Assembly (NCBI GenBank): GCA_009782405.1
Contig: WRJC01000001.1
Coordinates: forward strand, 129,670 to 193,669
Origin: Oscillospiraceae bacterium
Lineage (GTDB): Bacteria; Bacillota_A; Clostridia; Oscillospirales; WRJC01
Direction: 5' to 3'
DNA: 64,000 nt
Positions 1-64,000 of this stretch are shown one piece after another. The position numbers and the translations under genes are program-made. Position 1 is the first letter of the stretch; the number at the start of each line of letters is the position of its first letter. The notes beneath the pieces are model-generated. The model was not told the origin of the DNA and made no database searches. It was given only the letters and a program-made list of their open reading frames with translations.

Positions 1-217
1 GGTTTGCATCAGGGTCATTGATCACGATGGACTTCAATGCGTCGTTTACCGCATCCTTGTTGAAAGTAAGAGTAAATTCGACGTTGCCTGATATATCTCC
101 ATTGTGTTCAAAAAATCCCACTCCAGAAGAAAAGAGCGTGAGTCTGCGGAGTTTCATCTCCGTTTCTTTTTTTGCGCCGTCATTTGGCAAAATTTCGGCG
201 AAATTTTTATCATCCAT
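1..217 (-). CDS. DUF4139/MuiA-like protein, N-terminal fragment (runs off the window)
   Basis: An open frame starts at an ATG (217) preceded by AAGGACGG and runs off the left edge after 72 codons. A stop lies just upstream in frame, so the start is firm. The visible residues include SSGVGFFEHNG and NDALKSIVIND, which resemble the start of the DUF4139 (mucoidy inhibitor A-like) beta-rich domain, where a SGVG motif is followed by a conserved LKS segment. There is no signal peptide, so a cytoplasmic protein is likely. It lies 40 bp downstream of the VWA-FHA gene and is probably the next gene of the same operon. The family call rests on a short segment, and the rest of the gene was not visible. 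Confidence 0.6.
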   Translation of the reverse strand, partial: MDDKNFAEILPNDGAKKETEMKLRRLTLFSSGVGFFEHNGDISGNVEFTLTFNKDAVNDALKSIVINDPDAN

Positions 218-257
218 GTATTACCGTCCTTACAAGCATATTTACATTTTTAATCAA

Positions 258-2243
258 CTATTTCAAAAGTATTGAACATTGTTCGTTGGCCAGCAAAATA
301 ACCGAATTAGGTTCGACAGCCGTCCTTTGGTCTTTTCCGAATTTCACATGGTTGCTTTTATACGTGCCGTTTTTGGAACAATCGACAACATAATATTTTT
401 TATGTTGCGCATTATATGTGACCGTGCAATGCATTCCGCTGACATACCTATAGTCATTGGACAAAATCAAATGGGATTTGGCCGAATCTGTGCCGATGCT
501 TATCGTTTCGCCGTCCATGATCGGAACGATAGTTCCTTGCATTGAGCCGGATATAACAGACAGGGAGCCGGCGGAAGCGTTGTATGGGTTGTGGTCTAAT
601 GGTTCGGTAACAGGCGCGGTATTATCGTCACCGTTATTTGATCCAATCGGTTCGGTATAGCCATTATTGGGGTCGCGCCTTATGATCGGTATATCATAAT
701 CTTCATAAGAGCGTTTTTTTTCGGATTTGGAAGTGGTGGCAAGGATAACTGCCGCAATTATTGCGATGAACAATATCGCGGATATGACGACAGCCAAAAT
801 AACGACCGTCATGTCTGAGCCATTTGCCTCATTTTGCGACCATTCCCCCATTTTGCCCACTTTTAATATTTCATCTATAATCCCGTTGCCGATTTTGTCG
901 ATATGCAGTTCGGTATCGATGGAAGCGTCGGTCGATGTATATATCATCATGTTTTCGGTTATCGGAACTTTGCCAAATCGCCTGTAATCATATATATTTT
1001 CATTGTCGTCGATATAATAAACCGAATAATCCATTTCGCCGATACCTGTCCCGCGCAATTCCACATCGTATATTTTATCGGGTTTTAGCGTCAGTACTTT
1101 TATATCCTGATCTTTCCCCAATATTTTTAATGATCCAAATGTCGTTTTGTCGTTAAAGCCATTAATGTCACTTCGAAGACTTTCGCCTTCGTTTGTCACG
1201 GTTACATCGACGGGGCAAGCGATGTTGATAGTGATTCTGGAACCCAAGTTGATCGAACCTGTCACATCGCCGAACACATATTGCAAATCCTCCGCTCTAT
1301 CGACGATGTAAAAATAGCGCATTTCATTTGTATCCGGTGTGGCTATTTTTTGCATCAATTCAATTGCATCGTCTCTTTCAGCACCCAATGAATGGAAGAA
1401 ACCCAAGCTGTATAGGTTATACGATGATCTTTTTACCTCCATGGCGGTATCGACCACTGCATTGAAATAAGGATAGCCGGGTGTTTTGAAGGAACCGCTG
1501 CTGCTGGTTTTTCCATGATTCGGGCAACCGTCAGTCATCAAGACGATGTTTTTTATCGCGCCGCTTCTTCCCTGCGCATCCATCATTTGTTTTGCACTCG
1601 CCAAACCGCCCTCCATATTGGTAGAGCTTCCATGGGAAAGCGTGTTTATTTTATATATCAGCGCATCCAAATCCTCGGTCAAATCAAACGAATCCACATA
1701 GCTGTCGTACCATACAAGGCCGACGCGGTTATTATATTTGTCCATCATCAAGTCTTCGCAAAATTTAATTGCCGAAGTCTTCATTTCTCTGAGCGGCACC
1801 CCCTCCATGCTCCCGGATACATCGAGCACAAGTATGGTGTCCCTGCCTTTGGAGGCGACGCGCAATTCAATCGTTTTCGCAATCGTCCGCCCATTTGCGT
1901 TCAAGGTGGCGGTAATGGTTGTGGTGCCCATCGACTTTCCGGTTATTATCCCGATTTCGCCCTCTTTTGATACGCTTGCCACAGCTTCGTTGGAAGATGT
2001 CCAAAAAATGGTAAAGCCGCTCGCCCCGGGCGGGTCGAATTCAGGTTCTATCACATCGATTTCCCCGATGGTTATCACTTTTTCGGGAACGATGTAAAAG
2101 TCGTTTATGTCGCTTGGGTTATTGGCTATTATCGCAGAGGCTTTGAAAATTTCATAATGCGGATTGTTTAATGCGCCGAGGATGATCAAAAGCGCAACGA
2201 CCGCTTTGAGCGCCTTATTGATTCTTGGAAAAAACGCCTTCAT
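258..2243 (-). CDS. Membrane protein: Ig-like domain, VWA domain, TM, cytosolic FHA domain
   Basis: The 661-residue protein begins with a membrane segment (about 12-35). Next come a Big_2-type Ig-like domain (about 50-130, FWTSSNEAVASVS) and a VWA domain (about 135-330). The VWA metal site is complete: DVSGSMEG, a Thr in SSTNMEGG and Asp in MTDG. A second membrane segment lies near 490-515 and an FHA domain at the C-terminus. The likely topology is VWA outside and FHA inside. In the FHA domain the usual GR that contacts phosphothreonine reads GT, and SRxH reads SGMH, although NGT is kept. The ATG has AAAGGA 10 nt upstream. It is the last complete gene of the cluster and follows two other TM-FHA proteins. 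Its ligand is unknown. Confidence 0.85.
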   Translation of the reverse strand: MKAFFPRINKALKAVVALLIILGALNNPHYEIFKASAIIANNPSDINDFYIVPEKVITIGEIDVIEPEFDPPGASGFTIFWTSSNEAVASVSKEGEIGIITGKSMGTTTITATLNANGRTIAKTIELRVASKGRDTILVLDVSGSMEGVPLREMKTSAIKFCEDLMMDKYNNRVGLVWYDSYVDSFDLTEDLDALIYKINTLSHGSSTNMEGGLASAKQMMDAQGRSGAIKNIVLMTDGCPNHGKTSSSGSFKTPGYPYFNAVVDTAMEVKRSSYNLYSLGFFHSLGAERDDAIELMQKIATPDTNEMRYFYIVDRAEDLQYVFGDVTGSINLGSRITINIACPVDVTVTNEGESLRSDINGFNDKTTFGSLKILGKDQDIKVLTLKPDKIYDVELRGTGIGEMDYSVYYIDDNENIYDYRRFGKVPITENMMIYTSTDASIDTELHIDKIGNGIIDEILKVGKMGEWSQNEANGSDMTVVILAVVISAILFIAIIAAVILATTSKSEKKRSYEDYDIPIIRRDPNNGYTEPIGSNNGDDNTAPVTEPLDHNPYNASAGSLSVISGSMQGTIVPIMDGETISIGTDSAKSHLILSNDYRYVSGMHCTVTYNAQHKKYYVVDCSKNGTYKSNHVKFGKDQRTAVEPNSVILLANEQCSILLK

Positions 2244-2274
2244 GCAATGTCCATCCTTTCATGTTCGGCATATT

Positions 2275-5200
2275 TTAATTCAGTTTGATTTTACAATCTT
2301 CATTCGCCAAAAGCAAGGTGACGCCGCGTTTGACGGGAGTGCGATTTCCCTTGGGCAATGGGTTTCTATTTTCGAAATATGTCCCGTTGCTTGAATAATC
2401 TGTCACAAAGTATTGATTGGACATTGAATCGAATGCCACTACGCAATGCAGACGGCTTACATGGGCGTAATCGCGGGAAAATACCAATTGGCAACGATTT
2501 GGGTCTTTGCCGAGAGTGACAGCATTTCCGCCGTTTATTGGAATCGTAGCTCCTTTCATCGAACCGGCAAGTATTGTCATCGACGCATTTGCGAGCGGCT
2601 CTGTTATTCCCTTGCCAATTCTTTCATTGGAAGAAGGTATTTTCGGGTTAGGTTCATTTCTCCTGATGGGAATGTCGATTTCCGTTTTTTCATTTTGCCG
2701 CCCTGAATTCCTGCTCGAGGCAAAAACAACTAAGACAACCATCATAATGACAAGAAAAAACGCGCCAATGGCAATGGGAACAATAGTCCAATCAGCATCA
2801 CTCGGAATATTGGGCGGTAATATGGGTGTTGTAGTTGGAGAAGTTGGATTAGGCGGTTCCGGGTCGTTTCCGCCACTTATTGCGATCAGCTTTTCATATT
2901 TTCCATCATCGTTCTCATCGGAATAAACCGCCAATTCCCCGTTGTAAGAACCGATAAACACGCTGTTTTTGTCCGTGTTAAAATCCACTTCTTTTATTTC
3001 TGAATCATTTTGACCCATGACATGGATATTGACCATATCTTTTGCGTTTAGAATACAACCATCGGGCGTAAATATTAATTCGGGTGACTCCGCTTTGTCA
3101 CCAGACACTTTGACAGTGTACCACGGAAGAGAATAATAACCCTCGTTTGCCGTAAAACTTAAATTGAATTTTTGAGAGTTTCCAAATATTTGAACCGAAC
3201 CTGCGGGATTAAAAGTAATAATTCCATCAGACAATGAATCGGCGGTCATCAGATAATTATTGTATTCCATAGATAGATTAAGCGCCTTTCCTCTTTCGGC
3301 TGATTCAATGCTAAACAATTCTTCTTTGTTTACGGATTCCTTTTTTATCCCGTACCTTATTTCATCAATATTGCCTTTGGGGAATATTGATACGGTTATA
3401 TCATCTTGTTCATCAATTTCTGTGCCGTTTATATGCCAAATGTTTGTTTTTGATCGAATGATTAAATCAGTTGCATTTTTTGCGGTTATATAAGAGCGAT
3501 AACTTTTTTCGCTACTTTGCATATTCACCATATCCATTTCATTCAAGTCATACACACCATTCTGTATTGCTGAACCGGAATAAGCCGAGCCACAATTACC
3601 CCAATAGGGTATTACCCATTCTCCGTTTGCTGTATTGTTGTTTATGTTTATATAAAGACAAGCATCGTTGGAATACTCAGGATAATTCGGGTCATATATC
3701 AATATTCTTGTATTATATGTGACATTATTTTGTTTGAATGAACCTGTTTCAAAACCATATCCAACAACAGCATGACAACCAGTTTTCCAATAATAGACTA
3801 TTACAAATGGCATACCCCCTTCCTCGACTTTTTGCGCTGCCAAAAAAATATCAGTTAATTTTCTTGCGATAGTTTTATCGAGTTCATCATTAAAAGAATC
3901 GGAATTCTTAAACAAATACCAAGTTAAATGGTGATATAGAATTGCGGAAAGTGAATTAGTATTTTTAGGTACTTCATATAAATTCTTGGCAGAATTATTA
4001 TTTTGTATTTTATCAACATAAAATCTTTTGCCTTTGTACAGAACGCTTGTTACAGACATACCATAACAGATACCGCCCGAATTACCGTTTTTTATTTCAT
4101 CATTTATTTTCTGTTTTAATGTATTTGGTTGCGCATTAATGGCGTGTAATAATGTATTTTTGTCCGAGTTAATTAAAAAAACTGTTTCGCCTGTATTTTC
4201 GAAATTCCATGTATCCTGCCCAAAAACGAGTAAATTGTTACGTGTTACCATTCCCTGCACAAATATTTTTCCATAAGCGGAAACAGGCAATGTATAATCA
4301 GAATAAACAGTAACGCTATAATCTAAATTTTTGTCATCCATTACAGAAGGGATTTTAACCACCCAAGTAGCAATAACTTTCCCCTTGGAAACAATCAAGT
4401 TAATTTTCTGTTGTTCTTCCCCTGATTCTAAAACCATTCCATTCGGAAGTTCGAGCTTAGCTGTAACATTTTCAATGATCTTGTTGTTCCCGTTAGTAAT
4501 TGTTGCCGTAATCTCAAAAATATAATGATTGACATAAAGCGTAGAACCGTTACCAAAATCTTGTATATCACGGGTGACGCTTACCTGCTTGTGTGATAGC
4601 GCAACTTCAAAAGGATATACGATATCATCGGCAATGCTTACAATTTCATCAATCAAATCATCTGATTCTTCCGCATTGTAATAACCCTTGTTTTGTATAT
4701 CTTCCATCATTTGCGTTGCAAATTCAAATGTTTCTTTTTGCTGGTCGAGGTTTGTGAAGCAGCTCAATGTATAAATATTATATCCTGCGTTTTTCATTTT
4801 TTCCGCAGTGTCATAAACAACATTTGCATGGGCGTAAACTTTTATACCCGTTGCGCCGACAATATAATCATAATCTGCCGACGAATAATGTCCCGTTTCG
4901 GAATATTTTCCGGCTGCCGGCAAACAGCCCGAGAAGAAAAGAATGTTTTTTATCGCATTGGCATCTGTGACGGACGACAGCAATTCATCTGCTTTTTCGA
5001 GCGATTCATTGAAATTGGAAAAACCGGTTGATGATTCAGAATCGTTTTCGGGAATGCCGTCTATTGTACCATATAATTTTTGCGCGTCATCGGCAAAGTT
5101 TATCGCAATTTCCCCATTTTGGGCGCAAGTAACAAGGGCGACATAATTGTCGCCATCGGCGGACAAAACTTTTTCCACGAAAACGCAAGCAGCCTGTTTG

Positions 5201-5400
5201 ACCTTATCCAATGGGGAGCCGACTATAATTTTGTTAAAAAATCCGGATGTAATCGTATATTGCCCGGTCGTGTCCAAAACAAGCACGGTATAACGCGATA
5301 TGTTGCCGACTGCGGAAACAGAATTCCCCGAAATCGAAAAACAGGAAATAACGATAAACAGGCCTATCATCAGTGCGAAAATATTTTTAAACTTTTTCAT
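2275..5400 (-). CDS. Membrane protein: degenerate VWA, cysteine-peptidase-like domain, TM, FHA
   Basis: The chosen ATG (5400) has GGAAGGA 8 nt upstream; an ATG 36 nt earlier has no ribosome site. The protein starts with a signal sequence (MKKFKNIFALMIGLF). A VWA-like fold follows in which the metal motif is lost (DTTGQ instead of DxSGS, SGCLP instead of TDG). Around residues 470-620 is a papain/C39-like segment with Cys in GGICYGMS, His in CHAVVGYG and Asp in YDPNYP, a plausible Cys-His-Asp triad. Beta-rich sequence, a membrane segment (PIAIGAFFLVIMMVVLVVF) and a C-terminal FHA domain follow. The FHA has GK for GR but keeps SRLH and SNGT. The outer part would face outward and the FHA inward. 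The peptidase call is by motif only. Confidence 0.8.
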   Translation of the reverse strand: MKKFKNIFALMIGLFIVISCFSISGNSVSAVGNISRYTVLVLDTTGQYTITSGFFNKIIVGSPLDKVKQAACVFVEKVLSADGDNYVALVTCAQNGEIAINFADDAQKLYGTIDGIPENDSESSTGFSNFNESLEKADELLSSVTDANAIKNILFFSGCLPAAGKYSETGHYSSADYDYIVGATGIKVYAHANVVYDTAEKMKNAGYNIYTLSCFTNLDQQKETFEFATQMMEDIQNKGYYNAEESDDLIDEIVSIADDIVYPFEVALSHKQVSVTRDIQDFGNGSTLYVNHYIFEITATITNGNNKIIENVTAKLELPNGMVLESGEEQQKINLIVSKGKVIATWVVKIPSVMDDKNLDYSVTVYSDYTLPVSAYGKIFVQGMVTRNNLLVFGQDTWNFENTGETVFLINSDKNTLLHAINAQPNTLKQKINDEIKNGNSGGICYGMSVTSVLYKGKRFYVDKIQNNNSAKNLYEVPKNTNSLSAILYHHLTWYLFKNSDSFNDELDKTIARKLTDIFLAAQKVEEGGMPFVIVYYWKTGCHAVVGYGFETGSFKQNNVTYNTRILIYDPNYPEYSNDACLYININNNTANGEWVIPYWGNCGSAYSGSAIQNGVYDLNEMDMVNMQSSEKSYRSYITAKNATDLIIRSKTNIWHINGTEIDEQDDITVSIFPKGNIDEIRYGIKKESVNKEELFSIESAERGKALNLSMEYNNYLMTADSLSDGIITFNPAGSVQIFGNSQKFNLSFTANEGYYSLPWYTVKVSGDKAESPELIFTPDGCILNAKDMVNIHVMGQNDSEIKEVDFNTDKNSVFIGSYNGELAVYSDENDDGKYEKLIAISGGNDPEPPNPTSPTTTPILPPNIPSDADWTIVPIAIGAFFLVIMMVVLVVFASSRNSGRQNEKTEIDIPIRRNEPNPKIPSSNERIGKGITEPLANASMTILAGSMKGATIPINGGNAVTLGKDPNRCQLVFSRDYAHVSRLHCVVAFDSMSNQYFVTDYSSNGTYFENRNPLPKGNRTPVKRGVTLLLANEDCKIKLN

Positions 5401-5443
5401 GCTAAAATTTCCTTCCATAGTATCCATGCCGCGCATATTGCTG

Positions 5444-6886
5444 TTATTTTAATTGTATTTTGCAATTTTCATTTGCCAACAACAATACAGTGCCGGGCTG
5501 CACGGCGGTTCGCGCTCCTTTTGACAATCGCTTTCCGCCCGAAAAATATGTGCCGTTGCTCGAATTGTCGGTGACGAAATAACAATTTGAATTGGGAGCA
5601 TAAGTTATGGCGCAGTGTATGCGGCTGACTTTGGCGTAATCCGTGCTGAATACAAATTGAACATTCTTCGAATCTTTTCCAAAATTAACGGTTTCGCCGC
5701 CTTTTATATAAGCTTCATGCCCCGCCATTGAGCCTGTCAAAACCGTGACACGCCCGTTTGACGCGATGTGGTTTGGCATATTATCGTCTATTTCCCGATT
5801 AAATGGAGTCGGTTGCAAGGAGGGAGGTTTTATCGGAATTTCATTATCGCCATATTTGCCAGAATGATTGCCCTTTCCTGTTCCGGCAATGACCAAGGCA
5901 ATTGCAATTACAAATATTAACAACAGCACCGGGATTAATATTATCCATATTGCCGAAGAATCTTCTTCATTTTCCATCGGTGGCTTATCGGTTGGTCTTG
6001 AAGTGTCATTGCTTGAATTTTCAATTGTTGGTTGGTTGGTAGTGGCGGCGGTGATTGTTTCGGGTTCTGTGGCGGCAACAGTAGTTTGTTGCTCGGTGGC
6101 AGTTTCAATGGGCGGTTCCTTGGGTGAATAAGGTATATATGGTATACCCCTGTTTTCGCAAAATTCGATGACATAATCTATATAAAGCGAAAAATATGTG
6201 CCTGACGCAAAAATATGGCGGAGCGTATTTATGCCTATTACTGCGCCGTCTTCGTTTACAAGAGGGCCTCCTGAATTTCCCGGGTTTATGGCGACATCGG
6301 TTTGAAAATATTTAAATCCATCGACTACGACCTGCTGTTTGCTGACAATTCCGCTTGTCACCGTGATGTCATCTATCTTGGATGGGAACTGCTGACCCAA
6401 ATCGTCAAAATCATCGGCGGCTTCCGGAAATCCAAGCGCATAAACTGTATCGATCGCGCTTACTTTGTCAGATGGAGCCAACGGAAGCGCCCTATATCCT
6501 AAAAACGTATAATCCACGGAAAGGAGGACTAAATCTAAATATTCGTCATCCGAAAAATAAATCACTTCAGCCTTTTTTTTGTTTTCGACATCATCCAGTA
6601 TGATGTACACCTCGTCCGGGCCATTCTCAATCACGTGCTTGTTTGTGACAAGGAAAGTAGTCGATGGACTGTGGCATATCACGAAAGCGGTTCCCGTATT
6701 ATAATATTTTTCGCCTTCAAAGTCAAAGTAGGCAATAACCCGAACCACGCCTTCTCTCGCATCGAGGACGGCGGTATTTGCGGCAAAAACAAAAATATTC
6801 GGAATAAAACACGAAAATGACAAGACCAGCATAAGGACAGCCAATGCCATAAATTTTTTTATTCGGTTCATTTTGGATTTTACCAC
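5444..6886 (-). CDS. Membrane-anchored trypsin-like (HtrA/DegP-type) protease with cytosolic FHA domain
   Basis: The GTG start at 6886 is supported by AAAGGA 8 nt upstream; an ATG 15 nt later has none. A signal sequence (about 10-35) precedes a chymotrypsin-fold protease. Its triad is visible: His in VTNKHVIE, Asp in EYLDLVLL and Ser in INPGNSGGP. No PDZ domain is present, unlike DegP/HtrA. A Thr/Pro-rich linker follows (TEQQTTVAATEPET), then a membrane helix (IWIILIPVLLLIFVIAI) and an FHA domain (FGKDSKN, VSRIH, SSNGT) with GK in place of GR. The arrangement suggests an outward protease tied to an inward phosphopeptide reader. The gene lies 44 bp upstream of the cysteine-peptidase-FHA gene in the same direction. 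Substrates are unknown. Confidence 0.88.
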   Translation of the reverse strand: MVKSKMNRIKKFMALAVLMLVLSFSCFIPNIFVFAANTAVLDAREGVVRVIAYFDFEGEKYYNTGTAFVICHSPSTTFLVTNKHVIENGPDEVYIILDDVENKKKAEVIYFSDDEYLDLVLLSVDYTFLGYRALPLAPSDKVSAIDTVYALGFPEAADDFDDLGQQFPSKIDDITVTSGIVSKQQVVVDGFKYFQTDVAINPGNSGGPLVNEDGAVIGINTLRHIFASGTYFSLYIDYVIEFCENRGIPYIPYSPKEPPIETATEQQTTVAATEPETITAATTNQPTIENSSNDTSRPTDKPPMENEEDSSAIWIILIPVLLLIFVIAIALVIAGTGKGNHSGKYGDNEIPIKPPSLQPTPFNREIDDNMPNHIASNGRVTVLTGSMAGHEAYIKGGETVNFGKDSKNVQFVFSTDYAKVSRIHCAITYAPNSNCYFVTDNSSNGTYFSGGKRLSKGARTAVQPGTVLLLANENCKIQLK

Positions 6887-6909
6887 AAGCTATTCCTTTC
6901 TTTGCCATC

Positions 6910-6948
6910 AAGGGGCAGTCACTATTTGTAAAGGCATCACTGCCCCTT
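6910..6948. other. Intra-operon hairpin with T run on the plus side
   Basis: A 10-bp perfect stem (AAGGGGCAGT pairing with ACTGCCCCTT) lies in the 109-bp gap between the DUF4234-FHA gene and the protease-FHA gene. The T run is on the plus strand, so it is not a classical terminator for the minus-strand operon. It may process or stabilise the mRNA, or lower expression of the last genes. Confidence 0.45.
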
Positions 6949-6995
6949 TTTCAAATTAAATTTTTTCGAGCCCGCCAAATACGGAAAATGATTTG

Positions 6996-8327
6996 TCAAT
7001 CAAGCCGGAAGGTGTTTTTTTCATTTGCGAGTTGCAAAACAGTACCGTGTTGTTGGATAGTTTCGATGCCCGGCTGGAGTTTTTGCCCGTTCGCCCATGT
7101 CCCGTTGGAAGAATAATCCCTGACGAGATATACGCCCCGATTCGTGTCATAACTGATACCAACGTGTTTGCGGCTGATTTCTTTGTAAGCAGACTCAATA
7201 ATGATGCTCGATGCATTCGCATCTTTACCAATTATGATCTCCTCGCCTGCCGCAAGGTCGAAATGATAGCCCGCGCAAGTACCGGACAAGCCTGCAATGC
7301 TACCCGAAGTAATAGCAATAGTGCCTCCACCCTGCGAACCTGAATAATCCGGAATAACAGGATAATCAAAAGCGCTGCCATCCACGATTTTGGGCAAAGA
7401 CTTTATGGAATGGTTGTTTATAGAAGGATAATATTCATATCCCATCGGCTCGAAAGGCCTTGCGCCGTTGCGGTAAATATTGGAGTAACGATTGATATTT
7501 TTTGTGATGAAGAAGAAGGAAAACAAACTGCCCGTAGTCAATTCGCATCCAAACAACATGAGCGGAATTGCACATATCGTCAAAATCACAACAGCGGCTA
7601 AGAATGCGCCGGCGGAATTGGCCAATGTAATCAGCCACGCGATTGTGAGCGGCAGCAGCATCGAAAGCGAAAATATAATAACCGTAATCGGGACAAACAA
7701 CAAATTTATGACTGTCCTGAAAAGAAAAACATCGGCTCCGCGTTCTTTTACCACGAGATCGAAGCGGTGCGCATTCAAACTCAATCGATTGGCCTGTTTG
7801 TACCACCAATAATTCAAATATAAGCTGCTGACGGCGGATCCCAGCCAAGTAAACAAAACTCCAAAAACTAAAATACAACTGAATACAACAAACGCCTGCG
7901 ATATGCCGGGGAAAGAAACGGGAAGAGGCGGAACCGGTCCGCCCGCTAAAATGGAAGACAGCCATCCACCTACCAATGGAATAGAGGATAGCAAATTGCT
8001 TACTATGGTAAAAACCCATCCGCCTATTAACGGAATGCCGGACAAAAAACTGCCTATCGCGGAAAGGAACGACAACCATCCGAATATATTTAAGCTGCCG
8101 CTTCCCGCGATAACCCCAATAATCAAGCCAAAAATCAACCCGAAAAATGTGGGGATGCTGCGAATCAAAACGGCTCCCGCATAACCGAAAGCAGGCTGTT
8201 CGCCGTCACCTTTGCAAAGAGCATTGATTTCGTCACCAATCTGCTGATTGACAACAAGTCCATATATTCCCAAAGTCAGGCAGTTTAACAGCACATACGT
8301 GGAAAATTTTCTTTTTTGTATCTGCAT
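6996..8327 (-). CDS. DUF4234-like multi-pass membrane protein with C-terminal FHA domain
   Basis: The 443-residue protein opens with a DUF4234-like hairpin (NCLTLGIYGLVVNQQ, then INALCKGDGEQ). Several long hydrophobic segments follow (about 50-85, 90-125, 140-165 and 200-265). A YWWYKQANRLSLNAHRFD stretch also occurs in the neighbouring 178-residue protein. The C-terminal 110 residues are an FHA domain (IIIGKDANA, ISRKH, SSNGT), again with GK for GR. The ATG overlaps the stop of the upstream gene (TAATG), so translation is probably coupled. The two genes look like paralogues, one of them fused to FHA. Function is unknown; a membrane scaffold is possible. Confidence 0.8.
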   Translation of the reverse strand: MQIQKRKFSTYVLLNCLTLGIYGLVVNQQIGDEINALCKGDGEQPAFGYAGAVLIRSIPTFFGLIFGLIIGVIAGSGSLNIFGWLSFLSAIGSFLSGIPLIGGWVFTIVSNLLSSIPLVGGWLSSILAGGPVPPLPVSFPGISQAFVVFSCILVFGVLFTWLGSAVSSLYLNYWWYKQANRLSLNAHRFDLVVKERGADVFLFRTVINLLFVPITVIIFSLSMLLPLTIAWLITLANSAGAFLAAVVILTICAIPLMLFGCELTTGSLFSFFFITKNINRYSNIYRNGARPFEPMGYEYYPSINNHSIKSLPKIVDGSAFDYPVIPDYSGSQGGGTIAITSGSIAGLSGTCAGYHFDLAAGEEIIIGKDANASSIIIESAYKEISRKHVGISYDTNRGVYLVRDYSSNGTWANGQKLQPGIETIQQHGTVLQLANEKNTFRLD

Positions 8328-8863
8328 TACGAAACACCCCCTATATTTACATCCGCTAATCCAGTCTGATTATAAACCCCGGCGACCCGATTTACATTTT
8401 TGATGAATTCCCATGCGGATATATAACCGAAGCTGAAAGCATCCAGCACAACAATGTCCTTGCCGCTTTCAAACATTTTAAAACCGTACCTCGGGGAATT
8501 CACCCTAAGGCGCTGCGCCAATTTATACAGCCAATAAAGACGGTATATGCCAAAAGTAATCGTGCTTAAAACTGCCGCTATGATATAACTTTCAGATTCT
8601 TGCCCGTCGCCTTCGCACAGGGCATCAATATCCATCGACAATCTGTAATAAAAATATGTTCGATACATATCTGACGAAACGCTTGCGACTACAACACCGC
8701 CGATAACAGGTATCACCAACATTGTATATAGCGCAATGAGACCACTGGTCATAATCGTAAAAATTATCCCTACTATAAATCCAAAAACCAATCCTATTCC
8801 GAAGTTTATCAACGTGCTGAGCACGAAATTCATCATGCTTCTTTCTTTTATTCTTTCCACCAT
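8327..8863 (-). CDS. DUF4234-like small membrane protein
   Basis: This 178-residue protein has two to three hydrophobic segments in its first 75 residues. It then has the pattern IDALCEGDGQESE, STITFGIYRLYWLYKL and LRVNSPRYG, typical of DUF4234 proteins. The chosen ATG has AAAGGTG 8 nt upstream; an ATG ten codons later, behind GAAAGAAGC, is an alternative. It overlaps the next gene by one base (TAATG). It shares the ALC(K/E)GDG and AxRLxxN motifs with the downstream FHA fusion, so the two may form one membrane complex. No catalytic motif is seen. Confidence 0.75.
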   Translation of the reverse strand: MVERIKERSMMNFVLSTLINFGIGLVFGFIVGIIFTIMTSGLIALYTMLVIPVIGGVVVASVSSDMYRTYFYYRLSMDIDALCEGDGQESESYIIAAVLSTITFGIYRLYWLYKLAQRLRVNSPRYGFKMFESGKDIVVLDAFSFGYISAWEFIKNVNRVAGVYNQTGLADVNIGGVS

Positions 8864-8887
8864 ATCGCGTACACCTTTCTTTCTTTA

Positions 8888-9478
8888 TTATTTTTTTTCT
8901 TCTGCTTTTATGAGGGCATCCCAATTGAACCTTTCGGAACAGCAGGGGATGAACATCAGTTTTGTTTCGCCCAAGAGCAAAACATCATTGCTTTCAATTT
9001 CTTTTGCTGACAGGACAACGTGGTCGTTGAGATAGAACAGCTCCCTTGCGTCGCCGGGTTGCACCAAAAACACGTTGCCTTTCGGTTCATACACGATTAT
9101 AGCGTGTTTATCGCGGGAAACGGAACCATCTCCCCCCAAAACGACATCCATGTCGCTGTTTCGGCCTATGAAATTTCTGCCGCTTCTCAATGTGAAATCT
9201 TCTCCTACATGGTTGCCCTCAATGCAAACCAACCATCCAACAACAGGTTTTAGCTCTTTGAATATGCCAATTGTAGCTTGCCCATCATCTCCTCCTGGAC
9301 CTTTCACGGTCGTATATCCAGAGTCTTCATCATCAAGGGGTTGCGTGTATATTTTCTCATTGCTTTCCTCGTCGAACCCAACGGTACTCACGCCCTTTTG
9401 ATTGCAATACGGACACCCGGCGGGGAATCGTTCAACGTCATAAAAATGACCATTTTGGCATCTGGTTGAATTGTTCAT
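8888..9478 (-). CDS. Zinc-ribbon FHA-domain protein (first paralogue)
   Basis: The 196-residue soluble protein begins with a CQNGHFYD...CPYC zinc-binding knuckle. A Thr- and acid-rich linker (SGYTTVKG) and an FHA domain (about 85-180) follow. The FHA keeps GR (FIGRNSDMD), and SRDKH matches SRxH, but the NGT region is changed to LFYLNDH. AAGGAG lies 8 nt before the ATG. Linker Thr residues such as YTTV could be kinase targets, as in GarA/OdhI-type adaptors (inference). A second copy of this architecture is at 14504-15073. It lies between the PP2C gene and the DUF4234-like genes. Confidence 0.85.
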   Translation of the reverse strand: MNNSTRCQNGHFYDVERFPAGCPYCNQKGVSTVGFDEESNEKIYTQPLDDEDSGYTTVKGPGGDDGQATIGIFKELKPVVGWLVCIEGNHVGEDFTLRSGRNFIGRNSDMDVVLGGDGSVSRDKHAIIVYEPKGNVFLVQPGDARELFYLNDHVVLSAKEIESNDVLLLGETKLMFIPCCSERFNWDALIKAEEKK

Positions 9479-9507
9479 AAAAAATTCTCCTTACAATTTA
9501 TCATATA

Positions 9508-9536
9508 TTATCGCAATATCATTTGGATATTGTAAT
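9508..9536 (-). promoter_or_regulatory. Possible secondary promoter with a dyad in its spacer
   Basis: In the 117-bp gap before the zinc-ribbon FHA gene, the minus strand reads TTACAA, 17 bp, GATAAT. A 7-bp dyad (CAATATC-ATTTG-GATATTG, 9515-9533) fills the spacer. It could be a regulated internal promoter for the second half of the operon. Match to consensus is moderate. Confidence 0.35.
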
Positions 9537-9595
9537 TGCTTTATTATAATTTTTATAACAATACTGATTAGTTTTCGTAGTGGAATTATTTCTTT

Positions 9596-11362
9596 TTATT
9601 CCCAATTATCCTCTTCCGCTTCCGTCTCCGTCTCCGTCTCCGTCTCCGCTTCCGTCTCCGTCTCCGTCTCCGTCTCCGTCTCCGTCTCCGTCTCCGTCTC
9701 CGTCTCCGTCTCCGTCTCCGTCTCCGTCTCCGTCTCCGCTTCCTCTCCGTTTCCATCTACATTATTATTTTCATATGAACTGCTCGGTGCAGGTGGATTT
9801 TGCGGTGTTTGCGTAGGTGTTGTTATCGGTTGGGGGGTAGTCGGCACAGGTGTTGTCGGTGCGGGCGTTGTAGTCGGTTGAGCGGTAGTCGGCGCGGGCG
9901 TTGTTGGCGGCTTGGCGGTTGTCGGCGCGGGCGTTGTTGTCGATGGGGGGGTAGTCGGCGCAGGTGTTGTCGGCGCAATTGTTGTTGTCGGTTGAGCGGT
10001 AGTCGGCGCGGGCGTTGTTGGCGGTTGTACGGTAGTCGATTCTGATATAGTCGGCTCGGGCGTAGTCGTTGGTTGAGTGGCAGTCGGTGCAGGCGTTGTT
10101 GGCTCTGATATAGTCGGCTCGGGTATTGTCGTCGGTTGGGCGGTAGTCGGTTCTGATATGGTTGGCTCGGTGATAGTCGCCTCCGATTCTTTTGGTTTTC
10201 CTTCTTGATTTGTAGTTTCGTTATGATTTTTGTCATCGCTCGTAAAAATCAAAAACAAACTCACAACCAATACTACTGCAAAAAGCGAAACGATGATTCC
10301 AACAATTATCGCCGGGAAAATTTTTTTCGGCTTTTTTTCATTGTTTATTGGATCAAATTCAACTTTTTCGTTTTCTTTGGTTTGCGTTGAAGGCAATTCC
10401 GAAGTCGATTTTGTTGCATCTTCGGCAGGATATACTATTTTGGTATTTATCGCATTATGCCCGGCATCGCGGGAGTCTGTATATTTGACGAGAACAACCG
10501 TGGTGTTGTCCTGGTTTTTTTTCCCTTTGGCTATTGCGCGGCTTACCAAATCATTTGCTGTATCTCTGATGCTGGATTGCGAATTTAAAATGACGTCTTT
10601 TATTTCCTCTTTGTCTAAGCTTCGATATAACCCGTCGCTGCATATCACGATATGATCCCCGTTTATCAGCTGGAACGGTTTTGCGTTCAAATCGATATGT
10701 TTTACTCCGCCCATGCCGATGAAACTGGTCAATGCTTCGCGTTTGGGATGCGAATCCGCTTCTTGCTTGGCCATCAATCCCTTTTTTACTTTTTCGTCCA
10801 ATTCAACGCCGTAAGTATGATCTATATTGATTTGTATCATTTCGTTGTTGCGTATGAGATAAATGTGGCTGTCCCCGACGGAGGCCCAATAAAGCTTGTC
10901 GCCGATTACGACAGCGCTGGCAAGGGTTGTCCCGGCTTTCAAGGGTTTTTCATTTTTATTTTTCAAGCTCGCTACAATTTTGTCGATTTTTTGAATGGAT
11001 GCCTTAAAAAATCTATCTAAATTTTCTGACACATCGGAAGAACGAAAATCTTTGTACAGCGTATTGGCGCATAGCTTGCTGGCGATTTCCCCCCCGGACA
11101 GCCCCCCCATGCCGTCGCATAAAATGGCTATCATTTTGTTTGTGTCAACATAAATGTAGTCGTTTTCTACCATGGCGGCATCTTCTTGGTTTTTGCGTTG
11201 CCCTACACTTGTAGCCACACCTGTTTGGACACGGTTTGGATACGCATCGATAAGAATCGTAACAAGCGGTTCGTCGCCATTTTGCGGCGAAGCAGCCGAT
11301 TCATTGCCCAAATGACCTTTTTGATTTTCTCCTCTTTTTTCGCTCAAATGACAACTCCCCAT
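9596..11362 (-). CDS. PP2C-type Ser/Thr phosphatase with TM and long Thr/Pro and Glu-Thr tail
   Basis: An N-terminal PP2C domain (about 45-290) carries the metal-binding motifs [32 protein letters not shown] and DNTTVV. A membrane helix ([19 protein letters not shown]) follows. After it is an outside Pro/Thr-rich tract of about 150 residues built on PTTT/EPT units, then about 45 residues of alternating Glu-Thr. The phosphatase should face the cytoplasm and the tail outward, perhaps as a stalk or glycosylation target. The ATG at 11362 has a weak ribosome site. A TTG at 11347 has GGGGAG 7 nt upstream and may be the true start. It follows the kinase-FHA gene by 37 bp, so kinase and phosphatase are probably co-expressed. 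Confidence 0.9.
9625..9738. repeat. Hexanucleotide microsatellite (TCTCCG) encoding Glu-Thr repeats
   Basis: There are four perfect TCTCCG units at 9625-9648, one variant unit, then fourteen perfect units at 9655-9738. On the coding strand these read as GAG and ACG codons in alternation. Since the unit is two codons, slippage would change tail length without breaking the frame. Confidence 0.95.
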
Positions 11363-11399
11363 TTCGATTTTGATTATCCGAATTTAAAGCGCATGACAT

Positions 11400-12755
11400 T
11401 TATTTTAAGTTTGCGACCATCATATTGTTTTTTGAAACCAAATAGAATTTGGTTCCGGGTGGAATTTCGTATTCTTTGTTTGGCTCAAGCCGCCGCCCGT
11501 TTGCAAGAAATGTGCCATTTACCGATTTTGCGTCCGAAAGGTAAAAACTATGTCGTTTTTCGTCATATCGAATAATGCAATGTACCCGGCTTATGTTTTT
11601 GTCGCTGTCTAAACCCAAACTGCTTCCTTGTTTGCGCCCTATCTGCAATACATCATTTTTGGGGATCTGGGCATTGCCTCGGGGTTTTCCCGCAATCAGC
11701 GAAGACACGGTAGGCACAGATTGCGCAGGGGTCAGGCGGAATGACTCAAGTTCTCGACGGGGATTCTGCGATGTATTTATGTTTGGCATATCGATATCAT
11801 CTAACAATTGCTTGAAGTCCTGATAGCGTCGCCTGTAATCCAATTCCATTCCTTTTTCGATGACATCCGATGTCCGTTTTGTAACTTTGCAACCCAATGA
11901 ATACAGGGAAGGTTGTTTTTCCCGATAACGGAAAAGCGCGTCTATCAAAGGTCTGCCCGATACTATCGTATAGAAAGTCGCGCAAAGCGCATATACATCC
12001 GACCAAGGCCCTTGGGCACCTTTCGTGTTGTATTGTTCCGGCGGAGCGAAACCGGGTTTCAGCAATATGGACATGCCTTTGTTTTGGTTGCTGACGAAGT
12101 TTCTTGCCGCCCCGAAATCTATAAGCTTGATTTGGTTGTTTTTAGTGATTATGATATTTTCAGGGCTCAAATCCCGGTGCAGGATATTCATTCGGTGGAT
12201 TTCCATTAATGAACTCGCCACGGTAACCAATACGGTTTTAGCAAATTCCGGATTTACGGTGCCTCCATTGGCCTTGGCCATTTTCCTCAGATCCTGACCG
12301 TCCAAATATTCCATTACCAAATAAGAAGTGTTGTTTTGCGTGAAATAGTGCAATATATCCACGACTACGGGATTATTGATGAGTTTTATGAGATTTCTGG
12401 CTTCCTCGACGAATTTTTCTTTTCCGTGTTCAAATACATATTTTGATTTTGTGTCGGGGAAGGGGCATATGTTTTGGTTATTTTTGTCGCGGATCGCATA
12501 CTCGGAAGGTATATATTCTTTGATCGCGCAAATCCGGCCGTTCGAATTGTCTTTTGCTATATAAGTGATTCCAAATCCGCCTTTTCCCAGCGTTCGCCCA
12601 AGGAGATAACGGTTGTTCAGAGTTGTGAACAGCGGAAGCGACGAGAACGGCATTTTCATAGTGGCAATGTCGAAACCGCATTGGCGGCATAATGAACCTC
12701 CATTCGTTTTCTGAAAACAATTGGGGCAATTGTCATAATTTAAATTTACGCTCAT
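11400..12755 (-). CDS. Ser/Thr protein kinase with zinc ribbon and C-terminal FHA domain
   Basis: The protein starts with a zinc ribbon (CPNC, CRQCG). A Hanks-type kinase domain (about 48-320) follows: glycine loop LGKGGFGITY, Lys in CAIKEY, HRDLSPENI, DFGAARN and APPEQY. A short linker leads to an FHA domain with intact GR (IGRKQGSS), SRVH and VNGT. No membrane segment is visible, so it is a cytosolic kinase that can read phosphothreonine as well as write it. The ATG lies 9 bp after the end of the VWA-FHA gene. All catalytic residues are present, so activity is likely. Targets may include the neighbouring FHA proteins (inference). Confidence 0.93.
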   Translation of the reverse strand: MSVNLNYDNCPNCFQKTNGGSLCRQCGFDIATMKMPFSSLPLFTTLNNRYLLGRTLGKGGFGITYIAKDNSNGRICAIKEYIPSEYAIRDKNNQNICPFPDTKSKYVFEHGKEKFVEEARNLIKLINNPVVVDILHYFTQNNTSYLVMEYLDGQDLRKMAKANGGTVNPEFAKTVLVTVASSLMEIHRMNILHRDLSPENIIITKNNQIKLIDFGAARNFVSNQNKGMSILLKPGFAPPEQYNTKGAQGPWSDVYALCATFYTIVSGRPLIDALFRYREKQPSLYSLGCKVTKRTSDVIEKGMELDYRRRYQDFKQLLDDIDMPNINTSQNPRRELESFRLTPAQSVPTVSSLIAGKPRGNAQIPKNDVLQIGRKQGSSLGLDSDKNISRVHCIIRYDEKRHSFYLSDAKSVNGTFLANGRRLEPNKEYEIPPGTKFYLVSKNNMMVANLK

Positions 12756-12764
12756 GTTTATCCC

Positions 12765-14510
12765 CTATATCGAAAAAGAAATAAATATATCCGAAAGCCC
12801 CGCAAATATTTTGTCTCCGGTTGAAAGGCGCTGGCTGGCGTTGATCTTTATCCCGTTCAGCATGGTGCCGTTTCTGGAATTCAAATCCATGAGCGCCAAA
12901 TTGCCATTTTGATTTTCTATGGCAAAATGTTGGCGGGACATTTTTGTATCGTCGATATATAAATCGCACGCATCGGATCGGCCTACAATCAAACTGCTGG
13001 AAATATCTACCGATACATTCTGCTCCGATGTATTGCCCGTTTTTATGCGCAGCGAAACGCGGATGCCGGGAGGGGCTTTTATGTGGTGCTTGACTTTTTT
13101 TATTCCGTTTGATTCATATTCGTTCACTTCAAGTTCGTTTCCGCTTTGGCCGATACCGGGGAGCACGGGGATATTGCCATCGTTATTTTCCGATTTGTTC
13201 TTTTTGTTAGTTGCCAGTAAAACGCCTATCATCAAAAGTGCCAGCAAAACAAACCCGACGACAATCAAAACGATAATCCACGAAAACTCTGAATTTGACC
13301 CATTTGCGACATGATCCAATTTAAGTTCGAAATACGCATTTTTTATGAGTTTGTTCGCTTCCATGGAACAATCTGTGATTCCATTGAAAATCATCGTAAA
13401 TTTCCCGGAATACGACGCATCTAATATTAGGTTTGCTGCTTGCCTGTCCGCGAAATATTTGACTTCCTTGATATTCAACTTTTTTCCGCTGCTGGTTTCG
13501 GTTATATCGAAAGCCGAAATTTTATCGGCGTTTTTGACATCTTTCGTAAAATAGACGGCAAGAGTGTTGTTGTCTTCGTCAAAGGTGATCCTATTTGTTT
13601 CGGGTGCAACATTGTCAGGAATCCAATTGACGACGGGGACGTTTATATTTGCCTGTATGTCCCCTATTTTTACGGATAGCAGCCTGTCGTCGCCATTGAC
13701 AAAATTGCTGCCCGCTTTCAATTTCAAAAGTGTCACGTCGTTGACAGAAGCGATTATTTCGTCAAATGTGCCATCATAAACATTTCCTTTCATCATCGTC
13801 AAAAAACCGCCGGAAGCCCGCGCAATCCTCCCGAAATCATCCGATGCATCCCGCGATGCATGGGGCGCGCAAACGGCATACAACGGAAAATTGCGCGCTT
13901 CATATAATGATATGGCTTCTTCATAAGTGGAATTTCCTTTTTGGTAATCCATTCCATCGGAAAAAACCAATATGTATTCGCGGTCAAAGCTGCTTTGGGC
14001 AGCGTTTGCATAATTATATGCTTGGATCAATGTTTCATAAAACAAAGTCCCGTTTTCGTTGATGCTTAAATTTGAAACAGCCTCACGGATTTCGCTTTCG
14101 CTTTCTCCGCCCGACAAAACAAATTTTATCGATGTGCCGAAAGTTATAAGCACCAAATGGTCATTTGGCCCCATGCTGTTTACATAATCTTCGATGCAAC
14201 TTTTTACGTTGTCCATGATATTGCTCATAGAACCTGACAAATCGACAACCATATATGCACGGACTGAATGTTTTTTTTGGTCATATGCTTCCGAACTCAT
14301 CACTTTGAGTTTTTCTTCCCCCAGAGTTGATGCGATGTCGCTTGCATTGTATCCCGATCCTTTGACTTCCACAGTTATTTCAGGCATGAATATATATGCC
14401 CTGACAATGCTCAGCACATCATACCCGTCTACCGAGATATTGAAGATAAATAGGATTGACAGCGTTAAAGCTACAAACCAAACGCCTATTCTTTTTAGTG
14501 CCATTACCAT
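12765..14510 (-). CDS. Membrane protein: outside VWA domain, TM, cytosolic FHA domain
   Basis: The 581-residue protein has an N-terminal membrane segment (about 5-25) and a VWA domain (about 85-280). The metal site is complete (DLSGSMSN, Thr in ENGTLFYE, FSDGMD). A beta-rich region, a membrane helix (WIIVLIVVGFVLLALLMIGV) and a basic/acidic linker follow, then an FHA domain with full consensus (VGRSDACD, SRQH, RNGT). The first ATG has AAGGTGG about 8 nt upstream and overlaps the previous gene by 7 nt; an ATG two codons later would give a TAATG overlap. Unlike the VWA-FHA gene at 258-2243, its FHA keeps every phosphate-contact residue. It may tie outside adhesion to kinase signalling. Confidence 0.88.
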   Translation of the reverse strand: MVMALKRIGVWFVALTLSILFIFNISVDGYDVLSIVRAYIFMPEITVEVKGSGYNASDIASTLGEEKLKVMSSEAYDQKKHSVRAYMVVDLSGSMSNIMDNVKSCIEDYVNSMGPNDHLVLITFGTSIKFVLSGGESESEIREAVSNLSINENGTLFYETLIQAYNYANAAQSSFDREYILVFSDGMDYQKGNSTYEEAISLYEARNFPLYAVCAPHASRDASDDFGRIARASGGFLTMMKGNVYDGTFDEIIASVNDVTLLKLKAGSNFVNGDDRLLSVKIGDIQANINVPVVNWIPDNVAPETNRITFDEDNNTLAVYFTKDVKNADKISAFDITETSSGKKLNIKEVKYFADRQAANLILDASYSGKFTMIFNGITDCSMEANKLIKNAYFELKLDHVANGSNSEFSWIIVLIVVGFVLLALLMIGVLLATNKKNKSENNDGNIPVLPGIGQSGNELEVNEYESNGIKKVKHHIKAPPGIRVSLRIKTGNTSEQNVSVDISSSLIVGRSDACDLYIDDTKMSRQHFAIENQNGNLALMDLNSRNGTMLNGIKINASQRLSTGDKIFAGLSDIFISFSI

Positions 14511-15073
14511 ATACGCCCCACCTTACAAAATGGAATAAAAATATATTCGCTTTCACCGGCAGAAATAAGGTCGCCCTCAAAAAGTTCTTGGTCATTGCCC
14601 AAATGGTTCCCGTTTATATAAGTGCGCCCGGATCCGGCGACGATATAAAAAAGATTGCTTTTCGGGTCATAAATAACAGAAAAATGTTTTTCCCGGGATA
14701 TAGACAAATCATCTGATAATACAACATCCATATCCATGGAGCGTCCGGCGTAATTGCGCCCTCTATGCAGGGTGTAGCTTTTGCCCTTGGCAAAACCCTT
14801 AACGCAAACCAACCACCCCGCAGTGAACAAATTTTCCATTTCGTTTGATGGAAAATAAACGGTTTTGTCCCCCTCGTCCACCAATTCGCCGTAATATTCG
14901 GTCAATTGGTTTTCATCGTTTGAAGAGCTTGTTCCCATGAAAACCGTTTGCTGTTCCCTCAAATTGCCGTTTTCGTATAAATCAGGCAAATTGTTTTCTT
15001 TGGCGCAAAAGGGGCAAACACCATCTTTGGCGTCGTCATAATAATGTTGCCGGTTACATTGAACAATCGCCAT
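14504..15073 (-). CDS. Zinc-ribbon FHA-domain protein (second paralogue)
   Basis: The 189-residue soluble protein begins QCNRQHYYDD...CPFC, a zinc knuckle like that of the 196-residue paralogue at 8888-9478. The linker contains Thr motifs (QQTVF, DKTVYF) resembling phospho-acceptor sites of FHA adaptors. The FHA domain (about 95-185) keeps GR (YAGRSMDMD) and SREKH, while the NGT loop reads SGRTYINGN. It starts 4 bp after the PP2C gene ends and overlaps the VWA-FHA gene. The two paralogues differ mainly in the linker, suggesting different partners. Confidence 0.85.
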   Translation of the reverse strand: MAIVQCNRQHYYDDAKDGVCPFCAKENNLPDLYENGNLREQQTVFMGTSSSNDENQLTEYYGELVDEGDKTVYFPSNEMENLFTAGWLVCVKGFAKGKSYTLHRGRNYAGRSMDMDVVLSDDLSISREKHFSVIYDPKSNLFYIVAGSGRTYINGNHLGNDQELFEGDLISAGESEYIFIPFCKVGRIW

Positions 15074-15077
15074 GCAT

Positions 15078-15827
15078 TCACCTACTCACTTTAACTAAAA
15101 TAGCGGAAAAATTGTCCATATCCTGCCCGGTTCCGGCAATTTTTGCTTTGGTTGCCATAGCCAGGAGCGCTTCGCGGGCTGATTTGTACTTTCTTAATTG
15201 TTCGGCCATGGATTTTTCCTCAATCCATTCCCAAAATCCGTCGGAGCAAAGAAGAAAAACATCGCCTTTTTGCAACTTCCATTTTCGTTCGCCGATTTCA
15301 TAAATCGGAGAATCCAAATCCCATTCAGTCCCCATTGCCCTGAGTAAAATGTTCCGGTCGGGATGGCGCCGGATTTCTTTTTCTTTGATCTGGCCGCTTA
15401 TAGCCAACATTTGCGGGACGCTGTGGTCCAAAGTGCGCTTCAGGACTTTGCCGCTCCGGAAAAGATAAAGCCTGCTATCTCCGATATGCCCCCATTGGGC
15501 GATGCCCGAAGAATTTATTATAAGCAATACCATCGTTGTTTTTATTGAGACATACCCGGTTCGCTCTTTTTCTTCCATGAGCATTTTCTGTGAATTCTCA
15601 AAGCATTGATCGATAAAACCTTCTGAAATACTATCGATGCCGTTTATGGCGGCACCAACGCTTTCGGCCACGCAACGGGAGGCAATTTCGCCGTTCCCGT
15701 GCCCGCCTAACCCATCCGCCAACACAAAACCGCGAACCGTATGTTTTTCATTTATAAATGTTCTGACAGTATCTTCATTGCGTTCTTTTTCGCCGGCATT
15801 GGTGAAACTCGCATAATCTATTACCAT
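15078..15827 (-). CDS. PP2C-family Ser/Thr protein phosphatase (soluble)
   Basis: This is a compact 249-residue PP2C with every metal-site motif: RNED near residue 17, ADGLGGHGNGE, GHIGDSRLYLFR, CSDGFWEW and DNFSAILV. The length fits the bacterial PrpC/Stp family and no membrane segment is present. It should remove phosphate from Ser/Thr residues modified by the two cluster kinases. It lies between the MORN kinase gene and the zinc-ribbon FHA gene, an arrangement like the widespread prpC-prkC pairing in Bacillota. Confidence 0.93.
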   Translation of the reverse strand: MVIDYASFTNAGEKERNEDTVRTFINEKHTVRGFVLADGLGGHGNGEIASRCVAESVGAAINGIDSISEGFIDQCFENSQKMLMEEKERTGYVSIKTTMVLLIINSSGIAQWGHIGDSRLYLFRSGKVLKRTLDHSVPQMLAISGQIKEKEIRRHPDRNILLRAMGTEWDLDSPIYEIGERKWKLQKGDVFLLCSDGFWEWIEEKSMAEQLRKYKSAREALLAMATKAKIAGTGQDMDNFSAILVKVSR

Positions 15828-15872
15828 AAAATCCTATTCTCCGATAAACAGTATGACAGTGATGATAGTGTA

Positions 15873-17285
15873 TTAAGGAAGCGGATATGGATTTCCGTTT
15901 TCAAAACCATATACAAATCTTCCCTCTTCAAAATAACCGTCATACACAATACCATTCGCCGTTGTATATATCCCATTGCCGCTTGGTGCGCCGTCCACAA
16001 AATTTCCTTCATATATACTGCCATTTGTCCATATTATTTTTCCTTTGCCAGACAGTTCTTCTTCAAAATAACCGTCATACACAATACCATTCGCCATTGT
16101 ATATATCCCCTTGCCGCTTGGTTCGCCGTTCACGAAATTTCCTTCATATACATCGCCATTTGTCCATTTATATACCCCATGTCCCGATTTGATCCCGTTA
16201 ACATAATTTCCTTTATATTCGCCGTCATCGTATATTTGTGTGTTGTAACCATTTGGTAACGAAGTTGGCATTTTTTCAGGTTCAGACAATATAGAAGTGG
16301 GAGCGGTATTATAAAGCGGAAGCGTTGTCAACATTTCCGTCGCAGGCAATGCGGCACTATTGATGGGAGTAACAGGAGCAACAGCAGGGGAAAATGCCAA
16401 AACGACAACAAGGACAACAACTAACATGAAAATGGCAAGTGACGATACGACGGCGACTGTTGTGGAAAAAGATTTATGGGGTGAATTGCTTGAATGTAAT
16501 CTTTCAAGATCCGAAAGAATTTCATCGCAGGAATTGTATCGTCCGTTGGGCGAAAATTGCGTACATTTGGTTATGATCGCTTCCAAACCGGCCGAAAGGT
16601 TTGGGTTATATTGCCGGATCGGAAACAATTCAAAAGGTTCTTCTGTGGGGTTTTTGCCTGTAAGCAAATAGTGAATCGTAATTCCCAATGCGTAAATATC
16701 CGTCCGGGAATCTATTTTCGTTTCGTTGCCGAATTGTTCCGGAGCGGCATAGCCTCTGGTTCCTATTGACGCAAACTCTTTTATATTTATGTTTTCGCCG
16801 ACTTCTATCGCAGTCCCAAAATCAAAAAGATGAATGCTTCCGTCCGGCCTCAGCATGATATTTGCCGGTTTCAAGTCGCGGTAAACAACTGTCGGTGTAC
16901 GCGTATGCATATAGCGCAGTATGTTCAATAATTGCTTAAACCATTCGATTACTGTTTCTTGCGATTGCACGCCTTTGTTTTCAATTACTTTGTCCAGCGG
17001 TTCCCCTATTATATAATCCCTGATTATGTAAATAGTTTCGCCGATGTCAACTATATCAATGATCCGTGGGAGCTGGGGGTGTTCAAGTTTTTGCAGAATA
17101 AGCGCTTCTTGCAGCAAACTTTTTTTTGCTAACTGCTGATGTTTCCCGCCATGGCGAAATTCTTTCACCACCCAGTTTTTTTGCAAGCGCTTATCTTCCG
17201 CAAGATAAACGACCGACATGCCGCCGCGGCCGATTTCCTTGATTATTTTATATCGGTTGTCAATTACTTCCCCCAAACGCGCCAA
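15873..17285 (-). CDS. Transmembrane Ser/Thr protein kinase with outside MORN repeats
   Basis: The start is a TTG with AGGAG about 10 nt upstream; no ATG fits before the glycine loop. The kinase domain (about 10-270) has IGRGGMSVVYLA, Lys in WVVKEF, YRDLKPANI (YRD rather than HRD), DFGTAIE and APEQF. A membrane helix (about 278-300) follows, then a linker, then five to six MORN-type repeats (YKGNYVNGIKSGHGVY, YEGNFVNGEPSGKGIY and so on). The inner kinase and outer MORN array make a receptor kinase; PrkC homologues instead carry PASTA repeats. MORN repeats can bind lipids or proteins, and the ligand here is unknown. It is second in the operon and just upstream of the soluble PP2C. Confidence 0.9.
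   Translation of the reverse strand: MARLGEVIDNRYKIIKEIGRGGMSVVYLAEDKRLQKNWVVKEFRHGGKHQQLAKKSLLQEALILQKLEHPQLPRIIDIVDIGETIYIIRDYIIGEPLDKVIENKGVQSQETVIEWFKQLLNILRYMHTRTPTVVYRDLKPANIMLRPDGSIHLFDFGTAIEVGENINIKEFASIGTRGYAAPEQFGNETKIDSRTDIYALGITIHYLLTGKNPTEEPFELFPIRQYNPNLSAGLEAIITKCTQFSPNGRYNSCDEILSDLERLHSSNSPHKSFSTTVAVVSSLAIFMLVVVLVVVLAFSPAVAPVTPINSAALPATEMLTTLPLYNTAPTSILSEPEKMPTSLPNGYNTQIYDDGEYKGNYVNGIKSGHGVYKWTNGDVYEGNFVNGEPSGKGIYTMANGIVYDGYFEEELSGKGKIIWTNGSIYEGNFVDGAPSGNGIYTTANGIVYDGYFEEGRFVYGFENGNPYPLP
15926..16150. repeat. 135-bp near-identical tandem repeat in the MORN region
   Basis: Two nearly identical stretches starting at 15926 and 16061 are 135 bp apart, equal to 45 codons or about two MORN units. 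Similarity at the DNA level suggests recent duplication and possible copy-number change. Confidence 0.8.
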
Positions 17286-17321
17286 TTGCCTGTCACTCCT
17301 ATCTGCCTCGAATAATTCTCT

Positions 17322-18077
17322 TCATTGAATATCCTCATCTGCGCTTTTTGTTTCTTCGTCTATAGCTAAAAAAATCGTTTCGCTTTCGTTTTCATCATCA
17401 TTGTAAAAAAAGCTGGTTTTTTCTTCATCTTCATAATCGAAATCAACATCGTCAGCTTCGCCGTCATGTTCCAAAAAAGGCACTGTCACGAAATCTTCCG
17501 CCTTTTTTTGCAAATTACGAAAATTGTTCGACGGCAGGATTGGTACGGATTTTGAACTGTATATTTTTAATTCGTTATTGATTTGAATTAACGCATCATC
17601 TTCGCTCCAAGCGTTTCTTACGATATTGAGCAATCGTTGCCGCATTTCATACGGCAAAGCAAACAAGCGGACGATTCGTTTGAACAGTTTTTTTGCGTTG
17701 AATTGCTCTTTGTTGACCAACGGCAAAACAATCAGCCGCAAATGCCCATTTCGAACAAAAATCGTGTCGATTTCCATGAAAATGTTGCAATATGGTATGC
17801 TTAATTTTTTGCATTCGTTGAGGATGCTAAAATGCTCCGAAAGGAAAAACGCCAAATTATTGAATTGATTGTCGATATAATTTTTCAAGCTGTATGAACC
17901 TTTTATATCGTAGGCAATTATATGCCGGGAACCTTCAAGGTGATAGGAACACGCCAAAAAATTCGGATAAATTCCTGATGCCAATAAATTCAATAAATTT
18001 AAATCTATTTCCGTGTTCATTGGCGCTATGAAACGTATGGTGTTCCCATCTCTGACATATTTTATTTGATTTTTCAT
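17322..18077 (-). CDS. DUF6382-like protein with acidic tail, first gene of the FHA/kinase operon
   Basis: The ATG at 18077 is chosen; a TTG five codons earlier has no ribosome site. Residues about 20-165 resemble the DUF6382 domain (IAYDIKGSYSLKNYI, then a short strand IDTIFVRNGHLRLIVLPL). From memory of the family, that domain usually sits in front of an FHA domain; here none is fused. The last 50 residues are very acidic with isolated Thr (EKTSFF, SETIF), which could be phospho-acceptors. No membrane segment is seen. It heads the operon, 83 bp from the left repeat of the inverton, so its 5' leader would carry the junction. Function is unknown. Confidence 0.65.
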   Translation of the reverse strand: MKNQIKYVRDGNTIRFIAPMNTEIDLNLLNLLASGIYPNFLACSYHLEGSRHIIAYDIKGSYSLKNYIDNQFNNLAFFLSEHFSILNECKKLSIPYCNIFMEIDTIFVRNGHLRLIVLPLVNKEQFNAKKLFKRIVRLFALPYEMRQRLLNIVRNAWSEDDALIQINNELKIYSSKSVPILPSNNFRNLQKKAEDFVTVPFLEHDGEADDVDFDYEDEEKTSFFYNDDENESETIFLAIDEETKSADEDIQ

Positions 18078-18159
18078 TTTACCCAAAAACAACTATCAAG
18101 CATATTCATTCAAATGATTCAAAGCTAAGTGCGTATCGCTCTTGTATGCATATTATTTT
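18078..18159 (-). promoter_or_regulatory. Operon leader without a recognisable fixed promoter
   Basis: These 82 bp between the left inverted repeat and the first operon gene hold no -35/-10 pair close to consensus on the minus strand. The best candidate (TTGAAT, 17 bp, TTGATA) is poor. Only a weak GGGT lies before the ATG. Expression therefore seems to depend on transcription entering from the invertible segment. Confidence 0.55.
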
Positions 18160-18190
18160 TTTCGTAAAGCATGGCCCTTTACGAATGAAA
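18160..18190 (+). repeat. Left 31-bp inverted repeat, recombinase core site
   Basis: Arms TTCGTAAAG (18161-18169) and CTTTACGAA (18177-18185) flank the spacer CATGGCC (18170-18176). The copy is an exact reverse complement of 19668-19698. Identity stops one base beyond each end. Confidence 0.95.
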
Positions 18191-18239
18191 TTGGAAAATT
18201 CGCATAAACATTGAATTTTTTGGCTTTCTGACGGCTTAC

Positions 18240-18253
18240 TTGACGGCGCAAAA
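18240..18253 (+). repeat. 14-bp direct repeat TTGACGGCGCAAAA, left copy
   Basis: The same 14 bases occur at 19479-19492 in the same direction, so the pair brackets the recombinase gene. A partial copy (CTGACGGCTTAC) precedes the left one. They may be arm-type binding sites or insertion footprints. Confidence 0.7.
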
Positions 18254-18255
18254 AA

Positions 18256-19395
18256 TTATATCCCGATATATTGTTCCAATTTGTTCATTCCCTCACGCTT
18301 TTGCTCGAAAGATGAATGAACGTAACAGTTGAGCGTGATATTGACATTGGCATGGCCGAGCATTTCGCTGAGGGATTTTATGTCCACTCCTGCTTCGATA
18401 CAGCGAGTGGCAAACGAATGGCGCAAACAATGGAAATTTGCACCGGCAATATTTGCGGCTTTCAAGTTTTTCGCAAAATGGTTCTGCATGGTACGCGGTT
18501 CTGTAAAAATCGATTTTGGAGTATTCAAAAAATATTCATTGCTTTCGCAGACAAAATTGCGCAAATACGGCGATAAAAATTTGGGGATTGGCACATCTCT
18601 CGTGGAACGCTGGCTTTTCGGAATGTCTATTATGATTTTTGTTTTAGTTCCATCGCCGTTTATGTTTTTGATCCGTTGCAGCGTCTGCCGAACGGACAAC
18701 ACATCATACCCGGAAGATATATCTTTCCATTGCAATGCGCATAATTCGCCGATCCGGATTCCGGTATAAAGGCAGAGCAATATGCCCAATTTATGAATGT
18801 CAATGCCATCTTTCAAAATATTTTCCAGAGATGTTTGCTCCTGACGCGACAATACGCGCATTGATTTTTGCTGGTTTTTCGGGTAGGTTATAACAAACCC
18901 GCCATTGATGATTTTTTCTTTTTCGGCGAAAAAAAATATCGCTTTTATGATGGAAAGCATATCGCTCACGGTTTTTGCCGATAGGCCGCCATTACCGTCC
19001 GTGCGTCCGTTTTCCAGCTTTTCTTTCGAAAAACATCCGATTTCTTTTGCCGACAAACCTTGCATTTTGCGTTTTCCAAGCAATGGGATAATGTGTAAAT
19101 TTAATATGTTTTTATACTCGGCGAATGTAGAAGGCTTTACTTTCAGCGATATGGCGGACAGCCATTTGCTTGTGACATCGGCAAAAGTTAAATTTTGATT
19201 TTCGGTTTCGGCAACAAGCGGCGAAGGCATGAATTTTCCAAAAACAAAAACCGAAAGTTTTTGTTTTATTTCCGTGCAGGTTTTTCCGTATACGGAACCA
19301 TAAACGATTTTGCCGTTGCCATTGCGTTCTTTAATGTAGCGGCCTTCCCAGCGACCATCTTTGCGTTTGTATATGTTTCTTCCTGTTTTAGGCAT
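18256..19395 (-). CDS. Tyrosine recombinase/integrase, probable invertase of the flanking repeats
   Basis: The 379-residue protein has an AP2-like arm-binding N-terminus (YKRKDGRWEGRYIKER), a SAM-like core-binding domain (about 70-160) and a complete catalytic domain. Arg is in TGIRIGELCALQW, the HxxR box reads HCLRHSFATR, His is in LGHANV, and the nucleophile Tyr is in NCYVHSS. AGGAGG lies 8 nt before the ATG. It is the only gene inside the inverted repeats and would turn with the segment. No excisionase, relaxase or phage gene is nearby, so a role in local inversion is more likely than mobile-element transfer. A dyad (TTTCAAGACTTTGAAA) about 50 bp upstream may be an autoregulatory site. Confidence 0.92.
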   Translation of the reverse strand: MPKTGRNIYKRKDGRWEGRYIKERNGNGKIVYGSVYGKTCTEIKQKLSVFVFGKFMPSPLVAETENQNLTFADVTSKWLSAISLKVKPSTFAEYKNILNLHIIPLLGKRKMQGLSAKEIGCFSKEKLENGRTDGNGGLSAKTVSDMLSIIKAIFFFAEKEKIINGGFVITYPKNQQKSMRVLSRQEQTSLENILKDGIDIHKLGILLCLYTGIRIGELCALQWKDISSGYDVLSVRQTLQRIKNINGDGTKTKIIIDIPKSQRSTRDVPIPKFLSPYLRNFVCESNEYFLNTPKSIFTEPRTMQNHFAKNLKAANIAGANFHCLRHSFATRCIEAGVDIKSLSEMLGHANVNITLNCYVHSSFEQKREGMNKLEQYIGI

Positions 19396-19443
19396 GATTC
19401 TTTTCCTCCTAAAATATAAGTTTAATAGTTCATATCAATTATA

Positions 19444-19459
19444 TTTCAAGACTTTGAAA
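19444..19459. promoter_or_regulatory. Dyad upstream of the recombinase gene
   Basis: TTTCAAGACTTTGAAA is a near-palindrome about 50 bp upstream of the recombinase start, overlapping where its promoter should be. It may be an operator; no regulator can be named. Confidence 0.35.
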
Positions 19460-19478
19460 TAATCTGCTGACCAAAAAT

Positions 19479-19492
19479 TTGACGGCGCAAAA
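19479..19492 (+). repeat. 14-bp direct repeat TTGACGGCGCAAAA, right copy
   Basis: It is identical to 18240-18253 and lies 84 bp upstream of the recombinase start. Confidence 0.7.
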
Positions 19493-19615
19493 TTGATTTT
19501 ATATTTTTTGATAGGCGATTTTACCGCAAAAAAATTGATTTTCAACAATATATTTATTATTTTTACACGTTTCAAAAAAATTTTTTCAAATAATTTTAAT
19601 TTTTTTTGTATTTTG

Positions 19616-19644
19616 TTGACTTTTACGACAAACTATGTTAAAAT
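19616..19644 (+). promoter_or_regulatory. Near-consensus sigma-A promoter inside the inverton, pointing right
   Basis: TTGACT (19616-19621), a 17-bp spacer and TAAAAT (19639-19644) match consensus at ten of twelve positions. A long A/T tract upstream resembles an UP element. Transcription should start near 19651, cross the right repeat and meet the terminator at 19730-19758. No gene on the plus strand follows. After inversion the same promoter would read through the left repeat into the kinase/FHA operon with a leader of about 130 nt. Confidence 0.85.
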
Positions 19645-19667
19645 ATACAGTATCGTCGGAATATTGG

Positions 19668-19698
19668 TTTCATTCGTAAAGGGCCATGCTTTACGAAA
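19668..19698 (-). repeat. Right 31-bp inverted repeat, recombinase core site
   Basis: It is the exact reverse complement of 18160-18190. Arms TTCGTAAAG (19673-19681) and CTTTACGAA (19689-19697) flank the spacer GGCCATG (19682-19688). Confidence 0.95.
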
Positions 19699-19729
19699 TA
19701 TTGCGGCTGGCTAAAAAAAAGCGCAAAAC

Positions 19730-19758
19730 AAAAAAGCACGCTCTTTGCGTGCTTTTTT
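19730..19758. terminator. Bidirectional rho-independent terminator
   Basis: AAAAAA, stem GCACGC, loop TCTTT, stem GCGTGC, TTTTTT. It can end the solute-binding-protein operon on the minus strand, and it can stop plus-strand transcripts from the inverton promoter in the present orientation. Confidence 0.9.
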
Positions 19759-19781
19759 CGTTTTGTCTGCTTCTCTTTGCC

Positions 19782-21248
19782 CTACCCCCCGGCAGTAAAA
19801 AACGCTTCGATGGCCTTGTCGAGGGTGGCCGCGACCTTGCTTTCCGCTTTCTCTGTCACGGATACGAAAGTGTTCTTTTTGTTGGTGAAAAGCCCCTCGT
19901 ACTGGGAGCGGCCCACGGAAAGCCAGACGGTGTCCCCGAGGTCGGTGAAGCGGTTTGCCAGCATCATGTCGAGCATTTCGACCGATTCCTCGTCGCGGGT
20001 CGATTTCGTCTGCACGGCCAAATCGTAATAGCTCGGGATCACGCGCCTCTGGTACTCGCAGGCGAGCGCCTCCATCACCGCGGAAGCCCGGACCGGGTCG
20101 GCGGTTATCGGCACGATTATCGGAAGCCCGGTGCATACTCGGGCCGAATACGGCTCGCCCGGGCTTTTTTCGTACAGTGACGGATACGGGATTATCCCGT
20201 AGTCCACTTCCATGTTTCTCAGATTCTGCACGGTGAACATCGTCGCATTGGCGAACAGCCCCAGGCCGTCGATGAACATGGGGAATGCGTCGGTCGGGCT
20301 TCCCCATTCGGAAAGTTCGGCCCCGCTTTGGGCGTAGTCATACAGCCTGTCAAAAAGGGTGAACAGCTTCTCGTTTCCCGGCACGTTGAAATACGGCAGA
20401 TCGTCGTTGTCCTTGCCGATTATCGGGATCCGCTCCGCGCCCCAGAAACTCGGGTAGTAGAAATTGGGCGTGCACAGCACCCCGTAACGGTCGCTTTTCG
20501 TCATTTTCCCGTCGCCGTCCATATCCGATACGGCTTCGGAGGCCATCTGGTACATTTTGTCGATCGTCCATTTGCCGTCGCGCACCAGCCCGTATATGCT
20601 TTCAAGCCCCAAATCCAAAGCCAATTGCTTGTTGAAAACCAAAAAGCACACAAAATCGTATGAGGACAGCATATTCGCCCCATATGTGAAATACAGCACG
20701 TTGCCAATCGACATGTCGGTTTTTGCCGCCTGATCCCAGTACAGCTTGTCCAGATTCACATGCGAAAGCTCGGTCATGTTGTAAAAATACTTGCCCTCCA
20801 TCGCCAAATCCATCGCGTGCCTGTCCGCGATGAGCACATAGTCGTATGCGTCGTCGCCCGAGCGCACCGTGTTTTTCACGAGCCCCGGAAGCTTGTTGTA
20901 ATCATCTGAGAGTATCTGCTCGAATGCCACGTTGAACCTGTCCTGGACGAGCCTGTTTGCCATGTATATCGAATCCTCCGCCACGTCCCCGGTCTGCTCT
21001 TCGACGAGCAGGTTGATATGCACCGTGTCCAAGTTCGTGAATGAAAGCATGGTAAATTTTTCGCCGCCAAAGTCCATATCCGGCAAATCGTCGGAATATC
21101 TCGGATTTTCAACCGGCCCTTCCGCAGCATTTTCCGGAATTTCGGCATTTTCTTCGGCATTTCCCGAAATATCGCCCTGATTCGAGTCGCCGCACGCGGA
21201 AAGAAGCAAAATCAGGCAAGCGAAAATCAGGCATATTTTCTTCTTCAT
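19782..21248 (-). CDS. Extracellular solute-binding lipoprotein (family 1-like)
   Basis: The start at 21248 is chosen because AGGCGG then lies 6 nt upstream; an ATG two codons earlier would touch the ribosome site. A lipoprotein signal ends in LLLSAC with Cys19. The mature protein shares features with six other window paralogues: DMDFGG near the start, a calcium-loop-like DMDGDGKMTKSDRYG near the middle, and TRDEESVEMLD near the C-terminus. It would be lipid-anchored outside and bind a sugar or oligosaccharide for an ABC importer, but no permease is nearby. It is the last gene of a three-gene operon with the beta-helix enzyme and another binding protein. Confidence 0.85.
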   Translation of the reverse strand: MKKKICLIFACLILLLSACGDSNQGDISGNAEENAEIPENAAEGPVENPRYSDDLPDMDFGGEKFTMLSFTNLDTVHINLLVEEQTGDVAEDSIYMANRLVQDRFNVAFEQILSDDYNKLPGLVKNTVRSGDDAYDYVLIADRHAMDLAMEGKYFYNMTELSHVNLDKLYWDQAAKTDMSIGNVLYFTYGANMLSSYDFVCFLVFNKQLALDLGLESIYGLVRDGKWTIDKMYQMASEAVSDMDGDGKMTKSDRYGVLCTPNFYYPSFWGAERIPIIGKDNDDLPYFNVPGNEKLFTLFDRLYDYAQSGAELSEWGSPTDAFPMFIDGLGLFANATMFTVQNLRNMEVDYGIIPYPSLYEKSPGEPYSARVCTGLPIIVPITADPVRASAVMEALACEYQRRVIPSYYDLAVQTKSTRDEESVEMLDMMLANRFTDLGDTVWLSVGRSQYEGLFTNKKNTFVSVTEKAESKVAATLDKAIEAFFTAGG

Positions 21249-21265
21249 AAACATCCGCCTTTCTT

Positions 21266-23230
21266 TTACCGGATCGGCCCTGCCTCGCTTATGTCGATTG
21301 GCACGAAACCCATCGCGATGGCGGGGGATTCATCTTTGAGCGTGAAATCGAAATTGTCCGCATCGGCAAACATCGGATCGGCGACTATGCTCCCTGCATC
21401 CATTCCGTATTTTTGCACATCTTCAAGCGTTTTCAGCTCGCCGTGGAATGCGGGGGCGCCGTTTTTGCCCCAGAACACATTGTTGCCCGCGCCCACAGTG
21501 GAATTTTTGAAATGGCGCATCGAAAGGCTGTATATGTTCGGCCCCTTGGTGTACATTATGTTGTTTTCAAAAATTATCGAAAGATGCTGCTCAAAACGCG
21601 TTATGCAGACGAGCTCCAAATCGGAGAAAGCGAATATGTTGTTTCTGACCACGTTCATCCTGCCGTAATGCTGGTGATATGAATTGTTCGAAGTGTTGTA
21701 GCAGACGTTGTTTTCAAGCGTGATGAAACCGCTGCCTTCGTCCGTGTAAAGCGCCCAGCCGCCGTAGCGCTTGCTTTTCACGTCGTGGATCAGGTTGCCG
21801 CTCACCACCGTGCCGCTCTGCGCGCCGAGCAGGTATACGCCGCCCATATCGGAGAGCACGCCCTGCCCGAGGTTGTGTATGTGGTTTTTCTTTATCAGGT
21901 TATTTCTTGAAACGCTGTCAGAGTAGCCCCAGACCCAGCCGCCCGAAATGCCCGTGTAGAAGAGGTCGCAGATTTCGTTGTGCGATATGACGTTTGAATG
22001 CGAGTGCATCATGAGCACGCCGCATGAGGCCATATAGCGCCGCCCGCACGATTTGATGGTGTTGTTGAATATGATGTTGTTGTGGGTGATGTCGCGCCCG
22101 GAATCTTTCGCGCTTGCGCCGTTTATCTTGACGCCCCCGCCGCCGCCGTCAAAGAAAGCGCTGTTTATCACGCGGATGTTGTTGCACCCTTTGTTTATAT
22201 TTATTCCGTGCAACCCGTAATTTGTCATCTTGCAGTTGTCGAAAGCGCAATACTCGGCGTATTCGAGGTTGATTGCCGCATGGGCGTTTGAAACAGCCTG
22301 CGAGTCCGAAGCGTATTCGATCTGGCCGGGTTCGCCGCCCGTGGAGTTCATTATTTTGTAGTCCCCCCTCGTATGCGCGAAAGTTATGTTCCTAAAACAG
22401 ATGTTGCATACGGGCTTTTCGGGCGTGCCCGTGATGTTCAAAAGTCTTTCGGCCACCGGGGCATGGACGGATATGTTTTCCGGCGTTTGGGATTCGCATC
22501 GCGGTTTGTAGTACAGCATTCCGCCTTCAACGTCGAGATACCAGCTGTTCGGCTTGCCGAAAGCCTCGGGCACGTTTTCGAGATAGTACTCTTTTTCGCC
22601 GGACATTTCAAAGCGCGACATGTGTTTCATCACCAGTTTGCCCGATTCCCTGTCGAAGCTCTCAATGGGCGAATGCTCGTCTATCCAGTAGTGGCAGTAG
22701 CTTATCACCGCGTTTTCAAGGCTCTTGTCGCTTATGCAGGCGAGGTCGCCGGGGTCTACGGTTATCCATTTGGAAGAATCGAACAGGTGGGTTTCCTTGT
22801 TTTCACAGCTGAGAAAACTAAAAAACCCCTTTTCGGGAAAACGCGTCAGATCCGCCCTTTTGCCATCTACATATAGATCCGTGAATTTCCATGAGCCGTC
22901 TTTGACTTCGGGAATGGCCAGCGCGAAACATTCGACGCCGTTGAAGCTGGACTTCTCGAATCCCTTCAGCAGTTTGCCTCCGCTTATCACCGCTTCGGCG
23001 TTCCCGAAAGGCTCGACTGTCACCGCAGTCAGATTGTTCTTGATTTCCATGGCGCTGCCAAAAAAGTATTCCCCCGCAGCGAGCTTCACCGTTATCGGCT
23101 GGTTTACCCCGCTTCGCCTGAGTTCCGCGATTTCCGAAAATGCCTGGCCGAGCGAGCCGAAAACTTCGGCGTCGGCCGGAAACTTTGCTTTTCCCACATA
23201 AAAAGTGGATATTTTGTTGTAGCTGCCCAT
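21266..23230 (-). CDS. Right-handed parallel beta-helix protein, probable glycoside hydrolase (GH141/GH120-like)
   Basis: The ATG at 23230 follows the upstream stop by one base; an in-frame TTG nine codons earlier is less likely. The N-terminus has no signal peptide. Residues about 75-250 include NSWYLDVEGGMLYYKP, a pattern seen in GH141-like beta-helix enzymes. The middle and C-terminal part is a ladder of PbH1 repeats with many Asn (NIRVINSAFF, NVISHNEICDLFYTG). The substrate cannot be read from sequence. Cytoplasmic location and position between two solute-binding-protein genes suggest it cleaves an imported oligosaccharide. Family assignment is by recall of motifs. Confidence 0.7.
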   Translation of the reverse strand: MGSYNKISTFYVGKAKFPADAEVFGSLGQAFSEIAELRRSGVNQPITVKLAAGEYFFGSAMEIKNNLTAVTVEPFGNAEAVISGGKLLKGFEKSSFNGVECFALAIPEVKDGSWKFTDLYVDGKRADLTRFPEKGFFSFLSCENKETHLFDSSKWITVDPGDLACISDKSLENAVISYCHYWIDEHSPIESFDRESGKLVMKHMSRFEMSGEKEYYLENVPEAFGKPNSWYLDVEGGMLYYKPRCESQTPENISVHAPVAERLLNITGTPEKPVCNICFRNITFAHTRGDYKIMNSTGGEPGQIEYASDSQAVSNAHAAINLEYAEYCAFDNCKMTNYGLHGININKGCNNIRVINSAFFDGGGGGVKINGASAKDSGRDITHNNIIFNNTIKSCGRRYMASCGVLMMHSHSNVISHNEICDLFYTGISGGWVWGYSDSVSRNNLIKKNHIHNLGQGVLSDMGGVYLLGAQSGTVVSGNLIHDVKSKRYGGWALYTDEGSGFITLENNVCYNTSNNSYHQHYGRMNVVRNNIFAFSDLELVCITRFEQHLSIIFENNIMYTKGPNIYSLSMRHFKNSTVGAGNNVFWGKNGAPAFHGELKTLEDVQKYGMDAGSIVADPMFADADNFDFTLKDESPAIAMGFVPIDISEAGPIR

Positions 23231-23231
23231 A

Positions 23232-24722
23232 CTAATCCAAATCCTCCATTTTTTCAATAAATTTTTCGATGTTTTTTTGCGCTTTGGAAAGGTTTTTGTC
23301 GTAAAGCGACGTGAAATTCGGGTTGTTCGTCTGCACGAGGGTCGCCCCGATGGAACTCAGGTCGCCTGCCAATGTGTGGTTCATATACCCGTAATCGTAC
23401 ACCGCGCTGTCTTTTATGTAATCGAGCATTTCTTCGGATTCGTCGTCGCGCGCATATTTTGTCTTGAGCGCTTTTTCGTAATAGGCGGGGATGATTATCT
23501 TGTAACCTTCGGCGCATAGGGCTTCGGTTATGATGCTCGTCCTTTCCAGATCCGAAACCGTGACCGGAACGCTCAACAACCCCCCGTACGCTTCCACAAG
23601 CCCGTAGTATTTCGGGGTTTCTTCGTCATATTTCGGAATGGGGATGAGGCCTATTTCCTGTTCCATGTCCCGCAGGGCCACTATATCGCCCATTCCGGCG
23701 TTTTTGAACAGTGCCCGCCCGTCCTTGAACACGGCTATTTTGTCGGGGTTTCCCCAAGGGGCGGTTTTTTCGTCCCCGATGCACATCGCGCCGCTGTTTG
23801 CCATATCGAAAAACTTGTCGAATATGTCAATTGTGCGTTCGTTGTACATCGCCAGCTCGGGCAGCCCGTCTTCGCCTTTTTTGATGACTCTGTCGCCCCC
23901 GCAATACAAGATGCAAGTCGGCCAGCACCATACATTGCCAGATTCCAGCCCGTATCTGTCCGATTCCGGGCTCATTATCCCGTCCCCGTTCAAATCGGCA
24001 GTTCCGTTTTTGGCGATCGAGGTGAACTTTTCAAGCGTCCAGGAGCCTTTTGCCACGTCGTCGTAGGGATAATCGAGCCCGAGCGCCTGAAACAGATTTT
24101 TGTTGAATATCATGCAGAACGTGGTGCGCAGCCCCCTGTAGCTTATATCGCCCGCCGGGCAATACAGTTTCCCGAACATGGTGCTGTCCCCGTTCACGTC
24201 CTGATTCCACCAAACCGCTTTCAAATCCGTGAACGGCATATTTTCAAGCCAGTCTATCAGCATATTCTGTCCGGCGTACTGGTATGCGATCCGGCCGTGC
24301 GTCATCATCAGGTCAAAAGCGTCGTCCCCGGCTTTTATCGCCTTTGAGCCGTCCATCCCGCTCGACCATTCCGCAGGGTGCAAAACAGCCGTTATGTTTA
24401 TGTTGAATCTATCCTCGACGCGCCTGTTGCGCTTGTAGACGGCGTCATCCACGATTTCCCCGACTTCTTCCTCTATGTACATGTCTTTTTGCTGGCTCTC
24501 GTCGAGGTATAGCCGGAAATCATATCCGCCAAAATCCATTTCCGGCAGATTGTCGGGTATTTCCGGCTCGGTTTCTTTTTCCGCATTTGCTTCGGCCGGC
24601 GCATTTTCTTTGGTGTTTTCCGTTGAATCTTCGTTCGTGTTGCATGAATATATGGCAAAAAGCATAAAAAACGCAACAAGCGCCAAAAAAAACTTCGTCT
24701 TGTGTTTTATTCCCGCATTCAT
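23232..24722 (-). CDS. Extracellular solute-binding lipoprotein
   Basis: The signal peptide ends in FAIYSC with lipid-anchor Cys27. The mature protein has the paralogue signatures EMDFGGYDFRLY, an EF-hand-like DLNGDGIMSPESDRYG, and ARDDESEEMLDYI near the C-terminus. It is the first gene of an operon with the beta-helix enzyme and the binding protein at 19782-21248. It probably binds a plant- or mucin-derived sugar outside the cell for import; the permease must be encoded elsewhere. Confidence 0.85.
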   Translation of the reverse strand: MNAGIKHKTKFFLALVAFFMLFAIYSCNTNEDSTENTKENAPAEANAEKETEPEIPDNLPEMDFGGYDFRLYLDESQQKDMYIEEEVGEIVDDAVYKRNRRVEDRFNINITAVLHPAEWSSGMDGSKAIKAGDDAFDLMMTHGRIAYQYAGQNMLIDWLENMPFTDLKAVWWNQDVNGDSTMFGKLYCPAGDISYRGLRTTFCMIFNKNLFQALGLDYPYDDVAKGSWTLEKFTSIAKNGTADLNGDGIMSPESDRYGLESGNVWCWPTCILYCGGDRVIKKGEDGLPELAMYNERTIDIFDKFFDMANSGAMCIGDEKTAPWGNPDKIAVFKDGRALFKNAGMGDIVALRDMEQEIGLIPIPKYDEETPKYYGLVEAYGGLLSVPVTVSDLERTSIITEALCAEGYKIIIPAYYEKALKTKYARDDESEEMLDYIKDSAVYDYGYMNHTLAGDLSSIGATLVQTNNPNFTSLYDKNLSKAQKNIEKFIEKMEDLD

Positions 24723-24755
24723 TTTTTCAATCTCCTTTCGAACAATTATTTTTAA

Positions 24756-24788
24756 GGGAAGAATGCGAAATTTCTTTGCATTCTTCCC
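24756..24788 (-). terminator. Hairpin after the isomerase/epimerase gene
   Basis: An 11-bp stem (GGGAAGAATGC with GCATTCTTCCC) lies 17 bp past the stop of the gene at 24805. The following T run is weak, so termination may be partial. Confidence 0.55.
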
Positions 24789-24804
24789 CGGTTTCGATTG
24801 GTTT

Positions 24805-25545
24805 TCAGTTCACCGTTTTTAGATAGTCGAAGCTCACTTTGACTGACTCGAAGGGCGGATAGTTGACGCAGGCGTCTTGCTCCACGATTCCGTACTTGAC
24901 CCCGAGCTCCGATGCGGCTTTGATCACGCATTCCCAGCACACATTCCCGGCGCCTATCTCTGTGGGTGTTTTATTGTCGTCCACGTCCTTGATGTGGATC
25001 ATGGAGGATAGGCGGCTGCTGCCGAGTTTTTTTATTTCGGCCACGACGTCGGCGCCCGCGGCATACGCCCAGCCCACGTCGATCTGGAATTTTAGCGATG
25101 GGGCGTATTCCCGGAAGATGTCTATGATCGTTTTTTCGCCGTACTTTTTGGAAAATTCCCCGGTGTGGTTGTGGAATCCCGCTTCATAGCCCGCAGCCAT
25201 GATTTTTTGCGATGCGGCTTCGAGCCTTTTTGCCGTGGCTATAGTGTTTTCCTCGGTGTCCAACCCGCCGATCCCCGGGACCGTGATGGTTTTGGCCCCG
25301 ATGTCTTTGATGAATTTCACGACTTTATCGAAGTTGTTTTCGATTTCGTCGATTCCCACGTGCGCCCCGGTCGCAAAAAGCGAATACTTTTTGATCGCTT
25401 CGCCCGCTTCTTCTCCGTGCTCCGGGTCATAGGTCATTTCGACGCACTGATATCCGGTTTCGGCGACCCTTTTTATGATTTCGTCGTAGCCCAGTCCGAT
25501 TTCGGTCCTCACTGTGTAAAGTTGCAGCCCTATGGTAAGTTTCAT
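24805..25545 (-). CDS. Sugar phosphate isomerase/epimerase (xylose-isomerase-like TIM barrel)
   Basis: This 246-residue protein has the AP-endonuclease-2/xylose-isomerase-like fold signature: GLQLYTVR at strand 1, GYQCVEMT, GFHNHTGEF, FQIDVGWAYAAG and IHIKDVD. The acidic and His residues match the usual metal site. AGGAGG lies 8 nt before the ATG. Family members act on sugars such as tagatose, psicose or inositol derivatives; the exact substrate is not readable. Its place just upstream of the binding-protein operon suggests use of imported sugars. Confidence 0.85.
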   Translation of the reverse strand: MKLTIGLQLYTVRTEIGLGYDEIIKRVAETGYQCVEMTYDPEHGEEAGEAIKKYSLFATGAHVGIDEIENNFDKVVKFIKDIGAKTITVPGIGGLDTEENTIATAKRLEAASQKIMAAGYEAGFHNHTGEFSKKYGEKTIIDIFREYAPSLKFQIDVGWAYAAGADVVAEIKKLGSSRLSSMIHIKDVDDNKTPTEIGAGNVCWECVIKAASELGVKYGIVEQDACVNYPPFESVKVSFDYLKTVN

Positions 25546-25564
25546 GAAATTTTCCCTCCTGATT

Positions 25565-25632
25565 TTTTATTTTAGTTTTCAGTTATCAGTTTTCAGTTAT
25601 CCTCGTTCCCCTCGTTCCGCTGATAACTCGTA
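25565..25632. other. Short direct repeats and a dyad between infB and the epimerase gene
   Basis: AGTTTTCAGTTATC occurs twice in tandem, CTCGTTCC twice, and AGTTATC pairs with GATAACT. It looks like repeat-derived or terminator debris behind infB. Confidence 0.4.
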
Positions 25633-25633
25633 A

Positions 25634-28291
25634 CTATATCTGTTCGATTACAAACGATTCCAGGATGTCGAGCTCGCGTATGTCGTTGAATTTTTCCAGG
25701 CCCACGCCGCACTCAAATCCCTGGGCGACTTCTCTTACATCGTCCTTGAATCGCCGAAGCGATGAAATTTTGTCCTCGAATATAACGATGCCGTCCCTGA
25801 CCACGCGTATCTGTGAATTTCTCGTGACTTTCCCGTCCTGCACGTAGCTGCCCGCGATGGTGCCCACATTCGGGACTTTGATGATCTGCCTCACTTGGGC
25901 GCGGCCTAACAGCGTCTCCTTGAATTTGGGCGCGAGCATTCCCTTCATCGCGGCGTTTATCTCCTCTATGCACTCGTAGATGACCCTGTATGTCCGAACG
26001 TCCACGCCGCGCCTCTCGGCGGCGTCGATTGCGTCTTTGTCGGGGCGCACGTTGAATCCCACCACTATGGCATTGGAGGCCGAGGCCAGAAGTATGTCGG
26101 ATTCGGTTATTCCGCCCACCGCGCTGTGGATCACATTTATCTTCACTTCTTCGTTGGATTCCTTCAGAAGCGAGGCGCGGAGCGCTTCCACCGAACCTTG
26201 CACGTCCGCCTTTATTATGATTGCCAGTTCTTTTATGCCGCTTTTGACCTGCGTGAACAGATCTTCGAGCGTGATGGAGGAAGAGGTCTTGAATTGCTCT
26301 TCCTTGTCTTCGGACTTTCTCTGCTCGACAAGTTCCCTGGCCATCTTTTCGTCCGCGACTACGCGGAACATATCACCCGCGTTCGGCGTTTCGGATAGCC
26401 CCGTGATTTCGGCGGGCATGGAAGGGCCCGCGGACTTCATGTTCTTGCCCCTGTCGCTGTTCATGGTCCTGACCCTGCCCACGGCCATTCCGGCAATCAC
26501 TATGTCGCCGGATTTCAGAGTGCCGTTTTGCACCAACACCGTGGCGACGGGTCCTTTCCCCTTGTCCAATTTGGCTTCTATGACCACTCCCTGCGCGGGC
26601 CTGTCGGGGTTTGCCTTGAAATTCTTCATGTCGGCAACCAAGAGTATCATCTCCAAGAGCTCGTCTATGCCCCGGCCGGTGACCGCCGAAACCGGAACGC
26701 AGACGATGTCTCCGCCCCATTCTTCCGGGACGAGTTCGTATTTTGTCAGATCCTGCTTCACCCTGTCAGGGTCGGCTTGGGGCAAATCCATTTTGTTTAT
26801 GGCCACAATGATTGCGACATTCGCCGCTTTGGCGTGGTTTATCGCCTCGATTGTCTGCGGCATGATCCCGTCGTCGGCGGCCACCACGAGGATTGCGATA
26901 TCCGTGCATTTGGCGCCGCGCGCGCGCATCGCGGTGAAGGCCGCATGGCCCGGGGTGTCAAGGAAAGTTATCTCCCTTCCGGAGGTTTCGACTCTGTAAG
27001 CCCCTATGTGCTGGGTGATCCCGCCCGCTTCGCCCGCAGTCACGTTCGTGTGCTTGATTGCGTCTAAAAGAGAGGTTTTTCCGTGGTCCACGTGTCCCAT
27101 CACCACCACCACGGGAGCCCGGGAGGCGAGTTTGTCTTCGGGATCCGCAAAATCGTCAAAGAGCCTGTCTTCTATGGTCACGACCACTTCTTTTTCCACT
27201 TTCGCGCCGAATTCCATCGCCACAAGCCCCGCCGTGTCGTAGTCTATTTCTTCATTCACATTCGCCTTCACGCCGAGCATGAACAATTTTTTCACCACTT
27301 CGGCCGAAGTTATCTGGAGTTTCGACGCGAGCGCCGATGGCAGTATTTTGTCGGGAAGTATGACCGAAAGCTGCTTTTTTTTGGCTTTTTCCTGGCCTTT
27401 TTCCTGCTGAATCTTGCGGAGCTTTTCGAGCGCGAGTTTCTCTTTGTCTATCGGCCTGCCGGATTTGTCCCTTTCATAGGGCTTTCCGGCTTGGTAGGCC
27501 GGGGGCTTTTTTTGCTGTTTGGGCTTGGTTTCGGCGGGTGTTCCCCTGCTTTTTCCTTTGCCGGCGTCGGGGACGAAAGTCTCGAGATTTTCGTTGTACC
27601 TCGAAAGATCCACGCTCGTCGTCCTGGTGTCCACTATTTTCGCCGATTCGTTTTTCACCCCTTCGGTCACTTTGATGCTGTCGCTTGAAATTATATCGAC
27701 TTTTTCGCCGGTCCTATGCGGCCTCTGCGGATTTTTGAAATCCGGCCTGGGTTTTGGCTGGGATTTTTCGGTTCGGGCGTTCCGGATGTTTTTCGCCTCT
27801 TTGCCGTCCTTGCCAAAAGCGGGATTCGAAAAGTCGCGCTCTTTTCTCGGCGGCTGGTTTTGGCCCTGCGGCGGGTGCACCGGCCTTTGCGGCTGCTGCT
27901 GGGGTTTTTTGGGGCGCTCCGCTTCTTCCGCCGGCCTGGGCGTTTCGGGGGCTTTTTGGGGTTTGGGCTGTTCTTTGATCTCCGGCTTTACGTCTTCCTT
28001 GACTTTCTCTTTGGGCTCTTCCCTGATTTCGCTTTTTGTTTCCGCAGCTTCCGGCCCGGGCGGGGGCGGAGGCGGCGTTTCGATCTTCGGAGCGTACATA
28101 TAAACATCCAAGTCAGCGACTTGATTCTGCCGTGTCAATTGTTCGAATATCAGATCCAAGTCGAGGCTTTCGAGATTCGCCGTCGTGTTTTTGGCCGGTA
28201 AGCCGTATGATACCAAAATGTCGGATATATCTTTGCTTTTTACATTGAAATTAGCGGCAATCTCCTTGAGTTTAAATTGCTTTATCGCCAT
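25634..28291 (-). CDS. infB: Translation initiation factor IF-2
   Basis: IF-2 is the GTPase that brings initiator tRNA to the 30S subunit. The 885-residue protein has an IF2_N module at about 1-52. A long Pro/Glu/Lys linker follows (about 65-290), then a second IF2_N-like module (about 300-370). The G domain shows [20 protein letters not shown] and SAVTGRG. The C-terminal beta-barrels end with the tRNA-binding domain. It is last in a rimP-nusA-rnpM-infB operon, the order usual for Bacillota, although the usual ylxQ gene is absent between rnpM and infB. Confidence 0.98.
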
Positions 28292-28315
28292 ATTGCCAAG
28301 TGCACCTCCGTAGAT

Positions 28316-28585
28316 TTATCGATTGTTTATTTGAGCCGACAGCGACTCGAATATCTCGTCAGAGATTTTAATTTCGAGGCTTTTGTCGAATTTTTTGGCT
28401 TTCACTGCTTTTTTCAGGCAGTTCGAATCGCGGCAGATATATGCGCCGCGCCCCGATTTTTTGCCTTTCAAGTCTATGCTTATATCGTTTTCCGGGCTGC
28501 GGACCACGCGTATCAGGTCGCTTTTGTTTTTTGAAATGCCGCATCCAAGGCATTTTCTTTGAGGAATTTTTTTTTCCGCCGGCAT
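28316..28585 (-). CDS. rnpM: YlxR-family RNA-binding protein (RnpM)
   Basis: This 89-residue protein has the YlxR fold motifs: RKCLGCGISKNKSDLIRVV, then GRGAYICRD and CLKKAVKAKKF. The common GARTCVxCR motif reads RKCLGCG here. YlxR proteins bind RNA and modulate RNase P in Bacillus. It lies between nusA and infB as in most Bacillota. Confidence 0.93.
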   Translation of the reverse strand: MPAEKKIPQRKCLGCGISKNKSDLIRVVRSPENDISIDLKGKKSGRGAYICRDSNCLKKAVKAKKFDKSLEIKISDEIFESLSAQINNR

Positions 28586-28619
28586 ATAAAGACAGCCCTC
28601 CGTGTTTCGTTATCGGTTT

Positions 28620-29648
28620 TCATTGCGATGTTTTTATGTCTATCTTGTACCCCGTGAGTTTGGCTGCCAAGCGGGCGTTCTGCCCTTCCTTGCCGATTGC
28701 GAGCGAGAGCTGGGATGCGTCGACTGCCACATGGCTGCTCCTTTCGGCTTCGTTTACTGTGACCTCGATCACTTCCGCAGGGGAAAGCGCCGATTTTATG
28801 TACTCCGCCGGATTGTCCGAATATTTTATCACGTCGATTTTTTCATCGCCGAGTTCGCCGACCACCGCGTTGATCCTGCCGCCTTTCGCGCCTATGCACG
28901 AGCCCACCGGGTCGACGTCGGGATTCTGCGAGCTCACCGCTATTTTGGTCCTCATTCCCGGTTCCCGCGCTATGCTGTTTATTATCACCGTGCCGTCGCT
29001 TATTTCCGGCACTTCGAGTTCAAACAGGCGCTTGACCAGTCCCGCGTGTTTTCTCGAAAGGGTGATGAGCGGGCCTTTTGTCTGGTTTTTCACCTCGATC
29101 ACATATACCTTTATCCGGTCGCCCTCTTTTATCTCCTCGCCGGGTATCTGCTCCGATTTGACGAGCATGGCGTCGCCCTTGCCTATGTCGAGTATCGCGT
29201 TTCCCGTGGGGGGGTCGATTTTGTACACCACGGCCGAAATGAGTTCTTCTTTTTTGCTTTCGTATTCCTTTATCAAAAGCCCGCGCTCGGCCTCCCTTAT
29301 GCCCTGGATTATGACTTGCTTTGCAGTCTGGGCGGAAATCCTGCCGAAGTCCTTGGGCTTGAATTCCACTTCGGCGATCGAACCTATTTCATACCTGCGG
29401 CTTATCTTCTGCGCGCCTTCCAGATCTATCTGCAAAGCGGGATTTTCCACCGTTTCGACCACTTCTTTCAGCTGGAACACTTTCATCTCTTTTTTTTCTT
29501 CGTCCAGATGGACTTTCACGTTGGAATTGCCGCTGTCGCGCTTGAAGGCGGTGACAAGCGCGGTTTCTATCTTTTCCAGCATGTACTGTTTTGGTATACC
29601 CGTTTCATCCCGGAGCGCGTCAAGCGCGGCGAAAAATTCGGCGTTCAT
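28620..29648 (-). CDS. nusA: Transcription termination/antitermination factor NusA
   Basis: NusA binds RNA polymerase and nascent RNA to control pausing and termination. The 342-residue protein has the N-terminal polymerase-binding domain (1-125), an S1 domain (about 135-200) and KH domains with GSCIGAKGGRINAVV. It lacks the C-terminal acidic repeats of proteobacterial NusA, as expected in Bacillota. It is followed 35 bp on by the YlxR gene. Confidence 0.97.
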   Translation of the reverse strand: MNAEFFAALDALRDETGIPKQYMLEKIETALVTAFKRDSGNSNVKVHLDEEKKEMKVFQLKEVVETVENPALQIDLEGAQKISRRYEIGSIAEVEFKPKDFGRISAQTAKQVIIQGIREAERGLLIKEYESKKEELISAVVYKIDPPTGNAILDIGKGDAMLVKSEQIPGEEIKEGDRIKVYVIEVKNQTKGPLITLSRKHAGLVKRLFELEVPEISDGTVIINSIAREPGMRTKIAVSSQNPDVDPVGSCIGAKGGRINAVVGELGDEKIDVIKYSDNPAEYIKSALSPAEVIEVTVNEAERSSHVAVDASQLSLAIGKEGQNARLAAKLTGYKIDIKTSQ

Positions 29649-29666
29649 TTGATTTCTCCCTTAATA

Positions 29667-30197
29667 TTACAAATATGATCGATCGGCGTCGCGCGCGTAA
29701 ATGTGCGCGATCTCTTTTTTGGGGATGGCGAGATTTGTTTCGCCGGCCAGCTCGAAAACGAAACCTTTTTGGGCCCCGCCGGCCTCTTTCAGAATTGCAT
29801 CGAAACTCTTGCCCCCCGCAGTTTCGTTTTTGGCGAAGAGCTTCACTGTGACTTCTTTGCCTATGTACCTTTCCATATGGGCGGCTTTTTTGAGTTCCCT
29901 GTTCAATCCGGGAGATCCCACCGCAAGGCAGTAGCTGTGCTCGATCGGGTCAGCTTGGTCGATTGCCGGGTTTATAGCCCGGGTGGCTTTCTCGCAGTCT
30001 TCGATCGTTATCGGGGCCCCCGAAAGGTTTTCGATGGTTATCTCCAAAACCCATTCGGAACCGTCGCTGTAGTATTCGACGTCCCAGATTTCATACCCCA
30101 AGGCCGCGAATTCGGGTTCCGCGAGTTTTTGGGCGGTTTGCTCTATCTGTTTTTTAGATTTGGCGTCCGCGCCGGGTTTGTTTTTGTTTTTTTTCAT
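29667..30197 (-). CDS. rimP: Ribosome maturation factor RimP
   Basis: RimP assists 30S subunit assembly. The 176-residue protein shows YEIWDVEYYSDGSEWVL, the conserved ENLSGAPITIEDCEKATRAI region and the SPGLNRELKK motif. A Lys-rich N-terminus precedes the domain. It lies 18 bp upstream of nusA and 8 bp after larB, so the PPIase and larB genes likely share its transcript. Confidence 0.96.
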   Translation of the reverse strand: MKKNKNKPGADAKSKKQIEQTAQKLAEPEFAALGYEIWDVEYYSDGSEWVLEITIENLSGAPITIEDCEKATRAINPAIDQADPIEHSYCLAVGSPGLNRELKKAAHMERYIGKEVTVKLFAKNETAGGKSFDAILKEAGGAQKGFVFELAGETNLAIPKKEIAHIYARDADRSYL

Positions 30198-30204
30198 CAG
30201 TATT

Positions 30205-30969
30205 TCAGATAATCTCCGTTTCCTTGCCGCTCAGCCTGTTTATATTGTTTGCCAAATAACCGGCGCCGAACCCGTTGTCTATGTTTACCACCCCGACCCC
30301 GCTCGCACATGAGTTGAGCATGGTCAGAAGCGCGGACAGCCCGCCAAAATTGGCCCCATAACCCGCGCTTGTCGGCACGGCTATGACGGGCTTGTCGGTG
30401 AGCCCGCCCACCACGCTGGCAAGCGCGCCTTCCATTCCCGCAACCGCGATGATCACGTTCGCTTCTTTTATCTTGTCGAGCCGCGAGAGCAGCCGGTGCA
30501 GCCCCGCCACCCCCACGTCGTAAACCCGTTCCACTTTGTTCCCCAAAAATTCCGCTGTCACCGCCGCTTCCTCGCATACGGGCACATCCACGGTGCCCGC
30601 CGAAAAGACTGCGATCTTCCCTTTGTTTTTCGGAAATGGGTTTCCTTCCACCGTGACGATTCTGCAGACTGCATGGTGTTCTGCATTTGGGTATATTTCC
30701 CTGACGGCCAAATACGCATCTTTGGCCACTCTGGTGAGCAGGATGTTTTCGGCTCCGTTTCTTTTCATGTTGGAAACGATCCCGCCTATCTGCTCCAAGG
30801 TCTTGCCCTCGCCGTACACAACCTCGGGGCAGCCGGCCCGAAGCTCCCTGTTGTAATCGATCACCGCATACTGCAGATCATCGATTGGCATGTATCTGAG
30901 CCGGCTTGCGGCTTCCTCTATCGAAATTTCCCCGTTTTTTACGCCCAACAGCGTTTTTTTCAAATCCAT
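30205..30969 (-). CDS. larB: Nickel pincer cofactor biosynthesis protein LarB
   Basis: LarB carboxylates and hydrolyses nicotinic acid adenine dinucleotide in the first step of nickel-pincer cofactor synthesis. The sequence shows ISIEEAASRLRYMP, then the PurE-like core with VFSAGTVDVPVCEEA, VIIAVAGMEGALASVV and PTSAGYGANFGG. An ATG at 30969 is chosen; a GTG at 30981 behind GGAG is an alternative. No larC, larE or larA is in the window, so the rest of the pathway must lie elsewhere. Confidence 0.93.
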   Translation of the reverse strand: MDLKKTLLGVKNGEISIEEAASRLRYMPIDDLQYAVIDYNRELRAGCPEVVYGEGKTLEQIGGIVSNMKRNGAENILLTRVAKDAYLAVREIYPNAEHHAVCRIVTVEGNPFPKNKGKIAVFSAGTVDVPVCEEAAVTAEFLGNKVERVYDVGVAGLHRLLSRLDKIKEANVIIAVAGMEGALASVVGGLTDKPVIAVPTSAGYGANFGGLSALLTMLNSCASGVGVVNIDNGFGAGYLANNINRLSGKETEII

Positions 30970-30974
30970 ATAAA

Positions 30975-32126
30975 TCACCACAGCTCCAGGCAGTCGAACA
31001 TGATCGGTATTTTCGACACATTGAATTTTTTTGTCTGCTCCGCATCTATTTCTATATCCTCGACATACGGTTTCAGCGCCTCATCCATCAGATAGGTCTG
31101 TATCTCTGTGAATATGACGTTTCTCCACGTGGCGCCGTTGTCCAAATCGAGCGAATCGGCGGCGGGAAGCAGGTCGAAGCGTTTCATGATGTGCATTCCG
31201 TAGCCGGTTTCCACTTTTCTTGTTTCGCCTATTTGCATCTCGAATGCCGCCGCTACAAACTCCGGCATGAAAGCGGCGCTTTCGTTGATCGTGTACCCGT
31301 CGGGGTAAGCGGCGGAGCCGGGGTCTTCGGATTCCGAAAGGAATCCGTCGAAATCCTCCCCGTTTTCTATCCGGCCGTATATGTCCTCGACTTTCGCGTA
31401 TCTGGCGGCCATTTCTTCGTCTGAATATTTATCGGGGCTGCCGTCGGGCCCGTTGGTCCCCGGGCTGTAGAGTATCAGTATGTGCTTGACCCTCGCGCAG
31501 CTTTCCCCATAGACCATGTTCACCATGTCGTCGGTGATTTTCTTTTTGCCGGTTTCGGAATCGAACAGATCCTTGCCGAATACCCCGGCCAATGCCTCGT
31601 ATTTCTTTATTTCCCTGTATATTTTGTCGTTGATGCCGAGGCTTTTCAGCTTTGAATTGTAGCGGGATTTCGAGTTCTGGAAATATGTTCCTATTATCCC
31701 CTCTATCTTGCCGTCAATTTCGGAAAGCTCCTTGCCTGAAAGCTCAAGGCCGTTTTCCTTGCAGTACACAGCGATGGCGAGCAGCTGGCCGAGCGACGAC
31801 TCGGCCTGCCTTTTCACGATGGAGCCGTAAGTCTGCGGCGTGGCGTAGAACTGCGGCCAAAGTTCCGGTATGTCGGGAAGCGAAGTCGGGTCCTCCGGCA
31901 TCGAAGCGCCGTACGCCGTCTGGTAATATCCGTAAAGCATCCTCGTTTTGGCATAGCTGAGATAATAGCCGTATATTTCCGATGAAATCGTTTCCTTTAT
32001 TTTCCCGCGGCTCAAGGCCATCGCGGGTTTTTGCCCGAGACCGCACGACGAAGCGGCCATGCAGACAAGCACGGCGGCGGCCAGAACTATGGAACCTATT
32101 ATGCGTTTAAATAGCTGTTCAACCAT
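30975..32126 (-). CDS. Parvulin-type peptidyl-prolyl isomerase lipoprotein (PrsA/SurA-like)
   Basis: The protein begins with a hydrophobic signal ending in AASSC, a weak lipobox, and so is probably lipid-anchored outside. The N-terminal half is a helical chaperone-like region. The rotamase domain (about 215-325) shows ARVKHILILYS, GEDFDGFLSESEDPGS, PEFVAAAFEMQIGE and ETGYGMHIMKR, matching parvulin landmarks. It would help secreted proteins fold. It overlaps the small upstream gene by 28 nt and larB by a few bases. Confidence 0.85.
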   Translation of the reverse strand: MVEQLFKRIIGSIVLAAAVLVCMAASSCGLGQKPAMALSRGKIKETISSEIYGYYLSYAKTRMLYGYYQTAYGASMPEDPTSLPDIPELWPQFYATPQTYGSIVKRQAESSLGQLLAIAVYCKENGLELSGKELSEIDGKIEGIIGTYFQNSKSRYNSKLKSLGINDKIYREIKKYEALAGVFGKDLFDSETGKKKITDDMVNMVYGESCARVKHILILYSPGTNGPDGSPDKYSDEEMAARYAKVEDIYGRIENGEDFDGFLSESEDPGSAAYPDGYTINESAAFMPEFVAAAFEMQIGETRKVETGYGMHIMKRFDLLPAADSLDLDNGATWRNVIFTEIQTYLMDEALKPYVEDIEIDAEQTKKFNVSKIPIMFDCLELW

Positions 32127-32383
32127 ATTTCCCCTGTTTCAAAGGCCTCGTATAGCGAATCTTTTTCGCCGAATTTGACGATTTCCTGCGAGCCGCTGTC
32201 GGAACTCTGGATCAATATCAGGACTTTCGTGGCGATTTCACGGCCTTTTTCATTTTTGGATTCCTTTATTGTCAGGGTCATCACATACTTGTCCGTTTTC
32301 GCGTCGCCGAAACAGATAACGTTGCCTTTGCGCACGAGGGGCTTGTTTTTGTAGGTCAGCGGCGCTTCTTTGTTTTCATCCAT
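32099..32383 (-). CDS. Small conserved hypothetical protein
   Basis: This 94-residue soluble protein contains YKNKPLVRKGNVICFGD, KYVMTLTIKES and EIATKVLILIQSS. It resembles a small protein of unknown function I recall from other Clostridia, but I cannot name a family. The ribosome site (AAGGA) is too far from the ATG, so translation may be weak. It overlaps the PPIase gene by 28 nt and begins the larB/rimP transcript. Confidence 0.7.
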   Translation of the reverse strand: MDENKEAPLTYKNKPLVRKGNVICFGDAKTDKYVMTLTIKESKNEKGREIATKVLILIQSSDSGSQEIVKFGEKDSLYEAFETGEIWLNSYLNA

Positions 32384-32429
32384 CTACTTGTTCTGACATT
32401 CCTTTCTGTGTTTTACAGAATTTTTGCTT

Positions 32430-32458
32430 AAGGGACGCTTCCCGGGGGCGCGTCCCTT
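32430..32458. terminator. Hairpin downstream of rplT
   Basis: A 9-bp stem (AAGGGACGC with GCGTCCCTT) lies 15 bp after the rplT stop. No strong T run follows on the minus strand, so the terminator call is tentative. Confidence 0.5.
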
Positions 32459-32473
32459 ACAAAAATGTATAAA

Positions 32474-32827
32474 TTAAAAAGGCCCTTTCGCTTTTTCGGC
32501 CAGCGCGGCGAATGCGTCTTTGTCGGACACGGCTATCTCCGAAAGCATTTTCCTGTTCAAATTCACGCCGGCCTTCTTGAGCCCGCTGATGAACCTGGAA
32601 TAATTTATGCCGTTTGCTCTCGCCTGCGCGGATATTCGGGTTATCCAAAGCGCCCGAAAGTCCCTTTTTTTCTGTTTCCTGCCCACATAGGCGTAGTTGC
32701 CGCTCTTCATGACAGCCTGTTTGGCCATTTTGAAATGCTTCGATTTCGCTCCCCAGTAACCTTTGGCGGCCTTCAGCATCTTGTTTCTTCTTTTGCGCGT
32801 CATGACCGCGCCTTTTACCCTTGCCAT
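32474..32827 (-). CDS. rplT: Ribosomal protein L20
   Basis: L20 is needed for early 50S assembly. The 117 residues show [32 protein letters not shown] and [15 protein letters not shown], diagnostic for bL20. It is the last gene of infC-rpmI-rplT. In Bacillus, L20 represses this operon through the infC leader; a structured leader is also present here. Confidence 0.98.
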
Positions 32828-32890
32828 GAAATTAACCTCCTAAAAATTTTTAACACTCGTTATGCGTCTTGCAATATCGCAAAAAATGGA

Positions 32891-33091
32891 TCACAAATAG
32901 GGCAGCAGCTTTTTTATGGCGCCTACGTTGGCTTCGTGCAGATACGCGCCCTTTTTGAGATGCCTCATTCTTTTGTTGTCTTTGAGGTTGACCTGATGGC
33001 GTCTGTTCTGGCGGGAGTACTTGACTTTTCCTGTCTTGGTCATGGAAAAGCGCTTCGCCGTGGCCTTGTGCGTTTTAATTTTGTTGCTCAC
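32891..33091 (-). CDS. rpmI: Ribosomal protein L35
   Basis: The coding region begins at a GTG (33091) with AAGGGA 9 nt upstream. This gives 66 residues starting SNKIKTHKATAKRFS, the normal bL35 start and length. An upstream in-frame ATG would add residues that overlap infC. It includes NRRHQVNLKDNKRMRHL. Confidence 0.96.
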   Translation of the reverse strand: MSNKIKTHKATAKRFSMTKTGKVKYSRQNRRHQVNLKDNKRMRHLKKGAYLHEANVGAIKKLLPYL

Positions 33092-33132
33092 TTTTATCAA
33101 TCCCTTCTGTATTGTTATTTTTTTTGCCCCTG

Positions 33133-33708
33133 TCATTCGCCCTCTTTTTCATCCTTGGCGGGTTTGGACGGCTTTTCTTCGCCTTTCGGCTTTTTGGGGG
33201 CGATGAACATGGATATGCGCCGCCCTTCGCGCACCGGCTTCTTTTCGACCACGCTAAAATCCTCGCAGGCCTGCTCGAATTTTTCAAGCATCTGGTAGCC
33301 GAGTTCCATGTGGGCCATTTCCCTGCCCCTGTTGAGCTCGAGCGAAACTTTCACCTTGTTGCCCGCTTCGATGAATTTTTTGGTCTGGCTGAGCCTCGTG
33401 TTGAAATCGTGGATGTCGATGTTCCAGGAGAGCTGCGTCTCCTTCGTTTCCACGATCACCTGTTTCTGCTTTTTTTTGGCCTCTTTGTTTTTTTTGGCCT
33501 TTTCGAATTTAAACTTGCCGTAATCCATAATCCTGCACACGGGAATTTGGGCCGTGGGGGCGATCTCAACCAAGTCAAGCCCCCTTTCCATTGCCATGTC
33601 CAGCGCGTCCCTTGTCTTTATGACCCCGACCTGGTTTCCCAAATCGTCGATGAGCCTCACTTGGGGCGCCTTGATTTCGTTGTTGACGGAAAGATCTTTC
33701 GTTGCGAT
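33133..33708 (-). CDS. infC: Translation initiation factor IF-3, initiated at AUC
   Basis: IF-3 keeps ribosomal subunits apart and checks start codons. Homology begins at ATKDLSVNNEIKAPQVRLI. The only codon with a ribosome site there is ATC at 33706-33708, with GGAGGT 8 nt upstream. Rare AUU/AUA/AUC starts on infC are known and allow IF-3 to repress its own synthesis. The body shows DYGKFKFEKAKKNKEAKKK and the C-terminal domain (SWNIDIHDFNTRL), ending in a Lys/Glu tail. Frames reading upstream of this point are leader sequence, not protein. Confidence 0.95.
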   Translation of the reverse strand: MATKDLSVNNEIKAPQVRLIDDLGNQVGVIKTRDALDMAMERGLDLVEIAPTAQIPVCRIMDYGKFKFEKAKKNKEAKKKQKQVIVETKETQLSWNIDIHDFNTRLSQTKKFIEAGNKVKVSLELNRGREMAHMELGYQMLEKFEQACEDFSVVEKKPVREGRRISMFIAPKKPKGEEKPSKPAKDEKEGE

Positions 33709-33730
33709 GTATAAACACCTCCAAAAATGT

Positions 33731-33773
33731 TTAAAAAAGAAAAATAGGGCGGGGAACGCAAAATTCCCCGCCC
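33731..33773 (-). terminator. Attenuator terminator in the infC leader
   Basis: The minus strand has a 10-bp GC-rich stem (GGGCGGGGAA with TTCCCCGCCC) followed by TATTTTTCTTTTTT, ending about 20 nt before the infC ribosome site. It lies inside the leader, after the promoter at 33886-33914. It should act as a conditional terminator of the L20/IF-3 type. Confidence 0.85.
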
Positions 33774-33885
33774 CAACGCGCGCGAAAAACGCCGCGCGCA
33801 AATTTGCATATCGACCATAGTGCCCAAACAGCGAAAAAAGCCTATGGTGAGAACGGAGACGTTCTGCTTCTTTGTCATGAGAGCC
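33774..33885 (-). promoter_or_regulatory. Structured infC-rpmI-rplT leader
   Basis: The transcribed leader includes several foldable dyads: GAACG-GAGA-CGTTC near 33850-33865, CCATAG with CTATGG spanning about 33816-33847, and a GCGCGC pair just upstream of the attenuator. Such stems could form antiterminator and L20-binding structures. No coding role is supported. Confidence 0.6.
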
Positions 33886-33914
33886 ATTATACCACGAAAA
33901 TTTTTGTTTGTCAA
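33886..33914 (-). promoter_or_regulatory. Consensus sigma-A promoter of infC-rpmI-rplT
   Basis: TTGACA (33909-33914), 17-bp spacer, TATAAT (33886-33891), all on the minus strand: a perfect match to consensus. Transcription should start near 33879. Confidence 0.95.
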
Positions 33915-33956
33915 GGGGTTTTTCGAATTTTTTTGTGAATTTTGCCCGGCGGATAC

Positions 33957-33993
33957 AAAAAGGCTCCCCCTTCAATTTTGAAGGGAAGCCTTT
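33957..33993 (-). terminator. Rho-independent terminator of hsp20
   Basis: A stem of about 14 bp (AAAGGCTTCCCTTC with GAAGGGGGAGCCTTT) ends in a T run on the minus strand, 18 bp after the hsp20 stop. Confidence 0.9.
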
Positions 33994-34010
33994 GGGCGGG
34001 GGTTGGGGCG

Positions 34011-34472
34011 CTATTCGATCTCGATTTTTTTTGCGGCCGCGGATTTGTCGGATTTGGGTATGGAGATTTTCAATACGCCTTCTTCGAGCTTCGCCTTGAT
34101 TTCGTCCAGCGCCGCGTTTGCCACCCGTATCCTGCGGCTCATCGAATTTACGCGGCGCTCCCTGTGGATGTAACTTTTGCCCTCGTCGTTTGTTTCCTCG
34201 GCGCACTCAACCGAGATGCAAAGGTCTTCATTTTCGACGCTGAGCCCGATTTCGTCTTTTTTTGCCCCCGGCAGTTCCGCCTCTATCTGATATCCCTTGT
34301 CCGTTTCCCTGATGTCGATTTTGAACGTGTCCCTCGACAAGCTGCGGCGCGGCGCGAAGCTGTCGTTGAAAAAATCGTCGAGCATATTGTACAAGCTGTC
34401 GAAACCTGCGTCCGTGCGCGCGAGATTTGTGTTTTTGCGGTTGAATGGTATGAGTCCTGCCATTTTTAACAA
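34011..34472 (-). CDS. hsp20: Small heat-shock protein, Hsp20/alpha-crystallin family
   Basis: This ATP-independent holdase protects unfolding proteins. The 153 residues contain the alpha-crystallin domain (about 40-140) with GYQIEAELPGAKKDEI, RRVNSMSRRIRVANA and the VLKISIPKSDKS ending. AAGGAG lies before the ATG. Its promoter carries a CtsR-like operator over the start site, so heat or protein stress should release expression. It is a single-gene unit with its own terminator. Confidence 0.95.
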   Translation of the reverse strand: MLKMAGLIPFNRKNTNLARTDAGFDSLYNMLDDFFNDSFAPRRSLSRDTFKIDIRETDKGYQIEAELPGAKKDEIGLSVENEDLCISVECAEETNDEGKSYIHRERRVNSMSRRIRVANAALDEIKAKLEEGVLKISIPKSDKSAAAKKIEIE

Positions 34473-34524
34473 CTCCTTTTAGATATTTTTGATTGTTTTT
34501 ATTTTAAAGATGGCCAAATCTGAT

Positions 34525-34541
34525 ATTGACTATCTTTGACT
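34525..34541 (-). promoter_or_regulatory. CtsR-type operator
   Basis: The minus strand reads AGTCAAA-GAT-AGTCAAT, close to the known CtsR heptad repeat (RGTCAAA, three bases, RGTCAAA). It begins 3 bp downstream of the -10 box, so a bound repressor would block transcription. Confidence 0.8.
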
Positions 34542-34543
34542 AT

Positions 34544-34572
34544 ATTATATCCCAATAGTCAGGGAAAGTCAA
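34544..34572 (-). promoter_or_regulatory. hsp20 promoter
   Basis: TTGACT (34567-34572), 17 bp, TATAAT (34544-34549) on the minus strand. Confidence 0.92.
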
Positions 34573-34603
34573 ACGCCAAAAAAGGCAAATAATGGCGGAT
34601 AAA

Positions 34604-34636
34604 ACAAATTATCGGCGGTTATCGCCGATAATTTGT
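34604..34636 (-). terminator. Long hairpin after the anti-sigma-like gene
   Basis: A 14-bp perfect stem (ACAAATTATCGGCG with CGCCGATAATTTGT) around a 5-base loop, followed by a T-rich stretch on the minus strand, lies 26 bp after the stop at 34662. Confidence 0.8.
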
Positions 34637-34661
34637 GCTTTATCTATGTTTTTCGCATTTT

Positions 34662-36092
34662 TTAATCGATTATTGTCTCCTGGACAAATTTTGAGGTCGG
34701 CATCCCGGAAACCCCGAACTCCTGCAGATTCGGCATATATTGGGTGTCTTCGGCGTCATATTCGCTTTGGTCATAGTATCTCGAGGGGAAGCCGATCAGA
34801 TATATCGAGGGCGATGCGTTGTAGAAATTCGTGCGGTAGCTGCCGTCGTCGTTTTGTTCCACCGGCATGCGGACCGCCCCGCCCCAGGCCAACGTTTCGT
34901 ACACGCGCAGCTTTTCTTCGAGGGTCAGGCTTGGCTTTGTGACGAAGTAGCCCGCCACATAATAGTCCGAATCGTAATGCCCCGGCTCATAGTCGAAATA
35001 TTCGTTTATGTCGAGCCCGGCCTGCTCCATGTGGCCCTCCAGCACTCCGCCTTCCATGAATTTTTCGGGCAGTATGTCCAGTGTTTTCCCGTTGATGGTG
35101 TACTCGATATATTTGCAGTCGAGCCCGAACTCCTCGCGCAGCCCTTTGTTGTCGTAAATGTAGCTGTATTCGGGTTTCACCTCGATTTTTATCGAATTGA
35201 TCCGGGCCAACATATCCAAGGTTATGCGGTCGCCGATCCAGCGGTCCATTCCGAAGTATTCCATCAAGGCGCCGTACAGCGACCTGTTTTTGAACTCGAG
35301 GTATTTGGCGCCGTCTTCGGTGGGGCACAAGCCGTAAATGGGCTCTATGGTCACTTCGGAAGGGTGCTGTTGCGTCACCGAAGTCGAGTCTTCCCCCTCG
35401 AAATCCTCGCCTGTTAGCATTGGCAGATCCGCGTACGGTATGCCGTTATCCAAGTACATTTGGATCAGTTCGTCGCCCAAGAGGGTCGTGTAGGTTTTCA
35501 AAAAGCCCAAAATCTGCGCTATTTCCCTGTTGCTCGCGTGGGGGTCGAAAACATATACCGGCAGTCTTTGGCATATCGGGTACATTTCGATGGCTTCCTT
35601 GATTGCCCTGATCCGCTCGGCATAGCCGGGATCGTCGGGATCGAGGCCCTCATAGCCGGCCCCAATCTCCTCCAAATCTATCAATCTGTAATACGCTAAC
35701 ATTTTTTCGCGGGCTCTCTGATCCGAATCGGGGATATTTGCCAATATCTTTTCTTCGAAGAAGCTTTTTTCGACTATCGGCGGCACAAACAGCTCGACCG
35801 GTTCGCACGGGCTTTGCGTTTCTGTTTGGGATGTTGGGGCGACGCTTGAGACGCTTGCCGCGCCCGGGCCTGTATACCCTGCGCCGGTTTCAATATTTCC
35901 CGGATTTATAATCGCGGGCATTATGTTAAATAGCCCGATCAAGAGCAGAACCGCGGCCGCCGCCGGCAGCATCTTCAATATGGTGAATTTCATTTTTCCG
36001 GTTTGTTTGGCTTTTTCAAATTTCAAGGTCGTGTCGATCAGTTTGGCGAGGGTCTCGTCGTCGATGGATTCCATAAAACTTTTATCTGTCAT
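34662..36092 (-). CDS. Membrane-anchored protein paired with an ECF sigma factor; probable anti-sigma/sensor
   Basis: The protein has a short cytosolic N-terminus (1-36, DDETLAKLIDTTLKFEK), one membrane helix (about 38-62) and a large outside domain of about 410 residues with no family I recognise. It overlaps the sigma factor gene by 4 bp (ATGA), so translation is coupled. That pairing and topology are typical of membrane anti-sigma factors, and this is the basis for the call. The outer region is rich in acidic residues and Tyr (YEGLDPDDPGYAER, YDQSEYDAEDTQY). Confidence 0.65.
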   Translation of the reverse strand: MTDKSFMESIDDETLAKLIDTTLKFEKAKQTGKMKFTILKMLPAAAAVLLLIGLFNIMPAIINPGNIETGAGYTGPGAASVSSVAPTSQTETQSPCEPVELFVPPIVEKSFFEEKILANIPDSDQRAREKMLAYYRLIDLEEIGAGYEGLDPDDPGYAERIRAIKEAIEMYPICQRLPVYVFDPHASNREIAQILGFLKTYTTLLGDELIQMYLDNGIPYADLPMLTGEDFEGEDSTSVTQQHPSEVTIEPIYGLCPTEDGAKYLEFKNRSLYGALMEYFGMDRWIGDRITLDMLARINSIKIEVKPEYSYIYDNKGLREEFGLDCKYIEYTINGKTLDILPEKFMEGGVLEGHMEQAGLDINEYFDYEPGHYDSDYYVAGYFVTKPSLTLEEKLRVYETLAWGGAVRMPVEQNDDGSYRTNFYNASPSIYLIGFPSRYYDQSEYDAEDTQYMPNLQEFGVSGMPTSKFVQETIID

Positions 36093-36676
36093 AGCGTAAC
36101 GCCTCCTTTTGTCAAAAATCTTTTTATTTTGTTTTTCAGGCTGTTTATGCGCCCGTCGACCGCGTTCCGGGTGATTTTGAAATTTTTCGCGATCTCCTCC
36201 GGCGGGTAGAAGAGCAAAAACCTCATGGTGAACAAAGCCGCTTCTTTTTTGTCCAGCTTTTCGAGTATGGTTTTGACGAGTCTTTCGTACTCGATGCTTT
36301 CTTCGACTTCGTTTTCAAAACTTGCGGGCTCAGTCAGAAAATTTATGTTGTCGTCGCCTATCAGTTCCCCGATTTTCCGCGAATTTCCCTTGATGAAATT
36401 CAAAGCCACAGACCGCGCGATTATCGTCACGAAGGCCGCCATGCTCCCGCGCGTTTCGTTGTATTGCCTCAGCCTTTCTATAAGCTGGACGAAAACCGTG
36501 TTCACGCAGTCCTCGATATATCCGCTTTGGCCCGCGCTTGCCAATATCCTCGCCACCGTTTTGCGTATATGCGGGTTGTATTTGTCGTAAAACTTGTCGT
36601 TCACCTCGAGAGTTTCGTCCGGCCCGTCCATTTCGCCGCCCATATTTTTCATTTCTTCCACATTTAACAATTCCAT
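36089..36676 (-). CDS. ECF-type RNA polymerase sigma factor
   Basis: The 195-residue protein has sigma region 2 (YNPHIRKTVARILAS, then EDCVNTVFVQLIERL and MAAFVTIIARSVALNF) and region 4 (KKEAALFTMRFLLFYPPEEIAKNF, ITRNAVDGRINSLKNKI). It directs polymerase to a specific regulon when released by the downstream membrane protein. Two tandem TTGTnnACAA boxes lie about 70-90 bp upstream and may be an operator. Confidence 0.9.
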   Translation of the reverse strand: MELLNVEEMKNMGGEMDGPDETLEVNDKFYDKYNPHIRKTVARILASAGQSGYIEDCVNTVFVQLIERLRQYNETRGSMAAFVTIIARSVALNFIKGNSRKIGELIGDDNINFLTEPASFENEVEESIEYERLVKTILEKLDKKEAALFTMRFLLFYPPEEIAKNFKITRNAVDGRINSLKNKIKRFLTKGGVTL

Positions 36677-36745
36677 GTGCAGGATTTCCTTTCTGGCCTA
36701 ATTTTGACGCGTCTATCTATATATACAATTTGCGCCGGCGGAATC

Positions 36746-36766
36746 TTGTGAACAAATTGTAAACAA
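36746..36766. promoter_or_regulatory. Tandem TTGTnnACAA boxes upstream of the sigma gene
   Basis: TTGTGAACAA and TTGTAAACAA are each near-palindromes with starts 11 bp apart, about one helical turn. They fill the space just after the rluA-like stop and before the ECF sigma gene. The binding protein is unknown. Confidence 0.5.
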
Positions 36767-37753
36767 TCAGCCGGGGCAGGCCGCATCAACTATGCCTTTC
36801 ATGTCCGCCGGAAGATCGCAGCTCAGAAGGATCCTTTCGCCGCTTGCCGGGTGGGCGAACTCAAGCGAGCGCGCGTGCAGCGCGTGGCGGTTTATCCGAT
36901 AATTGGGGTTTGCGTTGTTTTCGCAGTACAAATCTTCGCCCAAAAGCGGGAGCCCGATGGCGCAAAAATGCAGCCTGATCTGATGCGTCCGCCCGGTTTT
37001 GGGATATGCCTCGACAATGCCGATCCCCGTGTTTTCGCCGGATTGAAGGACTTTGAAGCCTGTTTCGGCATAGTCGCCCCCAATGGCGCAGACGCGCTTT
37101 ATTATGCTCCCCTGCTCGCGGCATATGGGCGCGGTTATGCGCCCGGTTTTGCCATGCGGATCATATTCGAGCGCCCCGCCGATTTTTTCGAGGCCCGCGC
37201 CCTCCATTTTGCCCATGTCCCCATTCAGCAAGGCGATATACGTCTTTTTTATCTCCCCGCGCATCATCATCCCGTTCAGTTTCGCCGACGTCATTTTGTC
37301 CTTGGCTGAAAGGACGATGCCCGATGTGTTCCTGTCGAGCCGGTTTGCGGCCCTGTAAAGCGATTTCATGTTTTTGCCCCGGAAGTATGCCACTGCCAAA
37401 TTGGCGAAAGTGTCGTCGAAATGGTTCGGCGACGGGTGCGAGGGCATCCCGGGGGGTTTGTTTGCTGCAAATATATAATCGTCTTCATATATTATGTCCA
37501 GCAAAGGCAAAAGGCCGCGGTTTTCCGCGACATAGCTTTTGTCCTGATTCAATTCGTCCAAATTTTCGTGGTTGAGGCCGAGGACGTCCCCCGACGACAA
37601 AACGAACCTGACTGTGACCCTTCCATGATTGACCGTTATGCCGTCGGGCTTGTTTTTGAGCGCGATCAGCATGTTCCGCGAAATTTCGACATTCGCCCGC
37701 AAGAATTCCTTGACCGTTTTGCCCGCGGATTCGGGCCCTATCACAAAATCCAT
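36767..37753 (-). CDS. RluA-family pseudouridine synthase
   Basis: The gene starts at an ATG (37753), giving 328 residues; frames upstream of it belong to the neighbouring peptidase. An S4-like N-terminus (VKEFLRANVEISRNMLIALK) precedes the catalytic domain. The catalytic Asp is in NRLDRNTSGIVL, and PKTGRTHQIRLH and GLPLLGEDLY follow. The enzyme isomerises uridines in rRNA or tRNA; the exact site is not readable. It lies 12 bp after the M55 peptidase gene. Confidence 0.93.
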   Translation of the reverse strand: MDFVIGPESAGKTVKEFLRANVEISRNMLIALKNKPDGITVNHGRVTVRFVLSSGDVLGLNHENLDELNQDKSYVAENRGLLPLLDIIYEDDYIFAANKPPGMPSHPSPNHFDDTFANLAVAYFRGKNMKSLYRAANRLDRNTSGIVLSAKDKMTSAKLNGMMMRGEIKKTYIALLNGDMGKMEGAGLEKIGGALEYDPHGKTGRITAPICREQGSIIKRVCAIGGDYAETGFKVLQSGENTGIGIVEAYPKTGRTHQIRLHFCAIGLPLLGEDLYCENNANPNYRINRHALHARSLEFAHPASGERILLSCDLPADMKGIVDAACPG

Positions 37754-37764
37754 TGCAGCATGGG

Positions 37765-38550
37765 TCAAAACCAAAAATCCTGGTAGCTTTGCGCCACCAT
37801 GCGCGCGGATCTCGCGTCGAGGCGCTCGACGGCCGGATTCGAATCGACATGGTCGCAATAATCGCTGCGCAGGTATTCTATCTTTATCTCGATGGGAAGC
37901 AGCGGCAAAAACGGCTTCGGGCCGCCTTCTTCTTTTTCGGCCGCTGTTTTGGCCGCCCGCCGTATCGCCTCGACCGCTTCGGCGACAGGCTCCAATTTGG
38001 CGCGCCTGCGCGATATCGCCGTCTTTACGACGGCCGTCTCGATCCCGGGGAAAAACTGCGCGGCTTCGTTTGCCGCTGCCAGATCCCCGCTCATCATGAC
38101 AAGGGGCACGCCGTAATGCCCGCAAACCATGGCCCATTGCCCGAGTTCGCCCATTTTGCGCCCGTTCACATAATAATTGTATATGCTCTCGCTGCTTTGC
38201 GTATGATCCAAAAACCCGCGCAGGGTTCCCGCCATCGGGTGCGCGCCGATGAAAAACGATCCGAAGTAGCTCGCATCCAATATGCCCCACCACTTTTTAT
38301 TCGGTTTTTCGTCAAATTCCGCGCGGCTGTCGAGCAAATCCAAGTTGAAATTTCCGCCGCCCCCGTGGCTGTCGAGCACCGTGACATGGCTCGCCCCGCC
38401 CAAAAACGCCCCGTCCACGGATGCGTTCACATCCGCCATCAGCCTTTCTATCACGTAATCCGAATTTGCCTTTTCCCCGCCTTTCACCATTTCGCCCTTG
38501 TCAATTCCGCTTATCCCTTCCAAATCCGTGTGTATATATATTTTTTTCAC
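37765..38550 (-). CDS. M55-family D-aminopeptidase (DppA-like)
   Basis: The GTG start has AAAGGGGA 7 nt upstream. The 261 residues show YIHTDLEGISGI at the start, LDSHGGGG, FFIGAHPMAGT and CGHYGVPLVMMSGD, the metal-binding pattern of zinc-dependent DppA-type peptidases, which release D-amino acids from short peptides. It is predicted to be cytosolic and could recycle peptidoglycan-derived D-Ala peptides. It is followed by the RluA-like gene. Confidence 0.9.
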   Translation of the reverse strand: MKKIYIHTDLEGISGIDKGEMVKGGEKANSDYVIERLMADVNASVDGAFLGGASHVTVLDSHGGGGNFNLDLLDSRAEFDEKPNKKWWGILDASYFGSFFIGAHPMAGTLRGFLDHTQSSESIYNYYVNGRKMGELGQWAMVCGHYGVPLVMMSGDLAAANEAAQFFPGIETAVVKTAISRRRAKLEPVAEAVEAIRRAAKTAAEKEEGGPKPFLPLLPIEIKIEYLRSDYCDHVDSNPAVERLDARSARMVAQSYQDFWF

Positions 38551-38571
38551 GATAGTTTCCCCTTTCGCATT

Positions 38572-39429
38572 TCAGTAATTTTCCGGCAGCCCGATAAACC
38601 TCATCGCGTTTTTGAAGTACAGATGCTCCAAAAAATCGCCGTCCAATTTTATCCCGTACATCCCGCCGCCTTTTTCAAACCCGTCGAATATCCCCTCGTC
38701 GAAATCCAGCCACGACTTCGAATATCCGGAGTCGTATGGGCCCGTCCTGTTGTCTATTCCGTACAGCAGGTTCTTCTTTATGCTGTACCCCGAAAACAGC
38801 AGCTTTTCGTACATGGGCTTGCGGTAGGGTTTTGGCGTGCCGGGGGTAAGGTCGATAAACATCTCCCCCGACGGCGCGCCTTCCTTTTGATGCGAGAGCG
38901 CGTTGTTGAATTTGCCGTAAACCGCCGTGCATTCGTCGGTCCACGGCCACGAAACGTGCGCAAGCGAAAAACGCAGCCCATCCACCGAGAGCAGCCCCTC
39001 GAAGCCGCACGGGCGGTTGTATTCCCCCGAAGCGTTCCTGCCGTCGTACAATATGCCGGAATGGAACATCAAAGGTTTGTTTTGCGCGGCGATGCCGGCA
39101 TAAACCGGCATGGCGCGGGCATCGCAGGGGTGATGCGAAGAGCAGATCGTTTTGTAGCCCATTATGCCCTTGCGCCCCGCGAGTTCAATTTGCCCGGGCG
39201 CGTCCGGCTCGGTCGGGTCGATCCAATAAAAAGGGAAAAGATATTTTTTACCCTCGCAGATTTTCAGCACCGCCTCCATGCGTTTTTCCGCATCCGGGGA
39301 GCCTTTGGCTTTCCCCGGGCTCTGCGAAAAAACAATCCCGCCGTCAAAACCGCCTTCCTTCATTTTGGACAAAATGTCGCCACGCCCCGCGTCGGCTGCA
39401 TTTGAGTGGATGTGGCAATCTATTCGCAT
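38572..39429 (-). CDS. Amidohydrolase-2 family metal-dependent hydrolase
   Basis: The N-terminus MRIDCHIHSNA gives the HxH metal motif. KPLMFHSGI supplies the next His and LLYGIDNRTG a C-terminal Asp. Length and fold match amidohydrolase-related TIM barrels (decarboxylases or lactonases). The substrate is unknown. It lies just upstream of the DppA-like gene and 57 bp after the HD-GYP gene, same strand. Confidence 0.8.
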   Translation of the reverse strand: MRIDCHIHSNAADAGRGDILSKMKEGGFDGGIVFSQSPGKAKGSPDAEKRMEAVLKICEGKKYLFPFYWIDPTEPDAPGQIELAGRKGIMGYKTICSSHHPCDARAMPVYAGIAAQNKPLMFHSGILYDGRNASGEYNRPCGFEGLLSVDGLRFSLAHVSWPWTDECTAVYGKFNNALSHQKEGAPSGEMFIDLTPGTPKPYRKPMYEKLLFSGYSIKKNLLYGIDNRTGPYDSGYSKSWLDFDEGIFDGFEKGGGMYGIKLDGDFLEHLYFKNAMRFIGLPENY

Positions 39430-39486
39430 GATGAAATCCCCCTTAAATCATTGAATTAATTATGTGGCTTTTCCCCATTTTTAGGC

Positions 39487-40545
39487 TCATTTTCCGGGCG
39501 GCAGCACCTCGAAAAAGCGCTCCCGCACGTCATAGAACACGTCGGCTATGACGGGGTCGAACTGCGTCCCCGAACCTTCCATTATTATTTTCACCGATTC
39601 CTCGCCCGTATACGGGTCTTTGTACGGGCGGGGGGAAATGAGCGCGTCGTACACGTCGGCGAACGCCATGATCCGGCCCTGGAGCGGGATTTCGGTCCCG
39701 GTCAGCCCGCGCGGGTATCCCCTCCCGTCCCAGCGTTCGTGGTGGTAGCCCGCAAACAGCATGGCGTTCTGCAGGTAATCGATGTTCACCGTCCGCAAGG
39801 CGATGTCGTTTATGACGCGCTCGCCTTCCGTGGTGTGGGTTTTCATGAGCGTGAATTCTTCATCGGTCAATTTGCCCGGTTTGTTCAAAATCATGTCCGA
39901 AATGCAAATCTTGCCCAAATCGTGCAGCCGCGCCGAGGAAATCATCAGCTCTATATCCAATGCGGTGAGCTCGGAAACATAGATCCCGCGCTCGATCATG
40001 GCGTTGGTCAATATTTCGATGTACTTCGTGGTTCGCTCAATGTGCCCTCCCGTCGTGCTGTCGCGGTTTTCCACCATGTCGGCGAAACTGAATATGATGG
40101 CCCCCTGCAAATTTTCCAATTGGATCGTTTTTTGCAGCAGCTGTTCTGTCCGCTCCTTGATCAGTTCGTCGATGTCCAAGTGGGTCTTGATGCGGTTGAG
40201 AAGCACGGGCGCGGAAAACGGTTTCGTTATGAAATCGATCACGCCGAGCTCGAACCCCCTGGCCTCCACCGCCGGATCGCTCATGCTGGTCAGGAAAACC
40301 ACGGGGATATTCGCCTGCGCGGCGTTGCCTTTCAGCTGCGTCAGTGCCTCAAAACCGTCCATTTCCGGCATTTCGATGTCCAGCAGGATAAGATCCGGTT
40401 TCACTTTCTCTAAAAGCGCGAACATCTTGACCGCCGACGGCAACGTCATCACCCTGTAATTGTCCTTCAGTGCTTCTCTGGCTTTTTTCAAATTCGTATC
40501 GCTGTCGTCCACAATGAAAATGGTTTTGTCCGTAAAAAAAATCAC
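39487..40545 (-). CDS. Response regulator with HD-GYP domain (probable c-di-GMP phosphodiesterase)
   Basis: A receiver domain (about 5-120) has IVDDSD, the phospho-acceptor Asp in ILLDIEMPEMDG, and a Lys in ITKPFSA. An HD-GYP domain (about 150-345) follows with RLHDLGKI and HHERWDGRGYPRGLTG, all key residues present. Phosphorylation by an unseen histidine kinase would control breakdown of cyclic di-GMP. The GTG start has AGGAGG close upstream. It reads from its own divergent promoter opposite yerC. Confidence 0.93.
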   Translation of the reverse strand: MIFFTDKTIFIVDDSDTNLKKAREALKDNYRVMTLPSAVKMFALLEKVKPDLILLDIEMPEMDGFEALTQLKGNAAQANIPVVFLTSMSDPAVEARGFELGVIDFITKPFSAPVLLNRIKTHLDIDELIKERTEQLLQKTIQLENLQGAIIFSFADMVENRDSTTGGHIERTTKYIEILTNAMIERGIYVSELTALDIELMISSARLHDLGKICISDMILNKPGKLTDEEFTLMKTHTTEGERVINDIALRTVNIDYLQNAMLFAGYHHERWDGRGYPRGLTGTEIPLQGRIMAFADVYDALISPRPYKDPYTGEESVKIIMEGSGTQFDPVIADVFYDVRERFFEVLPPGK

Positions 40546-40586
40546 AATCCCTCCTTTCTGTTGCCATGTAAAAAATTTATTTTCTT

Positions 40587-40616
40587 AGTATATCATATTA
40601 TTGTCGAACATGTCAA
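40587..40616 (-). promoter_or_regulatory. Promoter of the HD-GYP gene
   Basis: TTGACA (40611-40616), 18 bp, TATACT (40587-40592) on the minus strand. Confidence 0.8.
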
Positions 40617-40720
40617 TAACATTGTGTAAAATTTTTTTATTTGCATGACTGTTTATATGTTTTTTGTGTACAAAATATTGTGTACTATAAAATTAATTAA
40701 AATAAATTCACTTTTTGTTG

Positions 40721-40749
40721 TTGAAAAATATATAAAAATGAGGTAGAAT
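40721..40749 (+). promoter_or_regulatory. Promoter of yerC
   Basis: TTGAAA (40721-40726), 17 bp, TAGAAT (40744-40749) on the plus strand, in an AT-rich divergent intergenic region. Confidence 0.8.
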
Positions 40750-40792
40750 ATATGTGACATTACGGCAAAAGGATTGGTTGGGGTTTGTTATT

Positions 40793-41089
40793 ATGATCGA
40801 AAAAATAAAAAGCGCGGATGTGGACTATCTGTTCGAGGCGCTCATGTCCCTTAAAAACATCGAAGAATTTTACGGGTTTTTCGACGACATATGCACGGTG
40901 GCGGAAGTCTCCGAAATGTCAAAAAGGCTCAAGGCGGCAAAAATGCTCAGCGCCGGAATGGTTTACAGCGAAATCTCCGAAACCACGGGCCTCAGCACCG
41001 CCACGATAAGCAGGGTCAACAGGTGCCTCAAATACGGTTCCGGCGGATACGGGACCGCCATAGGAAGGCTCAAAAAAAATGGGCGCTGA
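40793..41089 (+). CDS. yerC: YerC/YecD family TrpR-related DNA-binding protein
   Basis: The start at 40793 has GGGG 9 nt upstream; a GTG at 40754 would add an unlikely N-terminus. The 98 residues include LFEALMSLKNIEEFYGFFDD, SKRLKAAKMLSAGMVYSEI and the helix-turn-helix ISETTGLSTATISRVNRCL. YerC proteins are TrpR-like but are not known to bind tryptophan. It overlaps the methyltransferase gene by 11 nt. Confidence 0.92.
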   Translation: MIEKIKSADVDYLFEALMSLKNIEEFYGFFDDICTVAEVSEMSKRLKAAKMLSAGMVYSEISETTGLSTATISRVNRCLKYGSGGYGTAIGRLKKNGR

Positions 41090-41852
41090 AGAAACGAAGG
41101 CCGGTTTCGGGGTTATCGCGAAATATTACGATGCCTTGAATATCGACGCGGACTACAAAAAAGTGGCGGACTACATAGAGGGGGTTTTTTCGCTGTACCA
41201 AAAAAAGCCGGAATCAATCCTGGATCTGGCCTGCGGCACGGGGAACCTCGCCATCGAACTCTCAAACAGGGGCTACGACATGACGGGCCTGGATCTTTCG
41301 GCCGAGATGCTCGCGGCTGCTGCCGCGAAAAAAAACGCGGGAAAGGTGCTGTGGACAAACCAGGACATGGTTTCTTTCGAGCTCTACGGAACGGTGGATG
41401 CGGCGCTGTGCTGCTTCGACAGCCTGAACTACGTCGCAGATCCCGGCGATGTGAAAAAATGTTTCGCCCTGGCGCGCAATTACCTGAACCCCGGCGGATT
41501 GTTCGTCTTCGACGTCAATTCAAAATACAAGTTCGAATCCGTGTACGCAAACAACAGCTTCATACTCGAGGACGCGAAAAAAAAGGTGTTTTGCATATGG
41601 CAGAACCGCTACCGCAAAAAAGACGGAAGCTGCGATTTTTACATCACTTTGTTCGCAAAGCAGCCAAATGGGGGCTATATGCGCCACGAGGAGGCGCAGA
41701 GGGAAAAATATCACAGCCCCGAATTTTTGGAGCGGGCGCTTCTGGATGCGGGCTTTGGGAAAATAGGCGTTTTCCATGATTTCAGGCTGACCGCCGGATG
41801 CATAGGCGCAAAAATTCCGGGCAGGATATGCTTCGCCGCACAGCGGCTGTAA
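41079..41852 (+). CDS. Class I SAM-dependent methyltransferase
   Basis: Motif I is visible as ILDLACGTGNLAIEL, an acidic motif as DMTGLDLSAEML, and LNPGGLFVFDVNS follows. The 257-residue length fits small-molecule methyltransferases. The start overlaps yerC. The substrate cannot be assigned. Confidence 0.85.
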   Translation: MGAEETKAGFGVIAKYYDALNIDADYKKVADYIEGVFSLYQKKPESILDLACGTGNLAIELSNRGYDMTGLDLSAEMLAAAAAKKNAGKVLWTNQDMVSFELYGTVDAALCCFDSLNYVADPGDVKKCFALARNYLNPGGLFVFDVNSKYKFESVYANNSFILEDAKKKVFCIWQNRYRKKDGSCDFYITLFAKQPNGGYMRHEEAQREKYHSPEFLERALLDAGFGKIGVFHDFRLTAGCIGAKIPGRICFAAQRL

Positions 41853-41907
41853 CGGGGGCCCGTTTGCGCCGGGCGATAAACAAGCAAAAATGGGGAGAGA
41901 ATTGCAA

Positions 41908-42879
41908 ATGCAGATAAACAGGCTTTTTGAAATGGTGTATATCCTTATGGACAGAAAAAAAATGACCGCCAAAGAGCTTTCGGATCATTTCGAGGTTTCG
42001 CAGAGAACCGTTTACAGGGACATAGACGTGCTGAACTCCGCAGGCATCCCGATCTCGGCCAACAAGGGCAAAGGCGGCGGAATCGAGCTCCTCGACGATT
42101 TCATGCTCAGCAACTCGGCCTTTTCGGAGCAGGAGCAAAACGAAATCGTGTTCGCCCTGCAGAGTTTCAGGTCGCTCAAAGCGGTGAGCGCCGACAGCGT
42201 GTTAAAGAAGCTGAGCGCGATATTCAACAAGGACGCCATAAACTGGATCGACGTGGATTTTTCGGAATGGTCGGCCGACGGAAAAGAGAAATTCGAAATG
42301 ATCAAATCGGCGATATTGGAAAAACGCTGCCTTTCCTTCGACTATTTCGGGACAAACGGGGAAAAAACCCACAGGAACGCATACCCGATGCAGCTCTGGT
42401 TCAAGCACAGGGCCTGGTACATGAAGGCGTTTTGCCTGATGCGCAAGGATTGCCGGCTGTTCAAGATATCCCGCGTCAAAAACTTGTCCGCTTCTTCGAG
42501 CGAGAGCAATTTTGAGATCGCGGATCTGTTCGAACTCGAGATAATCCAGCCCAACACGCGAAACAAGTCCGGCGACTTCTATTACGAAGACCCCGAGGGA
42601 AACCCTTACGACCAAGTTTCGAAAAACCCGAAAAACAACGTGGACTTGAAGCTTTCAGTCGATGCCTCGCTCGCATACAGGGTTTTCGACGAATTTGACG
42701 AAAAGGATATAGGAACGGACGAAAACGGGAATTTCATCATCAACGCGATTTTCCCCGAAGACGAATGGCTTTATGGCTACATACTCTCATTCAGCCAAAA
42801 TGCGGAAGTGATCGAGCCGCTGTATTTCAGGGACAAGCTGATAGACAAACTCCAAAAAACGCTGATGAAATATCTGTGA
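41908..42879 (+). CDS. HTH-WYL transcriptional regulator (YafY-like)
   Basis: The ATG at 41908 has GGGAGAG 8 nt upstream and is preferred over one six codons earlier. The N-terminal HTH_11 domain shows MTAKELSDHFEVSQRTVYRDIDVL, and a WYL ligand domain (about 130-230) shows FKHRAWYMKAFC and KISRVKNL. WYL regulators sense small ligands or nucleic acids. It overlaps truA by one base (TGATG). Confidence 0.88.
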   Translation: MQINRLFEMVYILMDRKKMTAKELSDHFEVSQRTVYRDIDVLNSAGIPISANKGKGGGIELLDDFMLSNSAFSEQEQNEIVFALQSFRSLKAVSADSVLKKLSAIFNKDAINWIDVDFSEWSADGKEKFEMIKSAILEKRCLSFDYFGTNGEKTHRNAYPMQLWFKHRAWYMKAFCLMRKDCRLFKISRVKNLSASSSESNFEIADLFELEIIQPNTRNKSGDFYYEDPEGNPYDQVSKNPKNNVDLKLSVDASLAYRVFDEFDEKDIGTDENGNFIINAIFPEDEWLYGYILSFSQNAEVIEPLYFRDKLIDKLQKTLMKYL

Positions 42880-43667
42880 TGCCTATGAATGCGGATTTTA
42901 CGAGCAAACGGGTGCTTCTGACCCTGCGCTTTGATGGCGGCGGCTTTTACGGCTGGCAGGCGCAGAGCGGCGGAAACACGATCCAGCAGACCGTGCAGGA
43001 TGCGGCGCAATCGGTCTTCGGCGCGCGCCCCGGCATTTCGGGGTGCGGGCGCACCGACGCCGGGGTGCACGCATACGGGTACTGCTGCCATCTGGACATA
43101 AAAAAGGAGTTTCCCGTAGAGCGCCTTGCAAATGCGCTCAACAGGTACTTCATGTCCAAGGACATAAAAATCTCCGTCGTCGGCGCCCGCGAAGTCGATC
43201 CCGGCTTCCATTCGAGGTACCATATCAAATCGAAGGAATATGTTTACAAAATCCAGAACAACAGCTACAGGGATCCGTTCTGCCTCGGCAAGGCGTTCTA
43301 CTACCACAAGCCGCTCGATTTGGGCAAAATGCGCGAAGCGGCAAAACATCTCGCAGGGGAGCACAATTTTGCCTCTTTCATGGCCGACAAATCGGATATC
43401 CCGGCCTCCGAGGCCGTGAGGACGGTCCATAAAATAGATATAGAGAGCGCAGTTTCGGGCACAGGGACCAACATTGTGGAAATATATATATCGGCCAGCG
43501 GCTTTTTGTACAAAATGGCGAGGATAATCGCGGGGACGTTGGTAGACGTGAGCGAAAACAAAATATCCCCGGAAGAACTGCCGGGCATAATACGCGCGCA
43601 AAACCGCGGGTGCGCGGGCAGGACCTTGCCGCCCCACGGGCTGTACTTGAATAGTATATGTTATTAG
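42879..43667 (+). CDS. truA: tRNA pseudouridine synthase A
   Basis: TruA makes pseudouridine at tRNA positions 38-40. The start at 42879 couples with the upstream stop. The 262 residues have FYGWQAQSGGNTIQ, the catalytic Asp in GCGRTDAGVHA, and KEYVYKIQN. The ending (RTLPPHGLYLNSICY) is typical. Confidence 0.95.
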   Translation: MPMNADFTSKRVLLTLRFDGGGFYGWQAQSGGNTIQQTVQDAAQSVFGARPGISGCGRTDAGVHAYGYCCHLDIKKEFPVERLANALNRYFMSKDIKISVVGAREVDPGFHSRYHIKSKEYVYKIQNNSYRDPFCLGKAFYYHKPLDLGKMREAAKHLAGEHNFASFMADKSDIPASEAVRTVHKIDIESAVSGTGTNIVEIYISASGFLYKMARIIAGTLVDVSENKISPEELPGIIRAQNRGCAGRTLPPHGLYLNSICY

Positions 43668-43683
43668 GACAATAGGGAAGAAT

Positions 43684-44958
43684 ATGGAAAAACACAAAAA
43701 GCCGCTGAAAATAAAGGGCGATGGATACGGCAAAAAAAACGGTTACGGGAAAAAGCCGGAAACTCAGGGCCCGGCGGAAGCCGAACCAAAAAAAAACAGA
43801 TATTACAGCGCCATAGCCGACAAAATAAGGATCGCGAAATTCTGCGTCATCGCCTTTTTGGCGCTGTTTGCCTTCGGCGGGATGATCCTCAATTCCAAAG
43901 AGCTCAACAGCGGAAATTTTTGGTATCTTTTGAGGTACCTGAACATACAGGGCCCGAGCGCATCCGCCAAGCCCGAATTTTACGCTGAGCTTGACGAAAC
44001 CTCTTCGATATGCTATTATAAGAACAACATAGCCGTGCTCAGGAAAAACAGGCTCGACATATACGACACAAACGGCAAAAAAAACTTCACCTCGAAGCTC
44101 GTCTACTCGAATCCGACGCTCAAAGCCTCGGACAGGTACATAATTTCCTACGATCTGGGCAGCGAGAAGCTGGAAATATACAACGCCTTTTCCAAGGTCT
44201 ACGAATACAAAGGGGATAGGCCGATATACGGGGCCACAGTGACGGACAAGGGGAATGTCGCATATGTCACTTCCGAGAAAGGATATGCCTCGGCGGTTTA
44301 TGTCCTGAACAGCAGCTTCGAGACAAAATTCAGATGCTTTTTCGAAAACGACTATATAATAGGCGCGGACATAGACGACAAGGCGGAAAGGCTTGCCGTC
44401 GCGGGATTTTACGCCATGGACGGGGATTACCTCGGCCGGATCATCCTATACGAAACAAATTCGCCCGACCCGGTAAAAACGATCGAAATCCCGGGGGAGC
44501 GGCCCTACGGGATAAAGCTATGCGAAAGCGGCGTTTTCGCGCTTTTTGAGAATTCGCTCAAATTTTACAGCCAAACGGGGGAGTTGGTTTCGCAATACGG
44601 TTTTGATTACAGGAAGATCGAGAAAGCCGAGCTCGGCGCCAAATTCTCCTGCGTAGTATTGGGCGAAAAAACACTCGGGATCGAAAACCGGATATTGATA
44701 TTCGGCGAAAGCGGCGAGATTGCCTATGACGGCGCCATAGGGCTGGAAATCATGGACATAAAGTTTTCCGAAGATTATTGCTTTCTGTACTTTCTCGCCC
44801 GGACCGGGCTTTACAGGGTGGAAATAGGAAACTCCGAATTCAAATTTCTGACGGGGGAGTACGAAGAAACCGCCAACCGCATAATTCACGCCAACGGCAA
44901 AACGGTGTTTTTGTCGGGGCTCGTGAAAATAAACGCTGTGTCTTTGGGCGAATTTTAG
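43684..44958 (+). CDS. DUF5711-like membrane protein with beta-propeller
   Basis: A Lys/Gly-rich N-terminus precedes one membrane helix (about 56-76). A 340-residue outside region of repeated strand pairs resembling a beta-propeller follows (ICYYKNNIAVLRKNRLDIYD, TNGKKNFTSKLVYSNP). I recall such proteins as DUF5711 in Clostridia. No enzymatic motif is seen. It lies 15 bp before cvpA. Confidence 0.75.
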   Translation: MEKHKKPLKIKGDGYGKKNGYGKKPETQGPAEAEPKKNRYYSAIADKIRIAKFCVIAFLALFAFGGMILNSKELNSGNFWYLLRYLNIQGPSASAKPEFYAELDETSSICYYKNNIAVLRKNRLDIYDTNGKKNFTSKLVYSNPTLKASDRYIISYDLGSEKLEIYNAFSKVYEYKGDRPIYGATVTDKGNVAYVTSEKGYASAVYVLNSSFETKFRCFFENDYIIGADIDDKAERLAVAGFYAMDGDYLGRIILYETNSPDPVKTIEIPGERPYGIKLCESGVFALFENSLKFYSQTGELVSQYGFDYRKIEKAELGAKFSCVVLGEKTLGIENRILIFGESGEIAYDGAIGLEIMDIKFSEDYCFLYFLARTGLYRVEIGNSEFKFLTGEYEETANRIIHANGKTVFLSGLVKINAVSLGEF

Positions 44959-44972
44959 AAAGGGAATAAATC

Positions 44973-45698
44973 ATGAACGCTGTTTTGGATATTTTGATCA
45001 TCGGGATACTCATTTTTTGCTTAGCCATGGGCTACAAAAACGGGTTTGTAAAAACCGTGATGAGCGTGCTGTCTTTTTTCGTGGCATTCATCGTGGCCAA
45101 AACGTTTTCCCCGGGGCTGGCCGAATTCATAAACTCCAACTGGATAACTCCTAATTTCGCCGGCAAAGCCGCAGACCAGCTGACAAAGATCCTTCCTTCG
45201 AGCGGCGGGCTCGAGAAACTTATCCAAGACCAGCCGCCCGATTTTATGAACATACTCAAAAGGTACGGAATCGACGCGGGGGAATGGCTCGGCGGCGCGG
45301 CGCAAAAAGCGGGCAACGAAGTCGAAAAAGCGGCGCAGAACATAGTGGTTTCGGTTGCGGGGGCGGTTTCATATTTTCTCGCTTTCACTGCGATTTTGCT
45401 TGTGGCGTTCGCGCTTCTGAAAATAGCGGCGGCAATCATCAACAATGCGGTCAAATTGCCCGGGCTGAACCTCGTAAACCGCATAGGCGGGATTCTTTTG
45501 GGTCTTTTGTACGGAATTGCCATAAGCTACATATTTGTATACCTGGCCTCTTACGTTTTGCCTTACTTCGCCGCAAACGACGTCATAAACTCCGCGGGGG
45601 ACACCCTCGAAAACACGATCATCTTCAAATGGTTTTTGGAGCACCCGATCGCGGACTTGATACGCCCTTCGATAGATTATGTGACAAAATTAAATTGA
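44973..45698 (+). CDS. cvpA: CvpA family membrane protein
   Basis: Four hydrophobic segments, with the starting pattern LDILIIGILIFCLAMGYKNG and the later GLLYGIAISYIFVY, match CvpA/YshB-type proteins. Function is poorly known in Bacillota. The IS200/IS605 element begins about 20 bp after its stop. Confidence 0.88.
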   Translation: MNAVLDILIIGILIFCLAMGYKNGFVKTVMSVLSFFVAFIVAKTFSPGLAEFINSNWITPNFAGKAADQLTKILPSSGGLEKLIQDQPPDFMNILKRYGIDAGEWLGGAAQKAGNEVEKAAQNIVVSVAGAVSYFLAFTAILLVAFALLKIAAAIINNAVKLPGLNLVNRIGGILLGLLYGIAISYIFVYLASYVLPYFAANDVINSAGDTLENTIIFKWFLEHPIADLIRPSIDYVTKLN

Positions 45699-45754
45699 TT
45701 TACGGAATGGCGGCGTAAAGCCCGCGCTTGACCGATTGGCGTGACATGAACCAA

Positions 45755-45772
45755 TATGAACGGTAGTTCATA
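45755..45772 (+). repeat. Left-end hairpin of the insertion sequence
   Basis: TATGAAC-GGTA-GTTCATA is a perfect 7-bp stem. Y1 transposases recognise such subterminal hairpins. Confidence 0.7.
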
Positions 45773-45960
45773 TGCCGTTCATGCGCAGACTTGCATAAAA
45801 TCTGCATATGAACTTCGTCCTGTGGACTGCGTTCACATTCGCTACACGTTAGGCGTGAGGGATACAAGCCGCCGAACCTTTTCTTTTGAGTTCTGTTAAA
45901 TTTTTGAGAACAATGTCCCAAATGCTTGTATTATGCAATAAAATATAATATAATGCAGAT

Positions 45961-46410
45961 ATGGATTTCAAAACAAATAAAAATATCATGTATTCATGTA
46001 AATATCATATAGTCTGGTGTCCGAAATATCGGCGCAAAGTGCTGCGGGGCAATATATCCGAACGGCTGAAGGAGCTGATAAAAGAGAAATGTTCGGAGAT
46101 AGGGGTCGATATAATCGAAATGGAGATACAGCCGGACCATGTGCATTTGCTGATTGAAGCAGACCCGCGATACGGGGTAAACAAGGCGATAAAGCTAATC
46201 AAGGGCTACACGTCGCATATGCTGCGGAAAGAGTTCGCGGAACTGACGACGAAACTGCCGACGCTGTGGACAAACAGCTATTTTATCTCAACGGTGGGCG
46301 GGGAGCCTGTTTCCGCGATGAAGCGGTATATCGAAAGCCAGGCGAAATCACAGCGGGAGGAGGGCAAACGTGCGACGAATGTGAACGGAGTTCGCATGCA
46401 GTACGTGTGA
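45961..46410 (+). CDS. tnpA: IS200/IS605 Y1 transposase TnpA
   Basis: The 149-residue HUH enzyme has the metal-binding motif in PDHVHLLIEAD, and a C-terminal helix with the nucleophile Tyr in KRYIESQAK. It starts YSCKYHIVWCPKYRRKVL, typical for IS200-like transposases. It appears intact. Its stop overlaps the start of the TnpB remnant frame. Confidence 0.93.
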   Translation: MDFKTNKNIMYSCKYHIVWCPKYRRKVLRGNISERLKELIKEKCSEIGVDIIEMEIQPDHVHLLIEADPRYGVNKAIKLIKGYTSHMLRKEFAELTTKLPTLWTNSYFISTVGGEPVSAMKRYIESQAKSQREEGKRATNVNGVRMQYV

Positions 46411-46432
46411 CGAATGTAAACGACAGTTTACA
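46380..46432 (+). repeat. Two tandem hairpin repeats at the tnpA-tnpB junction
   Basis: TGTGAACGGAGTTCGCA (46380-46396) and TGTAAACGACAGTTTACA (46415-46432) are related stems, each preceded by GACGAA and followed by TGCAGT. They resemble the left-end hairpin and lie where the 5' part of tnpB should be. Confidence 0.65.
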
Positions 46433-47042
46433 TGCAGTCCACGCCAATCAATCAAAGACAGTCATCATAAACGGGCGGGAACTGCGGAGCAAGCGCAGAT
46501 ACCAAAACAAAATCAAAGGCAAATTCCAGCAAAGACTGAGCAAGCACAGGAAAGGCTCACGAAAATACAAGCAACTCAACCTTAAGAAAAAACAAGTCTT
46601 GAAACGGCTTGACAATCAGATCAAAGACATACTGCACAAGCAGACTGCGAAACTCGTACAAACTCTGAAATCAAACGATGTTTGCACCGCAGCCATAGGC
46701 GACGTGCGGGATATACGCCAAAATGTTGACTATGGCGCGAAAGCCAACCAAAAGATACATCAAATGCCAAGCGGTCAGGTCAGGGCTATGATCGAGTACA
46801 AATGCGAGAGAAACGGTATTGCGACTGTCCTCATCGACGAGGCGTACAGCAGTCAAACCTGTCCTAATTGCCTGAAAAGGCATAAACCGTCGAACAGGAA
46901 CTATATCTGTCCGTTTTGCGGTTTCGCGTACCATAGGGACGGTGTTGGCGCTATCAACATTCGGCAAAAACAAATGTATCGGGAGTACGCTCCCGTAGTA
47001 GGCGTTATGGCACCGCCCGTAGGCATACGCTATGTCGTATGA
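46407..47042 (+). pseudogene. tnpB: 5'-truncated TnpB (RNA-guided nuclease) remnant
   Basis: Homology begins near position 46446 and covers only the C-terminal half of TnpB. It includes LSKHRKGSRKYKQL, DVRDIRQNVDYG, IDEAYSSQTCPNC with a second CPFC pair, and HRDGVGAINI. The N-terminal domain and first RuvC acidic motif are missing; full-length TnpB is usually around 370-400 residues. In place of the lost part are hairpin repeats. A GTG at 46407 could start the frame, but nuclease activity is not expected. Confidence 0.8.
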
Positions 47043-47098
47043 ATACGACATTGGTCTCGCACCAAGAACCCTCCGGCTTTACCCGTGGGGAGTGTCAG
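47043..47098 (+). ncRNA. Right end and possible omega-RNA scaffold of the insertion sequence
   Basis: Just after tnpB the sequence forms a hairpin (about 47068-47092, CCCTCCGG to GGGGAG) and ends GTGTCAGA. In active relatives this end forms the 3' part of the guide RNA, with the flanking DNA as guide. With tnpB broken it may be silent. Ends are uncertain. Confidence 0.4.
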
Positions 47099-47144
47099 AC
47101 GAAAAGTACATATTTTTGTGGTATATTGGAGTCAAAGGAAAAAT

Positions 47145-47711
47145 ATGAAAACGAAATTCAAATACATTCCGAATATGCTGTCGGCGATAAGGCTTTTGCT
47201 CGTCCCCGTTTTTGTATGCCTGTTCTTCGTCTATTACGAGGAACATATCTACCTGCCGCTTCTGGTTTTCGCCTTTGCGGGAATGACGGACATAGTGGAC
47301 GGATATTTGGCCCGCAGGAACAACTGGGTCACGAACCTCGGGAAATTTCTGGATCCCCTGGCCGACAAGCTGCTGCAATGCTCCGTGCTTGTATGCTTCA
47401 CGGTAAAAAAAATCGTTCCTTGGTGGCTGGCGGGGATGTTCATGCTAAAAGAGCTGTTCATGATATGCGGGGCGCTCATCGTGCTCAAAAAGATAAAAGT
47501 CACCGTAAAGTCGCATTGGTACGGAAAATTTACCACGGGGGTCTTTTACGCCATAGCTTTCCTTGTTTTCATGTTTAAAATATTCGGCATAGACATAAAC
47601 GGCACCGCCGCATTGGCGCTGTTCGTCTCCGCGCTGGTTTTGGCCTTTTTTTCGATGGTGATGTACATCCTAGACACCTTGCGCATAAACGCCGAGCTTC
47701 AAAAAAAGTGA
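47145..47711 (+). CDS. pgsA: CDP-alcohol phosphatidyltransferase (PgsA-like)
   Basis: The ATG at 47145 has AAAGGA 5 nt upstream. The CDP-alcohol transferase motif is visible from MTDIVDGYLARR through LGKFLDPLADKL (DGxxAR, then GxxxDxxxD). Four to five membrane helices follow. It makes phosphatidylglycerol phosphate or a related lipid. The upstream insertion sequence may have separated it from its original promoter. Confidence 0.88.
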   Translation: MKTKFKYIPNMLSAIRLLLVPVFVCLFFVYYEEHIYLPLLVFAFAGMTDIVDGYLARRNNWVTNLGKFLDPLADKLLQCSVLVCFTVKKIVPWWLAGMFMLKELFMICGALIVLKKIKVTVKSHWYGKFTTGVFYAIAFLVFMFKIFGIDINGTAALALFVSALVLAFFSMVMYILDTLRINAELQKK

Positions 47712-47769
47712 ATGATAAACTCAGAAATAATTCGAAATAATTCTATGAAGGGAATATAAAAACTGTCTT

Positions 47770-50172
47770 ATGGGATTTCAATTATGCGACAGATGCAAAA
47801 AAAACACGGCGATGGTATCTGTCACCCGGTTTGAAGGCAATGCAAAGAAACAAGAGTGGATATGCATTTCCTGCGCGCGCAAAATGGGGATACGGCCGGT
47901 ATCGGAAGCCCTCGAAAAAATGGGGATAAGCGAAGAAGAAACCGAATCCATGGCGGAAGAAATGACCAGCCTGTTGCAAAACGACGAAGCGTTCCCGTTT
48001 TTGCAAGGGGCGGAAGGCGATGAGGGCGCGGACAGCCGCGACATTTCCATGGCCAATTTGTCGTCTTTTTTGCCCAAAATACTCGGAAGCGACAAAGATG
48101 CCGCGAAAATTTCCCCGCCATTGCAAAACAGCTCGGGCGCGAACAGCCAGCAGGGCGGCGAGGGCGAAAAAGGCAGGGACAAATTCGGCAGATCCGACAG
48201 GGACGACAAAAACAAAAAACAAGTTCCCCAGAAGCGAAAATACCTGGAAAATTTTTGCATAGACCTGACCGCGAGAGCCAAGGAAGGCAAACTGGACAGG
48301 ATAGTCGGGAGGGAAAAGGAAATCGAGCGGGTCATCGGCATTTTGTGCCGCAGGCAAAAAAACAACCCCTGTCTGATCGGCGAGCCCGGAGTGGGTAAAA
48401 CCGCGATAGCGGAAGCCTTGGCGCTCAAAATCGCCACGAACCGGGCTCCCGCCAAATTGGAAAAAAAGGAGATACACCTGCTCGATTTGACCGGGCTTGT
48501 CGCGGGGACGCAGTTCCGCGGCCAGTTCGAGAGCAGGATGCAGGGGCTCATCGAAGAGATAAAAAGGCTGGGCAATATAATACTGGTGATCGACGAAGTG
48601 CATACGATAGTCGGCGCAGGCGACGCGGAAGGCTCGATGAACGCCGCGAACATCCTAAAGCCCGCGCTTTCCCGGGGATACATCCAGGTGATCGGGGCCA
48701 CCACCTTAGGCGAATACCGCAAATACATAGAAAAAGATTCGGCCTTGGAGAGAAGGTTCCAGCCCATCATCGTCAACGAGCCCTCAGTCGACGAGAGCGT
48801 CGAAATGCTTTTCGGGACAAAAGACTATTACGAGCAGTTCCACGGAATAAAAATATCGAAAGACACGGTGCGGCGAGCCGTGGTTTTGTCCGAGCGGTAC
48901 ATCACCGACAGATTTTTGCCCGACAAAGCCATAGATTTGCTGGACGAATCGGCGGCGCACGTGGCCATCCATTCAAAAGAAATAGAAAAAATGGAGAGGC
49001 TCGGAGATTTGATCGAAGATACGGCCATCGAGATAGATTCGCTGGAATCCGGAGAAAATATGCCGGCAACCCAGGAGGGTTCGGCGGCGATGTATCAAAA
49101 GCTGGCCGACTTGAAGGCGAAAAAACTAAATTTGCTCCACGAGTACGAGCGGCTTTCGGCGGAGAGGGACAAAATAGAAATAAAAACCGAGGATTTGGCG
49201 CTTGTCATCGAGAAGTGGACGGGCATACCCGCTTCCTCCATAACCGAAAACGAATTTTCGAGGCTCAACGGGCTCGAAACCAGGCTCAAGGCGCGCTTCG
49301 TGGGCCAGGACGAGGCGATCGGGGCGGTGGTGCGCGCCGTCAAGCGCTCGAGGGTGGGCATTTCCTACAAGCGCAAGCCGGTTTCCTTCATATTCGCCGG
49401 GCCCACCGGAGTGGGCAAAACCTACCTGGTGCAGACGCTTGCCGCCGACCTTTTCAGCTCCCCGGAATCTCTCATACGGCTCGATATGTCGGAATTCATG
49501 GAAAAATTCGCGGTTTCGAGGATAATAGGCGCGCCACCCGGCTATGTGGGCTATGACGAAGCGGGCCAGCTAACCGAGAAAATAAGGCGCAAGCCCTATT
49601 CGGTTATATTGTTCGACGAAATAGAAAAAGCCCACCCGGACGTGATGAACATACTGCTGCAGATCCTCGACGACGGCAAAATAACCGACGCCCACGGGCG
49701 CGAGGTGAATTTTGAAAACACCATCATCGTGATGACCACGAATGCGGGCTCGAACCTCAGCATGTCCGCTTTGGGCTTTTCCGAGAGCGAGGCCAAATCC
49801 GCGGAAAACAAAACGCAGAAGGCGCTTTCAGATTTTCTGCGGCCCGAATTTTTGAACAGGGTGGACGAGATAATCACCTTCAACGCGCTCACCGAAGACA
49901 ACTTCACGGAAATTTCCAAGATAATGCTAAACGACTTGAAAAAAGTGCTGGACGAAAAGAACATAAGCTTCGCTTTCACCGACGAAGCCGCGGCGGCAAT
50001 CGCCAAAAAGGCGTACAGCAAAAAATACGGCGCGAGGAACCTGCGCAGGCTCATTCAGACCGAGATCGAGGACAAAATGGCGAACCTGATAATCGAAAGC
50101 AGGGAAAAAAAGAAGCTGATGTTTTTATTGGATGCGGGCAAAACCGGCGAAATCTCGGTGATACTGGCATAA
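47770..50172 (+). CDS. clpE: ClpE-type AAA+ unfoldase with N-terminal zinc finger
   Basis: Two AAA+ modules are present. The first has GEPGVGKTAIAEAL and VIDEVHTI; the second has GPTGVGKTYLVQTLA and LFDEIEKAHPDV. Before them is a zinc finger, CDRC...CISC, which is characteristic of ClpE. A central coiled region (about 400-480) separates the modules. The protein should feed substrates to ClpP. The ribosome site is poor and, unlike hsp20, no CtsR box is seen upstream. Confidence 0.9.
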   Translation: MGFQLCDRCKKNTAMVSVTRFEGNAKKQEWICISCARKMGIRPVSEALEKMGISEEETESMAEEMTSLLQNDEAFPFLQGAEGDEGADSRDISMANLSSFLPKILGSDKDAAKISPPLQNSSGANSQQGGEGEKGRDKFGRSDRDDKNKKQVPQKRKYLENFCIDLTARAKEGKLDRIVGREKEIERVIGILCRRQKNNPCLIGEPGVGKTAIAEALALKIATNRAPAKLEKKEIHLLDLTGLVAGTQFRGQFESRMQGLIEEIKRLGNIILVIDEVHTIVGAGDAEGSMNAANILKPALSRGYIQVIGATTLGEYRKYIEKDSALERRFQPIIVNEPSVDESVEMLFGTKDYYEQFHGIKISKDTVRRAVVLSERYITDRFLPDKAIDLLDESAAHVAIHSKEIEKMERLGDLIEDTAIEIDSLESGENMPATQEGSAAMYQKLADLKAKKLNLLHEYERLSAERDKIEIKTEDLALVIEKWTGIPASSITENEFSRLNGLETRLKARFVGQDEAIGAVVRAVKRSRVGISYKRKPVSFIFAGPTGVGKTYLVQTLAADLFSSPESLIRLDMSEFMEKFAVSRIIGAPPGYVGYDEAGQLTEKIRRKPYSVILFDEIEKAHPDVMNILLQILDDGKITDAHGREVNFENTIIVMTTNAGSNLSMSALGFSESEAKSAENKTQKALSDFLRPEFLNRVDEIITFNALTEDNFTEISKIMLNDLKKVLDEKNISFAFTDEAAAAIAKKAYSKKYGARNLRRLIQTEIEDKMANLIIESREKKKLMFLLDAGKTGEISVILA

Positions 50173-50199
50173 AATGGAGAAAATAAAGGAGGCTCTGGC

Positions 50200-51744
50200 T
50201 TGAAAGATTACGCAAAAAGCGGGGAACAGGTCAAGATTTTATTGGTCTACCCGGATTACGACGAAGGCGACGCCTATAAAAAATCCTACGGGGGCAACTA
50301 CAGCGAGGGGCTCGCTTCGATTTCGGCGGTCGTAAAAGCGGGCGGGCACGGCTGCGTTTTGTTTCATCTGCTCTACGATTACGGCGAAGCCGAATTCAAA
50401 AGCAAAATAAAGGAGTTTGGCTGCGACATAATCGGGTTTTCCGTCAGGACCACGATATTCAATTCCTGCAAAAAACTGATAAAATGGACAAAAGAAGCTC
50501 TGCCGGATTGTTTTGTGTTTTGCGGAAGCTACCATGTCACACTCGTTCCGGACGAAGTGCTCGCGGCTGAGGGCGTAGATGCGGTGATGATCGGCGAGGG
50601 CGAATACCCCACTCTCGAATTGTGCGACAAAATAAAGGCGGGGGAAAACTACACAAATATTTTGAGCATGCACTTCAAGCTGCCCGGCGGCGAAGTCAAA
50701 AAAAACGCGGTCATGCCGCTTCTCGAGAATCTGGACGAACTCCCCATCCCCGACTTCAACCTGTTCGACTTTAAAAACCTCGAAGCCACGAAAATCAACA
50801 CCGCCACGGTGATGATGAGCCGCGGCTGCATCTTTTCTTGCACATACTGCGGCAATTCGCAGTTTAGAAACGTCTACCCGAACAAAAGCAAATACGCCCG
50901 GTTCAGGAGCGCGGAAAACGGCATAAAATACCTCGAGACCCTGCTGTCCATGTACCCTCAAATCGAATACTTGAATTTCAGGGACGCGATTTTCAACATG
51001 TTCCCCAAGTCCGACCGCTTCGACAAATTCATCGAATTGTACAAGGAAAAAATACACAGGCCTTTTGCCTGCAACCTGCGCCTTGACATACTCACCGAGG
51101 AAACAGTAAAAAAAATGAAGGAAGCGGGCTGCTATCTGATCGATGTGGGGGTCGAGTCGGGCGATTATGAGCTGCGCTCGAAATATTTAAAGCGGCTTAT
51201 GACCGACGAGCAGATGATAAACGCTTTTTCGTGGTTCCACAAATACGGCATAACTGCCCTGTCCTACAACATAGTGGGCCTGCCGCACGAAAACCTGAAA
51301 AAAGCGCTTTCCACGATAAAATTAAACGTGAAGCTGGATCCGGACAAAATAATCCCGAACATATTTTATCCCTACCCGATGACGGTTTTGCACGACATAG
51401 CAAAGGAAGCGGGGTTCGTGCCGGACGTCATCCCCGCGGACTGCCGCGTGTCCCTCAGGCAAAAGGGATTCAAGAAGCACGAGGTGCTCTATGCGGCTTC
51501 ATATTTCATGAAATACATAAAAAGATACAAAAGGTGCGCGAAACTGCCGGGCTTCATCGGAAAGCCGCTTGAAAAATATTACGATTTCGTTTTCACCGGG
51601 CCATTGACCCCGAGGAGGTGCTTGGTTTGGTGGTCCGACTTCAAAGCGGCGGTGTACGGCGGCATAAAAAGTTTCGTGAGGAACCGCTCGCCGAAACTCT
51701 ACCTCAAACTGCGAAACAAAAGGCTGAAAAACATACAGAAATGA
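50200..51744 (+). CDS. B12-binding-like radical SAM protein
   Basis: The start is a TTG with AAGGAGG 7 nt upstream. Residues 10-150 form a cobalamin-binding-like Rossmann domain (ILLVYPDYDEGD, GEGEYPTLEL). The radical SAM core has SRGCIFSCTYCGN, the CxxxCxxC cluster ligands. A C-terminal basic region follows. It resembles B12-dependent radical SAM methylases acting on lipids or secondary metabolites; the substrate is unknown. It begins the plus-strand solute-binding-protein cluster and meets the next gene by an ATGA overlap or 20-bp gap, depending on start. Confidence 0.88.
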   Translation: MKDYAKSGEQVKILLVYPDYDEGDAYKKSYGGNYSEGLASISAVVKAGGHGCVLFHLLYDYGEAEFKSKIKEFGCDIIGFSVRTTIFNSCKKLIKWTKEALPDCFVFCGSYHVTLVPDEVLAAEGVDAVMIGEGEYPTLELCDKIKAGENYTNILSMHFKLPGGEVKKNAVMPLLENLDELPIPDFNLFDFKNLEATKINTATVMMSRGCIFSCTYCGNSQFRNVYPNKSKYARFRSAENGIKYLETLLSMYPQIEYLNFRDAIFNMFPKSDRFDKFIELYKEKIHRPFACNLRLDILTEETVKKMKEAGCYLIDVGVESGDYELRSKYLKRLMTDEQMINAFSWFHKYGITALSYNIVGLPHENLKKALSTIKLNVKLDPDKIIPNIFYPYPMTVLHDIAKEAGFVPDVIPADCRVSLRQKGFKKHEVLYAASYFMKYIKRYKRCAKLPGFIGKPLEKYYDFVFTGPLTPRRCLVWWSDFKAAVYGGIKSFVRNRSPKLYLKLRNKRLKNIQK

Positions 51745-51764
51745 AGCGAAACAAGAAGGGGGGC

Positions 51765-53294
51765 ATGTCAAAAGTGAACAAAAAAACAAGGGCGCCAAAT
51801 ATCGCCGCGACAATTTTGGCCATTCAGTTGATTTTGTCCGTTTTGTTTTCCGCGTCATGCGACAGGCAGCAGGAAAACGGAAACCAAGCGGCAAATGGCG
51901 GAGATGGAAATGACGGCGGAGAAAACGCGGGAAATCACGAAAATGCGCAGGATTCGGGCGAAACCGATGAGTATTTGTTTCCCGAATTGGACTGCGGGGG
52001 TTCCGATTTCACTTTTTTGGGAATAACGACCACATGGGATTTTTATTCGGTCATAGTCCATGAAAGCGAAACCGGAGAAATCCTCGACGACTCCATATAT
52101 GCGAGGAACCGCGCCGTCGAGGAAAAATTCGGGATAAACCTGAAAGAAACCGCATTTGACATAGGCCAAGTCGAAGGCAAATTGAAAAACGCCGTGCTCG
52201 CGGGGGAAAACATATACGATGCGGCATATTGCCCTTCGTACAACAATGCGCCTATCGGCGGGCTCGTCGCGCAAAACATGTTTCTCGATTTGAACGAAAT
52301 TCCGGAACTTCGGCTTGACGAACCTTGGTGGAACCAGACTGTAAACACCGACTGCATCATCGGAAGCGCGAACAAATTGTTTTTTACGGCCTGCGATATA
52401 AACATCATGAATTTGCAGGCGCCGTGGTGCGTATACCTCAATGAAGACATGATAAAAAATTTGGGTTTGGATTTGCCGTATTCACTCGTGAAAAACGGCA
52501 AATGGACGCTCGACGAATTTCACAAATATGTGAAAGCCGGGGCGCAGCTTAACGGCGCCGCCTCGTTCGATTGGGAGCCGAGCGGCGCCGCCGTTTTCGG
52601 CTATACATCGTATGAAGGCGGAACCGGGGCCCTATTGGTCGGTTCGGGGGAAAAATTCATCTCTAAAGACGAAAAAGGAATGCCGTATCTATCCATAGAA
52701 ACCCCGCGCTTCTTTGACGTTTGCGAAAAAATCGCGGAATTGACCGGAACAAAGGGGATATACCAAAATGCGAACAATTACGATACGGGATTTCATTTCG
52801 AATATATCTTCAAGGGCGGCAGGACTCTGATGATGGTCGGGGAACTCAAAGCTTCCGATGTGTTCAGGGACATGGACAGCACTTTCGGCATAGTCCCAAT
52901 ACCGAAATACGACGGAAACCAGGACAAATACTATTCTTCGGTGGCGAGGCAGATGCCGGTTTTGGTCATACCCGCTACAAATCCCGAACCGGGCAGCACC
53001 GGGGTCATATTGGATGCGATGGCCTATCTCAGCACAAAAAACATAACCCCGATATTTTTCGACGTCACGATGTCGCAAAAACGGCTGCGCAACGAGGAAT
53101 CGATCGAAATGCTGAAAATAGTCAAGGATTCCGTGCTTTACGATGTTGGCACAGCATACGGCTGGAGTTCCGATTTGTACGTCGCCATACGCGACAGCCT
53201 CGACAAGGGCAAAAACACCGTGGTTTCGCTGATTGAAAAGGGAAGCGGCAAAGTTTTGTCGAATATAGAAAAAACGATGGAACTTTTCGATTGA
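51765..53294 (+). CDS. Extracellular solute-binding lipoprotein
   Basis: The ATG at 51765 follows AAGGGGGG; an ATG at 51741 overlapping the previous stop is an alternative. The signal ends in LFSASC with Cys32. Paralogue features include ELDCGGSDFTFL, PWWNQTV and NEESIEMLKIV. Unlike the others it lacks the DxNGDG calcium-like loop; that region reads QLNGAASFDWEPSG. It probably binds a saccharide outside the cell. Confidence 0.85.
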   Translation: MSKVNKKTRAPNIAATILAIQLILSVLFSASCDRQQENGNQAANGGDGNDGGENAGNHENAQDSGETDEYLFPELDCGGSDFTFLGITTTWDFYSVIVHESETGEILDDSIYARNRAVEEKFGINLKETAFDIGQVEGKLKNAVLAGENIYDAAYCPSYNNAPIGGLVAQNMFLDLNEIPELRLDEPWWNQTVNTDCIIGSANKLFFTACDINIMNLQAPWCVYLNEDMIKNLGLDLPYSLVKNGKWTLDEFHKYVKAGAQLNGAASFDWEPSGAAVFGYTSYEGGTGALLVGSGEKFISKDEKGMPYLSIETPRFFDVCEKIAELTGTKGIYQNANNYDTGFHFEYIFKGGRTLMMVGELKASDVFRDMDSTFGIVPIPKYDGNQDKYYSSVARQMPVLVIPATNPEPGSTGVILDAMAYLSTKNITPIFFDVTMSQKRLRNEESIEMLKIVKDSVLYDVGTAYGWSSDLYVAIRDSLDKGKNTVVSLIEKGSGKVLSNIEKTMELFD

Positions 53295-53321
53295 ATTATG
53301 TGTTTAGGAGGATTTTGTTTT

Positions 53322-54773
53322 ATGTTCAAAAAAATCGCGGCATTGCTGTTTTTCTCCGTTCTCGCCTTTTGCTTTCTTTGTTCCTGCAATTCGGGCGAAA
53401 GCCCAAAAGACGCCGACAAAAAGCAAAACGGGGATTTGACGGAAAACCTTCCGGAAACCGAAACCAATCAAGCCCAAAACGAAAGCGACGAATTGCCCGA
53501 GCTCGACTATGAGGGGCACGAGTTCCATATATACTCGCGCATAAACAACACTTTCTACAACTATCTGGTCGAAGAGGAAACGGGCGAAATTTTGAGCGAC
53601 GCCGTCTACAAGCGCGCACGGAACGTGGAGGCGCGGCTCAACATCACTTTGAAGGAAACCGAAAATTCCGATGCGAACTCCCCGCGCGCGCTGATGCTGT
53701 CCGGCGACGACACATACGATATGTACAATGCGCGCTGCACCCACGCGCTCACTTTCTGGCTCGAGGGGCTTACGGTGGAAATCCCCAAGCTGCCGTACAT
53801 AGACTTGGAAAAACCCTACTGGAACAAAACCGCCAATGAGTCGCTCTCGCTCAACAAGCGCCAGTATGTGGCCATCGGGGCGGCGAACATAGGCGCATAT
53901 GACTTCATATTCACGCTTTTGTTCAACAAAAAACTGATCGCCGATTTCGGGCTCGAATCGCCGTACGAACTGATAGACACCGGCAAATGGACTATCGGCA
54001 AGATGAGCGAGATGATGAAAGCCGTGGGGGCCGACCTTGACGGCAACGGGATATACGACATAAACGACAGGTACGGATATGCATCGGGCATGAATGTCAC
54101 TCTGCCCGCTTTCTGGATCGGGGCGGGATTGTTTTCGATTTCAAAAGACCAAAACGACGTGCCGTATTTTTCGGCCGGCGACCAAAAATTCATCGATGTG
54201 TTCAACAAAGTGTTCGAACTCACCTGGGAATCGGATTTGTGGTACAAAAAATCCTCCGGAGACGGCAATGTGCCTTCGTCGTCCGTGACATTGTTCACCG
54301 AGGACAGGGCGCTGTTCATCGACACGCAGATTTTCGACATAAACAGGCTGCGCGGCATGGAAACCGATTTCGGGATCATCATGTACCCGAAATATGACGA
54401 AACCCAGCAAAACTACCACACGAGATTCGGTTTTTACGACACATTCATCGTGTCAAATTCAAATACCGCCCTCGAGCGCACCAGCGCGGTCATCGAAGCC
54501 CTGAACAGCGAGTCATACAAAACGGTGATACCCGTCTACTATGACAGGTGCCTCAAAACGCGCAATTCCCGCGACGAGGAATCCGAAGCCATGCTGGACA
54601 TCATATTTTCCAATTTGACGGTGGATCTCGGCGACACGGTTTGGGCGGACAAAATCCGCGACGGCGTTTTCACCGCCATGTTCGGCGCGAACAACCCAAA
54701 TATCGCCTCCAAGCTGGAATCCATGGCAAATTCGGTGCAAAAGGACATAGACCAGATACTCGCGATGAATTGA
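53322..54773 (+). CDS. Extracellular solute-binding lipoprotein
   Basis: AGGAGG lies about 10 nt before the ATG. The signal ends in CFLCSC with Cys22. The mature protein has ELDYEGHEFHIY, DLDGNGIYDINDRYG and SRDEESEAMLDII. It is followed 36 bp on by the DUF4380-like gene. The ligand is unknown. Confidence 0.85.
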   Translation: MFKKIAALLFFSVLAFCFLCSCNSGESPKDADKKQNGDLTENLPETETNQAQNESDELPELDYEGHEFHIYSRINNTFYNYLVEEETGEILSDAVYKRARNVEARLNITLKETENSDANSPRALMLSGDDTYDMYNARCTHALTFWLEGLTVEIPKLPYIDLEKPYWNKTANESLSLNKRQYVAIGAANIGAYDFIFTLLFNKKLIADFGLESPYELIDTGKWTIGKMSEMMKAVGADLDGNGIYDINDRYGYASGMNVTLPAFWIGAGLFSISKDQNDVPYFSAGDQKFIDVFNKVFELTWESDLWYKKSSGDGNVPSSSVTLFTEDRALFIDTQIFDINRLRGMETDFGIIMYPKYDETQQNYHTRFGFYDTFIVSNSNTALERTSAVIEALNSESYKTVIPVYYDRCLKTRNSRDEESEAMLDIIFSNLTVDLGDTVWADKIRDGVFTAMFGANNPNIASKLESMANSVQKDIDQILAMN

Positions 54774-54809
54774 TATCATTCAAAACGAAAAAATCAAGGA
54801 GATGAAAAA

Positions 54810-55754
54810 ATGCCAAAAATAACAATAAGCGACGTCGAGTACAAAAATTACGGCAGGTGCAAAGCCATTTCAAACGGGCTTTTTGAGATGTACGTCACAA
54901 TTGATCTCGGGCCGAGGATCATAAAGTTAAATTTGCCCGGGAAAGAAAACCTCATGTTCAACGACGTCGAAAGGGAAATGCATATCGATGTTTCGAAAAC
55001 GTTCGGCAGCGGCAAATGCTGGTATATCTATGGCGGGCACAGAATGTGGGTGAGCCCGGAAGACATGCCGAAAACCTATTATCCCGACAACGATCCCGTC
55101 GAGGCGAAAATCGAAGGAAACAAAGTTTCGTTTTTCCCGGGGCCGCAAACCGCCAACAATTTGCAGCACAGCTTGGAGATTTCCATGTGCGGGGACAAAC
55201 CATGCGCGAAAGTCGCGCACAAACTCGAAAACATCGGAGAAAACGAAATCACCGGCGCGATTTGGGCTATGAGCGTCGTGGCGCCGGGCGGCACTGTCAT
55301 ATGCCCGCAGCCCGACGAGGACACGGGGCTTTTGGGAAACCGATGCATGGCTTTTTGGCCGTACACGAATCTGACCGACGCCAGGGCGAATTTTTACGAC
55401 AGGTATATCACAGTGAAGCAAAACGGAGCCGTAAACGAAAAATTCAAGTTCGGGATAAACAACACAAAAGGCTGGCTGGCATACCAAAACCACGGGCAGA
55501 TATTTGTGAAAACATACGAACCAAACCATCCGGCCGGAAATTATCCCGATTGGGGAATGTCTACGGAAGTATTCACAAACCATCTGTTTTCCGAAGCCGA
55601 AACCTTGTCCGAGCTTAAAACGCTGAAGCGCGGCGAATTCATCGAGCATGCGGAGACATGGCGGCTAATCGACTCCTCCGCTGAAGCGGACATCGATTTC
55701 AAGCCCGGCGAGCAGGAAAAATTAGATGCCTATGTGAAGCGGCATATTTTTTGA
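54810..55754 (+). CDS. DUF4380-like galactose-mutarotase-fold protein
   Basis: This 314-residue protein has no signal peptide. Its pattern includes VTIDLGPRIIKL, YGGHRMWVSPED and LSELKTLKRGEF, matching the DUF4380 branch of the aldose-1-epimerase superfold. It could be a sugar mutarotase or a non-catalytic sugar sensor. It lies between two solute-binding-protein genes and AAGGAG precedes its ATG. Confidence 0.75.
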   Translation: MPKITISDVEYKNYGRCKAISNGLFEMYVTIDLGPRIIKLNLPGKENLMFNDVEREMHIDVSKTFGSGKCWYIYGGHRMWVSPEDMPKTYYPDNDPVEAKIEGNKVSFFPGPQTANNLQHSLEISMCGDKPCAKVAHKLENIGENEITGAIWAMSVVAPGGTVICPQPDEDTGLLGNRCMAFWPYTNLTDARANFYDRYITVKQNGAVNEKFKFGINNTKGWLAYQNHGQIFVKTYEPNHPAGNYPDWGMSTEVFTNHLFSEAETLSELKTLKRGEFIEHAETWRLIDSSAEADIDFKPGEQEKLDAYVKRHIF

Positions 55755-55780
55755 AACATCAAATAAAAAGGTAAATAATT

Positions 55781-57292
55781 ATGCGTAAACGGTATTATAT
55801 ATTCATATGCGCGGCATTGGCGGCGGCGTTGATTTTGCCGCTCATGTTTTCATGCAATGCAAACGACGAAACAAAAACAAATGAAAACAGCGTCACATCA
55901 TCAGCCGGGGAAAACGAAAAAAGCGGCGAATCAAACGCGGAAAATGAAAAAACGCCCGACGATTCCAAGATGCCCGTAGAACTTCCCGAAACAGACTATA
56001 GCGGAGAAGAATTTATCATACTTACGGAAATAAATGCCAATCCAAACGCAAGATGGTGGATTCAGGCCGTGGAAGAACAAAACGGCGAACCCATCAACGA
56101 CGCCATATACACGCGCAACCTCGCAGTCGAGGAAAGGTTCAACGTAGCCGTCAAACAGCTTGCGCGGGACGGCGCGGGCGCATATGCGCGCACCAGCGTA
56201 TTGGCCGATGAAAAAGCCTACGACATAGCGCATATACGGATTTCCGAGGCGGCGACGATGGCAAGGGAAAATTTGCTTTTGAATTTTCTCGACATGCCAT
56301 ATATCGGCAATGACAAGGAATGGTGGGACCAAAATCTAAAAGACGAACTTATGATCGCAGGGAAATTGTATTTTCAAACCGGAGACATCACCGTGTATGA
56401 CGATTGCAGGATAGCGAGCATGTATTTCAACAAAGGGATGTTTACCGGCGCAGGGCTCCCGTATCCTTACGAAGCCGTGCAAAACGGCGAATGGACTTTT
56501 GACTACCTCGCCCAGCTCACAAAAGGGCTGAACAAGGATTTGGACGGCGACGGGCAAATGGACCAAAACGACCAGTGGGGATTTATGGCGCAATACGAAA
56601 CCGCGGGCATGATGTTTCAGGCTTCGGGCGAAAGCGTGGCGGTGAAAACCGCAGACGGGGATGTTTCATTGACTATGGACAGCCCCAGGGCGCTTGATGT
56701 CATCGAAAAAATATTGAATTATACCACCGACGGCGTTTCGATGTTCCACGCCGACACCATCAAGGCAAGCGACATATGGCAGGAAGCGAGCAATTTGTTC
56801 CAAAATGACAAATATTTTATTCGCGCCTCCCTGTTTGAGGCCATTCCCCGCGACTTGAGGGGAATGGAAACCGATTTCGGCGTGCTTCCGTTCCCGAAAT
56901 ACAACAAGGAGCAGCCGCGCTATTATACCCAGGTATACAGCGACGCAAGGGTGATAGCCTTCCCCAACACGACCGGAGACCTTGAAAAAGCGGGAATCGT
57001 CACCGAGGCTCTGGCATACGGTTCCGTGGAAACCCTGACAAAAGCGTTCTTTGACATAAGCCTCATCCAAAAAGGGATCAGGGACGTCGAATCCGAAGAA
57101 ATGCTCAAAATAATTTTCTCGACAAAAAAATACGACATAGGGTTTTTGTTTTTTTTCAACACCGTCAACCCCATCCTGAGCGATTTGACAAAAACCAAAA
57201 GCACCGATTTTGTTTCAAAATATGAAAAAATCGCGCCGCGCCTGCAAATCGATTTGGATAAATTGGTGGAAGATTTCAAAAATGCAAAGTGA
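55781..57292 (+). CDS. Extracellular solute-binding lipoprotein
   Basis: The signal peptide ends in LPLMFSC with Cys25. Paralogue motifs include ETDYSGEEFIIL, EWWDQNLKDE, DLDGDGQMDQNDQWG and IRDVESEEMLKII. An acidic/Asn-rich spacer follows the lipid anchor. It is followed 28 bp on by the DUF5696-like gene. Confidence 0.85.
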   Translation: MRKRYYIFICAALAAALILPLMFSCNANDETKTNENSVTSSAGENEKSGESNAENEKTPDDSKMPVELPETDYSGEEFIILTEINANPNARWWIQAVEEQNGEPINDAIYTRNLAVEERFNVAVKQLARDGAGAYARTSVLADEKAYDIAHIRISEAATMARENLLLNFLDMPYIGNDKEWWDQNLKDELMIAGKLYFQTGDITVYDDCRIASMYFNKGMFTGAGLPYPYEAVQNGEWTFDYLAQLTKGLNKDLDGDGQMDQNDQWGFMAQYETAGMMFQASGESVAVKTADGDVSLTMDSPRALDVIEKILNYTTDGVSMFHADTIKASDIWQEASNLFQNDKYFIRASLFEAIPRDLRGMETDFGVLPFPKYNKEQPRYYTQVYSDARVIAFPNTTGDLEKAGIVTEALAYGSVETLTKAFFDISLIQKGIRDVESEEMLKIIFSTKKYDIGFLFFFNTVNPILSDLTKTKSTDFVSKYEKIAPRLQIDLDKLVEDFKNAK

Positions 57293-57319
57293 CTGATAAT
57301 GATAATGGAGGAAAAACAT

Positions 57320-59173
57320 ATGCCTGTATATGTCTTGGCGGGAAAATCGTACAAAGTGGCCTATTCGCCAAAAGATTTGTTTTTGTCGGTGCAAATCGGC
57401 GATAAGGTTTGGGAATGGGGAAAAGACAAGATAAGCGTCAAATTCAAGGATTCGGACAAAAAAATCAAGGGGGATTTTTGTTCGGCCGAATGCGTTTCCG
57501 AAGAATTTTCAACCGGGGTCTCGACCGGGGTGAAAGCCGTTTACAGCAATTTTGAGGGGTCCGGTGTGACTGTGCACACATCTGTGGCGATAAACAAAAC
57601 CGACGACGCGCTGTCGTTCGAGCTGTTTGCGGAAAACGACTCGCTTTGCGAAATAGAAAAAATTTACTGGCCCGGGGCTTTTGAGTTTGACATACCCGAA
57701 AAACAGGGGTACACGATAATCCCGATGATGCAGGGCGTATTGATCCCCTCCCGCTGGGAAAAACCCATAATACAGTACAATGGCGGCAAAATATCCGACC
57801 GCGACGGCTATATGGCGTTTTTCGGGCAGATTGACGGCGCATGCGGTTACTGCGCGATTTTTGACACGCCGTTTGACGCGGGCTATACGGCGGAGCACAC
57901 GCCGGGCGGGGAAACATCGGTTTGCCCTTATTGGCGGCCTTCGCTCGGGAAAATCGCATACAAAAGAATAATGAAATACCATTTCGTGCAAAATGGCGAC
58001 TACAACGATTTATGCAAAATATACCGGGGCCATATGATCGAGCGCGGCAAATTTGTCACATTGAAGGAAAAAATCGCGCGCAACCCGAATGTGGCGAAAT
58101 TGATAGGCACCCCCGTGATCCATGACGGGATAGCGGTCCATATCAGCCCGGATTCCGATTACTACAACAAAGAAGACGCGAAAAAAAACGATTACCACAA
58201 CACTTTCGATTCGAGGGCGGAGCTATTGAAAAAGCTCAAAAAAAACGGCGTGGAACGCGCCTACCTGCATTATGACGGCTGGGGGGCGCACGGATACGAC
58301 AACCTGCACCCCGACCCGTTCCCCGTCCACGAAGCGGCGGGAGGCGGTGAGGGCATGAAGCGCCTCTCGGATACCGCGCACGAATTGGGATATATTTTCG
58401 GCATACACGACCAGTACCGCGACTATTATTACGACGCCGCCAGCTTTTCTTTTGACAGCGCCGCCCAAAACGCCGACGGCAGCCATATGTTCTGTTCCGT
58501 GTGGTACGGGGGCAAACACACGTGCCTGTGCGCCGATTTGGCGCGCGATTATGTGAAACGCAACTACAGCACATTCAAAAAGCTCGGCATAAACATAGAG
58601 GGTTCGTATCTCGACGTGTTCGCAGTTGTCGAACTCGACGAATGTTTCAATCCAAATCATTTGATGAGCCGCGAGATGTGCGCCGGATACAGGCGCGAGT
58701 GCCTTGAATACCTGACCGCTTTGGGGATCATACCCAGCAGCGAAGAAGTGACGGACACGATTTTGCCCTCTATCGCCCTGTGCCACCACGCGCCCTTTGC
58801 GGTTACTTCTTTTGAAGGGAAGTCCGATGCGGTCGGCGTGCCCATTCCGCTGTTTAATCTCGTGTACCACGAGTGCGTGGTCGTGCCGTGGTTCGGCGTG
58901 GGCGGAGAGCTCGGCGGCTGGGGCATCGCCCGCGATGATTCGGCGTTTTTGTGGGGGCTGTTATGCGGCGGGACGATTTACTACTCCGCCCATGAAACGC
59001 CGGAAAATATAGGGCGCGGCAAAATCGCGTTGAAACTGCACGAAAAAACGGCGCTTTCGGAAATGGTGAAACACGAATTCATCGACGGCAACTACCGCAG
59101 GCAGAGGGCGGTGTACGCCGACGGGAGCACAGTGGAAATAGACCTCGACGCTCAAAGATACGAAATCCGATGA
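57320..59173 (+). CDS. DUF5696-like glycosidase-fold protein
   Basis: The ATG at 57320 has GGAGG 8 nt upstream, so it is preferred over ATGs at 57299 and 57305. An N-terminal beta-sandwich (about 1-230) precedes a TIM-barrel-like domain. That domain has YLHYDGWGAHGYDN, GYIFGIHDQYRDYYY, INIEGSYLDVF and SSEEVTDTI; the Asp and Glu are candidate catalytic residues. I recall such proteins as DUF5696, related to GH101-like enzymes. No signal peptide is seen, so it would act on imported sugars. This call is tentative. Confidence 0.7.
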   Translation: MPVYVLAGKSYKVAYSPKDLFLSVQIGDKVWEWGKDKISVKFKDSDKKIKGDFCSAECVSEEFSTGVSTGVKAVYSNFEGSGVTVHTSVAINKTDDALSFELFAENDSLCEIEKIYWPGAFEFDIPEKQGYTIIPMMQGVLIPSRWEKPIIQYNGGKISDRDGYMAFFGQIDGACGYCAIFDTPFDAGYTAEHTPGGETSVCPYWRPSLGKIAYKRIMKYHFVQNGDYNDLCKIYRGHMIERGKFVTLKEKIARNPNVAKLIGTPVIHDGIAVHISPDSDYYNKEDAKKNDYHNTFDSRAELLKKLKKNGVERAYLHYDGWGAHGYDNLHPDPFPVHEAAGGGEGMKRLSDTAHELGYIFGIHDQYRDYYYDAASFSFDSAAQNADGSHMFCSVWYGGKHTCLCADLARDYVKRNYSTFKKLGINIEGSYLDVFAVVELDECFNPNHLMSREMCAGYRRECLEYLTALGIIPSSEEVTDTILPSIALCHHAPFAVTSFEGKSDAVGVPIPLFNLVYHECVVVPWFGVGGELGGWGIARDDSAFLWGLLCGGTIYYSAHETPENIGRGKIALKLHEKTALSEMVKHEFIDGNYRRQRAVYADGSTVEIDLDAQRYEIR

Positions 59174-59225
59174 CGCGCCGCAAATCATGAATGAAACCAA
59201 ATAAAAGGGGGAGTAATTATGGCAA

Positions 59226-60266
59226 ATGTCGCTTTCGGGCCAGGGCCTGCTGATGAATCTCTATGAGCTGCCGCATTTGAATTTGTCGGAACCATGGTGG
59301 AACCGGATAATCACGGAAGAGCTGACGATAAACAAAAAATTGAATTTTGCGGTGGGCGACGGCAATTCGTCTTCGCTCGCGTGCTGCATGGTCATGTTCG
59401 TAAACAACACGGTCCAGAAAGAATACGGTTTGCCGAACATATATGACACGGTGTTTGACGGCAAATGGACGATCGACTATATGAGCGAATTGACGAAAAC
59501 GATAAGCAAAGACCTGAACGGCGACGGGATCATGGACGAAAACGACTTATACGGCGCATATATAACCAACTACAATCAATGGGACGGGTTCATGCAGTCC
59601 TCAAACATCAAAATGACGAAAAAAGACGAAAACGGCATACCGTATCTCGACGCGGAATATGACAAGCTGGCAAGCCTCGTAGACAAAGTCTACGATCTCA
59701 TATACGAAAACCCGGGTTCATATGTGATGAAGGGGAATGTCGGCCAGGATTTTTCCTCGGATATGTTCAAAAACGACCAAGTGCTGTTTTGGCCCGGCAT
59801 GCTTGTCATCGCAATCGAAAGGTTCAGGGACATGGAATCGGATTACAGCATAATACCCTACCCGAAATACGACGAGGCGCAAAACCGGTATTACACCCGC
59901 ATACAGGACGGCGTTTCGCTGTTCTGCGTCCCCAACAACTGCGGCAACCCGGAAATGGTCGGCGCGTTCATGGAAGCGGTTTCTTCGGAGAGCTACAAAA
60001 ACGTCTCGCCGGCATACTTCGACGTGGCGATGAAATTAAAATACGCGAGGGACGAGGCGTCGGCGAAAATGCTCGATACGATCAGGGAAGGGGCGTATTT
60101 GAATTTCGCGGGCATCTACAACGAAAGCATAGGCTACCCTTGGCACGTCATGCGCCAGCTGATGAGCGAGCGCAGCAACAGGTTCGCTTCATGGTGGGAA
60201 AAAAACGAGCCTAAAATAGTGTCGGCGATAGAAAAGCTCGTGGCCAAAATGGAAGAAGCGGGGTAA
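59226..60266 (+). pseudogene. 5'-deleted solute-binding protein gene
   Basis: A strong ribosome site (GGGGGAG) and ATG at 59219 open a frame that stops after 15 codons. The frame with homology, one base offset, begins near 59226 and matches paralogues only from GQGLLMNLYELPHL onward. The signal peptide and about 140 residues are missing, while DLNGDGIMDENDLYG and ARDEASAKMLDTI are kept. The 45-bp gap from the previous gene has no room for the lost part. An internal deletion fits best. Confidence 0.8.
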
Positions 60267-60367
60267 AAACAGGGCGCGCCCGCTACCTCGTTCTTTTATG
60301 CCTTTTATCGGTTATATAATCCGTTTTATTGTAAAAACAATGAAAGGCGAGAAGATTTTAAAATCGC

Positions 60368-60400
60368 CGGGGCAGGTGTTCGATTCGTCCACCTGCCCCG
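60368..60400. terminator. Hairpin after the solute-binding cluster
   Basis: A perfect 11-bp stem (CGGGGCAGGTG with CACCTGCCCCG) lies between convergent genes. The T run is weak on both sides. Confidence 0.65.
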
Positions 60401-60444
60401 TAAAATGGTTATTTTCTTAATGACCACGACACTTCATTATTCTG

Positions 60445-61431
60445 TTATTTTCTCTTAATAGGTATCAGCAAATCACCCTGTAGTTCTCCTGTTCCTTGTT
60501 TTAAATCTCCATTTATAAGGTGGTAGGCATCTAAGCATTCATCAAACAATGGCCGTCCATCATCGGCTATTTCGAATTTTTCACTTGCATTGACCCATTC
60601 GGCGAGAGCACGAAAGCCCTCGACATTCTCGATTCCTGCATATGCGGCGTATAAGCCTCCCTCAAAAGTCTTTTTTGTTAAAAACGCAGGCAATTCCATA
60701 TCATCCGGAATGGATGCCCATCCCTCGTCCGATTGTGTATCCAAGTCTTTTAAATCTTCTATGGAGCAGTGAAAAACCGCAAACACTCTTACATCCGGTT
60801 TGATTTTTAAGATTCCTCTTTCCTGTACAAATTTCTCGGCGATTTTTCTTTCCTCCTCGCCTATCACACCGTGAGCAGCTACTGTCATCGGCGGCACGTA
60901 AACTATCCGAACCTGACCGTCACTGCGCTTTAGCTTGCTTAGAGTTTCATGTGCGTTGTTTAATTCTTCCATTGTTTCCATTGTTACATTCCCCTTTGCA
61001 TTATTAATTTTGTTTTCGGAAAATGAAAGGGAACTCACTACGTTAAGCATGGTTTTGTCATTCAATATATCAGGTTTCAAATGAATATCCGCTTTTTCTT
61101 GCAACTCTTCGACCAAGCGTGTCAGGATTGATTTAACGACCGACAAAGCTATTATCTGTTCGTCAAGCTCGCTGATGTTTTGCCTGAAAATTTCGATGAC
61201 CGCTACGGCGTTTTCATTATTGAGAACGTTTTTTATTTGCTTCATCGGGATTTGCAGTTTGCGTAAAATAATGATTTGCTGTAGCTGTTTAATAGCGTTT
61301 TCATCATACACCCTGTACGCATAATCGTCTTTGCGGCTGCTTTTTATCAACCCGATTTCCTCATAATAGCACAACATTTGCCTCGAAATACCGTAATCCA
61401 GTGAAACTTGCCTTATCGTTTTTAATTCCAT
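60445..61431 (-). CDS. MerR-family regulator with GyrI-like effector domain
   Basis: The N-terminal winged helix shows IRQVSLDYGISRQMLCYYEEIGLI and the wing YAYRVYDENAIKQL. A long coiled dimerisation helix (about 75-125) leads to a GyrI-like ligand-binding domain (about 170-325). It probably responds to a small hydrophobic compound, like BmrR/BltR proteins. Its own promoter has the 19-bp spacer typical of MerR control. No efflux gene is adjacent, so the target may be distant or itself. Confidence 0.9.
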   Translation of the reverse strand: MELKTIRQVSLDYGISRQMLCYYEEIGLIKSSRKDDYAYRVYDENAIKQLQQIIILRKLQIPMKQIKNVLNNENAVAVIEIFRQNISELDEQIIALSVVKSILTRLVEELQEKADIHLKPDILNDKTMLNVVSSLSFSENKINNAKGNVTMETMEELNNAHETLSKLKRSDGQVRIVYVPPMTVAAHGVIGEEERKIAEKFVQERGILKIKPDVRVFAVFHCSIEDLKDLDTQSDEGWASIPDDMELPAFLTKKTFEGGLYAAYAGIENVEGFRALAEWVNASEKFEIADDGRPLFDECLDAYHLINGDLKQGTGELQGDLLIPIKRK

Positions 61432-61462
61432 GCTTTTTCCCCTTTCTGTTTCCTTGAAATTA

Positions 61463-61493
61463 ATTATACACCGTCAAACGGTTTGCGAGTCAA
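61463..61493 (-). promoter_or_regulatory. MerR-type promoter with 19-bp spacer
   Basis: TTGACT (61488-61493), 19-bp spacer, TATAAT (61463-61468) on the minus strand. The dyad CCGT-TTG-ACGG sits in the spacer. Overlong spacers that need MerR twisting are known for the family. Confidence 0.8.
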
Positions 61494-61762
61494 GGGGTTT
61501 TACATAATTCTTTTAAAAATTTTTTATACTGCCTAATATAAATAACCTGCATTTAATTAAATTTTCGCTTTTTGCCGTTTGGAGCGATTAGAACGGATTT
61601 GTCAAGGGGTTTTTGAAAAAATTTGAAAAATTTTTTTATGTTGACATTTTCAAACAATTATGATACTCTGACTATGTTATTTCTACATCGCTTCTGAAAT
61701 TCCAATGATCGATGCCACCGCTATTTCGACCGCTGATCGCGCATATTCCCGCCCGTTCTTCT
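61494..61762. other. AT-rich intergenic region without a gene
   Basis: These 269 bp hold no credible open frame. GTCAAGGGGTTTT occurs at about 61490 and again at about 61600 with similar AT-rich tails, suggesting a decayed duplication. A TTGACA...TACTCT pair on the plus strand has no gene downstream. Confidence 0.5.
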
Positions 61763-62596
61763 TTATTCGGCATACAGATACCACTCGTCTATCCACTTCG
61801 CATGGCCGTAGCGCAGTTTCAGCATATCCGCGATGTCACCGGCAATGTCGGCCATCTTGGCATACAAGCTGTACTCGCCCAGCTCCAAATCCGGCTTTAT
61901 GGCGGAGGTTTCGCATATCGCTCCGCCGTAGCCGGTCAATTTCGAATAGAGGCTGTCCGGGATCCCTGTCTCTTTCAGGTAGTAAAAAAGCCACTTTTCG
62001 TTTGGGTAGCTCTGGCTGTTGAGCAGATACATCATATGGCAGCAGTACCTATGCAAATGCGAGGCGTACTGCAAGGCCGCGTTTATGTCGGCGCGTTTTA
62101 AGGGATGGCGCATCCAATCCAAATGCAGCTGTATGTCAAAATATTTCCTCATGATCAGGCTGTCGATTCCGGAAAATAGCCTGTCCGTGTTTTTGCGGAT
62201 GGTTTCCTCGTATCTGCCGTGGCTGTCGTGCATGATCATGACATTGGAGCATTCCCATACTTTCATCATGTTTTTGTTAAAAAAATGCTTCGCCACGTTC
62301 TCGTATGTGTCCGTGTTGTAATGCCCCTCCCAATTGTTGAGCGGCAGAAAGACGCTGTCTTTCCGGTCGGACAGGCCGTTTGAAATATATTCCGCGACTA
62401 TGTCGTCCTGGGTTGCCTGATCCGTATAGACGACGAAATCTATATCGGAATATTGATCCGAATACCCCCTTGCAGTACTCCCTTTGAGCACTAACGAAAG
62501 GCTGTCCCAATATTTTTTCAAAACAATGTGCCCGCTCAGTTCGTCGGTAAAGAAATTGGCGCGGCCGCGCAGCCGCCGCAGATTTTCGCTGTCCAT
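61763..62596 (-). CDS. Nucleotidyltransferase-superfamily protein
   Basis: The nucleotidyltransferase signature is KGSTARGYSDQYSDIDFVV: Gly-Ser plus the DxD metal site. The 277 residues also have a helical C-terminal part (HLHRYCCHMMYLLNSQ). Relatives include DUF4037 and antibiotic adenylyltransferase-like proteins, but the acceptor is unknown. It lies 14 bp after the binding-protein gene on the same strand. Confidence 0.82.
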   Translation of the reverse strand: MDSENLRRLRGRANFFTDELSGHIVLKKYWDSLSLVLKGSTARGYSDQYSDIDFVVYTDQATQDDIVAEYISNGLSDRKDSVFLPLNNWEGHYNTDTYENVAKHFFNKNMMKVWECSNVMIMHDSHGRYEETIRKNTDRLFSGIDSLIMRKYFDIQLHLDWMRHPLKRADINAALQYASHLHRYCCHMMYLLNSQSYPNEKWLFYYLKETGIPDSLYSKLTGYGGAICETSAIKPDLELGEYSLYAKMADIAGDIADMLKLRYGHAKWIDEWYLYAE

Positions 62597-62610
62597 CGAA
62601 ATGCCTCCGT

Positions 62611-64000
62611 TTATTGAAATTCTTTGTACAAATCTATCGTTTTTTCCATCGCCGCCTGTGTTTTGTCCAATATTTTTTCATACTGCGACGTGAAATCCTT
62701 CTGCCCCCGATCATTCATGTTCATCAAAAGAAATCCCATTCCGCCCCAGTCGTAAATATACGCGAGGTCATACACCCTGGTCGAAAATATCAATTTCAGC
62801 ATATCATAGGATTCGTCGTCGCGCACGAGCCTGTTGTACAGCGTCTGCTCGAAATACGCGGGCGTGACTGTGGCCGCCGCCCCGCGCGCCAATATCTCGA
62901 TTATCGCCCCGACCGTTTCCGGGCTTTTTACCGTCGTGGGCACGCACGCGCCGGGAACGCAGATCGTGCTCACGAGATTGTTGTAGCCGTTTTGCGCCTT
63001 GTCGTATTTTGGGTACGGTATTATGCCGAAATCGAGCTCGGCCGCCCGCAGCTCCTCGACTCCGACGAGCGCGCAGCTCCGAAAAAGAGCCCGCCCTTCC
63101 GCCATGATTTTCGTGGCGTATTCCCAGACAGAATCCACTTTCATCGTGTTCGCGAAAATCACCGTGCCGCCATCCTGCAAAAAATCCAGCGCTTTTTCTA
63201 TCACCGAAACCGAGCGGGGATTGTACATGGTGATTTCGGGGTAGCCGTCCGCCCCCTTGGAGACGATTTGCTCCCCTGCGGCAAAAAACAATCCATTGGA
63301 GGCATTGAGCTCGCTTAAAACGCCCCATTGGTCTTCATGGTTCAAGATGCCGTCCCCGTTTATGTCCTTTGTGATGTTTTTTGCCATTTCATGCATTTTG
63401 TCGATGGTCCAGTCGCCGTTTTTCACGAGGGCGTAAGGGTCTTCGAGGCTGTTGTCTTTTACCAAGGATTTGTTGAACAGGATCCCGAATGTGCAGTAGC
63501 TGGAAAGCACGATCGATATGTCCCCCGTGGTGAAAAACAATTTGTTTCCTATTGTGAGCTGTTCGTTGGCCCTTTGGTCCCACCAGGGATTTTCGAGATC
63601 GATCCCGGGCAGCGCCTTCAAGTCCAAAAGCAGGTTCTGCTGGGCGAGGTTCGAGGCCGCTTCCGCCGTCATGAACGGCATCACGAGGTCGTAGGCGTCG
63701 TCCCCGGATTTTATGCTTTTTTCGGCTATGGTCTGCGCGGGATTGGACCACGTGGTATCTCCGGATATTTCCAAGGTAAAATTGTATTTTTCTTCGGCGG
63801 TGATATTTCTTTTATACACCGCGTCGTTTATCACGTCCCCGGTTTCCTCGGGGGCGAAAAACTCGCGCGACCTGTAATCGCCGAAGGCGTCCCCGTTGAC
63901 GAGCGCCCTGAATTTGTATCCCCCGAAATCGTAATCCGGCTCGGGGATATCCGCGATGGTTTCCCGCACGTCCTGCGGGCCGCTTTCCCGGGTTTTTGAT
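62611..64000 (-). CDS. Extracellular solute-binding protein, 5' end outside the window
   Basis: The frame is open to the right edge, so the signal peptide is not visible. The visible part starts SKTRESGPQDVRETI and has YDFGGYKFRAL, ENPWWDQRANEQ, DINGDGILNHEDQWG and VRDDESYDMLKLI, as in the other binding proteins here. It is on the minus strand, opposite to the main plus-strand cluster. Confidence 0.85.
   Translation of the reverse strand, partial: SKTRESGPQDVRETIADIPEPDYDFGGYKFRALVNGDAFGDYRSREFFAPEETGDVINDAVYKRNITAEEKYNFTLEISGDTTWSNPAQTIAEKSIKSGDDAYDLVMPFMTAEAASNLAQQNLLLDLKALPGIDLENPWWDQRANEQLTIGNKLFFTTGDISIVLSSYCTFGILFNKSLVKDNSLEDPYALVKNGDWTIDKMHEMAKNITKDINGDGILNHEDQWGVLSELNASNGLFFAAGEQIVSKGADGYPEITMYNPRSVSVIEKALDFLQDGGTVIFANTMKVDSVWEYATKIMAEGRALFRSCALVGVEELRAAELDFGIIPYPKYDKAQNGYNNLVSTICVPGACVPTTVKSPETVGAIIEILARGAAATVTPAYFEQTLYNRLVRDDESYDMLKLIFSTRVYDLAYIYDWGGMGFLLMNMNDRGQKDFTSQYEKILDKTQAAMEKTIDLYKEFQ

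Follow-up and report, generated by a model that had tools for sequence, protein, structure and literature searches.

Bacterial switches in which a tyrosine recombinase flips a DNA segment between inverted repeats include fimS of E. coli, with FimB and FimE, and the switches of C. difficile that are served by RecV. The invertible Hin segment of Salmonella carries its promoter inside. Recombinase genes mostly adjoin the switch on which they act and are occasionally located inside it, as with Hin, according to the excerpted text of PMC5903667. Signaling systems can be the target of such switching, and CmrRST of C. difficile is described as a phase-variable target in the excerpt of PMC6837544. Among tyrosine recombinases, the presence of an arm-binding domain points strongly to the mobility of a phage or ICE; Rci recombinases are without this domain (PMC8138268, in the sections drawn on here). 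A 2025 survey of hCom2 defines inverton group 139/invertase group 35, with 33 invertons of which 32 are from Clostridia, and the portion of that survey used here links group 139 to tyrosine-type recombinases that either intersect the inverton or lie within 5 kb of it (PMC11892184). Here, we analyze a segment (18160-19698) of the window, which is the whole 64-kb stretch of DNA under study and to which all positions refer. This segment is most likely a self-contained invertible promoter cassette, flipped by its own recombinase, that switches a neighboring convoy of kinase, FHA and PP2C genes between OFF and ON.

A putative invertible cassette beside a kinase/FHA/PP2C convoy

An earlier note on this DNA had described perfect 31-bp inverted repeats with 9-bp arms and opposed, asymmetric 7-bp spacers, a complete tyrosine recombinase and a near-consensus promoter between them, a terminator just to the right and, to the left, an operon with no visible promoter. 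These features were all found again (Table 1), the terminator as a terminator-like hairpin and the promoter as a box whose standing depends on its relatives (see below). The two 31-nt repeats are 100% complementary, with 1477 nt between them, and each holds a 25-bp core laid out as TTCGTAAAG-CATGGCC-CTTTACGAA (9-7-9); a further exact pair of 9-bp arms around a 7-bp spacer was found nowhere else in the 64 kb. Inverted recombination sites thus flank the segment, whose contents amount to one long gene, that of the recombinase. When the asymmetric spacers of two tyrosine-recombinase sites are inverted with respect to each other, recombination gives inversion and excision is excluded. Because the cores here are inverted and their spacer is asymmetric, this established mechanism permits inversion of the segment rather than its excision.

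The convoy on the left comprises 13 minus-strand ORFs (258-18077, with an ATG start) separated by gaps of -7 to 117 bp, and is likely to be expressed as a single transcript. Among the promoter-like sites listed, none on the minus strand falls between 17200 and 18787. The G+C content of the convoy is 42.5% and that of the right flank is 52%, and a search of the window for tRNA or Rfam matches returned none. The host is probably one of the Oscillospiraceae, since six of the 120 listed NusA hits carry that family name (71-88%), the best four of these at 82-88%; an origin in Kiritimatiellota, to which a single named protein had pointed, was rejected on this account. In three genomes of the nearest family, with NusA proteins 77-84% identical to that of the window, neither the recombinase (at E 1e-60) nor the VWA-FHA gene (at E 1e-20) had a match; nusA lies beside rimP in all three, and infB is there in G447 and G463. 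Cassette and operon therefore look accessory.

Table 1. Features of the cassette and of the adjoining convoy, in window positions
Feature	Position	Strand	Details
Left inverted repeat	18160-18190		core 18161-18185; 9-bp arms and asymmetric 7-bp spacer CATGGCC
3' arm-like pair	18227-18248	-	[CG]GTCA at 18245 and 18233, 12 bp apart
Tyrosine recombinase	18256-19395	-	379 aa; predicted arm-binding, core-binding and catalytic parts
Likely ribosome-binding site of recombinase	19405-19410	-	AGGAGG; from sequence
5' arm-like pair	19466-19487	-	[CG]GTCA at 19484 and 19472, 12 bp apart
Outward sigma70-like box	19616-19644	+	TTGACT-17-TAAAAT; 28 bp from right core
Right inverted repeat	19668-19698		core 19673-19697, inverted; spacer same as left copy
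Terminator-like hairpin	19730-19758		12 pairs; T run for plus strand, A run for minus strand too
First convoy gene	17322-18077	-	weak DUF6382 match, E 4.6e-4, below gathering score
Ser/Thr protein kinase with MORN repeats	15873-17285	-	
PP2C phosphatase	15078-15827	-	
FHA protein	14504-15073	-	
VWA + FHA protein	12765-14510	-	
Ser/Thr kinase + FHA	11400-12755	-	
PP2C phosphatase	9596-11362	-	588 aa
FHA protein	8888-9478	-	
DUF4234 protein	8327-8863	-	
DUF4234 + FHA protein	6996-8327	-	
Trypsin-like protease + FHA	5444-6886	-	
FHA protein	2275-5436	-	1053 aa
VWA + FHA protein with Big_2 domain	258-2243	-	last listed convoy ORF in window

The recombinase and its predicted arm-binding domain

The recombinase ORF is intact and matches Phage_integrase and Phage_int_SAM_3 in Pfam and nothing else. 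It contains R214, H322, R325, H348 and Y358, which we take to be its catalytic residues. Both by sequence and by fold, its best solved match is Tn1549 Int, the constructs of which begin past the arm domain, and the structure comparison hardly probed the N-terminal part of the recombinase. A model of the recombinase (mean pLDDT 79.9) has strands at residues 8-10, 16-24 and 30-37 and a helix at 40-52, in a block with pLDDT of 59-86. Three strands and one helix make up the arm-binding fold of the IntTn916 subgroup as given in the excerpt of PMC8138268, and the correspondence here is with a predicted model. A Pfam arm-domain match was not found in the recombinase, and some members of the IntTn916 subgroup likewise have none, according to the same excerpt of PMC8138268. 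A further marker of the subgroup, a beta-stranded insertion between catalytic strands 2 and 3, may correspond to four strands predicted at residues 232-269, a part through which the alignment with Tn1549 Int runs.

With its predicted arm-binding domain, the enzyme is better described as an integrase of the Tn916/Tn1549 type. The label “Hin-like”, given earlier to the inverton, does not fit the enzyme, whose Pfam matches do not include a serine recombinase. Nor were the direct att repeats, cargo and excisionase of an ICE or phage integrase found in the segment, with its inverted cores and single long gene. Judged from sequence, we file the recombinase as one built on the IntTn916 fold rather than as the integrase of a mobile element at 18160-19698. 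An identical protein is listed on two contigs and the window's NusA on one; the second contig may represent the other orientation or a second copy.

A family of cassettes with locus-specific spacers

Relatives of the recombinase were drawn from genome contigs, viral contigs and a phage collection. The genome scan contributed the best 80 of 587 matches, at 38-46% identity to the recombinase, and closer relatives found by protein share 60-75% identity. In the phage collection, 1914 records match the recombinase protein (best 46.7%), and three of the ten listed were taken. The viral-contig scan with the window protein alone gave no match, and the plasmid search gave one 55-base match only, which was set aside. 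The resulting set holds 94 loci with at least 37% identity, the window and near-identical copies included, and 79 of these have enough flanking sequence.

In 54 of the 76 close relatives tested (at least 37% identity), the gene lies between exact inverted repeats of 15 nt or more. By the same criterion such repeats flank 3 of 25 distant integrases, and the same geometry applied to shifted windows in the relatives gave 0 of 235. When core-motif pairs are counted along with exact ones, a pair is present in 63 of the 79 full-flank relatives, or 60 of 75 without near-identical copies; the 16 in which none was detected count against the switch reading. A spacer-matched pair was not found in 14 of the 59 loci scored in later searches, and an exact repeat was not found in 10 of 33 genus loci, some of which are cut by contig ends. 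The placing of a recombinase within its own segment, which had been called unusual at first, is common in the cassette family and not peculiar to 18160-19698. A quick tree (108 rows) places the repeat-bearing loci in one 88-row set with a support of 83, below the 95 mark. This set also includes 15 full-flank loci without a pair, the rows next outside it have no repeat pair, and 22 changes of the repeat label are required across the tree.

The spacers offer a separate view of the sites, which for this purpose were picked on their arms alone. Both sites could be placed at 61 loci, and the two 7-bp spacers, in inverted orientation, are identical in 58 of them (55 of 58 without copies); the exceptions are L016, L035 and L058. 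Across loci, spacers agree on average at 2.97 of 7 positions and are identical in 0.8% of 20,000 random pairs. When each spacer is compared with its reverse complement, at most 4 of the 7 positions match. Within one locus the arms may differ while the spacers stay the same. Strand exchange within the spacer would produce such within-locus identity.

Several loci depart from the common arrangement. L019 has a strong core site 3' of the recombinase with no 5' partner, and an equally strong site farther off, perhaps as part of a larger or multi-site inversion. The cassette recombinases of L057 and L066, which lie on separate contigs of a single MAG, are 88% identical, and the sequence beyond the cassette differs on the visible side, as if the cassette were able to spread within a genome. 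A second recombinase in several genomes of the genus of G003 (L181-L184, L187, L188), for which no site pair was detected, may be an ordinary integrase or may use other sites.

A predicted outward promoter, arm-like repeats and the likely direction of the switch

Promoter-like sites number 7 in 17200-20300, and shuffled sequence gives 6.7 +/- 2.4, which is chance frequency; terminator-like sites in the same interval number 7, little above chance (4.4 +/- 2.0 in shuffles). Because the promoter-like count is at chance, the window alone cannot establish a promoter, and the outward box is called one here because it is conserved in relatives. Sites were scored with a weight matrix in the 54 of 56 distinct cassettes that have a long enough 5' region. 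The best outward sigma70-like site has a mean z of 3.7 against shuffles, and in 50 of the 54 cassettes no more than 60 bp separate the end of its -10 element from the core. A terminator on the promoter side is present in 11 of the 56 cassettes only. In the window, the hairpin beyond the right repeat would insulate the non-target side.

The regions bordering the recombinase gene share a second element, [CG]GTCA, mostly followed by purine-A. It occurs upstream of the gene in 68 of 71 loci (shuffles 11.5), just 3' of the stop codon in 53 (shuffles 6.0) and on both sides in 52 (shuffles 1.2). Adjacent copies are spaced 12 bp apart 31 times on the 5' side and 15 times on the 3' side, and pairs spaced 10-13 bp are present on both sides in 12 of 71 loci. 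Exact k-mers common to the 5' and 3' regions were barely above control; it was motif enrichment that found [CG]GTCA. The arm-like pairs of the window are predicted to be the binding site of the recombinase N-terminal domain; CGCCGTCA occurs at 14 places on the two strands of the window together, so that the arm word alone is common there. AGGAGG is present in 39 of 71 family 5' regions, where 1.0 would be expected.

Taken together, these elements suggest how the switch may work. The recombinase made from the cassette would bind the cores and the arm-like repeats and pair the inverted cores, and strand exchange in the 7-bp spacer would then flip the segment. As drawn, the outward box is aimed away from the operon and the predicted promoter would fire into the hairpin, a state that is likely OFF because of the direction of the promoter. 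After a flip, the box would occupy 18214-18242 of the minus strand and point toward the operon, and the predicted start near 18207 would put about 130 nt of leader ahead of the ATG at 18077; the 13-gene convoy would then be transcribed, a state that is likely ON. At the level of sequence, the segment thus has the predicted outward promoter inside and the target outside, reading away from it, that are expected of an inverton.

It is also conceivable, if unlikely, that the segment inverts with the opposite effect, and that read-through of the recombinase transcript drives the operon, which would make the drawn state ON and the flipped state OFF. Recombinase and operon run in the same direction as drawn, no terminator was found between them in the window, and upstream of the recombinase there are three promoter-like sites on the minus strand. 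Against this, promoter-like sites in the window are at chance frequency, and in the family the inward consensus promoter, toward the recombinase, is not outstanding (mean z 0.08), whereas the outward one is conserved. Under the preferred reading of an outward promoter that is OFF as drawn, OFF expression may leak, as no terminator was found to separate the operon from the recombinase.

Orientation of the cassette in related genomes

Inversion of a cassette is seen most directly between two genomes of one genus, to which a genome titled Ruminococcus flavefaciens also belongs. The flanks of L221 and L230 are collinear (left, 313 bp at 88%; right, 1057 bp at 78%), and the 1.4-kb cassette between them is inverted, at 76% identity. 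L063 is oriented like L230 (91% over 2407 bp). The genus comparison gave 3 opposite-orientation pairs and 32 same-orientation pairs, and only L221/L230 match on both flanks. Five further sets of loci have one matching flank, on opposite sides of the cassette: 1) L012/L022 versus L023; 2) L018 versus L030; 3) L024/L027/L032/L179/L192 versus L190; 4) L041 versus L171; and 5) L062 versus L154. As their second flank is unmatched, independent insertion is possible in these five sets. The L012/L022/L023 and L062/L154 sets are both found with BTAD-regulator operons and may be related to each other.

Genomes titled Butyricicoccus, Blautia and Agathobaculum, together with a phage-deposited record (MT836186.1), share a near-identical stretch that includes the cassette (L006, L007, L008 and L126). 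It was rejected as evidence of flipping, as all four have the same orientation, and the stretch is probably carried by a mobile element.

The phase-switch reading of the earlier note thus gains support from the identity of spacers within loci, the conserved outward promoter-like site, one locus found inverted and the kinase operons considered below. That the switch was once active and is now locked, its repeats persisting after flipping ceased at 18160-19698, is quite unlikely. It would agree with the single orientation of the segment seen in the window and with decay in the family, in which 5 of 53 genus matches carry an internal stop and no repeat pair, exact or core-motif, was detected in 16 of 79 full-flank relatives; at 18160-19698, however, the recombinase ORF and its catalytic residues are intact, the 31-bp repeats are perfect and both arm-like pairs are present. 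Very unlikely is the reading in which a small mobile element (a minimal integrase element or an IS-like unit with terminal inverted repeats) lies before the operon by chance and inversion is not its function. It would fit the resemblance of the enzyme to Tn1549 and lambda integrases, the many unrelated genes that cassettes adjoin and the one cassette that, with its flanks, is common to genomes titled as three genera. Against it, inverted cores with an asymmetric spacer give inversion and no excision by the known integrase mechanism, one locus (L221/L230) was found inverted, and the outward promoter-like site is conserved.

Genes adjoining the cassettes

If the cassettes are promoter switches, as we prefer to read them, the genes that they face would be their targets. 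For the 55 distinct cassettes besides that of the window, a close outward-reading gene is present on the recombinase 3' side only in 21, on the promoter side only in 10, on both sides in 11 and on neither side within 400 bp in 13. The 42 of 55 with a close outward gene are about what random orientation would give, and this tally therefore offers no support by itself. For the 11 cassettes that lie between two close outward-reading genes (L012, L036, L065 and others), one flip may swap expression between two operons. Fifty of the 53 close outward genes were scanned with Pfam, with HTH_3 regulators (7) and BspA-type LRR proteins (4) among the commonest matches and response regulators (2) and BTAD regulators (2) among the others. 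At L221, the locus seen in both orientations, the target is an AAA ATPase gene; at the related locus L063, patatin and dynamin-like genes follow.

Two cassettes beside similar operons, L018 and L030, come from two other Clostridia. They stand before FHA/PP2C/kinase operons in opposite orientations, and both operons run in the order FHA protein, PP2C, Ser/Thr kinase and giant Ig-like protein (2746 and 2556 aa). The first genes have weak DUF6382 matches, below the gathering score. Further on, L018 encodes a second DUF6382-FHA protein, a MinD-like ATPase and a YukD-like protein, and L030 has ORFs that correspond to these later genes by length alone. The MORN-repeat kinase of the window is 52% identical to that of L018 and 48% to that of L030, over 263-299 aa, the PP2C proteins are about 29% identical, and the first convoy gene has no BLAST match (E 1e-3) to the first genes of L018 and L030. 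The three operons appear to be of the same kind, with first genes that are not detectably alike. In G603, no such recombinase was found within 1.5 kb of a gene that is homologous to the L030 first gene over its full length. The L030 first gene is matched in 16 of 295 genomes, in 14 of those over the FHA end alone. In the tree, the L018 and L030 recombinases belong to a six-row group (100*) and that of the window falls outside it; the pairing of cassette with kinase operon therefore seems to have arisen more than once.

Comparison with known systems

Invertible promoters, tyrosine invertases, a phase-variable signaling target and a tyrosine recombinase within an inverting locus are all known already. 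A search of published, mostly open-access papers turned up neither an arm-domain integrase that lies, along with arm-like repeats, inside an invertible promoter cassette of its own, nor a link between such a cassette and kinase/FHA operons. On balance, we lean toward a joint reading in which domesticated Tn916-type integrases form a Clostridia-wide set of promoter switches, two lineages of which control FHA/PP2C/Ser-Thr-kinase operons and make them phase-variable. If true, such a plug-in switch would consist of a single gene with arm-like repeats to either side of it, a pair of inverted cores and one outward promoter, a compact switch that would bring its own enzyme, sites and regulatory repeats. 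Switches of this kind would attach to BspA-like surface proteins, regulators and signaling operons, and whole phospho-signaling programs would be phase variable in uncultured Clostridia. A simple rule for reading genomes would follow, in which a cassette whose recombinase has its 5' side toward a gene is likely ON for that gene.

Among described switches, RecV serves several, whereas the enzyme of 18160-19698 is enclosed in its own segment and has a predicted arm-binding domain. Salmonella Hin shares with the cassette a recombinase gene inside the invertible segment (PMC5903667, excerpted text). Hin itself belongs to the serine recombinases and has an enhancer that is remote (PMC3798978, in excerpt), and the enzyme here is a tyrosine recombinase. 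The PsrA/cod hsdS inverton of S. pneumoniae is similar in that a tyrosine recombinase gene is among the genes of the inverting locus, as the excerpt of PMC12324116 describes it; PsrA reshuffles hsdS coding sequences, in contrast to the promoter cassette facing an operon at 18160-19698. Group 139/35 of PMC11892184, compared by description only, may overlap the present cassette family; in the part of the survey used here its recombinases are listed as non-intersecting genes, unlike the enclosed gene in 18160-19698. With Tn916/Tn1549-type integrases, finally, the recombinase shares Tn1549 Int as its top match and the three strands and helix predicted at its N-terminus. It differs from the integrases of ICEs and phages in that its cores are inverted and it is the only gene between them. 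As arm-binding recombinases are read as marks of phages and ICEs, and the family would be a large exception, prophage and ICE finders may mislabel resident switches of this kind.
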